From positions 1-43,249 of the forward strand of contig CAJXPH010000002.1 in the NCBI GenBank assembly GCA_913057765.1: a stretch of 43,249 nucleotides of DNA, read 5' to 3'. The position numbers and the translations under genes are program-made. Source of the DNA: an uncultured Campylobacteraceae bacterium. GTDB taxonomy: Bacteria; Campylobacterota; Campylobacteria; Campylobacterales; Arcobacteraceae. The notes under the pieces are model-generated. The model did no database searches, was not told the origin of the DNA, and saw only the letters and a list, made by a program, of their open reading frames with translations. This document shows positions 1 through 43,249 of the stretch, one piece after another (within the stretch, counting starts at the first letter, position 1; each line of letters begins with the position of its first letter).

Positions 1-47
1 CTACACTATCCTCTTCGTCGGCAGCGTCAGATGTGTATAAGAGACAG
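1..47 (+). other. Illumina Nextera P5-side adapter contamination: end of P5 (CTACAC), 8-nt i5 index TATCCTCT, then TCGTCGGCAGCGTCAGATGTGTATAAGAGACAG
   Basis: Exact match to the known Nextera read-1 transposase adapter at 15..47; index at 7..14. Confidence 0.98.
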
Positions 48-479
48 ATTTCATATATAGAGACTCTTTTAAATAAAATTGTTGAAAAAATGTTTAACGA
101 AGGTAAAAATAAAAAAGCAAGTAGAAAAAAAGATATCTCAGCTCTAATTTCTGGAGCAAAAATGAACATAGAAGCAATCATGGCCGAAACTGAATTAACA
201 GTAGCGGATCTTCTTAAATTATGTAAAGATGACATTATTGTATTTAATAAAAACGCTACATCATCATCTTCAAAAATATATGTAAATAATAGTGAAAAAT
301 TTGTAGGTGTCTCTGGAATATCAAATAACAGAAAAGCTATTCAAGTTAAGGCTAATATTGATCATGAAAAACAAGAAACTCTCGAATCATTAAGAGTTAT
401 GAGAGAAGAAAGAATTGTAAAAGCTAAAGAATCTAGTGCGAATATCAAAAGACTTCTTCACGAAAGAGACAACTTCTAA
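48..479 (+). CDS. fliM: Flagellar motor switch protein FliM, C-terminal fragment (5' truncated; the MYKRQ start of the supplied ORF is adapter-derived)
   Basis: SpoA/FliMN-like segment AKMNIEAIMAETELTVADLLKLCKDDIIVFNK...VGVSGISNNRKAIQVKANI. Confidence 0.68.
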   Translation: MSYIETLLNKIVEKMFNEGKNKKASRKKDISALISGAKMNIEAIMAETELTVADLLKLCKDDIIVFNKNATSSSSKIYVNNSEKFVGVSGISNNRKAIQVKANIDHEKQETLESLRVMREERIVKAKESSANIKRLLHERDNF

Positions 480-502
480 TAGTTATCTCTTCTTAAATCT
501 TA

Positions 503-1519
503 TTAGTCTTCAAGACTCCAAGGGATTGTTTCTCCTGCATACATAGGAACTACATTTTCATTTTTGTATTCGTACATTGAAGGAACTATAAAATCTTTTT
601 TTACTAATTTAATAGTTTTTGGTTTAGGATGGATATTATAAATTTTCTGAGCATTTGAAGACACAAAAGCATTTAAATTATCTAAACAATTATGTTCTTC
701 AAAGAGTTGCGTTAATACTTGTAGAGCAATAGGAGAAGTAAAGACACCTGCTGCACAACCACAACACTCTTTTTTATGTTTTGGATGAGGAGCAGAGTCA
801 CTACCAAACATTAATTTAGGATGAGCTTTTAATGCGGCTTTTAATAAAGCTTTTCTATCTCTTGGTCTCTTAGCAATAGGTTTACAAAAAAGATGCGGAT
901 TTAACATACCACCTGCTACGTCATCTAAAGTAATTAATAAATGATGTAAAGTTACAGTAGCATGAAGATTATCATATTTATCTAATAATTCAATAGCATC
1001 TTTAGTTGTAATATGTTCCATAATAATTTTTAAATCAGGAAATGCTTTAGCAATTGATTCATAAATTGGCATAAATTCAGCTTCTCTATCCATCACAAAA
1101 CCATTTGTTTCACCATGAATACAAAGAGGAATTCCTAATTTACTCATAGACTCTAAAGTAGGTCTTAAAACCTCTACATCCATAGATGCAGCACCGGTAT
1201 CAGAGTTTGTTGTAATTCCTGCAGGATAAAGTTTTATTGCAATTATTTCATCTTTTATATCTTCTAAAAATTCATAAGAATAATCATTTTTAAAGAACAA
1301 AGTTACATGAGCATCAAATTCATCTTCAGAGCATGCTTCTTTTATTCTTTCTTTATATGATAAAAGAGCCTCTTTAGTAGTAATAGGAGGAACTAAATTT
1401 GGCATAATTAAAGCACCAGAAAAAGTATTTGATGTTAGAGGACCTACAAGCTTTAACATATCATCATCACGTAAATGAAGATGCATATCTAAAGCTGAGT
1501 TTATAATGAAATTCTGCAT
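503..1519 (-). CDS. pyrC: Dihydroorotase
   Basis: [39 protein letters not shown] and FGSDSAPH motifs; start moved to MQNFIINSA at 1519, 1 bp after the glnB stop. Confidence 0.95.
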
Positions 1520-1520
1520 A

Positions 1521-1862
<342 letters not shown>

Positions 1863-1924
1863 TCATCCTTTTTTTAAGTATTTTATTCTATCTAATTTTT
1901 TTTATTATTTAGGTTATATTTATT

Positions 1925-3112
1925 TTAGAAAGCTCGTTTAAACTCTGGGTATGCTTCTAAACCACACTCTTCTACATCTAAACCTTGCATTTCTTCATCT
2001 CTATCTGCTCTTAATGGTGATACTTTATTAATTAAGAACAAAACAACATATGAAGCAACAAAGGCAAATATAGCAACAACTACAACACCTTTTAATTGTC
2101 CCATAAAAGTAATATCTTCACCATTTGCAGCAAATATACCAACAGCTAATGTCCCCCAGATACCATTTAATAAATGAACAGAAAGTGCCCCAACAGGATC
2201 ATCAAGTTTTAATTTATCAAAGAAAGATACTCCAAATACTACAATTACACCACCAATTGCACCAATTAAAATAGGTGTATATATATCATATAAATCTGGA
2301 CCTGCTGTTATTGCAACTAATCCACCTAATGCACCATTTAGTACCATCGTGATATCCAGTTTTTTATATCTAAAGTACATGAATGCACCTACCATGATTG
2401 CACCTGCAAGTCCTGCCGTATTTGTATTCATTATAGTTAAAGCAACAGCATCAGCAGATTCTTTAGAAGCTATTGAACCAACAGAACCACCATTAAATCC
2501 AAACCACCCAATCCATAATAAAAATGCTCCAAGTGTAACTAAGGGAATATTTGATGCAGGTATAACTCTAACTCCACCATCTTTTGTATATCTTCCTTTT
2601 CTGGCACCTATTATTAAAATTGCGGCTAATAAAGCCCATCCACCAGTTGAATGAATTACTGTTGATCCAGCTAAGTCATACATTGTAAGATCTAAGAATG
2701 TTCCCTCTAACATATCTGCACCCCATGACCAGTTAACAATTGTAGGATAAAGAATACCACCCATAATTACAGTGAATAGTGCTAAAGGTAATACTTTTGC
2801 TCTTTCAGATACACCACCAGACATAATATTGATTACTTTACCAACAAATGCCATTTGAAATAAAAATGCTGCATATTTAGACATTGTATCACTTCCAAAG
2901 TCGCCAAATGCAATTGAATAACCTATAAGTAAAAATGAAATTGATGCTACTGCATAAATCATTGTATTTATCATTAATACTGCTGAAACATTTTTTGTTC
3001 TAACAAGTCCTGCTTCAAGCATAGCAAAACCTGGTACCATAAAGATAATTAACGTCATTGCAAATATTGCAAAAAACGTATCAAGCACATAACTTACTGA
3101 TTCTAAATCCAT
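1925..3112 (-). CDS. amtB: Ammonium transporter (copy 1)
   Basis: PGFAMLEAGLVRTKN, AGSTVIHSTGGW, WIGWFGFNGGS, DDPVGALSVHLLNGIWGTLAVG. Confidence 0.96.
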   Translation of the reverse strand: MDLESVSYVLDTFFAIFAMTLIIFMVPGFAMLEAGLVRTKNVSAVLMINTMIYAVASISFLLIGYSIAFGDFGSDTMSKYAAFLFQMAFVGKVINIMSGGVSERAKVLPLALFTVIMGGILYPTIVNWSWGADMLEGTFLDLTMYDLAGSTVIHSTGGWALLAAILIIGARKGRYTKDGGVRVIPASNIPLVTLGAFLLWIGWFGFNGGSVGSIASKESADAVALTIMNTNTAGLAGAIMVGAFMYFRYKKLDITMVLNGALGGLVAITAGPDLYDIYTPILIGAIGGVIVVFGVSFFDKLKLDDPVGALSVHLLNGIWGTLAVGIFAANGEDITFMGQLKGVVVVAIFAFVASYVVLFLINKVSPLRADRDEEMQGLDVEECGLEAYPEFKRAF

Positions 3113-3180
3113 AATATAACCCTTGTCTTTTTAATCTAGAAGAATTATATATTGTTTTAAGAGTTTAAGATAGTAGTTCT

Positions 3181-3199
3181 CTGTATATATTTTATACAG
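3181..3199. promoter_or_regulatory. Dyad CTGTATA-N5-TATACAG upstream of amtB copy 1
   Basis: Perfect 7-bp half-sites, N5 = TATTT. Confidence 0.6.
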
Positions 3200-3260
3200 A
3201 TTGATAGATTTTATATTGAAGGAGAAAAAATCTCCTCCAAAGAAAGTAAAGAAAGTACGA

Positions 3261-3608
<348 letters not shown>

Positions 3609-3611
3609 CTA

Positions 3612-4826
3612 TTATGCTTTTTTGAATTCTGGGTAACATTCAAGACCAGTTTCATGAATATCAAGACCAGTAATTTCTGTCTCTTCGTCTACTCTTAATC
3701 CAATAATTAAATCAAGTACTTTCCAAATAATAAATGAAGTGATAAATACAAATGCTCCAATTACAACAATACCTTTAAGTTGAGCCATAATAGTTACTTC
3801 TGGATTGAATATACCTACTGCTAAAGTTCCCCAGATACCGGCAACTAAGTGAACAGATAAAGCTCCAACAGGGTCATCAATTCTTAACTTATCCCATAAA
3901 GGAACAGCAAATACAACTAATGCACCACCAACAATACCTTCAATAAATGAAATCATCATTCCTAAATCAGGACCAGCAGTTACAGATACAAGACCTGCTA
4001 AAGCACCATTTAAAACCATTGTTAAATCCACTTTTTTGTATAAAAGTTGAGTTAAAAGTGCAGCTGCAATTGCACCAGCACAAGCTGCCATATTTGTATC
4101 AGCTACAACTAAAGCAATTCCATTAATATCAGCTTTTGAACCTAGAGCTAATTGAGAACCCCCATTAAATCCAAACCAACCCATCCATAAAATGAATGTA
4201 CCAAGTGTTGCAAGTGTTAAGTTAGAACCTGGAATTGGTCTAACTCTACCGTCTTTACCATATTTACCTCGTCTAGCTCCAAGTATTAATACACCTGCTA
4301 ATGCAGCCCATCCACCTACTGAGTGAACAATTGTAGAACCAGCAAAGTCAGAGAAACCTGCAATTAAACCACCAAGTTCAGTTCCACCCCATGTCCAATG
4401 ACCTTGAATTGGATAAATTAAACCAGATAAAAATACAACAAAGATTAAGAATGGCCATAATTTGATTCTTTCAGCTACCGTACCAGAAATAACTGATGCT
4501 GCAGTTGCTACGAACATAACTTGAAAGAAGAAGTCAGCTGCTGCTGGATAAGCTGCATCTGGCGCATTTTCCATACTAATTGTTGAAAAGGCACCCATAA
4601 AAGACGAACCATCACCATACATTAAGTTATAACCTACAAAATAATACATAATACAAGAGATTGCAAATAGTGCCATATTTTTTGTTAATACAGTTGCATT
4701 ATTTTTTGATCTTGTAAGACCTGCTTCTAACATGGCAAACCCTGCTGCCATCCACATTACTAATACACCAGAAAATACAAATAAGAACCCGTCTAATATA
4801 TATTTTAAGTCGTTAAAATTTTCCAT
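3612..4826 (-). CDS. amtB: Ammonium transporter (copy 2)
   Basis: AGFAMLEAGLTRSKN, AGSTIVHSVGGW, WMGWFGFNGGS, DDPVGALSVHLVAGIWGTLAVG. Confidence 0.96.
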   Translation of the reverse strand: MENFNDLKYILDGFLFVFSGVLVMWMAAGFAMLEAGLTRSKNNATVLTKNMALFAISCIMYYFVGYNLMYGDGSSFMGAFSTISMENAPDAAYPAAADFFFQVMFVATAASVISGTVAERIKLWPFLIFVVFLSGLIYPIQGHWTWGGTELGGLIAGFSDFAGSTIVHSVGGWAALAGVLILGARRGKYGKDGRVRPIPGSNLTLATLGTFILWMGWFGFNGGSQLALGSKADINGIALVVADTNMAACAGAIAAALLTQLLYKKVDLTMVLNGALAGLVSVTAGPDLGMMISFIEGIVGGALVVFAVPLWDKLRIDDPVGALSVHLVAGIWGTLAVGIFNPEVTIMAQLKGIVVIGAFVFITSFIIWKVLDLIIGLRVDEETEITGLDIHETGLECYPEFKKA

Positions 4827-4893
4827 TTTTTTCCTTTTGAAAATAATTATGTCGAAATTTTATCAGAATAAAGAAACTGTATGTCCTATATAA

Positions 4894-4912
4894 TTGTATA
4901 ATTTATATACAA
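4894..4912. promoter_or_regulatory. Dyad TTGTATA-N5-TATACAA upstream of amtB copy 2
   Basis: Perfect 7-bp half-sites, N5 = ATTTA. Confidence 0.6.
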
Positions 4913-5042
4913 AATTAATTGATAACATCTATAATAGACCCATTTATATCCCATAAAATGGTAATATATTGCCATTTTAATAGTTTGAAAGAATTTTTAC
5001 TATTTTAATATTTCTTCTTCAAATTCTTATTTTTTATATATT

Positions 5043-5059
5043 TGTATATTTTTTATACA
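5043..5059. promoter_or_regulatory. Dyad TGTATA-N5-TATACA upstream of the 5107..9260 operon
   Basis: Perfect 6-bp half-sites, N5; TATAAT at 5081..5086 places the dyad centre near -42. Confidence 0.6.
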
Positions 5060-5106
5060 CACATTTCATATACAGTGTGTTATAATTACGCTTACTAGGA
5101 GAGATA

Positions 5107-5967
5107 ATGAAAGAGTTTTTAGAAATATATGATCAAAACCGCGATAAAATTGAATTTTTCCTACAAGAAAGTTTAAAAAATATTGGAAACCTAGGTACTT
5201 ATAAGAAAAATAAATTTGCAGAAGTATTTGATATCTTCCCTTCTCTTGAACTTATATATCTAGTAAATAAAACTTCAAAAAATCAAATATCAGCAAATAT
5301 TTATAAAAATAAAATTGATGAAAAAGCAAAAGATAAAGATAGAAGTCATCTAATTTCGAAATTGGAATTTAAAGACAATAATATGGCTTTCTCAACTCCT
5401 TATATTAGTAGTGCAACTAGAAGCAATTGTATTACTGTGACAATTAAAGAAAACGATACAATCATATTTCTAGATTTTAGAATTGATGTTCTATTAGAGA
5501 GATTAAATCTTATTGAACTACATAAACCTTTTCATAGTGCAACAAAACTTTTTTATATGTTAGCTGGATTCTCAATGATTGCACTATCTGTTTTCATTAT
5601 TCTTTATTCCTTATATGATTTTATAATATTTGTATTATTTAAAGAAGGTATCGAATTAGAAGTAATATTCAAACCAATTATTGCTTTAACCTTAGGTATT
5701 GCAATATTTGACTTGGCAAAAACTATTTTAGAACAAGAAGTATTTTTTAAATCTTATTCTAAAAATTCTAGAGTTGAAACAAAAATGATTACAAAATTTC
5801 TAATTACAATTATAATTGCATTATCTATTGAAGCACTTATTGTCGTATTTAAGATTGCTATAAATGATTATGACAAAATGGTAAATGCTCTGTATTTAAT
5901 TACAGGTATTTCATTAATACTTATTGCACTTGCAGTATTTATCAAATTAACTAAAAATAAGGTATAA
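5107..5967 (+). CDS. Membrane protein with an N-terminal putative sensor (PDC-like) region and several C-terminal TM helices; function unknown
   Basis: 286 aa; soluble N-terminal ~150 aa, then about four hydrophobic segments; preceded by AGGAGAG RBS. Confidence 0.75.
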   Translation: MKEFLEIYDQNRDKIEFFLQESLKNIGNLGTYKKNKFAEVFDIFPSLELIYLVNKTSKNQISANIYKNKIDEKAKDKDRSHLISKLEFKDNNMAFSTPYISSATRSNCITVTIKENDTIIFLDFRIDVLLERLNLIELHKPFHSATKLFYMLAGFSMIALSVFIILYSLYDFIIFVLFKEGIELEVIFKPIIALTLGIAIFDLAKTILEQEVFFKSYSKNSRVETKMITKFLITIIIALSIEALIVVFKIAINDYDKMVNALYLITGISLILIALAVFIKLTKNKV

Positions 5968-5968
5968 A

Positions 5969-6727
5969 ATGAAAGATTACATAGCTATTTCAAAAAATTC
6001 TAAAGAAATTTTAAACTCTGCGCATCTTTTACAAAGTGTTGAAGTAAATGCATTAATATCTGGAGAAGCAGGAGCTGGTAAAAAATCACTATCTCAATAT
6101 ATTGTTCCAGATGCTCCTATTTTCAAAGCAAAAAATTTACAACAAGATATTATAGACAATGTAATAAATTTAAAAAACTGTTCAATTATTATAGATAAAA
6201 TAGAAAATATTACAAATATTGATTTACTTATAAATTGGATAGATGAAAACTCTATTAGAGTGATTGCTACAACATTAAAAGAGGAATTAAATAGTAAAAT
6301 AGCTGAACAGTTCTCAATTACAATGGAACTTCCTCCATTAAAAGATAGAGAAGAAGACGTAAAAGCATTAACTACTAAGTTCTCAAAAGAAGCTAGTACA
6401 ACTTTAGATTTAGAACAAATCATTCCTTCAAAACTTATGGTTAATATATCTAATAATGCGCATAGTTTAAGAAAATCAATATACTTTTCTTATCTATTTG
6501 AAACTATTGGGGAAGATGAGATACTAATGTTTATGGAAAACTACATGTACTCAAATATGCATGGAGAAGATTCATATAAAGATTTTTTATATCTTCTTGA
6601 AGTGCCGATTTTAAAAGCGGCATCAAAAAAATATAAGTCACAAGTTCAAATGGCTAAACATTTAGGACTAAATAGAATTACATTAAGAAAAAAACTTGAT
6701 ATACATAAGGATTTTTTAAATGACTGA
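5969..6727 (+). CDS. Small NtrC/Fis-family AAA-like regulator without an evident GAFTGA loop
   Basis: Walker A GEAGAGKKS, Walker B-like SIIIDKI, LPPLKDREEDV (cf. LPPLRxRxEDI of sigma54 activators), C-terminal Fis-type HTH QMAKHLGLNRITLRKKLD. Confidence 0.8.
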   Translation: MKDYIAISKNSKEILNSAHLLQSVEVNALISGEAGAGKKSLSQYIVPDAPIFKAKNLQQDIIDNVINLKNCSIIIDKIENITNIDLLINWIDENSIRVIATTLKEELNSKIAEQFSITMELPPLKDREEDVKALTTKFSKEASTTLDLEQIIPSKLMVNISNNAHSLRKSIYFSYLFETIGEDEILMFMENYMYSNMHGEDSYKDFLYLLEVPILKAASKKYKSQVQMAKHLGLNRITLRKKLDIHKDFLND

Positions 6728-9260
6728 GCTTAATATAAAAGTCGAAGAATTAATTTCAAATAATGCAGAAGATTTTGAAATATCAAAAGTATTTAGGAAC
6801 TCTTTTAAAAATTATGTGAAATCAATTGATGAAACACTTAATACTACTATTGGAAAAGATTTTTTTGTAAAACATACAAAATATACAGACAAGTTCTTAA
6901 TATCTTTATATAAATATATCTTACGAAAACATTTTGGTGATTATCAACCAATGAGTACTTCAATTCCTATTACATTGATTGCTTTAGGATCTTACGGAAG
7001 AGAGCAACTATGTATCTATTCTGATGTTGATTTAATGATTCTATATGAAGATATTAAAGGTTACAACCTAAAAGAGATTATGGAAGAATTCATAACCCTT
7101 GCATGGGATTGTGGACTAAAACTTGGCTCAAGAGTACATGAACTGAAAGAAATTGAAGAAGAAGTAAAAGAAGATATTACAATTAAATCATCAATTTTAG
7201 AATCAAGGATGATTTATGGTTCAAAGCATTTATGGTTCGGATATCAAAATGTTTTACATAAAATTAGAAAAACAAACCAAAAAGAGTTTATAAATGATAA
7301 ATTAGAAGAACATAAACAAAGACTTTTAAAGAACCCACTTAAAATGGAACCAAATATAAAAGATGGTTATGGTGGAATGAGAGAATCAAATATGATCTTC
7401 TGGATGGCAACAGTTATTTTTGGAGTTTCTGATATTAAACAACTTATGGGAAAAGAATTTACAGAAGAACAATATAAAAAATATAGAGGTTCTTTAGAAT
7501 ATATTTTTCAAGTAAGGAATGCTTTACATAATACTGCAAAGAAAAAACTTGATGTACTTAATTTTGATACACTTCCTGACGTTAGCTCAAAACTAGGATT
7601 TAAACATAAACCTAGACATACAAAAGAGAGACAATGTATGGCTAAATTATTAGAATCATTACATAACGTACATTTCTTTTCTACTGTCATGGTTAAGAAA
7701 TTTACAAGACCAATTGTTTTTGACAAAAAGAATATTAAACTATTAAGACAGAGTAAATACAAAAAGAATCTATATATCTGTGACAACACACTATATACCT
7801 CTTTTCATAGAAAGCCATTAAGCCTAAATGCTTTATTAAAAGAACTTAATGAACTTCCAAAAGAAGTAGAACATTTTGATAGGTCTTATATATATTTTGC
7901 AAATAGATCTAAGCTTCCTAATAGCCAATCTAAAGAGCTAAAAAAATCTATTAAAACTCTTTTATACAAAAAAAGTTTATATCCTGTTATAAAACTATTA
8001 TATAATTCAGGCTTATTTCAAGCAGTACTTCCTATTACTAAAAAAATTATAAATCAACCACAATTTGATGGTTATCATCAACATCCAGTTGATCTTCATT
8101 CTATTAAAACACTAAAAAGAATTGAAGATATTAAAGATACAAATGTAAAAGCTGTTTATGACAACCTAGAAGAAAAAGATAAAGCACTAGTAAGACTTGT
8201 TGCCCTTTTTCATGATGTAGGAAAAGGAAGAACTGTAGATCATCATATTGTAGGAGAAAAACTATTTAAAAATATGACTTCTTCATTTGGTTTTGATGAA
8301 ACACATATTAAAAAAGGTGCTCTTCTTGTAAGATATCATAATATGATGAGTACAGTTGCCAATAATGAAGATATCTATTCAGAGAAAGTAATTCTAAAAT
8401 TCACTGCATTAGTTCAAAATGAACTAAATCTGAAAATGCTTTATGTAGTAACTTATGCAGATATTTCTGCAGTAGGTAAAACAGTTTATAAAAGTTCTAC
8501 GGCACAGTTATTAAAAACACTATACACTCAATGTCTTCCTGCATTTGAAAATAAAGGACTATTAAATGAAAATTCAAGAAGAATAGCAAAACAAGAAGCA
8601 ATTAAAAAACTTAAAAGATATAAAGAGCTACCTAACTTATTAAAGAAAAAAGTAATGTATATTTCTTCAAATCAAATATTTTTACAATTAAAAGCTGAAG
8701 ATATTTTAGATATAGCAATTCATGCAAAAAATGTAAATGATTATATTTATAAGCTTGTAAATGAAACCCATTTAACAATTAGAATCATTAGAAAAGCACC
8801 TTTAAACTTAGGTTTTTTACTTGGTAAACTTGAATTTTTAAATATAGCATCTATGCATATTTTTAAATTATATGATGATAAAAAAGCATTTTATATCTCT
8901 TTCTCTGAAAAAGTAGATAAAGAAGATATCCCTTATGTTGAGGAAGTAATAAAAAGTTCTTTTGATATGACAAGAAAAGTAAAATCTATTACTCCAAAAA
9001 TAGAAAAAAAGAATATTGAAATAGATTGTAACCATACAACATATTTAGCTTCTATGCAAGTTGTTGCACCTGACCAAAAAGGTCTTCTTGCACATATTGC
9101 AAAGGTTTTTGATGATTTTGATATTGAAGTAGAAAGTGCAAAACTTACTGCAAGAAAAGGTATTGCAAAAAACTTAATTTTAATAGAAAAAAATGGAAAC
9201 TTCTGTATCAATCAAGATGAAATAACAGAAGCTTTATGTATTGAAGGAAAAGCAGAGTAA
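6720..9260 (+). CDS. glnD: [Protein-PII] uridylyltransferase/uridylyl-removing enzyme
   Basis: Nucleotidyltransferase GSYGREQLCIYSDVDLMILYE, HD motif ALFHDVGKGR, C-terminal ACT-like VVAPDQKGLLAHIAKVFDDFDIEVESAKL. Confidence 0.93.
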   Translation: MTELNIKVEELISNNAEDFEISKVFRNSFKNYVKSIDETLNTTIGKDFFVKHTKYTDKFLISLYKYILRKHFGDYQPMSTSIPITLIALGSYGREQLCIYSDVDLMILYEDIKGYNLKEIMEEFITLAWDCGLKLGSRVHELKEIEEEVKEDITIKSSILESRMIYGSKHLWFGYQNVLHKIRKTNQKEFINDKLEEHKQRLLKNPLKMEPNIKDGYGGMRESNMIFWMATVIFGVSDIKQLMGKEFTEEQYKKYRGSLEYIFQVRNALHNTAKKKLDVLNFDTLPDVSSKLGFKHKPRHTKERQCMAKLLESLHNVHFFSTVMVKKFTRPIVFDKKNIKLLRQSKYKKNLYICDNTLYTSFHRKPLSLNALLKELNELPKEVEHFDRSYIYFANRSKLPNSQSKELKKSIKTLLYKKSLYPVIKLLYNSGLFQAVLPITKKIINQPQFDGYHQHPVDLHSIKTLKRIEDIKDTNVKAVYDNLEEKDKALVRLVALFHDVGKGRTVDHHIVGEKLFKNMTSSFGFDETHIKKGALLVRYHNMMSTVANNEDIYSEKVILKFTALVQNELNLKMLYVVTYADISAVGKTVYKSSTAQLLKTLYTQCLPAFENKGLLNENSRRIAKQEAIKKLKRYKELPNLLKKKVMYISSNQIFLQLKAEDILDIAIHAKNVNDYIYKLVNETHLTIRIIRKAPLNLGFLLGKLEFLNIASMHIFKLYDDKKAFYISFSEKVDKEDIPYVEEVIKSSFDMTRKVKSITPKIEKKNIEIDCNHTTYLASMQVVAPDQKGLLAHIAKVFDDFDIEVESAKLTARKGIAKNLILIEKNGNFCINQDEITEALCIEGKAE

Positions 9261-9272
9261 TCTCTGCTTTTT
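9248..9272. terminator. Bidirectional intrinsic terminator between convergent glnD and aas
   Basis: AAAGCAGAG-TAAT-CTCTGCTTT stem overlapping the glnD stop; T-tract on both strands. Confidence 0.8.
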
Positions 9273-12200
9273 ATAAACTTTGAGCTAAAATTTTAGCTGT
9301 TTTAAAATCCTTCTTCCCTGTTCCTAATTTTGGAACATCATCAACGATTTTAATTAAACTTGGAATCATCAACTTATTATCAAATGTTTTTACCATCTCA
9401 TTTTTTAGATTTTCAATAAACTCATTATTTACTCCAGATATGAGTAAAATCACTTTTTCACCTTTTTTTTCATCAGCCAATGAAGTTGCTACAAAATCTA
9501 TTTCATTCTCTTCTTCACTTAAAATTAGTTTTGTAACCTTCTCTTCAATAGCTCCAAGACTTACCATTTCTCCTCCTAGTTTTGCAAACCTAGAATATCT
9601 ATCAACTATCGTTAAAAATCCATCAGAATCTATCTTTCCTTTATCTCCTGTTATATAAAAAATATGACCATCAATTTCTTTTAAAACTGAAGCAGTTTTT
9701 TCTTCATCTTTTAAATACCCTTTCATAACCTGAATACCAGAAATAACTATCATTCCTTCTTGTCCTGATTCTAGTTCCTCAAAACTTTCAGGATCAACAA
9801 TTTTTACAATAGTTCCAGGGATAGGCATGCCAACACTTCCTTGTTTAGTTCCTACTTGCACAGTGAAATCTGGAGCTAAAGTATTTGGTAAGTTACAAGC
9901 CGCCACAGGAGTTGTTTCTGTTACTCCATATCCCTCTATAATATCTTTTCCAAACTTCCTTTTAAAATCTAACCTTACATCTTCTCTTAATTTTTCAGCA
10001 CCTGCAACTGTAAGTCTAAGGCTTTCAAACATCAAAGGATGAACTTTAGAATTTTTTGTATAGAGTCTAAAGAATGTTGATGTTCCACACATGATAGTTG
10101 CTTTATATTTTGATACAAGCTTTCCTAACCCTACTCCATCAGTTGGATCAGGATGTGCAACACATTTTATTCCTTCAATTAAAGGTAAAAAAGTAGTAAC
10201 AGTTATACCAAAAGCGTGAAAAATAGGCAAAGAGGCTACTATTGTATCACTATGGCTTGCATTTATTATCCCTGCAATTTGTTGTGAATTGCCTAAAATA
10301 TTATCACTAGTAAGTTCAACCCCTTTAGGTGTCCCTTCACTTCCTGATGAGAATAAAATTACTGCAGTATCATCTTTTCTAGTTTTCTTAACATGTATTG
10401 CTTTTAATATAAAAGAAGGAAAGAACTTAACAGATAATAAAGTTAAAAGTCCTGAGCTTTTTGAAATAAGTGGTTTTAAATCTTCCACATAAATTACTTC
10501 AGTAAGCTCAAATAACTCACTTACATCTATACCTTTTCCGGCTAACTTCTCGACAAATTTTTTAGAAGCAACTATCGTTTTAATATCTGCTTTGTCAATA
10601 GCTTGTTTTAATGCCTCAATTTCGGCAGTATAATTTAGATTTACAACTGTTTTACCTAACATTATAGTGGAGTAATTTATAAAGGCTCCAGCTGACGTTG
10701 AAGGTAAAAGCAATCCAATATTTTGTCCTTTTATTCTGCTTTCTAATAAATTCTTAAATAATATTGATACTGTTAAAAATTTATGTCCAGACAACTCTAA
10801 ACCAGTTGAATCTCCAAAAATAAAATCACTTCCAACTTCTTTTAAACTATCAAAAATTGTATTACCTAAAGTATCTAAATTTTTAATATGTTCATTCCAA
10901 GATTCAGTTGAAAGTTTTATAACTTCACTTTTTACTAAAGCAATAGTTGCCTTTTCTTTTTTAATTGGTTTTGAAAAAGATACAGTAACACTATTTGTTC
11001 TATATGATTGTTTGAACTTTTTATTAGCACGACTGAACATAGATTCCCATAGTCCTCTAATATAAAAAGATACAACTTTTACATCTGTTTGAGTAAGTTC
11101 CAATATCTTTTCAAAACCTTTTTTAAACTCTCCCATATGACCATTTCTTGTAATACTCCCTTCAGGAAATAAAACAACTATATTCCCTTCATCTAATTCT
11201 TTTGCAATAGTTTGTAAAGCAGATTTACTAGAAGCATTTGAAATAGGAATTGCACCAAATAATTTTAAAACCCAAGTTAAGTACCATTTGTCATAAATTG
11301 GCTTATGCATTACAAATTTTACTTCTCTAGGACTACTCATTAGAATTACTGCCCAATCAATCCAAGATACGTGATTTCCAAGTAATAATATTCCCCCAGA
11401 TGAAGGAATATTCTTAACTCCTTGTACTTCTAAATTGTATTTCATCCCTACTACAAACTTTAAAAATAATAAAATCAAAGATTGAGGAAGTTTATAAATA
11501 GTATATAACGTCCCTCCAATAGTAATTAATAAAATTAAATAAATAGTATTTTTTGGGTCTAAATTTAGAAGTGAAACTATTGTTGTAAGCATTAACATAG
11601 CAAACATTGCTAATGAATGAAACCAATTATTCCCAGCTAGAACTGTTCCTAAAATCTTTCTTTTTGCATTAAACTGAATAAGAGAATTCAATGGTACAAC
11701 AAATAATCCACCAAAAATACCAAAAACTAAAAATGTAAGACCTAATAAAAATGTACTTTCCACTACGGTTGAAACATAAATCGTAATAGCCATACCAAGT
11801 GAAGCTAAAGGAATTGTCCCTATTTCTATATAGTGTTTTGATATTCTTGAATAAATAATCGAACCAATAGCAATACCGATACCCGATGCTGCAATTACAC
11901 CGTTAATTACAAATACATCAGTTATATTTAAATACTGTTTTGCAAAAGATGGGAAAACTGCCATAAGACCTTGAGATATTGCCCAAAAAACAGATAAACC
12001 AATTACAGATAAAAAGATAATATTATTTGAATAAATTGTTTTGATATTTTTACCTAAAAGTTTCCCTTGCATTAAAGCTTTTTTATCTAATTGAAGTTTA
12101 TCATTTGAGTTATATGAAGTTTTTAATTTCTTTAAAACAAAAAGTGAAATTAGCATTTCTAAAAATGCAACAGGAACGATATAATATGTTAAAGGTAATA

Positions 12201-12753
12201 TTGCATCAAGTAAAGCCTCTTTTGTAGTTAATACACTTAAGTTATTTGTATCAAAAAAACTTTCAAACACTAAAGAAGCACTTGCTATTGCAAATAAAAT
12301 TCCAATTATTGATACAGACTGAAGTACTGAATTTCCCTTTGCTAAATTTTTCTTCCCCCAAACATCTAATATAATTCCAAATTTTGCGGGAGAATAAATA
12401 GCACTTTGAACAGCAAGTAATACTAAGTTAAACATTGCTAAATAGAAATTTCCTGAAAGATATGAAAATATCATAAGAACAGATAAAACAAATGATGAAA
12501 CTGCACCATAAACTAAGATATCTTTCTTATTATACTTATCAGATAAGTATCCACTTAATGTAAATAATAATAAAAAAGGTATTATTATCATTGCATTAAT
12601 AATAGATATCCAAACAACTTGCTCACTTCCATCAAAAATCTTAAATGCAATATTTTGTAAAAGTATTTTATGGGATACATCTACTACTGCATTACAAAAA
12701 ACCACAAATAAAAATGCTAATTTTATAACTACTAAATTTGATAACTTTTCCAT
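9271..12753 (-). CDS. aas: Trifunctional LplT-like MFS transporter / PlsC acyltransferase / acyl-ACP synthetase (Aas-like)
   Basis: N-terminal 12-TM MFS; acyltransferase NHVSWIDW and FPEGSITRNG; AMP-binding FSSGSEGTPKGVELT, GYGVTET, YITGDKG. Confidence 0.92.
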   Translation of the reverse strand: MEKLSNLVVIKLAFLFVVFCNAVVDVSHKILLQNIAFKIFDGSEQVVWISIINAMIIIPFLLLFTLSGYLSDKYNKKDILVYGAVSSFVLSVLMIFSYLSGNFYLAMFNLVLLAVQSAIYSPAKFGIILDVWGKKNLAKGNSVLQSVSIIGILFAIASASLVFESFFDTNNLSVLTTKEALLDAILPLTYYIVPVAFLEMLISLFVLKKLKTSYNSNDKLQLDKKALMQGKLLGKNIKTIYSNNIIFLSVIGLSVFWAISQGLMAVFPSFAKQYLNITDVFVINGVIAASGIGIAIGSIIYSRISKHYIEIGTIPLASLGMAITIYVSTVVESTFLLGLTFLVFGIFGGLFVVPLNSLIQFNAKRKILGTVLAGNNWFHSLAMFAMLMLTTIVSLLNLDPKNTIYLILLITIGGTLYTIYKLPQSLILLFLKFVVGMKYNLEVQGVKNIPSSGGILLLGNHVSWIDWAVILMSSPREVKFVMHKPIYDKWYLTWVLKLFGAIPISNASSKSALQTIAKELDEGNIVVLFPEGSITRNGHMGEFKKGFEKILELTQTDVKVVSFYIRGLWESMFSRANKKFKQSYRTNSVTVSFSKPIKKEKATIALVKSEVIKLSTESWNEHIKNLDTLGNTIFDSLKEVGSDFIFGDSTGLELSGHKFLTVSILFKNLLESRIKGQNIGLLLPSTSAGAFINYSTIMLGKTVVNLNYTAEIEALKQAIDKADIKTIVASKKFVEKLAGKGIDVSELFELTEVIYVEDLKPLISKSSGLLTLLSVKFFPSFILKAIHVKKTRKDDTAVILFSSGSEGTPKGVELTSDNILGNSQQIAGIINASHSDTIVASLPIFHAFGITVTTFLPLIEGIKCVAHPDPTDGVGLGKLVSKYKATIMCGTSTFFRLYTKNSKVHPLMFESLRLTVAGAEKLREDVRLDFKRKFGKDIIEGYGVTETTPVAACNLPNTLAPDFTVQVGTKQGSVGMPIPGTIVKIVDPESFEELESGQEGMIVISGIQVMKGYLKDEEKTASVLKEIDGHIFYITGDKGKIDSDGFLTIVDRYSRFAKLGGEMVSLGAIEEKVTKLILSEEENEIDFVATSLADEKKGEKVILLISGVNNEFIENLKNEMVKTFDNKLMIPSLIKIVDDVPKLGTGKKDFKTAKILAQSL

Positions 12754-12756
12754 ATT

Positions 12757-13755
12757 TTATTCCTTTATTAACTTTTGCCAGTTTGTATAAATAATTGATT
12801 CTTCTTCAAAATATTCATTGAAAAACTCTATATTCCTATCAAGCGGGTTTTCAATTCTTTCTAACTCTTTTCTCTTCTTTAATCCTAAAGAATGATATGA
12901 AAACATAGGAGAGAAAGGAACAGGATAATCTGTTCCAAAAAGTAATTTATCATGAATCTGACTTTGGTTTTTTGCCAAGTCTTCGATAATCTTTGATCTA
13001 AAATTCATAACCATTGCAGATAAATCTGCATATACATTCTCATGTTTTTCTAAATACTCTATTGTTTTAAAATAATCATCGCCAAATTTTTTATTATCAA
13101 ATGAAAAGTTATTTAAAAATTTTCTAGGGTTATGTTCCATAATTGTATTTACTCCAAAATGAGCAAGAACAACTTTACATCCTATTTCAATTGCAGAATT
13201 TGCAACCTCGACTTTTTCATATATAGGATTTGATTCAATTGCATGTTCACTTCCCGTATGAATAATAATTGGTAAATCATAAGATTTTATTTTTTCAAAA
13301 TATGGAATATATTTATCATCATTAATATCAATATCCCAATAATTTTGTAAAAACTTCGCTCCTTTGAATCCTTGAGATGCATATTCATCTATTAAATCTA
13401 GAGCATCTACCCTATTAGGATTAACAGAAAAAAATGGAATAACTTCATTTGGATATTTTTTATGTTCATTTAAAACATCTTCATTTGAAGAACATACTGT
13501 TTTATCTCTTGATATTTCTCTTCCTTTTGAATCAATTTTTGCATCAACTGGAAGAACTACAGATTTTTTTACATATTTAGAAGTTTGAATATTATTAATA
13601 AAGGCATCTACAAAAGCATCATATTTTCTATCTAATAAATCATCTTTATCAACACCGAGTTTTTTTGCAAAAAGCGAAATAGCTACCTTGTCATAAACTC
13701 TTGAAAAAGATACATTTGGATTTAATAAATGCGCATGAAAATCTATAGTTTCCAT
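12757..13755 (-). CDS. Amidohydrolase-2 family protein
   Basis: METIDFHAHLLNP, IIIHTGSEH, VVLAHFG and LLFGTDYPVPFSP metal-ligand motifs. Confidence 0.85.
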   Translation of the reverse strand: METIDFHAHLLNPNVSFSRVYDKVAISLFAKKLGVDKDDLLDRKYDAFVDAFINNIQTSKYVKKSVVLPVDAKIDSKGREISRDKTVCSSNEDVLNEHKKYPNEVIPFFSVNPNRVDALDLIDEYASQGFKGAKFLQNYWDIDINDDKYIPYFEKIKSYDLPIIIHTGSEHAIESNPIYEKVEVANSAIEIGCKVVLAHFGVNTIMEHNPRKFLNNFSFDNKKFGDDYFKTIEYLEKHENVYADLSAMVMNFRSKIIEDLAKNQSQIHDKLLFGTDYPVPFSPMFSYHSLGLKKRKELERIENPLDRNIEFFNEYFEEESIIYTNWQKLIKE

Positions 13756-14393
13756 TATATTTCCTTTTTAAATTCTTCAATAGTATGTCTATTAAAAATA
13801 TAAGGCTTAAATGAGTTTAAAATATCAAGGACTAACACTTCAGGTAAAAAACCAGTCTTTTCTAATACTTTACTACTCAATTCTCTTTCTATTAAAGCAA
13901 GTTTTTTACTTGTGCTCACATACTCTTCAATTAAGTGTGACGATATTTCATAAAGTCTAAGTTCTTCATAGACTTTTAAAACCTGAATCTCTGTTTTAAA
14001 ATAAATCTCTTTATCATCAAGTAAATCAAGATTAATAGCTTCATTTAAAAGTTCTTTATCCAAATCTTTTTTTAAAATAGGATTTTTTATCTCACTTGAA
14101 ATCATTTGAATAGATTGTAAAATCAATTCAGCTCTATCATCAAAGTCTATATTGTAATAATCAAATAGTTCTTTTATATAATCAATTGAAAAACTAAGAT
14201 TATCTTTGAAATATTTAATCATATTTAATACAGTGATAGTAATCTCTGGATAATATTTCATATTTTTTGAAGTATTTACTGTATTAGGGAGTAAACCTTT
14301 TTTATGATAAAAAGAGATTGTATGATTACTAAGTTGTGTCTCTTCAACTAATTCACTCATTTTATAATAGTTTTTATCATCAATAATTTTCAT
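13755..14393 (-). CDS. MerR-family transcriptional regulator
   Basis: YYKMSELVEETQLSNHTISFYHKKGLLPNTVNTSKNMKYYPEITITVLNMIKYFKD winged HTH; stop overlaps the amidohydrolase start. Confidence 0.85.
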   Translation of the reverse strand: MKIIDDKNYYKMSELVEETQLSNHTISFYHKKGLLPNTVNTSKNMKYYPEITITVLNMIKYFKDNLSFSIDYIKELFDYYNIDFDDRAELILQSIQMISSEIKNPILKKDLDKELLNEAINLDLLDDKEIYFKTEIQVLKVYEELRLYEISSHLIEEYVSTSKKLALIERELSSKVLEKTGFLPEVLVLDILNSFKPYIFNRHTIEEFKKEI

Positions 14394-14415
14394 TTTTATT
14401 CCTTCTTTTTATATG

Positions 14416-14495
14416 CAAAGTAAAGAGTTAAACTCTTTACTTTTGAAATTATAGAAGAAAAAAATAAAAAAGTCAAGAGTAGAACTCTTTACTTT
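14416..14495 (-). promoter_or_regulatory. Promoter of the MerR-amidohydrolase-aas operon with two flanking dyads
   Basis: -35 TTGACT (14471..14476, complement), 17-nt spacer, -10 TATAAT (14448..14453, complement); AAGAGTnnAACTCTTTACTTTT occurs on both sides. Confidence 0.7.
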
Positions 14496-14506
14496 TAAAA
14501 ATGTCG

Positions 14507-15397
14507 TTAGTTTGTAACTATATTATTTCTTTTTTTGAATGAATCCAGGGAAAAGATTACAAGAGCAATCCAGATAAGAGTAAAACTAATTAATTTATCA
14601 AAATTAAACTCTTCATGGTATATAAAAACAGCTACTAAAAAAGCACATGTAGGACCTATATATTGAAAAAATCCTAAAGTTGTAAGTTTCATTCTAGTTG
14701 CTGCTCCATTAAATAAAAGTAATGGAATAATTGTTATCACACCACCTAGGCTTAACATTAGACTTATGTAATCTGTAGAATTTAAAAAAGAGATTGTATC
14801 ATTTGAAATAATATAATATAAATATATCAAACCAAAAGGCAGTAAAATTAATGTTTCTACAAATAAGCCAACGATAGAACCTACATTAACCTTTTTTCTT
14901 ATCATTCCATAAAATCCAAAAGTGAAAGCTAATGTAAGAGAGACTAAGGGGATAGAACCTATTATTATAACTTGGTAAAGTACTGCTAAAGACGCAATAA
15001 AAATCGCAATATATTGATTTCTTGTCATTTTCTCAGAGAAAATTAAATATCCAAGTAATACGTTTACTAATGGATTAATATAATAGCCTAAGGCTGTTTC
15101 CATAATTTTATTGTTTGCAACAGCCCAAATAAAAACAAGCCAATTTATAGATATGAATAATGTAGAAAAAGCTAAGTACTTCAATTTCTTTTTATCTCTA
15201 ATTAATAACTTGAAAATATCAATCTGTTTTGTTATAAATAGTAATGGTATCAAAATTATAAATGACCAAAGAATTCTATGAATTAATACTTCTACAGGGT
15301 CAACACTTACTACTTGTTTAAAGTAAATAGGTGCTATTGCTCCCCAGAATAAAAATGCAAAAATTGCATATATTTGGCCTAATCTATTTTCATTCAA
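14507..15397 (-). CDS. rarD: EamA/RarD-family transporter
   Basis: FWGAIAPIYFKQVVSVDPVEVLIHRILWSF, ALGYYINPLVNVLLGYLIFSEKM, FFQYIGPT. Confidence 0.9.
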   Translation of the reverse strand: MNENRLGQIYAIFAFLFWGAIAPIYFKQVVSVDPVEVLIHRILWSFIILIPLLFITKQIDIFKLLIRDKKKLKYLAFSTLFISINWLVFIWAVANNKIMETALGYYINPLVNVLLGYLIFSEKMTRNQYIAIFIASLAVLYQVIIIGSIPLVSLTLAFTFGFYGMIRKKVNVGSIVGLFVETLILLPFGLIYLYYIISNDTISFLNSTDYISLMLSLGGVITIIPLLLFNGAATRMKLTTLGFFQYIGPTCAFLVAVFIYHEEFNFDKLISFTLIWIALVIFSLDSFKKRNNIVTN

Positions 15398-15474
15398 ATT
15401 TTCTCTTTTGTAACTTTTGTGAAACTATAGCCAAATTTATATGAAAGTGGGAACAAAGGGAAACCCCTTTGTTT

Positions 15475-17241
15475 TTAGATAAGTTTATTTAAACTCTTTT
15501 GGTCATTTATTTCATCGGCTATCCAAGGAGAAATAACAAGATTTGATGATAAATCTTTTTTAATTTCATTTATATATTTTAGTTCATTTAAACCTTTTTG
15601 ACATAAAAGATTATTTGAACTCTTTGTAAGTGCAAAACTTCTATTTACTACCCAAGAATAAGAAGAGATACCTGCTCTACTCAAATCTTCTTGCAAATCT
15701 TTTGCTTCGTGAGTTGGTGTTGCCTCAGCAAGAGTTACTATTAAAATCTTTGTAAATTTTTCATCTTTTATTCTTGGAAGTAATGAAGTTAATTCATCAC
15801 TCATTTCATCATTTGAATTTTTAAGAACCTCTTTATGATATGCATTTGAAGCATCAAGAAGTAAAAGAGTATGACCTGTTGGAGCAGTATCTAGTACTAC
15901 AAATCTATCTTTTGCTTTATCAACAGTTTTTGCAAAAGCTTCAAATATTGCAATTTCTTCAATACAAGGAGAACTTAATTCTTCTTTTAATAAAGACATA
16001 TCGTCAGAAGATAGTTTATCTTTATTTTTTGCAATCACAGAGTCTACGTGTCTTTTTATTTCAACTTTTGGATCAATCTTTTCAATTATAAGATTTTTAT
16101 TATCTTGAGAAATATATTCCAAATGCGCTGCAGGATCAGTTGTTGATAAAGTTACTTTATGCCCTTTAGAAACAAGTTTTGAAGCAATAAGTGAAGCTAT
16201 AGTTGTTTTACCAACTCCACCTTTTCCCATAGTCATAATTAAACCATTTCCATCTTTTTCAAAATCTGAAATAAGATTTTCCCAAGAATTAATATCTTTA
16301 AGTGTTTCTTTTAATTCATCTTCAAGTTGCTCTTTTGCACCTTTAAATTCATCCGCAATTTCTTCATTTATAATGCTACGCAAGCTCTCAATTCCTACAA
16401 CACCTTTTGGATAAAATTCAACTTGTGTGTACGATAACTGTTTTAAAGAAGAAGGGATGTTAGAAATTGCTTCTTGTGATTTTAAAGAAAATGCATTTGC
16501 AATTTCATCATTCTCTTCATTTTTAAAAACTCCATTTATCACTAAATGTTGATTTTTCATGCCTTGACTAGATAATTCTAAACTTGCTTTTGAAGCTTCT
16601 ATCAATGATAATTTTTCGGCTCGAGAAACTAAAATTAAAAGTGTTTTATCACTATTTTTTAAATTTTCAACTACATTATCATATAGTTTTTTATATTCTG
16701 AGAGTCCAGAAACTGGACCTAAACAAGAACTTCCTGTCGTATTATCAGCAATAAAATCATTCCAAGCTGCAGGCAATGATAAAAGTCTCAAAGTATGTCC
16801 AGTAGGAGCTGTATCTAAAATAATATGGTCATAAGTAGATACAATATCTTCATCTCCAACGTACTTTGAAAACTCATTAAATCCTGCAATTTCAACTGTA
16901 CAAGCCCCAGATAGTTGCTCTTCCATTTGCTCTATTGCTTCATCTGGTAAAATACCTTTATAAGGTCCAACCATTTTTTCTTTATACTCATTTGCTGCAA
17001 CAACAGGGTTAATGTTCATAGCCCATAAGTTTTCAACTTCATTTACAATTGTAGGAATAGATTTTAATTTTGTATTCAATACCTCATCAAGATTTGATGC
17101 AGGGTCTGTTGATATTAAAAGAACTTTTTTGTTTGCATTTGCAAGTGCAACAGATATTGCACAAGACATAGAAGTTTTACCAACACCACCCTTTCCCGTA
17201 AAAAAAAGAAATTGTGGAATTTTACTTATAAGTTTTTTCAT
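15475..17241 (-). CDS. arsA: Arsenical pump-driving ATPase
   Basis: Two P-loop halves (FTGKGGVGKTSMS and MGKGGVGKTTIAS), each with a DTAPTGHTL motif. Confidence 0.95.
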   Translation of the reverse strand: MKKLISKIPQFLFFTGKGGVGKTSMSCAISVALANANKKVLLISTDPASNLDEVLNTKLKSIPTIVNEVENLWAMNINPVVAANEYKEKMVGPYKGILPDEAIEQMEEQLSGACTVEIAGFNEFSKYVGDEDIVSTYDHIILDTAPTGHTLRLLSLPAAWNDFIADNTTGSSCLGPVSGLSEYKKLYDNVVENLKNSDKTLLILVSRAEKLSLIEASKASLELSSQGMKNQHLVINGVFKNEENDEIANAFSLKSQEAISNIPSSLKQLSYTQVEFYPKGVVGIESLRSIINEEIADEFKGAKEQLEDELKETLKDINSWENLISDFEKDGNGLIMTMGKGGVGKTTIASLIASKLVSKGHKVTLSTTDPAAHLEYISQDNKNLIIEKIDPKVEIKRHVDSVIAKNKDKLSSDDMSLLKEELSSPCIEEIAIFEAFAKTVDKAKDRFVVLDTAPTGHTLLLLDASNAYHKEVLKNSNDEMSDELTSLLPRIKDEKFTKILIVTLAEATPTHEAKDLQEDLSRAGISSYSWVVNRSFALTKSSNNLLCQKGLNELKYINEIKKDLSSNLVISPWIADEINDQKSLNKLI

Positions 17242-17242
17242 T

Positions 17243-17566
17243 TTAGAACTTTGCTATAAATGCTGCTAAACCAAGTTTTGAACTAAGTTCAGGAACACTT
17301 GGATAATTTTTAGAAAATACAAGTTCTTCATCAACAAAAAATAATGGTAAAGAATCAACACCCTCTTCTTTTAGAATTCTTGTAACTTCTTTATTTATAA
17401 CATACTCTGCTGGTTCAGTTGTAAGTCCAAATCTATTTATTTCAAATTTTTCTTTATCAAGTGTCGTTAAAAAATTTGCAAGTTGCACTAATTTTGTATC
17501 AATTTCTGTTCCACAAACTCCAGTTGGACAACACATAGCTGGATCATATATTTTTAATGTTTTCAT
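17243..17566 (-). CDS. arsD: Arsenic metallochaperone ArsD
   Basis: IYDPAMCCPTGVCG, FGLTTEPAEYVINKEV, SLPLFFVD. Confidence 0.94.
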   Translation of the reverse strand: MKTLKIYDPAMCCPTGVCGTEIDTKLVQLANFLTTLDKEKFEINRFGLTTEPAEYVINKEVTRILKEEGVDSLPLFFVDEELVFSKNYPSVPELSSKLGLAAFIAKF

Positions 17567-17583
17567 TTTTCTTCTTTATATAT

Positions 17584-17814
17584 TTATTTAAATAATGCTT
17601 TTATTTCTTCTGAAGTTAATAGTTTCCCTGTAGATTTTACTTCACCATCAATTACTAAACCTGGAGTATTCATAACCCCATACTCCATTATTTTAATTAC
17701 ATCTTCTACTTTTTCAACTTCTGCAAAAATCCCAGCTTCGGCTATTGCTTTTTTTACATTTTCCATTAAAGCCTGACATTTGGGACATCCTGTTCCTAAA
17801 ATCTCAATTTTCAT
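17584..17814 (-). CDS. Small thioredoxin-fold redox protein (TM0996/MTH895-like)
   Basis: 76 aa, MKIEILGTGCPKCQAL CxxC and NTPGLVIDG cis-Pro. Confidence 0.88.
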   Translation of the reverse strand: MKIEILGTGCPKCQALMENVKKAIAEAGIFAEVEKVEDVIKIMEYGVMNTPGLVIDGEVKSTGKLLTSEEIKALFK

Positions 17815-18257
17815 TATTGTTCCTTCTTAACTTTTTTATACTCTTGTAAAAACTCTTTGGCATTATCTCCTCTTAGATAATCCACAGCTTTTAATAAACC
17901 ATCACTTAAATACCTTACATTAAAACCTTTTTGTTTTAAATATACTCTTGCAATATTTGCTCTATCATTGTGAGGACAAGCAGTAATGATTAACTTTGAC
18001 TTATCTAATTCATCAAGTCTATTAGGGAGTTCATTTAAAGGGATATTTTTAGTAAACCCTAAACTCCATACTTCAAACTCTTCTTTAAATCTTATATCAA
18101 TAACTTCAGCTTTTCCTTCTTCTACAAGATTGAGCATCTCAACCATTTTAATTTTCATGTTAGTTCGTTCTTCATAATCAAATGTTTTAATATATTCTTC
18201 TAAATCATTTGAATATAAAGAAATACAACACAATAAAAGCAGTAAAATTTTATTCAT
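17814..18257 (-). CDS. Exported rhodanese-domain protein
   Basis: Start reassigned to MNKILLLLLCCISLYS (signal peptide, good RBS); VIDIRFKEEFE...ITACPHNDRANIARVYLKQKGFNVRYLSDGL. Confidence 0.82.
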   Translation of the reverse strand: MNKILLLLLCCISLYSNDLEEYIKTFDYEERTNMKIKMVEMLNLVEEGKAEVIDIRFKEEFEVWSLGFTKNIPLNELPNRLDELDKSKLIITACPHNDRANIARVYLKQKGFNVRYLSDGLLKAVDYLRGDNAKEFLQEYKKVKKEQ

Positions 18258-18273
18258 CTTCTTCCCCAATTTT

Positions 18274-19233
18274 TTATAAAATTGCATTAAAAATATAACC
18301 AACTAATAAAATAGCACTTCCTACTATAGAAAAGAATATACTTATTAATTTCAAAGACATTACTCTTTTTAGAATCATAGCTTCTGGTAAACTAAGTGCA
18401 ACAACTGCCATCATAAATGATAATGCAGTCCCCAATAACATTCCTTTTGAAGTAAGTACTTCAATTAGAGGAATCATCCCTGCTGCACTTGAATACATTG
18501 GAATTCCCATAAAAACCCCAATTAAAGGGGCATACCATACATCACCACCTGCATATTTTATAATAAACTCTTCGGGAACATATCCATGAATAAATGCTCC
18601 AATTGCAATACCTATAATAACATACAGATAAATCTTATTAAAAATATCTTTTGTACCATCCCATGCTTCTTTTAAGTGATTTGAAAAAGCATTGTTTTCA
18701 TTTACATTATTTCCACAACAAGAAACTGGTTTTATATCTATAAGTACCTCTTTTTCTAAATCCATACTTCCTATTATTAAACCTGCAATAATTGCAATTA
18801 ATAAAGCACAAGCTATATATAGTAAGGCAATTTTATATCCAAAAAGTGAGAAAAGAAGTGCTATTACAACGGCATCACTCAAAGGTGCAGATATCAAATA
18901 AGAAAAGGTAACGCCTAAAGGAATTCTAGCTTGTAAAAATCCTAAAAAAAGAGGAATTGCACTACACGAACAAAAAGGTGTCAAAACACCAAAAAATGCC
19001 GCAAAAACATGACCTAAAAGTTTATGTTTTCCTTGAAGGTAATCTCTTATTTTTTCTACAGGGAAATAACTTCTAAGTAATGTAACTAAATAAATAATAC
19101 CAATTAATAAAATAAAAATCTTTACAGTATCAAATATAAAAAAATGAATAGATTGTGATAGATGTGCTGTTTTATCTAATCCAATTAAAGTATAGATTAG
19201 ATAATCAACAAACTTTTCCCAATAGATAAACAT
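18274..19233 (-). CDS. ArsP/YraQ-like permease
   Basis: GVLTPFCSCSAIPLFLGFLQARIPLGVTFSYLISAPLSDAVV; ~8 TM; cytosolic SCCGNN cysteine pair. Confidence 0.86.
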   Translation of the reverse strand: MFIYWEKFVDYLIYTLIGLDKTAHLSQSIHFFIFDTVKIFILLIGIIYLVTLLRSYFPVEKIRDYLQGKHKLLGHVFAAFFGVLTPFCSCSAIPLFLGFLQARIPLGVTFSYLISAPLSDAVVIALLFSLFGYKIALLYIACALLIAIIAGLIIGSMDLEKEVLIDIKPVSCCGNNVNENNAFSNHLKEAWDGTKDIFNKIYLYVIIGIAIGAFIHGYVPEEFIIKYAGGDVWYAPLIGVFMGIPMYSSAAGMIPLIEVLTSKGMLLGTALSFMMAVVALSLPEAMILKRVMSLKLISIFFSIVGSAILLVGYIFNAIL

Positions 19234-19637
19234 TATAGACCTAATTCTTCTTTTACTTTAGGTAATAAAGTTTTATAGACTTCATCATACGTATCTAAAA
19301 ATGCATCAAATTCTTTTCCATCTGGATCTTCAAAACTGATATGAATTACTTTTACAGCTTTAGGAAACATTGGACAAGTTTCATGAGCATTATCACAAAC
19401 TGTTACTACTAAATCATATTTATTATCTATTACCTTATCAATAGTTTTAGAATGATATTCTTCTTTCCAAATATTTTTTTGCTCTAATAACTTTTTTGCA
19501 TTTGGATTTACTCTTCCACTTGCTTTCACACCTGAAGAATCTGAACTAGCTCCATCAATAAACGCATTTATTTGAGCTTCTGCAATAATACTTCTACAAG
19601 AATTTCCTGTACATAAAATTAAAACTTTCTTATCCAT
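19233..19637 (-). CDS. arsC: Arsenate reductase, low-molecular-weight phosphatase (thioredoxin-type) family
   Basis: VLILCTGNSCRSIIAEA P-loop; VVTVCDNAHETCPMFP. Confidence 0.94.
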   Translation of the reverse strand: MDKKVLILCTGNSCRSIIAEAQINAFIDGASSDSSGVKASGRVNPNAKKLLEQKNIWKEEYHSKTIDKVIDNKYDLVVTVCDNAHETCPMFPKAVKVIHISFEDPDGKEFDAFLDTYDEVYKTLLPKVKEELGL

Positions 19638-19652
19638 AATATTTTCTCCTAA

Positions 19653-20921
19653 TTAAAATATAGCTAATGCTAATAATACAATCAATAACACCGGAGGTGT
19701 TATAATTAAACCAAATTTACTATACTGTGCAAATGAAATATTTACACCTTTCTTAGCTAAAACATGAAGCCAAAGAAGAGTTGCTAAAGAACCAAATGGC
19801 GTCATTTTTGGTCCTAAGTTACATCCTATGATATTTGCATACGCTAAAGCTTGGTTTGGAATATCTCCCATCTTGTCAAGGGCAATATCCATAATCATAA
19901 CTGTTGGCATATTGTTCATAATAGCACTTAAGAATGCAGATAAGAAACCTGTTCCTATAATTGCTATAGTGTCACCTCTGGATGCTAAATCTTTAAGTAT
20001 GATTGTTAAATAATCAGTAAGCCCTGCATTTTTTAAACCATATACAACAATATATAAACCAATACTAAACCAAACAACTTGCCAAGGTGCTTCTTTAATA
20101 ATATGTATAGGTTCAACAGTTTTAAATAGTGTTGCAATAATTAAAAATAGAGCTCCACCACCTAAAGCAAATACTGCAACAGGTAAATTATAGGCATCTC
20201 CAATAAAATATCCTACAAGAAGTACTGCTAAAAATATCCATGATATATAAAATAGAGTTTTATTTTTAATAGCTGTTTCTGGATCTTTTAATAAAGATAT
20301 ATCAATCTTTTTAGGAATATCTTTTCTTAATAAAATCCATAAGAAAACAATAGATGCGATAACACTCACAACATATGGAATAATCATATTTGTAAAATAC
20401 TCTCCAAAGCCTATATTAAAATAATTTGCAGTTACAATATTTGTAAGGTTTGAAAAAACAAATGGCAAGGATGCACTATCAGATATAAACCCACCCGCTA
20501 GCAAAAAAGCCACTATAGATTTCATATTTAAATTTAATATTCTCATCTTAGCAAGTAAAATTGGTGTTAAAATTAGTGCGGCCCCATCATTTGCAAATAA
20601 AGCTGAAACAAAAGCTCCAAGGAGAATTGAATAAACAAACATTTTAAAACCATCACCATTTGAGAATTTTGCCATTTTTAGTGCTGCCCATTCAAAAAAA
20701 CCAATCTCATCTAAAACCATAGATAAAATTATAATTCCTATAAAGGATAAAGTTGCATCCCAAACTATATCTGTTACAATAAGTACATCATCTAAACTCA
20801 CAACTCCTAAAACTAAAGCAACTATTGCCCCAATGACAGCGGTTGTTCCTATTTGTAAATCTCTTGGTTGCCAAATCACAAAAATAAGTGTAATAATAAA
20901 AATTGCACTAGCTAATATCAT
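19653..20921 (-). CDS. arsB: Arsenite efflux transporter ArsB
   Basis: WDATLSFIGIIILSMVLDEIGFFEWAALKMA, FANDGAALILTPI, NNMPTVMI, GCNLGPKMTPFGSLATLLWLHVL. Confidence 0.95.
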   Translation of the reverse strand: MILASAIFIITLIFVIWQPRDLQIGTTAVIGAIVALVLGVVSLDDVLIVTDIVWDATLSFIGIIILSMVLDEIGFFEWAALKMAKFSNGDGFKMFVYSILLGAFVSALFANDGAALILTPILLAKMRILNLNMKSIVAFLLAGGFISDSASLPFVFSNLTNIVTANYFNIGFGEYFTNMIIPYVVSVIASIVFLWILLRKDIPKKIDISLLKDPETAIKNKTLFYISWIFLAVLLVGYFIGDAYNLPVAVFALGGGALFLIIATLFKTVEPIHIIKEAPWQVVWFSIGLYIVVYGLKNAGLTDYLTIILKDLASRGDTIAIIGTGFLSAFLSAIMNNMPTVMIMDIALDKMGDIPNQALAYANIIGCNLGPKMTPFGSLATLLWLHVLAKKGVNISFAQYSKFGLIITPPVLLIVLLALAIF

Positions 20922-20947
20922 ATTTTTCCTAAATTATATTTTTATAT

Positions 20948-20963
20948 ATCAAGATATATTGAT
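20948..20963. promoter_or_regulatory. Putative ArsR operator upstream of arsB
   Basis: ATCAA-GATATA-TTGAT, same half-sites as the arsR operator at 21703..21718. Confidence 0.75.
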
Positions 20964-20973
20964 GTTATTTTAA

Positions 20974-20998
20974 TAAAAAAAAGTAACCTTTTGGTTAC
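20974..20998 (-). terminator. Intrinsic terminator after the GGCT-like gene
   Basis: Minus strand GTAACC-AAAA-GGTTAC followed by a T-run; stop codon lies in the stem. Confidence 0.78.
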
Positions 20999-21348
20999 TC
21001 TTCTTCCATTTCAATTACTGCTGGTTTTAATGTATAAATAAATGTATCTACATCTAACTCATCATATCTCTCTACAGTAACAGGAGTTCTTTGAAATTCT
21101 GAACCTTCAAATTCATCTAAATTATCCCAGTGGTTGATTAAGTTTGATGAATAAAATATATATCCATGAATTGTATCTCTCTGGTCATCTAATCTAATTC
21201 CAGGATAACCCATTCCCGCCGACCATCCAGCATCAACTAACTTACCTTTAACAGTTGCTGGTACAAATTTCCCAACAACTTCTTCTAAAACATGTCCATT
21301 TGGACAGTTTGGCATTAATGTTCCGTATACAAATAGTGTTTCAGTCAT
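20995..21348 (-). CDS. Gamma-glutamylcyclotransferase-like (GGCT/YtfP) family protein
   Basis: LFVYGTLM, HGYIFYSS, LDEFEGSEFQRTPVTV motifs. Confidence 0.88.
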   Translation of the reverse strand: MTETLFVYGTLMPNCPNGHVLEEVVGKFVPATVKGKLVDAGWSAGMGYPGIRLDDQRDTIHGYIFYSSNLINHWDNLDEFEGSEFQRTPVTVERYDELDVDTFIYTLKPAVIEMEEE

Positions 21349-21656
21349 TATGTATTACAAGCCTTTATTATATTTGGTAATTCTATATCAAGGGTCATTA
21401 TCTCTTTTATAGAAGCTTTTCTAAATTCATCAAGAGGAGTTCTCACTGAATAGTAAGCCCATCTACCTTCTCTTTCAACTCTTAAAAATCCTGCTTCTTT
21501 TAAAATTTTTAAATGTCGTGAGAGTCTTGATTGAATCATATCAAAAGAATGTTCTAAATCACATACACAACATTTTCCATGAATATTTATAAATTTTAAT
21601 AGTTTTACTCTAGTTTCATCATTTAATGCAGAAGTAGATTTTAAAAAAATATCCAT
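21348..21656 (-). CDS. arsR: ArsR-family metalloregulator
   Basis: KCCVCDLEHSFDMIQSRLSRHLKILKEAGFLRVEREGRWAYYSV. Confidence 0.93.
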   Translation of the reverse strand: MDIFLKSTSALNDETRVKLLKFINIHGKCCVCDLEHSFDMIQSRLSRHLKILKEAGFLRVEREGRWAYYSVRTPLDEFRKASIKEIMTLDIELPNIIKACNT

Positions 21657-21678
21657 AGTATCTCCTTTGATTTTTAAA

Positions 21679-21729
21679 AGTATATCAAAAAAAATCTAAT
21701 ATATCAAGATATCTTGATATATTAGATTT
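21679..21729 (-). promoter_or_regulatory. arsR promoter with perfect 38-bp palindromic operator (21692..21729) covering the -35
   Basis: AAATCTAATATATCAAGAT|ATCTTGATATATTAGATTT; -35 TTGATA (21702..21707, complement), 17-nt spacer, -10 TATACT (21679..21684, complement). Confidence 0.85.
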
Positions 21730-21730
21730 A

Positions 21731-21765
21731 AAAAAAGTAGAATAAAAAAATTATTCTACTTTTTT
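21731..21765 (-). terminator. Intrinsic terminator downstream of transketolase
   Basis: GTAGAATAA/TTATTCTAC stem extended by A/T pairs, T-tract on minus strand. Confidence 0.8.
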
Positions 21766-21782
21766 AGCTTTTAGTTTAAAAT

Positions 21783-23693
21783 CTATAAATCGTTTTTAAT
21801 TCTTTTAACAATTGATTCAATAGTGAATCCAAACTCATTAAATAAATCTTTTGCTGGTGCAGAAGCACCGAATGTATCCATACCATAAACTACATCTGCA
21901 AACTTGTAGTATTCCATACCACGTGCTGCTTCAACTGCAAATACTTTTGTGCTTGGGTCAATAATAGAATCAATATATTTTTTATCTTGCTCAACAAGTA
22001 AATCAAAACAAGGAACAGAAACAATATTTGCTTTGATTCCATCTTTTTCTAACTGGCAAGCTGATTGCATTGCTAACATAAGTTCAGAACCAGATGCCAT
22101 AATTGTAACTGTAGCACCTTCTCTTTTCTTAATTAAATATCCACCATTTGCAACAGTTCCAATTTCTCTAGAATCTTTTAATACTTTTAGCCCTTGTCTT
22201 GAACATACAAATGCAGAAGGTGCATTTAATTTTAATGCAATTTTCCAAGACTCAACATTTTCTGTAGCATCTGCTGGTCTAAATGTATAGAAGTTTGGTA
22301 ATGCTCTAAATTGAGATAAATGTTCAATTGGTTGGTGAGTTGGTCCATCTTCTCCAACACCAATCGAATCATGTGTCCATACGAAATGTTGTGGAATAGA
22401 AGCTAATGCCGCAATTCTAGCAGCTGGTTTTAAATAATCTGAGAATACAAAGAATGTAGCTGAGAATACTCTATATAAACCATAAAGGTTCATTGCATTT
22501 GTCATTGCTGCCATTGCATGTTCTTTAATACCAAAGTGAATATTTTTTCCATTTGGAAAATCACCCATACCTTTTAGTTCAGTTTTATTTGATGGAGCAA
22601 GGTCAGCTGAACCACCCATGAAACCAGGAATTGCAGTTGCAATTGCATTTAAGATTTTATGATTTGAATCTCTTGTTGCAACAGATGAGTCTGCTTCAAA
22701 TTCTGGGTAAACAATAGAATCAAAATCAGGATTTTGAAGTTCTTTAATTTTTGCTTTACTTTGGGCACTTAATGAGTCAGTCCATGCATTTTCTGCATCA
22801 ACACCTTTCATTAATTTATCAAAGGCACCTTTAATATCATAAGGAACTTCAAATGTTTTTTCAGGATCAAAACCAGCTTTGATTTTTGAAGCTTTGATCT
22901 CATCATCACCTAATGGAGCACCATGTGTATGATGGCTTCCTTCCATAGTTGCAGCACCTTTACCAATTGCTGTATTTGCAATGATTAAGGCAGGTTTATT
23001 TGAAGCTTTTGCAGCAACAATTGCTTTATCAATTTGGTCAAAGTTATGTCCATCAATATCAAATACTTCAAAATCAATTGCTTGAAATCTTTTCTTAACA
23101 TTTTCACTCCACGCAATAGAAGTATCTCCTTCAATTGTAATATTATTTGAATCATAAATTACAACAAGATTATCTAATTTTAAATGTCCTGCTGTTGCAC
23201 ATGCTTCATAAGAGATACCTTCTTGTAAGTCTCCATCTCCACATAAACAATATACGTTGTGATTAATAACATCTTTTCCTAAAGTATTTTGTGCATATTT
23301 CGAAGCCATTGCAAAACCAACTGCATTTGAGATACCTTGCCCTAAAGGTCCTGTTGTAATTTCAATACCATGAGTATGTCCATATTCAGGATGTCCTGGA
23401 GTTTTAGAATTAAATTGTCTAAATTCTCTCATATCAGGTAAACTTACATTAAATCCCCAAAGATGTAATAAAGAATAAACTAAACCTGTAGCGTGACCAC
23501 CAGAAAATACAAGTCTATCTCTATTTAACCATTTTTCATTTGCAGGGTTTAAATTTAAGTGAGAACTTAAAACTGTTGCAATATCAGCCATACCCATTGG
23601 TGCACCTGGGTGTCCTGAGTTCGCTTTTTGAACCATATCAGCAGCTAAGAACCTAATTGTATCTGCTTGTTTTTGAAGAAGTTGTTTTGACAT
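21783..23693 (-). CDS. tkt: Transketolase
   Basis: MSKQLLQKQADTIRFLAADMVQKANSGHPGAPMGMAD, CGDGDLQEGISYEA, THDSIGVGEDGPTHQPIEHL; start reassigned from 23711. Confidence 0.96.
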   Translation of the reverse strand: MSKQLLQKQADTIRFLAADMVQKANSGHPGAPMGMADIATVLSSHLNLNPANEKWLNRDRLVFSGGHATGLVYSLLHLWGFNVSLPDMREFRQFNSKTPGHPEYGHTHGIEITTGPLGQGISNAVGFAMASKYAQNTLGKDVINHNVYCLCGDGDLQEGISYEACATAGHLKLDNLVVIYDSNNITIEGDTSIAWSENVKKRFQAIDFEVFDIDGHNFDQIDKAIVAAKASNKPALIIANTAIGKGAATMEGSHHTHGAPLGDDEIKASKIKAGFDPEKTFEVPYDIKGAFDKLMKGVDAENAWTDSLSAQSKAKIKELQNPDFDSIVYPEFEADSSVATRDSNHKILNAIATAIPGFMGGSADLAPSNKTELKGMGDFPNGKNIHFGIKEHAMAAMTNAMNLYGLYRVFSATFFVFSDYLKPAARIAALASIPQHFVWTHDSIGVGEDGPTHQPIEHLSQFRALPNFYTFRPADATENVESWKIALKLNAPSAFVCSRQGLKVLKDSREIGTVANGGYLIKKREGATVTIMASGSELMLAMQSACQLEKDGIKANIVSVPCFDLLVEQDKKYIDSIIDPSTKVFAVEAARGMEYYKFADVVYGMDTFGASAPAKDLFNEFGFTIESIVKRIKNDL

Positions 23694-23792
23694 AATTTTC
23701 CTAATTATCATGGATTGTGTGTATGTATATTGATGCGATTATAACTAAAAGTTGTTAAATAGTTTTTGAAGTAAATAAAAAGAGGGTTTAAG

Positions 23793-23815
23793 AGAAAAGG
23801 AGAAACTCCTTTTCT
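23793..23815 (-). terminator. Hairpin downstream of the giant adhesin gene, possible terminator
   Basis: GAAAAGGAG-AAA-CTCCTTTTC. Confidence 0.6.
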
Positions 23816-23829
23816 TCTTAAATTATATA

Positions 23830-26800
23830 TTAAAGGTCTGGCTCAATTGAAACGTCTTCATCAATAAGAACTTTAATATTAGAAGTTCCATTTGTTCCTT
23901 CATAAACATTAAATACTTCACCATCGATTTCTGTTTTCCCTGAATTAGTCCAGTTAGAATCTCCACCTTCAAGAGTAACTTTATCTCCATTTTCTCCGAA
24001 TATTTTCAATTCATCTAATTCTGGATCATCATCTAGAATTACAATATCAGATAAATCAATATTAAGATTATTAGCTTTTCCATCTGTCATGTCAACTCCA
24101 TCAACAGCAGTTGTACTATGATTTGTTAATACACTTGATAAATCAATTGTATCAGTATCTGCTAAATCAACAATATTTTCTGTTTCATGAGGTGTTACAT
24201 CAACTTTAATTGTTAAATCAAATTTAGTTACATCTCCATCTGCATCTTGTGCTTTTACTTCAAATACTTCTTCTGTATCTGAATTGAAGTTACTTGAAGC
24301 TGCTTTATATGTGTATGAACCATCTGTAATATTAAATGATAATTTTCCACCTTCTGAAGTAACTTTATCAGTAAAGCTATTAGTATAATCAACTCCATCA
24401 ACTTTAATTGAAACAATTCCTCCAGCACCATCAACATCGTAATCAATATTATCAGCTACATTTCCAGAAACAGAAGCTGAAACACTATTTTGTAATGTTG
24501 CATCTAAATCACTTGCATTCTGAACAATAACAACATCACTAGCTCCATCAACTGCAATCTCTTCTAAATACGGTCTTAAAGAAGCACTTCCAATTCCTAC
24601 AGAGTAAGTTTCTGTAAATGGTAAAGCTTTAAATGTATTTGCAATTGCATCAGTTACGCCTTGTGTATTTGATCCATTACCTGTTCTTGTCTCGTATGAA
24701 CCATTATTATCATTATCTGCCATCCCATAAGTTGGATTACCATCAGATACAAAATAAGATATTAATTGATCACTGGCAGGAACTTGTTCTGAAGCCATTG
24801 CTGCTGTTACATCTAATAATGCATCATCATAATTTGTTCCTCCACCTGCAGAGAAGCCATTAATATATGCTTTCGCTTCTGATACTGTTAACCATACAGT
24901 TCCTCCTGTACCAGTTAATGTCTGACCATAATTTCCAAATGAAGTTAACATGATTTTAACGTCACCTAAGTCATCATACTTATCAATCATATTATTAGTA
25001 GCAGTTTTAGCAAGAGCTAATTTATCTCCACCCATACTTCCAGATACATCAAATGTAATAACAAGATTTGTTGTAGTATCACCTAATTGAACTGTATTTA
25101 TTTCACCATAACTTGAAGGTTGAGTATCAACTGGAATATTAATATCAATATCTAAATTTGCAGTTGTACTATCACCATCACCATCTGTTACTGTAAATGG
25201 AACATTTAAGTCTGTAATACCTGAACTCTTATCTAATTGTGTAATCTCATATTTTGGAGTATCTGATAAAACATCTTTTGCTTCTATTTTAGCAACAATT
25301 TCACCATTTACAGTTCCTGTTAATACTTTTCCTTCTTCTGTTACAGTCCATGTAACTGCTACTGTATTTCCTAATGCATCAGTTGCAGTTGGAGTTTCCC
25401 AAGTAAATGCTAATTTATCTCCATCTAGTTTTGGATCTGTTCCATCAGCTTCACCATCAGCACCAAAGTTAAAGTCTAAACTTCCAGTTTCAAATACTAC
25501 TGTATCTTGTAATGTTGTTGATAAATCTGCGGGATCATCAACTTCAACTACATCTGCTGAAACTTGAGAAAGATAAGTAGTACTTACACTTGTTCCAATT
25601 CCTACTGCAAAAACTTTATCTATATCTTTTACTGGATCATTAACAAAATCATTCCATTTTGTCACTCTAGCACTATCTAAATATCCTGACTCTTCATTTG
25701 ATCCATCATCAATTTCAGTTGTAGGGTTACCATCAGATAAGAAGTATACATATGTATCTCCACCATTTGGAGAAAGAGTATAATTATCTTCTGTTTCTTT
25801 AAGTGCATCTTCATAATTTGTTAAACCACTGTGATTTAAACCATTTAAGAATGTAGTTAATTCAGATGAAGTCATCCAATCACCAGTACCACTTGCTGAA
25901 GCATTAAACGTATTTACTTGAATTAATACATCACTTCCTAAAGACTCATATTTAGCAACTAATTCTTCAATTGATTCAATTGCAATTTCAAGTTTATCTT
26001 TACCAGTCCCAGCTACTATATCATTCATACTTCCAGAGATATCTAATGTAAATACTAAATTAACAGGATCTGTATTTAAATCAATTGTGGCTGTTGCATC
26101 TCCTGCAGAAGGGATATCATCTGCAATTGTTACATTTAATGTATCAGTAACTTTTCCATCATTGTTTGACGCTTCAATAATTAGTGGAAGATTAACTGTA
26201 TCTTCTGAATCCATTACAGGATGGTCAAGTTGTCCCATTAATTCAAATGAGTAAGACTTACCATTCGCTGCAATTGTTGCAACAAATACTACCTCACCAT
26301 TAGATGTACCAGTTATTGTTTTATCTCCATTACTATAGTCTAATGAAATAGCCTGACTCTCAGAAGTTAAAGTTGTAGTTTGTCCAGCTTTAAATACTAC
26401 ATCATCAGCATTAGTTACATTAATATTTCCACTATCTTCATGTTGATTTGCTACAGCATCAGTATCTGGATCAGTTTCATTACCTACATTAGGAATAAAG
26501 TCTTCATCAACCTCTGCACCTTCAACTACAAGTGTTGGAGGGACTTCAGTATAACCTTGGATTTTGATAGTTAAGACTGCTGTGTCTTCATCACCATCTG
26601 CATCTTCCATTGTATAGTTAAAGGTAAATGTTTTAAGATCTGTATCAGTTAATGCTTGTACTTTTGCAAGAGTATTATCTAATACAAATTCATATGTTCC
26701 ATCAGCATTTAACTTTAATGTTCCATATGTATTTAATTCTGCTACATCTGCATCACCAACTGTATCCCAACTTACAAACGCTTTAGGTGCATCTGCTCCA

Positions 26801-29800
26801 GAAATATCATTTGTTAATACTTGACCTTCTACTTTTGTTACTGCTGCATCTTCTACTAAAGTAGCAGTTGTATCATCATTTGCTTCTGGAGCATCGTCCA
26901 TGATTCTAACAATTAATTCATCAGTAGCTGTAGTTCCACTTATTCCATTTACTGTAATATCTAATTTATCATCAAACTTAGTATCTGTTGCACCAGCTTT
27001 ACTATCATTATCAATAGTAGCTTTTAATGTATACTCATAACTTACTGTTCCACCAAAGTCATCTCCAGTAAATCCAGTTAATTTAAGTGTACCCTCACCA
27101 GTATCAACTGTTTGATTCGTTGAAGCTAAAGCTTTTATTTCTGCAATAGTGAATGTATCCCCACCTACTACGATATTTTTAATACCATCTGTTGTACTGA
27201 TATCAAATGTATTTGTTGCAATTTCTTTATCTGTCGCAGATTCTGTACCATCTGGCGATAATCCTGCTTCATATACTACATCATCAGCTCCAGTTGCTTT
27301 TGCAGTTTCAACATCTGCACCATCTTTAGCACCTTGGATTTTAATAGTTAATACAGCTGTATCTTCATCACCATCTGCATCTTTCATTGTATATTCAAAG
27401 TTAAATGTTTTAAGGTCAGTTGTTTTTAATGCTTGTACTTTTGCAAGAGAATTATCTAATACAAATTCATATGTTCCATCAGCATTTAATTTTAATGTTC
27501 CATATGTATTTAACTCTGCTACATCCGGGTCTCCAGCTATATTCCAGCTTACAAATGCTTCTGGTGCATCTGCTCCTGATTCATCATTTGTTAATACTTG
27601 TCCTTCTACTTTTGTAGTTGCTGTATCTTCTACTAATGTAGTAGTTAAATCATCTTGTGCAACTGGAACATCATCAACAATAGTAATTTTTAATGTACCA
27701 TTTGTCGTATCTCCATCTGAATCTTCTAACTCTAATGTAATATTATCTACAAATTCAGTATCTGTTGCACCAGGCTTACTATCATTATCAATTGTAGCTG
27801 TTAATGTATATTCATAACTTATCTCACCAGTACTTTGATCATAATCAGTAATTAGTAAACTACCTTCGCCTGTATTAATAGGTGAGGAAGGTGTAGTAGT
27901 ATTATGTATAGCTTCTAATTGTGCCTCTGTAAATACTACCCCACCAATTGTTACTCTTGCAATTCCATCAGGAGAAGTAACTTTAAATGTTCCAGTAGCA
28001 ATTTCGCTAGTATCAGGAACACTTGTTAATCCTTTTTCATATACAGTATTGTCATCTCCAAGAACTGTTGGGCTACTATCAACACTTACATTTAGATTAG
28101 ATGATGAACTATCTCCATCTGCATCTGTAACTGTAAATGGAATAGTTACCCCTGTAATTCCAGCATCTTTATCAAACTGAGATATAGAATATTCTGGATT
28201 TGCTGTATTAATTCCTGTAGCTTCAACTTTTATAACTGTTTCACCATTAATTGTACCAACAAGAACTGTACCATCTGTTATTGTCCAAGTGATTGCACCA
28301 TTTGTACCAGTTGTAGTAATTTCACTTAAAGCATTAGTTGAATCTCCATCTCCCCAAGTAAATGCTAATTTACCACCATCTAATTTAACACCTGTTCCAT
28401 CTGCTGCGCCATCTGCGCCAAAATCAAATGTTAATGAACCAGTTGCAGTTACAACAGTTCCTTGTAAAGTATCAGATAATTTTGCTGGATCAGCAACTTC
28501 TAAATAGTCTGCAGATACTTGTGCAAGATAAGTTGTACTTACACTTGATCCAATACCAATAGAGAATACTTTGTCAATTTCGTTTCCTGGGTTATTAACA
28601 AAAGTATTCCAATCTGCAACTCTAGCACTATCTAAGTAGCCTGACTCTTCAGCTGCCCCATCATTAATTTCTGTTGTTGGGTTACCATCAGATAAGAAGT
28701 AAACATACGTATCTCCTCCATTTGGAGAAAGTGAGTAATTATCTTCTGTTTCTTCTAATGCATCTTCATAATTTGTTAATCCACTATGGTTTAATGTATT
28801 TAAGAAAGTTTCTAATTGTGATGAAGTCATCCAAGAACCATCTCCACTTGCTGTTGCATTAAATGTATTAACTTGAATTAAAACATCACTTCCTAAAGAC
28901 TCATATTTAGCTACTAATTCTTCCATTGCGTCAATTGCTACTTCAAGTCTATCTTGACCTGTACCACTTACTCCTGATCCCATACTTCCTGAGATATCAA
29001 GAGTAAACACTAGGTTTACAGGACCTGCCGTTGCATCTAATGAAGCAGCTGAATCAGATGAACTTGGAGTATCATCAGTAAATTGAAGATTAGAACCAAT
29101 ATTTATTGTTTCTGTATCACTAGCAGTATCACCATCTTTATCTGTTACAGTTACAGTTGCACTTAGTTTAATTAAGTTATCAACTAATGTTGCAAGATTT
29201 GCATCATTATTTGTTGCATCATTATCTGCATTTTCATCTACATGGTCAATTGCTTCACTTTGGGTAAGTGTTACCTCTCCAGCATCATTTCCACTCTCAA
29301 CAACACTTACTTTAAATATTTCTGTTGAACCTGCTGTACCTATAACTTCGCCATTTATAACATTAAGAACAATTGTAACACCGTGGCTAGTTAATCCTGA
29401 ATCAGTTCCATCTACTGCAGATAATTTATATTCTGTTTCTGTTTTTGCTATACCATCTGCTCCTCCTGTTATACTTCCAGGTGAAGATTGGAATGTTTGA
29501 CCAAAATTATACGATGACGTCTCAACATCAGAAGCAGTACCTTTAGTATCTACATCATCAGTTCTTAAAATAACTCGTGAATCATCTTTTGAAGAAATAT
29601 CTACTGTTGGCCCATCATCTTTAAATGTTAAATTAGTACCAATTTCAATACTTTCTGAGTCTGTTGCAGTATCTCCATCGTTATCAGTTATGATATCTGT
29701 TCTTGTTAATGTTACTAAGTCATCTGCATTTAATGTAACACTATCATCATGTTCATTATTTGTATTATCTCCTGCAATTGGATGTTTTAATGCTCTTTGT

Positions 29801-32800
29801 TGATCTAATGTTACTTCAGCAGTTGATTCATCTATTGATACTGTAAATACTAATAATCCACCAGTTTCTGTTCTACCTTCAATTACTCCTGCATTATCAG
29901 TTAATACTACTTTTTCACTTGTAGCAACATCAACTAAGCCACTATCAGCTCCATCTGCTTTAACATCTAAAGTATATTTTGTACTTGATTTTGAAGCATC
30001 TTTTTCATCTTCTCCGGCTTGTTCTTTTACAGTAAACATAGCTGCGAAGTTTGCGTTATCATTTATTGATAAGTTTGTTTCATCTACTGTTAATGTTGGC
30101 TCTGTTATAGCTGTTTTCTTAACATCTACTGCTGGACCATCATCTTTAAATAATAAGTTTTTACCAATATCAAGTTTTACAGAATCTGTATCTGTATCAC
30201 CATCGTTGTCTACTAGTACATCTGTTCTAGTTAATGTTACTAAATCATCAGAAGTTAAACTTACTGTATCATCTGGGTTTGCTGCATCTGGGTGAGATAA
30301 TGCTCTTTGTTGATCAAGCGTTACTTCTCCAGTAGTTGCATTTACTGTTACTGTGAATACTAATAATCCACCAGTTTCTGTTCTACCTTCTACTACTCCT
30401 GATGCATTTTCAGTTAATAATACTTTTTCACCACTTCTAGTATCGATTAATCCTGTATCTGTATTTGCTGCTTTTACATCTAATGTATATTCAGTACTTG
30501 ATTTTGAAGCATCTTCGCCATCTGCTCCTGCATCTGATGTAACTACTGTAAACATACTTGCAAAATTTGCTTTATCAGAAATTGCTATATTTGTTTCATC
30601 TACTGTTAAATTTGGCTCTGCAGCAGTTGTTTTATCTATATTAATTACTGGTCCATCATCTTGGAATCTTAAGTTTCCACCTAAATCAACGATTGCAGAA
30701 TCAGATGCTGTATCACCATCTTTATCTGTAATTGTTACATCTGCAGATAATTCTATTTTTCCATTTACTAATGAAATTATTTCACTATTTGAGTTAGTGT
30801 TTGGATGATCTAGTACTTCATATTGAGTTAAAGTAACTTTTCCACTAGCATCTACACTTACTTTAAATACATCAGTAGTTCCAGCTGTACCAACTACTTC
30901 ACCATTTACTAGAGATAAAGTAATCGCAACTCCACCACTTGTAAGTCCACTATTAGCATTTTTTACACTTAAATTATAGTTGTCTACATCTATATTTCCA
31001 GCTCCATCTTCTCCATAGTTTGCACCAGTTGAAGCAAATACTCCACCAAAGTTTGCACTTGTAGTATCAGTATCAAATGCCGCACCTTCAGTTTGTGCAT
31101 CTTGAGTAGTAAGAGTTACTAATGATTCATTATTAGCAACTGCATCAATAAGAGGACCATCATCTTTAAATGTTAAATTAGCACCAATATTAATAGTATC
31201 TGAGTCTGTTGCTGTATCTCCATCATTATCAGTTACAGTATCAGTTCTTGTTAATGTAACTAAATCATCTGCAGATAAATTCACTGCATCATCATGATCT
31301 GTCACATCTGGATGAATTACTGCTCTTTTTTGGTCTAATGTTACATTACCTACATTATCAACTGATACAGTAAACACTGTTGTTTCAACACCTGCAATTG
31401 TTACATAACCAACTACTTGTCCAGCATCTACTTTTAATAGAACATTATCACCTGTTGCAGTGTCAACTAACCCACTATCCACATTTGATGATTTTACATC
31501 TAATGAATAATCTATATCGTGAGATTGTTCACCATCTGTTCCTGCATCTTTTGTAGCACTAAATAATCCTGCGAAACTTGCACTATTATCAATATTTAAG
31601 TTTGTTTCATCTACTACTAAAGTAGGTTCTACTCCACCACTAACACCAGTTAAACTAATGTCATCAATTAAAGCTCCAAGTTTATTTGAATCAGCTAAAC
31701 CTTCAAAAGTTAAGTCAGCTGTAGTTCCAGTAATTCCACTATAAACTACATCAATTGTTACCCATCCATTTGCATCTGTTGTCGTTGTATATTGAACTGT
31801 ATTATCACTTGGATTAGTAGTTATTGTTAAAACCCCATTTGAATCAGAATCAATTGTTAATTCTTTTCCTCCAAATGTAACTTTCATATCTGAACTTTCT
31901 TTATCACTTGGTCTTGGTTGATAAGCAAATGAAAGTTCATAACTATCAGAACCAATTAAAGTAACTGGTGTTGTCATAACGGTATTACCATCTTGACCAT
32001 CAAAATCATGTGGATCTAATTCTGCATGACTACTTCCATCATCAGAAGTAGTTACGATATTTTTTTGAATTTCAACGCCTTCAGCATTTAAATCCCATAC
32101 TACGCCATGATCTCCAGTAATAGTTGTATCTGTACTATTATCTTGACCATTAATATCTCCACCACCATGCTCAACATGCCAACCATTTCCTGTTCTAAAG
32201 TTTTCAAACGATTCTTCAAGAATTAAAGTTTTAATTTCTGGGTTAGCTGTTACATCAACAGTTGGTCCATCATCTTTAATATTAAATGCACCTACATCTA
32301 CAGTTGTATCACTTGATACTAATGCAACTGTTGATGTATCTGTATCTCCATCTGCATCTGTTACTGTTTGTGTTAAGTTAATTGATACATCTACTTGATT
32401 TAATTGTCCAAGTACTAGGCTCTCTGTATCATCATGATCTGCTGTATTTGAATGCCATACATTCTCAGATTGTGTAAATGTTACATTTGTTCCTGTATTA
32501 CTAATTGTGAAGTATGTTACTCCACCTGCTGTACCAACAATTGATCCATTCACTTCACTTAGTAAAATCTCTGCACCTTTTGCACCATTTACACCTAATG
32601 CAAATAATCCTGATTGAACTCCACCTACTGTTGTACCTGTTGCATTTGTTAAGCTAAGTGAATAATCTACACTTCCTGCTCCATCTGTTCCATATAAATC
32701 TGTTGCTGTTACTCCACCTACTCCTACTACTTTAAATAAGCTTGTGAAGTCTGCTGAAGAAACTCTATCTGCATCTGTATCTGCTGGATTTGCTTGTTGT

Positions 32801-35800
32801 AATGCACTCTCATCTACTGTTAATGCAATCTCATTTGCTTGTGCTTTTTCTACTTCTGCATCCGTTAATCCTGCTTCTGGTCCATCATCTTCTATCTTAA
32901 AGAACTTTCCATTACCAACATCTAATCCATCTGAAGTAGCACTATCTCCATCGGCATCTGTAATTGTTTGTGTTACAACTAGTGTATTTGCAATTGTTGT
33001 TTGTAATACTGATGCATCATCTGAATCAGTTGTATTTGCATTCCAGATATTTGCTGGATCTACTTGATCATCATATGCGATTGTTAAAGCACCACTACTA
33101 TCAATTGATATTGTAAATACTTTATCTGTTCCATCTATACCACTTACAGTTCCATCTCCATTATCTACTAGAAGAATCTCTGCGCCTTTTCCATCTACTT
33201 GTGTATTATCTAAGATATATAATCCTGATCCTACATTAGTTGCTGGTGAAATTAAGTTTAATTCTAAGTTAAATGTTGTTGTTCCTGCTCCATCTGTTCC
33301 ATAACTTCCTGCTGCTGTACCACTAAAGGCTGATGATACATCAACTGTAGCACTATATATTCCATCATCTGTTAATGGAAGTTCTGACTCATCTAATATT
33401 GCTGTAGTTGTCCATTGTACATTTACATTTACATCATTAAAATCACCATCACCATTTGGTATTTGTAAGTCTTCCCAATTTTGATTACCAATTAAAGCAT
33501 TATCTTCAACGTGGTCTTGATTATCTTTATTTAAACTATCTTCATCAAAAAGGACATGAGAACCTTGTCCTACAATAGGAGTACCACTTGAAGTAATTTC
33601 TGCTTGCCATTGACCATCAGCATTCTTCACAAATGTTACTTCTGTATTATCATTTAGATTTGTATTTTTATTTTCTCCATTAGGAATAATAAAGAATCCA
33701 ACTTGATCTTGTGTATATCCTGTAACTGTAACAGGAACAGTATCTGAATCATGAACATCATCCCATACAATAACACCTGTAGTTGGCTCACCAGTAACTG
33801 GATCTTTTAAGTAGTAACCATAGCTATTATGGTAACCAGCAGAAGATACATCATCATGATTAGTTATTGTAAATTGATTACTCTCTAATAAATTTATATC
33901 TGGGCTAGCAGCTGTTGGTCCATCATCTTCTATCTTAAAGAACTTTCCATTAGCTACATCTAAATCACCTGATGTTGCACTATCACCATCTGCATCTGTG
34001 ATTGTTTGTGTTACTACTAATGTGTTTGCTGTACTTGTTGTTAAGGCCTCTGTATTATCACCATCATTCGCTGGTGATTGATCATGCCAAATATTATCTG
34101 GATTTACTGTATCTACATATTCAAATGTTAAATTACCTGTAGTAGCATCTATTTTTACAGTAAATACTTCATCTCCTGTTGATGCTACGATACCTGTTAT
34201 TACTCCAGCTTTAGTAACTAGTTCTATTTCTTCACCTTTCCCTACTTCTCCAGCTGTTGTATTACTTGGGTCTAAAATATATAGTCCTGATCCAATATTT
34301 TCAGTTTTTAGTGTTAGATTATATGTTGTACTTCCTGCTCCATCTGTTCCGTAACTTCCGGCAGTTGCAGTACCTGTACTAAAAGCAGCTGCTACATTTA
34401 CTGATGCAGTATATACTCCATCTCCTTCTACAGCTACAGTATTTGGATCATCTTTCGCTGATTCATCTAATGTAGCTGCTGTTGTGTTATAGTTTGCATC
34501 TACTACTGATGCTGTTGGTCCATCATCTTTAATATTAAATGCACCTACATCTACTGTAGTATCACTTGATACTAATGCAACTGTTGATGTATCTGTATCT
34601 CCATCTGCATCTGTTACTGTTTGTGTTAAGTTAATTGATACATCTACTTGATTTAATTGTCCAAGTACTAGGCTCTCTGTATCATCATGATCTGCTGTAT
34701 TTGAATGCCATACATTCTCAGATTGTGTAAATGTTACATTTGTTCCTGTATTACTAATTGTGAAGTATGTTACTCCACCTGCTGTACCAACAATTGATCC
34801 ATTCACTTCACTTAGTAAAATCTCTGCACCTTTTGCACCATTTACACCTAATGCAAATAATCCTGATTGAACTCCACCTACTGTTGTACCTGTTGCATTT
34901 GTTAAGCTAAGTGAATAATCTACACTTCCTGCTCCATCTGTTCCATATAAATCTGTTGCTGTTACTCCACCTACTCCTACTACTTTAAATAAGCTTGTGA
35001 AGTCTGCTGAAGAAACTCTATCTGCATCTGTATCTGCTGGATTTGCTTGTTGTAATGCACTCTCATCTACTGTTAATGCAATCTCATTTGCTTGTGCTTT
35101 TTCTACTTCTGCATCCGTTAATCCCGCACTTGGTCCATCATCTAAGATATTAAATTGTGCTACATCTGCTGTATCTTCACTTGATACTAATTTAACTGAT
35201 GCGCTAGCTGTATCTCCATCTGCATCTGTTACTGTTTGTGTTAATACAATTGATACATCATCACTATTTAATTGACTTAACGCAATACCTTCTGCATCAT
35301 TATGATCATTTGTATCTGAGTTCCAGATATTTTTAGCTTGTGTAAATGTTACTACTCCATTTGCGTCAGTACTGATTGTAAAGTAAACTTCACCATTTGC
35401 TTTACCTTCAATATCTCCAGTAACAGCATTTACAGTCATGATGATTTCATCACCTTGACCAATTCCATCACCTGGTGTTGCAACTGTATCACTAGCATCT
35501 AATGCATATAATCCTGAACCTAGAGTTGTGATTGTTCCTGCTGAATTAGTTAAGCTTAATGAATAAGCTACACTTCCTGCTCCATCGGCTCCAAAATCTG
35601 CTGATGTACTACCATTTACAGTAACTGTTGAGAATAAGCTTGAAAAATCTGCTTTTGAAGAACTTGCTCCATCATTATCTGTTGGATCTGTTTGTGCTCC
35701 TTCTGTCTCATCTACTGCTAATATAATGTTATTTGCATCTGTTTTTGATGTTTCTGCTAATGCTGTTAATCCTGCCGTTGGTCCATCATCATAGAACTCA

Positions 35801-37884
35801 ATATCTAAGGCACTTTCACTTATAGCTGAGTCACTATCTCCATCTTTATCTGTTACTTTTTGTTCTACTTTAATTAATCCGTCTAAATCTAACGGAGTAT
35901 TTGTATCATTATGAGAAATAGCTGTTGAACCATCGTCTGAATGCTCCATTGCAGCATTTTGAGTAACTGTTACTTTTCCAGTTACACTATCAATTTCTAC
36001 TGTAAATACTGCTGGTGTTGTAACATCTCCATTTACATATCCCGCATATCCATCTGCAGTTACTACTAATTTAATCTCATTTGCTGGAACTGATTCATCT
36101 GCTCCGGATAGAAACAATCCTGTACCGACTAAAGATGTTGCAGATAAACTATATTCTACTGTACCTGCACCATCTGCTCCATAATCTATTGGACCAAATA
36201 ATCCACTAATATCTGTCGCTGAAATTATTGCTGGTACACCAAGTCCTGTTCCTGCAGTCATATCTGTTGTCTCATCCAAGTCAACATCTGCTGTTACACC
36301 TGGTTTTGCCTCAACTGTTGGTCCATCATCTTTAAATATTAAATTTGCACCTATATTTAATGTAGCATCATCTTCTGCTGTATCTTCATCATTATCAGTT
36401 ATCACATCTGTTCTTGTTAATGTTACTAAATCATCAGAAGCTAAGCTTACTGAATCATCTGGATTTGTCGCATCTGGGTGAGTTAATGCTCTTATTTGAT
36501 CTAATGTAACAGTACCCGTAGAATCAACTGATACAGTGAATACCAGCAATCCTGTAGTTTCAGTTCTACCTTCAATTACTCCTGCATTATTAGTTAATAA
36601 TACTTTTTCACCAGTTGCAATATCAATTAAGCCTGTATCTGCATCTGCCGCTTTTACATCTAAAGTATATTTTATATCATGAGATTTTTCACCATCTGCT
36701 CCGGGATGACTATGTGAATTAAAATTATAAGCAAAGTTTGCACTTGCATTTGTACTAAGATCTGTTTCATCTACAATTAATTCTGGTTCTCCACCTTCTG
36801 ATTCTTGATCAACATATACATCAATACTTGGAACATCATCGATAATATTAATTTCTAGTTGTCCACTTGCAGTATCACCATCAGCATCTCTAACTGATAT
36901 AGCAATAAAGTCTGAAACTGTATTTGCGTCATTATTTGATGAATCCCCATCAGCTAATTCATCATTATGATCTAAATTAGTTGTAAGAGTATATGTAAAA
37001 CTAACTACTGATACTCCAGCTGATACTTCAGTATAACCATCAATTACAAGAGTTCCTTCTCCAGTATTAATACCAGTAGAATCTGTTGTATTTGTAGCTA
37101 ATAATTGATCTACTGTAAATTCACGTCCACCAATTGTTACAATTGATATACCATCTGGAGATTCAATTCTAAATGTTCCACTAACAATATCACTATCCCC
37201 AGGATTAGATCCATGATCTAGACCTGCTTCATATACAATACGACCATCACCAATAATTAATAAAGGATTACTATCTTCTTCTCCAGCATCAACTTCACCA
37301 TTAGGCTCACCTCTATCAACAGTTAATCCTCTACCTCTTGCATCAACACCGTATGCTTGTCCTGAAGGATCAATAATACCTGAGTTAGCCCCAGAATTTT
37401 GACCTAGTTCTCCACCAGCTGCTGCTGCATCTAATCTTTCAAGTAAAGAACCAAAGTCATCAATAATAATACCATTTTGGTAATCTTCATCAGGATTAGT
37501 TGTATCAGATAGTAATTCTTTTAAATCACTAATTACTTTATCACCTTGAAACTCATTGTTTAATGCAGTTTCATTAAGTTCTTTCATACCATCATTATCG
37601 TCCATGATTCCAATAACTGTTTTTGTATTTTCATTAACTGCATTATCAGATTGCTTAATTAATTCTGCCATACCTTTAAGGTTTATTACTAATCTTTCAC
37701 CATTTCCAGCAAAGATAAGTTCAACAGATTCTTCTCCATCTGCAAGGTTAAAAGTATGTTTTCTACTTCCATCAGTGTTATCAAAATAAAACTGTTGTCC
37801 TTTACTTGGACTCAATGTAGTATCTTGAGTAATCTCTTTCGTAGTTTGCGAACCGTCTGGGTTTTTAATTATCAACTTGATCAT
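23830..37884 (-). CDS. Giant type I-secreted adhesin (4684 aa): N-terminal module, many DDGP-delimited extender repeats, DUF4114-like and jelly-roll-like inserts, three vWA domains, T1SS-type C-terminus
   Basis: Uninterrupted ORF; extender consensus LTVDETNL..VTLTRTD..TDNDGDTATDS..IGANLTFKDDGP; VCBS-like segments; three DxSGSM MIDAS motifs; C-terminal ELKIFGENGDKVTLEGGDSNWTNSGKTEIDGEVFNVYEG. Confidence 0.93.
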   Translation of the reverse strand: MIKLIIKNPDGSQTTKEITQDTTLSPSKGQQFYFDNTDGSRKHTFNLADGEESVELIFAGNGERLVINLKGMAELIKQSDNAVNENTKTVIGIMDDNDGMKELNETALNNEFQGDKVISDLKELLSDTTNPDEDYQNGIIIDDFGSLLERLDAAAAGGELGQNSGANSGIIDPSGQAYGVDARGRGLTVDRGEPNGEVDAGEEDSNPLLIIGDGRIVYEAGLDHGSNPGDSDIVSGTFRIESPDGISIVTIGGREFTVDQLLATNTTDSTGINTGEGTLVIDGYTEVSAGVSVVSFTYTLTTNLDHNDELADGDSSNNDANTVSDFIAISVRDADGDTASGQLEINIIDDVPSIDVYVDQESEGGEPELIVDETDLSTNASANFAYNFNSHSHPGADGEKSHDIKYTLDVKAADADTGLIDIATGEKVLLTNNAGVIEGRTETTGLLVFTVSVDSTGTVTLDQIRALTHPDATNPDDSVSLASDDLVTLTRTDVITDNDEDTAEDDATLNIGANLIFKDDGPTVEAKPGVTADVDLDETTDMTAGTGLGVPAIISATDISGLFGPIDYGADGAGTVEYSLSATSLVGTGLFLSGADESVPANEIKLVVTADGYAGYVNGDVTTPAVFTVEIDSVTGKVTVTQNAAMEHSDDGSTAISHNDTNTPLDLDGLIKVEQKVTDKDGDSDSAISESALDIEFYDDGPTAGLTALAETSKTDANNIILAVDETEGAQTDPTDNDGASSSKADFSSLFSTVTVNGSTSADFGADGAGSVAYSLSLTNSAGTITTLGSGLYALDASDTVATPGDGIGQGDEIIMTVNAVTGDIEGKANGEVYFTISTDANGVVTFTQAKNIWNSDTNDHNDAEGIALSQLNSDDVSIVLTQTVTDADGDTASASVKLVSSEDTADVAQFNILDDGPSAGLTDAEVEKAQANEIALTVDESALQQANPADTDADRVSSADFTSLFKVVGVGGVTATDLYGTDGAGSVDYSLSLTNATGTTVGGVQSGLFALGVNGAKGAEILLSEVNGSIVGTAGGVTYFTISNTGTNVTFTQSENVWHSNTADHDDTESLVLGQLNQVDVSINLTQTVTDADGDTDTSTVALVSSDTTVDVGAFNIKDDGPTASVVDANYNTTAATLDESAKDDPNTVAVEGDGVYTASVNVAAAFSTGTATAGSYGTDGAGSTTYNLTLKTENIGSGLYILDPSNTTAGEVGKGEEIELVTKAGVITGIVASTGDEVFTVKIDATTGNLTFEYVDTVNPDNIWHDQSPANDGDNTEALTTSTANTLVVTQTITDADGDSATSGDLDVANGKFFKIEDDGPTAASPDINLLESNQFTITNHDDVSSAGYHNSYGYYLKDPVTGEPTTGVIVWDDVHDSDTVPVTVTGYTQDQVGFFIIPNGENKNTNLNDNTEVTFVKNADGQWQAEITSSGTPIVGQGSHVLFDEDSLNKDNQDHVEDNALIGNQNWEDLQIPNGDGDFNDVNVNVQWTTTAILDESELPLTDDGIYSATVDVSSAFSGTAAGSYGTDGAGTTTFNLELNLISPATNVGSGLYILDNTQVDGKGAEILLVDNGDGTVSGIDGTDKVFTISIDSSGALTIAYDDQVDPANIWNANTTDSDDASVLQTTIANTLVVTQTITDADGDSATSDGLDVGNGKFFKIEDDGPEAGLTDAEVEKAQANEIALTVDESALQQANPADTDADRVSSADFTSLFKVVGVGGVTATDLYGTDGAGSVDYSLSLTNATGTTVGGVQSGLFALGVNGAKGAEILLSEVNGSIVGTAGGVTYFTISNTGTNVTFTQSENVWHSNTADHDDTESLVLGQLNQVDVSINLTQTVTDADGDTDTSTVALVSSDTTVDVGAFNIKDDGPTVDVTANPEIKTLILEESFENFRTGNGWHVEHGGGDINGQDNSTDTTITGDHGVVWDLNAEGVEIQKNIVTTSDDGSSHAELDPHDFDGQDGNTVMTTPVTLIGSDSYELSFAYQPRPSDKESSDMKVTFGGKELTIDSDSNGVLTITTNPSDNTVQYTTTTDANGWVTIDVVYSGITGTTADLTFEGLADSNKLGALIDDISLTGVSGGVEPTLVVDETNLNIDNSASFAGLFSATKDAGTDGEQSHDIDYSLDVKSSNVDSGLVDTATGDNVLLKVDAGQVVGYVTIAGVETTVFTVSVDNVGNVTLDQKRAVIHPDVTDHDDAVNLSADDLVTLTRTDTVTDNDGDTATDSDTINIGANLTFKDDGPLIDAVANNESLVTLTTQDAQTEGAAFDTDTTSANFGGVFASTGANYGEDGAGNIDVDNYNLSVKNANSGLTSGGVAITLSLVNGEVVGTAGTTDVFKVSVDASGKVTLTQYEVLDHPNTNSNSEIISLVNGKIELSADVTITDKDGDTASDSAIVDLGGNLRFQDDGPVINIDKTTAAEPNLTVDETNIAISDKANFASMFTVVTSDAGADGEDASKSSTEYTLDVKAANTDTGLIDTRSGEKVLLTENASGVVEGRTETGGLLVFTVTVNATTGEVTLDQQRALSHPDAANPDDTVSLTSDDLVTLTRTDVLVDNDGDTDTDSVKLDIGKNLLFKDDGPAVDVKKTAITEPTLTVDETNLSINDNANFAAMFTVKEQAGEDEKDASKSSTKYTLDVKADGADSGLVDVATSEKVVLTDNAGVIEGRTETGGLLVFTVSIDESTAEVTLDQQRALKHPIAGDNTNNEHDDSVTLNADDLVTLTRTDIITDNDGDTATDSESIEIGTNLTFKDDGPTVDISSKDDSRVILRTDDVDTKGTASDVETSSYNFGQTFQSSPGSITGGADGIAKTETEYKLSAVDGTDSGLTSHGVTIVLNVINGEVIGTAGSTEIFKVSVVESGNDAGEVTLTQSEAIDHVDENADNDATNNDANLATLVDNLIKLSATVTVTDKDGDTASDTETINIGSNLQFTDDTPSSSDSAASLDATAGPVNLVFTLDISGSMGSGVSGTGQDRLEVAIDAMEELVAKYESLGSDVLIQVNTFNATASGDGSWMTSSQLETFLNTLNHSGLTNYEDALEETEDNYSLSPNGGDTYVYFLSDGNPTTEINDGAAEESGYLDSARVADWNTFVNNPGNEIDKVFSIGIGSSVSTTYLAQVSADYLEVADPAKLSDTLQGTVVTATGSLTFDFGADGAADGTGVKLDGGKLAFTWGDGDSTNALSEITTTGTNGAITWTITDGTVLVGTINGETVIKVEATGINTANPEYSISQFDKDAGITGVTIPFTVTDADGDSSSSNLNVSVDSSPTVLGDDNTVYEKGLTSVPDTSEIATGTFKVTSPDGIARVTIGGVVFTEAQLEAIHNTTTPSSPINTGEGSLLITDYDQSTGEISYEYTLTATIDNDSKPGATDTEFVDNITLELEDSDGDTTNGTLKITIVDDVPVAQDDLTTTLVEDTATTKVEGQVLTNDESGADAPEAFVSWNIAGDPDVAELNTYGTLKLNADGTYEFVLDNSLAKVQALKTTDLKTFNFEYTMKDADGDEDTAVLTIKIQGAKDGADVETAKATGADDVVYEAGLSPDGTESATDKEIATNTFDISTTDGIKNIVVGGDTFTIAEIKALASTNQTVDTGEGTLKLTGFTGDDFGGTVSYEYTLKATIDNDSKAGATDTKFDDKLDITVNGISGTTATDELIVRIMDDAPEANDDTTATLVEDAAVTKVEGQVLTNDISGADAPKAFVSWDTVGDADVAELNTYGTLKLNADGTYEFVLDNTLAKVQALTDTDLKTFTFNYTMEDADGDEDTAVLTIKIQGYTEVPPTLVVEGAEVDEDFIPNVGNETDPDTDAVANQHEDSGNINVTNADDVVFKAGQTTTLTSESQAISLDYSNGDKTITGTSNGEVVFVATIAANGKSYSFELMGQLDHPVMDSEDTVNLPLIIEASNNDGKVTDTLNVTIADDIPSAGDATATIDLNTDPVNLVFTLDISGSMNDIVAGTGKDKLEIAIESIEELVAKYESLGSDVLIQVNTFNASASGTGDWMTSSELTTFLNGLNHSGLTNYEDALKETEDNYTLSPNGGDTYVYFLSDGNPTTEIDDGSNEESGYLDSARVTKWNDFVNDPVKDIDKVFAVGIGTSVSTTYLSQVSADVVEVDDPADLSTTLQDTVVFETGSLDFNFGADGEADGTDPKLDGDKLAFTWETPTATDALGNTVAVTWTVTEEGKVLTGTVNGEIVAKIEAKDVLSDTPKYEITQLDKSSGITDLNVPFTVTDGDGDSTTANLDIDINIPVDTQPSSYGEINTVQLGDTTTNLVITFDVSGSMGGDKLALAKTATNNMIDKYDDLGDVKIMLTSFGNYGQTLTGTGGTVWLTVSEAKAYINGFSAGGGTNYDDALLDVTAAMASEQVPASDQLISYFVSDGNPTYGMADNDNNGSYETRTGNGSNTQGVTDAIANTFKALPFTETYSVGIGSASLRPYLEEIAVDGASDVVIVQNASDLDATLQNSVSASVSGNVADNIDYDVDGAGGIVSIKVDGVDYTNSFTDKVTSEGGKLSFNITDGSYTYKAASSNFNSDTEEVFEVKAQDADGDVTKFDLTIKVDVTPHETENIVDLADTDTIDLSSVLTNHSTTAVDGVDMTDGKANNLNIDLSDIVILDDDPELDELKIFGENGDKVTLEGGDSNWTNSGKTEIDGEVFNVYEGTNGTSNIKVLIDEDVSIEPDL
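32308..32871 (-). repeat. Identical direct repeat, copy A (pair with 34561..35124)
   Basis: By-eye alignment shows about 564 identical bases at a constant offset of 2253. Confidence 0.85.
34561..35124 (-). repeat. Identical direct repeat, copy B (pair with 32308..32871)
   Basis: As copy A; antisense ORFs at 32744 and 34997 begin with the same peptide MKSAEETLSASVSAGFACCNALSSTVNAISFACAFSTSASVNPA. Confidence 0.85.
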
Positions 37885-37917
37885 GGTATATCCTTTGATT
37901 TTTTTATTTTATACCTT

Positions 37918-37951
37918 ATTATATATAAAAAAAGTCTCTAATTAGTCTCTA
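37918..37951 (-). promoter_or_regulatory. Candidate promoter of the adhesin gene with tandem direct repeats TAGAGACT
   Basis: Minus strand TAGAGACT-N3-TAGAGACT (11-bp period) just upstream of TATAAT (37918..37923, complement). Confidence 0.5.
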
Positions 37952-38056
37952 TATAAGAATTTAATAATTTTAATAAATAGATAGTTTAGAGGCCTATTAT
38001 TTGGTAGTTTTAATAGATAATATATTTAAAAAGTAATAAAAATAACTAAATTATTT

Positions 38057-38857
38057 TTAGTTTTTAGGAGTAATAATTTTAAAAAGAGCGCCTTCTTTTG
38101 TGTTTTCAACCCATAGTCTACCATTCATATTATTTTCTATAATAAGTTTTGACATAAATAAACCAATTCCTGTTCCGCCTATTTTTTCATATGTAAAAAA
38201 AGGTTTAAAAATATTTTCAACAGGCTTTACATTAACGCCACCTGCGTTATCTTCAATAGAAATAAGAACATCTTTTTTTGTTTCAGAAACGATTATCTTA
38301 ATTTTTGGTTCTTTGATTTTTCTCTGAATTAGAATATCTTTTGCGTTATTTATTATATTTATAAGTACCTGTGTATACTCATTTTTATACCCAACAAGTG
38401 TCGGATTTTTCTTAATTATAATCTCAAGCATAATATTATTTGCTTTTAAACTTGAACTTATAATATTAAGTGAAGCATTAATTTGTTCAGATAGTTTGAA
38501 TTCTTCTTTTTCTTTACTAGTTGCAAAAAAGTCTCTAAAATCATCAATTGTATTTGACATGTATTTAGTTATGTCATTTAATTTTACAATAGACTCTTTT
38601 AATTCTTTTTTATCAAGTTCTAAATCATAATCAAGCCTTGCTTGAATTGGGATAAATAAAGATGAAAGTTCCATCAAAGGTTGTCTCCATTGGTGTGCAA
38701 TGTTATTTAACATCTCTCCCATTGAAGCCATTTTATTTTGGTGAAACATTATCTTATCTTTCTGTCTATTTTTTTCAACTTCAACAGCGACAAGTTTTTC
38801 TAACTCTTTATTTTGTTCCTCTAATTCTAGAAAATCATCTAATTTAGTTTGTCTCAT
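38057..38857 (-). CDS. Soluble sensor histidine kinase (HisKA + HATPase)
   Basis: H-box NNIAHQWRQPLMEL, N-box QVLINIINNAKDIL, GGTGIGLFMSKLIIE; N-terminal coiled coil, no TM segment. Confidence 0.92.
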   Translation of the reverse strand: MRQTKLDDFLELEEQNKELEKLVAVEVEKNRQKDKIMFHQNKMASMGEMLNNIAHQWRQPLMELSSLFIPIQARLDYDLELDKKELKESIVKLNDITKYMSNTIDDFRDFFATSKEKEEFKLSEQINASLNIISSSLKANNIMLEIIIKKNPTLVGYKNEYTQVLINIINNAKDILIQRKIKEPKIKIIVSETKKDVLISIEDNAGGVNVKPVENIFKPFFTYEKIGGTGIGLFMSKLIIENNMNGRLWVENTKEGALFKIITPKN

Positions 38858-38877
38858 AATAAATTGACAAAATCAAC

Positions 38878-38901
38878 TTATGGTAGGGAGACCTACCATA
38901 A
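38878..38901 (-). terminator. Hairpin between the WG-repeat and kinase genes; terminator, attenuator or processing site
   Basis: TTATGGTAGG-GAGA-CCTACCATAA, 10-bp perfect stem, weak T-tract. Confidence 0.4.
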
Positions 38902-38902
38902 A

Positions 38903-39664
38903 TTAGAAATTTTCTCCACGTGTAAAGATTGTTTTAGTGATTTTTTCACCTTTTTCATTAATATATGCAACGTGTCCATTACCGACAACTTTTGCATAAC
39001 CTTTAGAAAAATCATATCCGTATTCATATGTAGGTTCAACTACAACTTTACAAGTATCATTGATGTATCCCCATTTTCCATCTTTAACAGTTCTTGCAAA
39101 ACCATTATGAAGATTATATATTTCATCATATACATCATTTATTTTTAAGTCCATATCCTTTGTGATACAACCCCATTTTCCATTTGCATTAGATTGTACG
39201 AAAGCTGCATTACCTAAAAATTCTCTAGCATTTCTAAAGATTGGTTTTTGAATTACTTCAAACTCATCATTTAAAAATCCGTATTTATCATCAAGTTTAA
39301 TTACAGAGAAGCCATTAAATAATTTTGTAATAGAATCATAAATTGGTTTTACAACCATTTCATTATCCTTATTTATTACTCCATACTTTCCTTTGTACTC
39401 TGCAATTGCATAGTCGTCTCCATAATAATTATGAAGCCAATGTAAGTTAACTATATTAGGGTGATCTGTTTTAATGTTTTTATTCTTTCTATCATCAAAA
39501 TTAGATAACTCATCATATACAGGCTTAACTATAACTTCATTACTATTTGCTAGAACCCCATATTTTCCCTTTTCATTAACAATTGCTATGTCTTCTTTAG
39601 TTGAACAACCAGTGAAGAATAGTACTGCTAATGAAGTTGTTATTAAAACTTTTTTGAACATCAT
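38903..39664 (-). CDS. WG (KWG)-repeat lipoprotein
   Basis: Lipobox LFFTGCST; repeats GKYGVLANSNEVIVKPVYDEL, GKYGVINKDNEMVVKPIYDSI, GKWGYINDTCKVVVEPTYEY. Confidence 0.88.
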   Translation of the reverse strand: MMFKKVLITTSLAVLFFTGCSTKEDIAIVNEKGKYGVLANSNEVIVKPVYDELSNFDDRKNKNIKTDHPNIVNLHWLHNYYGDDYAIAEYKGKYGVINKDNEMVVKPIYDSITKLFNGFSVIKLDDKYGFLNDEFEVIQKPIFRNAREFLGNAAFVQSNANGKWGCITKDMDLKINDVYDEIYNLHNGFARTVKDGKWGYINDTCKVVVEPTYEYGYDFSKGYAKVVGNGHVAYINEKGEKITKTIFTRGENF

Positions 39665-39672
39665 TTATATCC

Positions 39673-41016
39673 TTATTTATTTGGATCAGTTTCTATTCTA
39701 AACTCTACTCTTCTTGATAATTCAATATTTTCCGAACCATCTGCATTTAGAACTAATTCTGATGAAGACTTACCTTCTGGAACAAATGCTTTTTTGATAA
39801 ATAACTTATTATCAGAAACAGCAGGATCAGTAATACCTGACATATAATCTAATACAGTACCAGCTCTTTTTTGTGATAATATTCTATTTTTTTCAAACTT
39901 AGCTTCTGGTGTTGGAGCTGTTCTATATCTTGAAGATGTATGTCCTTCAACATTTACACTTACAATCTCAGATTCGTAATCTTTTAAGATATTGATATAT
40001 CTTGGGAAAAAGCTATTTAAAATCTCTTTGTATTCAGTTCTAATTTTACTACTTCCTCTTGTAAACATAAGTGCTGGGTTTTTAAATCTAAATGTTAATG
40101 TATCTTCATCTAATTCAGCATTCCAATCAGCAAAATCTGGTCCAAATTCACTATTTAATGCATTATATAAGTCATTTAATACGTGTATTGTTAAATCATC
40201 TTCAGCTTTTCCTCTTTGATTAGCAGAATTTACTGCCATTGCAGAAGCCGTGTAATCACCATTTGCTAGCTTATTTTCTACATCTGCACACCATCTATTA
40301 CCATCAATATTACCATCAATTACAGTTTGTCCACCATCAAATGACAATTGAACTTGTTGAACATCAGAATCAAGAACATTACCACAAATTTGAGGTGTAT
40401 TATCATTAATTACTTTGTAATCATCAATTGTAATTAAGTTATAAAATTGTTCTTCTGCAACTGGTGCAGCTGCCATAACTTTTTCAGTACATTCAGCTTC
40501 AACATTTTCAGCTCTTAAAAGCTGTGCAATTTTTACATCATTTGTTTTTGATGCATAATGTAAAGGTGACATATCATACTTATCTAATACGTCTCTAGAA
40601 GCACCATTACAAATAAGTAGTTTTGACATATTTGTATAACCATTTCTAGTTGAATCAATTAATGGTGTATCACCATATTTATCAATACTATTTACACCCG
40701 CCCCATTTCCTATTAACATTGTTGCTGCATCAAAATGATTAAATCTAGATGCTAAATGTAATGGAGTATAACCGAACCTATCTTTTTCATTTAAATTGAT
40801 TTTTTCATCAATAAAGAATTTAACTAACTTCAAATCATTTACTCTAACTGCATCGTGAATTGTTGACTCAGTTAAAATGTCCTTATGACTTAAACCTGTA
40901 ATTTTGTTACCTTGTGCCATGTTTTCTTTGTTACTCATAGCATTTTCATTTTTAGCTGTACAACCAGTAAAAACGATTAATGCCGCAACGCTTAATCCGA
41001 ATAAATATTTTTTCAT
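39673..41016 (-). CDS. Lipoprotein with ankyrin repeats and C-terminal OmpA-like domain
   Basis: Start reassigned to MKKYLFGLSVAALIVFTGCTAK; ankyrin DRFGYTPLHLASRFNHFDAATMLIGNGAGVNSIDKYGDTPL; OmpA-like SVNVEGHTSSRYRT...KNRILSQKRAGTVLDYM. Confidence 0.88.
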   Translation of the reverse strand: MKKYLFGLSVAALIVFTGCTAKNENAMSNKENMAQGNKITGLSHKDILTESTIHDAVRVNDLKLVKFFIDEKINLNEKDRFGYTPLHLASRFNHFDAATMLIGNGAGVNSIDKYGDTPLIDSTRNGYTNMSKLLICNGASRDVLDKYDMSPLHYASKTNDVKIAQLLRAENVEAECTEKVMAAAPVAEEQFYNLITIDDYKVINDNTPQICGNVLDSDVQQVQLSFDGGQTVIDGNIDGNRWCADVENKLANGDYTASAMAVNSANQRGKAEDDLTIHVLNDLYNALNSEFGPDFADWNAELDEDTLTFRFKNPALMFTRGSSKIRTEYKEILNSFFPRYINILKDYESEIVSVNVEGHTSSRYRTAPTPEAKFEKNRILSQKRAGTVLDYMSGITDPAVSDNKLFIKKAFVPEGKSSSELVLNADGSENIELSRRVEFRIETDPNK

Positions 41017-41035
41017 TTTTGTCTCCCTTTTTAAT

Positions 41036-42526
41036 TTATCTTTCATGTAATGAATTTTGTTTAACTTTCAATATAGGTTTTAAAATAAAATCCAATATCG
41101 TCTTCTTTCCAGTTATAATATCAACACTTGCCACCATTCCAGGAATGATTGGAAGTTTGTTTCCGTTTCTTTCTAAATAGTTTTTACCTGTTTTGACAAT
41201 AACTCTATAATAACTCTTACCCTCCTTAGATTCTTTATCTATAATACTATCTGCTGATATTTCCACAATTTTACCATCAAGTCCACCATAGATTGAAAAA
41301 TCGTATGCTGTAATTTTTACAATTGCTTTTTGACTTGGATTAATAAATGCAATATCCTTAGGATCAATTTTCGCTTCTACTAGTAATACATCACTAACAG
41401 GAACAATTTCAACTAAATCCATACCAGATTGAACTACACCTCCTATTGTGTTAAAGTTAAGTTGTTTAATAATTCCATCAACAGGAGAAACAATAGTTGT
41501 TTTAGCAACCCTATCTTCATCTCCAACTAACTTAGCTTCAAATTTATTAATTAAACTTGCTGTCTTTTGTAAGAGATCAGAAGCTTCTGCCCTAAATGCA
41601 TTTAACTTCTCAGAGATTCTATTATTTGCTTCAGAGATAGCTAACTCTGATCTTCTAACTGATAGAAGTGCAGATTCTAAATCTCCACTTACATTTGTAT
41701 ATTCTCTTTCAATAGTTAACAAGTCAAATTTTGATTTAACACCTCTACGTGCTAGTTTTTGAACCTGAACTCTTTGTTGTTTTATTAAAGAAAAACTTTT
41801 CTTTAAGTTTTTAATTGAGTTTTTTATTTCTCTTAATTCTTGTCTTTTTTGTCCCAATTGCGTCTTTAATACACTAACTGATGACTTTAATTCTTTATAT
41901 CTATTAACTAATAGACTTTGTTCTAATTTATCATACCTTGAGTCATCCTCTAAAACTTCTTTTGGAAAAACGAACTTTGGTAATTTCTTTCTAACATCAA
42001 TTTTTGATTCAATTTCAAGTCTTGTTTTTACTGCTAATAAACTAATATACTCTTGTTTACTCTCTTCTAACGTTGCTTGAAACCTTGTAGTATCAATTTT
42101 CATCAAAGAAGAGCCTTTTTTTATAAATTGTCCTTCTTTTATAAAAATTTCTGAAATAATACCACCATCAAGTGATTGAATTCTTTGAATTTTATCTGTA
42201 GGAATTACTTTTCCATTCCCACGTGCTAATTCATCTACTTCAGCTAGAGCTGCCCATGATATTGCACCAATAAAAAATAATGTTATAAATAAGAAAACAA
42301 ATCCAGATAACCTGCTTGGCTGTTCATTAGCATCCGAATAACTTGAATATACAAACTCTAAGTCTTCATCCTCTTCATCTGAGAGCCCATACATACGTCC
42401 AAACCAACCAACTCTTTTTTTCGTTTTTAATTTTTCTGAGGCTTCAGTATATGACGAATTGTCGTCTATGGTTTTGTTTTCTTCAATAACTTGTGGTATT
42501 GGATTTTTATTTTCCATTTTTACCAC
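41036..42526 (-). CDS. HlyD/LapC-family type I secretion membrane fusion protein
   Basis: Single TM, EVDELARGNGKVIPTDKIQRIQSLDGGIISEIFIKEGQFIKKGSSLMKID, TTIVSPVDGIIKQLNFNTIGGVVQSGMDLVEIVP. Confidence 0.93.
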   Translation of the reverse strand: MVKMENKNPIPQVIEENKTIDDNSSYTEASEKLKTKKRVGWFGRMYGLSDEEDEDLEFVYSSYSDANEQPSRLSGFVFLFITLFFIGAISWAALAEVDELARGNGKVIPTDKIQRIQSLDGGIISEIFIKEGQFIKKGSSLMKIDTTRFQATLEESKQEYISLLAVKTRLEIESKIDVRKKLPKFVFPKEVLEDDSRYDKLEQSLLVNRYKELKSSVSVLKTQLGQKRQELREIKNSIKNLKKSFSLIKQQRVQVQKLARRGVKSKFDLLTIEREYTNVSGDLESALLSVRRSELAISEANNRISEKLNAFRAEASDLLQKTASLINKFEAKLVGDEDRVAKTTIVSPVDGIIKQLNFNTIGGVVQSGMDLVEIVPVSDVLLVEAKIDPKDIAFINPSQKAIVKITAYDFSIYGGLDGKIVEISADSIIDKESKEGKSYYRVIVKTGKNYLERNGNKLPIIPGMVASVDIITGKKTILDFILKPILKVKQNSLHER

Positions 42527-43199
42527 CTATATTTGATTTAAATACTTCTTCTTTTGGCCCATCAAAAGCAACAGCTCCATTTTCTATAATAATTACTCTA
42601 TCAACTAATTGTAATAATGAAGTTTTATGAGTAACAATTACTAAAGTTTTATTCTCAATAATTTTTTCTATTTTATTAATAAATGCTTTTTCTGTTTGTC
42701 TATCCATTGCATTTGTTGGTTCATCAAGCATCATTATATTTGGATTTGAAATAAGTGATCGAGCTAAGGTAACAGATTGTCTCTCTCCTCCACTTAATCC
42801 TTCACCTCTTTCTCCTACCATTAAATCAAAACCTGCTTCATGTTTACCTAAAAATTCATCAAGTCCTGCAATTTTTGAAACTTTTAATAACTCTTCATCA
42901 GAGATATACTGTTCTCCAATTGTAATATTATCTTTAATAGTTCCCATGAATAAAAATGGTTCTTGAGGAACACAACCAATTGCCCGTCTTAAATCTATTG
43001 GGTCAATCTGTCTTGTATCTAATCCATCAATTAATATAGATCCACTCTTTGGTTCATATAAATTTAAAATAAGTTTTAAAAGTGTTGACTTTCCTGAACC
43101 AATTTTTCCTAAAATTGCAACTCTTTCCCCTTCATTTATAGTAAGGTTTAAATTTTTGATAGTTTGATGATTTTGGTCTTTATATGAAAACATCACATC
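42507..43199 (-). CDS. Type I secretion ABC transporter (LapB/HlyB-like), C-terminal ATPase part; 5' truncated by contig end
   Basis: Walker A GKIGSGKST, signature GEGLSGGERQSVTLARSL, Walker B IMMLDEPTNAMD; MYKRQ start is adapter-derived. Confidence 0.92.
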   Translation of the reverse strand, partial: DVMFSYKDQNHQTIKNLNLTINEGERVAILGKIGSGKSTLLKLILNLYEPKSGSILIDGLDTRQIDPIDLRRAIGCVPQEPFLFMGTIKDNITIGEQYISDEELLKVSKIAGLDEFLGKHEAGFDLMVGERGEGLSGGERQSVTLARSLISNPNIMMLDEPTNAMDRQTEKAFINKIEKIIENKTLVIVTHKTSLLQLVDRVIIIENGAVAFDGPKEEVFKSNIGGKNGK

Positions 43200-43249
43200 C
43201 TGTCTCTTATACACATCTCCGAGCCCACGAGACCAGAGAGGATCTCGTA
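43200..43249 (-). other. Illumina Nextera P7-side adapter contamination: CTGTCTCTTATACACATCTCCGAGCCCACGAGAC, i7 index CAGAGAGG, then ATCTCGTA
   Basis: Exact match to the Nextera read-2 adapter at 43200..43233; index at 43234..43241; start of P7 at 43242. Confidence 0.98.

Follow-up and report, generated by a model that had tools for sequence, protein, structure and literature searches.

Three vWA domains in a giant LapA-type adhesin of an uncultured Campylobacteraceae bacterium

LapA of Pseudomonas fluorescens and P. putida, one of the closest known counterparts of the adhesin described here, is exported by a type 1 secretion system (T1SS), carries its vWA domain in a C-terminal position and has a di-alanine site for the protease LapG, which is encoded in the genome together with LapD. 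The vWFa domain of the P. putida protein is required for a peptide-dependent gain in biofilm (PMC9180339). The C-terminal vWA position, the di-alanine site and the presence of LapG and LapD in the genome recur in the present case, together with T1SS genes for an ABC transporter and an HlyD-type protein, but the adhesin has three vWAs, a stalk of DUF5801/T1SS-143 units, no detectable RTX nonapeptides and a host from the Campylobacterota; its locus includes genes for a kinase, a WG-repeat protein and an ankyrin protein, and the LapG-LapD pair lies on another contig.

Different types of ligand-binding module likewise occur together in AhLap of Aeromonas hydrophila (PMC12077191), and its vWFA, which binds diatoms, is located near the C-terminus and projects from a companion split domain, an arrangement that is also proposed here. 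However, AhLap has one vWFA, which emerges from an RTX beta-roll, whereas the three of the studied adhesin appear to sit in DUF5801-like beta domains. A further Lap-like protein from outside the Gammaproteobacteria is DvhA of Desulfovibrio vulgaris (PMC13090378), with a vWA between beta repeats and a site that fits the LapG consensus [T/A/P]AAG given in the same work, but it contains one vWA and a C-terminal serralysin-like domain, and DvhG and DvhD are encoded in the same operon. Three to four vWAs per large open reading frame are found in Pseudomonas subflava and relatives (L054, L065, L066), two of the three with DUF4114-type modules, but these vWAs belong to other clades of the tree than those of the studied adhesin.

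A literature search with phrases for bacterial adhesins with multiple vWAs retrieved only papers on collagen VI and molluscs. A survey has reported that the majority of adhesive domains are present in a single copy per protein and has named VWA among the repeat-forming ones (PMC8286594), and thus an adhesin with several vWAs fits existing knowledge and adds detail to it. The present locus extends the LapA/LapG/LapD class with multiple vWAs to the Arcobacter-group Campylobacterota.

The adhesin gene and its neighbourhood

The window, i.e., the whole stretch of DNA that was analysed, is one complete contig of 43,249 bases from a genome of 2.9 Mb in 374 contigs. It encodes a giant LapA-type adhesin of 4,684 amino acids with three vWAs (Table 1). 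Upstream of the adhesin gene are the genes for the ABC transporter, the HlyD-type protein, the ankyrin/OmpA-domain protein, the WG-repeat protein and the histidine kinase, and downstream is the transketolase gene; this gene order recurs across the genus and the family, either completely or as far as sequence is available. It should be noted that the contig ends (open reading frames 33..479 and 42507..43247), like the ends of loci L021 and L022, translate to adaptor-like peptides (MYKRQ..., SYTHLTLPTKRIV, LLYTSDAAD), which are likely an assembly artefact that spoils the reading frames at the edges.

Table 1. Features of the adhesin locus, with positions in the window
Feature	Position	Strand	Remarks
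Transketolase	21783..23711	-	downstream of adhesin; marker of its conserved chromosomal position
Adhesin gene	23830..37884	-	13 DUF5801 and 12 T1SS-143 repeat stretches, 2 cadherin/VCBS stretches, 3 vWAs (profile matches)
Putative C-terminal type 1 secretion target region	23833..24168	-	without RTX nonapeptides
Beta-domain remainder behind vWA3	24169..24486	-	weak match to BapA/Bap/LapF large adhesin C-terminal model
vWA3 (aa 4269-4466)	24487..25080	-	diverged; C-terminal LapA-like slot; Pfam match, tree, model
Beta-domain remainder behind vWA2	25120..25494	-	
vWA2 (aa 3937-4130)	25495..26076	-	close paralogue of vWA1; Pfam match, alignment
Beta-domain remainder behind vWA1	28081..28449	-	DUF5801 profile positions 19-136
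vWA1 (aa 2952-3145)	28450..29031	-	MIDAS: DISGS, T in SGLTNYEDAL, D in FLSDGNPT
Upstream DDTP stretch	29032..29076	-	with remainder behind vWA1, proposed split companion domain
Jelly-roll-like insert (aa 1875-2098)	31591..32262	-	weak TIG/DUF642 matches, below cut-off
DUF4114 module (aa 1322-1502)	33379..33921	-	inserted, non-repeat; 31.4 bits vs cut-off 27
AAAAGG, candidate LapG cleavage site	37411..37428	-	fits published [T/A/P]AAG consensus
Putative N-terminal retention-type module	37429..37884	-	present in 16/16 genomes of the genus
Histidine kinase	38057..38857	-	adjoins adhesin; syntenic
WG-repeat lipoprotein-like protein	38903..39664	-	syntenic
Ankyrin/OmpA-domain lipoprotein-like protein	39673..41046	-	syntenic
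HlyD-type membrane fusion protein (LapC-like role)	41036..42526	-	syntenic
T1SS ABC transporter (LapB-like role)	42507..43247	-	syntenic; 5' end cut by contig end

The LapA-type context that had been proposed from the letters of the window is supported by the di-alanine site LDAAAAGG at the N-terminus, by a LapG-LapD pair in the genome and by the predicted LapA-like fold of vWA1 and vWA3. The motif L-D/E-AAAAG is kept throughout the family, while the putative retention-type module before it has no match among the Pfam and NCBIfam profiles. LapG-family proteases (PF06035) are encoded in three copies (L020, L021, L022), only one of which is adjoined by a gene for a LapD-type receptor (PF16448). 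A search of the whole adhesin for the RTX nonapeptide GGxGxDxUx yielded no hit, which rules out an RTX adhesin in the strict sense. The stalk contains a direct repeat of 630 bp (32261-32890 and 34514-35143, 99% identical), possibly a recent duplication or conversion, or an assembly problem. Since the number of vWAs in its close relatives ranges from none to four, the adhesin, though genuine, is a rather typical representative of the known LapA class.

The vWA domains and the modules around them

All three vWAs surpass the cut-offs of Pfam VWA (PF00092) and VWA_2 (PF13519) and have a complete MIDAS (DxSxS, T, D). vWA1 has DISGS(M) at 28998-28984 (aa 2963), vWA2 has the same motif at 26043-26029 (aa 3948) and vWA3 has DVSGS(M) at 25050-25036 (aa 4279), all on the minus strand, and the MIDAS columns D13/S15/S17, T87 and D116 are invariant in an alignment with 11 homologue rows. 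The sequence-only reading, which had predicted three vWAs with intact MIDAS motifs at these positions, the first two close paralogues and the third diverged, was thus confirmed. vWA1 and vWA2 are 77-80% identical (77% over 206 aa) and share the quoted motifs VNTFNA (aa 3005/3990), SGLTNYEDAL (3034/4019) and YVYFLSDGNPTTEI (3060/4045), while vWA3 has about 32% identity to vWA1. The placement of the domains near the C-terminus applies to vWA2 and vWA3 but not to vWA1, which begins around residue 2952 of the 4684 and is followed by about 1,540 further residues.

AlphaFold2 models were obtained for vWA1 with its flanks (mean pLDDT 87.5) and for vWA3 through the C-terminus (86.2). Since the best structural match of both models is the vWFA of P. 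fluorescens LapA (9no5; target-normalised TM 0.82 for vWA1 and 0.79 for vWA3), both domains are predicted to adopt the Rossmann-like vWA fold, and nothing in the models points to the failure to fold as vWA that the initial reading had allowed for. The identity of 77% to vWA1 suggests the same fold for vWA2.

The region that mediates binding is likely to be wider than the three vWAs, because the adhesin contains two further inserted non-repeat modules that had escaped the first reading. When the DUF4114 or the jelly-roll-like module is removed, the rejoined flanks align over nearly all 187 positions of the repeat unit (121 and 194 bits, respectively), and as this restores a complete repeat unit, both modules are clean insertions. 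Both sit right behind a DDGP linker, and a search by sequence for PDB relatives of the two found none. A DUF4114-type module is common to the studied adhesin and to Pseudomonas-group adhesins with at least two vWAs (L054, L064, L065, L082, L097).

vWA1 and vWA2 occupy a comparable place, ahead of a GADG motif. The downstream flank of vWA1 resembles positions 19-136 of DUF5801 with a score of 22 bits, under the cut-off of 27, and the flanking motifs are retained by homologues across several phyla. This profile match and the cross-species conservation are the evidence for the proposed split companion domain, and the setting of vWA1 resembles the split-domain design of AhLap, in which ligand-binding modules project from companion domains. 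The companion is not a plain copy of the adhesin's own repeat unit, as the joined vWA flanks score no higher than 5-8 bits, where shuffled sequences reach up to 5.3; the companion domains have diverged from the ordinary repeat units.

Number and types of vWAs among relatives

The N-terminus of the adhesin is present in 16 of 16 genomes of the genus, albeit in a more distant form (39-43%) in G001, G004, G014 and G015, and the same locus is not established for all genomes counted. Compared with the three vWAs of the studied genome, four were counted in G002, at least four in G006 and G013, at least three in G007 and G012, and one or at least one in G001, G004, G005, G009, G010, G011, G014 and G015. 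None were found in the adhesins of G003 and G008, and the latter was left out of the count because its gene is broken. Thus, six of the 15 countable genomes have at least three vWAs (range 0-4), with the counts being lower bounds because the adhesins of several relatives are split over contigs.

A hand count in 104 genomes of the family revealed 53 vWA-bearing frames of at least 800 amino acids, 41 with one, six with two and six with three or more vWAs, and all six of the last kind belong to the studied genus. When 249 genomes were sampled from the order, each large frame from outside the family had one vWA. Among 80 named loci, a query-biased sample, about 15 have at least two vWAs and four at least three, three of these four from Pseudomonas. 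Thus, one vWA is the rule family-wide, and three are above the family norm but ordinary in the genus. Judged by the criterion of the initial reading itself, the vWA number in orthologues, the suggestion that three copies mark the adhesin out did not, for the most part, hold, as at least five relatives in the genus have three to four or more and Pseudomonas adhesins have three to four; as a unique trait, three vWAs are rejected by the census of genus, family, order and named loci.

The finding of lasting value is that vWAs vary in number and type at a single syntenic locus. The closest partner in the tree is vWA1 of G013 for vWA1 (97/85) and vWA2 of G012 for vWA2 (98/89), and therefore the duplication that gave rise to vWA1 and vWA2 is older than the split of these species. 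vWA3 groups with the C-terminal vWAs of G012 and G013, and in all three adhesins it ends 216 aa before the C-terminus. This C-terminal slot, which closes 204-218 aa before the C-terminus, is occupied by a vWA of a different clade in G001, G002, G004 and G007; the studied adhesin and that of G007 share 88% identity over their final 112 aa, but only about 30% between the vWAs in the slot. G006, the closest genome when GlnD is compared (86%), has no vWA of the vWA3 type, which is present in G012 and G013 (73%). The GlnD matches of G014 and G015 each contain one internal stop codon (TAA), as reported by the tool.

Thus, vWA content does not track species relatedness, and since, in addition, the type of vWA in the C-terminal slot differs between relatives, the modules seem to be exchangeable, gained, lost and swapped like cassettes. 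The pattern is not easily explained by vertical descent alone, and exchange or differential loss of modules would account for it. It might even be, although this is put forward tentatively, that the adhesin of this genus is a platform on which recombination moves at least five vWA types between fixed slots, so that close relatives differ in their adhesion targets, as is the case for variable surface proteins elsewhere. The natural series of none to four vWAs of several types at one syntenic locus permits tests of how vWA number and type affect attachment.

Proposed function and alternatives

Judging from its homologues, the protein would function in adhesion and would leave the cell by way of the neighbouring type 1 secretion genes; its N-terminal module would keep it in the outer membrane until the di-alanine site is cut by a LapG-type protease, and the conserved parts suggest that LapD would block this cut when c-di-GMP is bound. 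Along the beta-domain stalk, five non-repeat modules (DUF4114, jelly-roll-like, three vWAs) would be displayed, and the vWAs are predicted to bind ligands via a metal ion in the MIDAS loops. vWA1 and vWA2 probably bind the same ligand for avidity, and vWA3, a separate type in the slot that is used by LapA, probably binds a different one, while copy number and type would shift among relatives by duplication, loss and exchange. This account as a whole is considered likely, and in it both multivalent binding (vWA1/vWA2) and diversified binding (vWA3 versus the pair), which had been offered as options, are plausible.

Shared specificity of vWA1 and vWA2 would be expected from their identical MIDAS loops (35/35 positions versus 118/159 outside the loops; Fisher p 1.4e-4, with the loop segments picked after the alignment had been inspected) and from their dN/dS of 0.24. 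The same two observations, the latter indicating purifying selection on the pair, argue against three different ligands for the three vWAs, which is unlikely even though vWA3 shares only about 32% of its residues with the other two, the loop directly behind DISGSM reads GSGVSGTGQ in vWA1 and NDIVAGTGK in vWA2, and the two lineages were already separate before the split from G012 and G013.

Alternatively, only the C-terminal vWA might matter and the others might be near-neutral by-products of repeat recombination. The adhesin gene is highly repetitive, copy number swings from none to four among relatives, and in G002 two vWAs lie inside a 99.9% identical repeat of 792 bp. Nevertheless, this explanation is rather improbable, since all MIDAS residues are retained in each of the three vWAs and dN/dS is 0.20-0.26 across the paralogue and orthologue comparisons, which argues that the modules are maintained. 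Quite improbable is a role as structural or self-association modules that bridge adhesins instead of receptors for outside ligands, because, although the P. putida vWFa acts with peptides in the medium and its ligand is unknown (PMC9180339), the vWFA of AhLap was monomeric and bound diatoms (PMC12077191).

Inspection of the remaining window by eye revealed an arsenic-type cluster at 15475-21656 (a doubled ArsA-like ATPase, an ArsD-like protein, a permease, an ArsC-like phosphatase, a transporter and an ArsR-like regulator) and, at 1521-4826, two PII-like genes that alternate with two ammonium-transporter-like genes.
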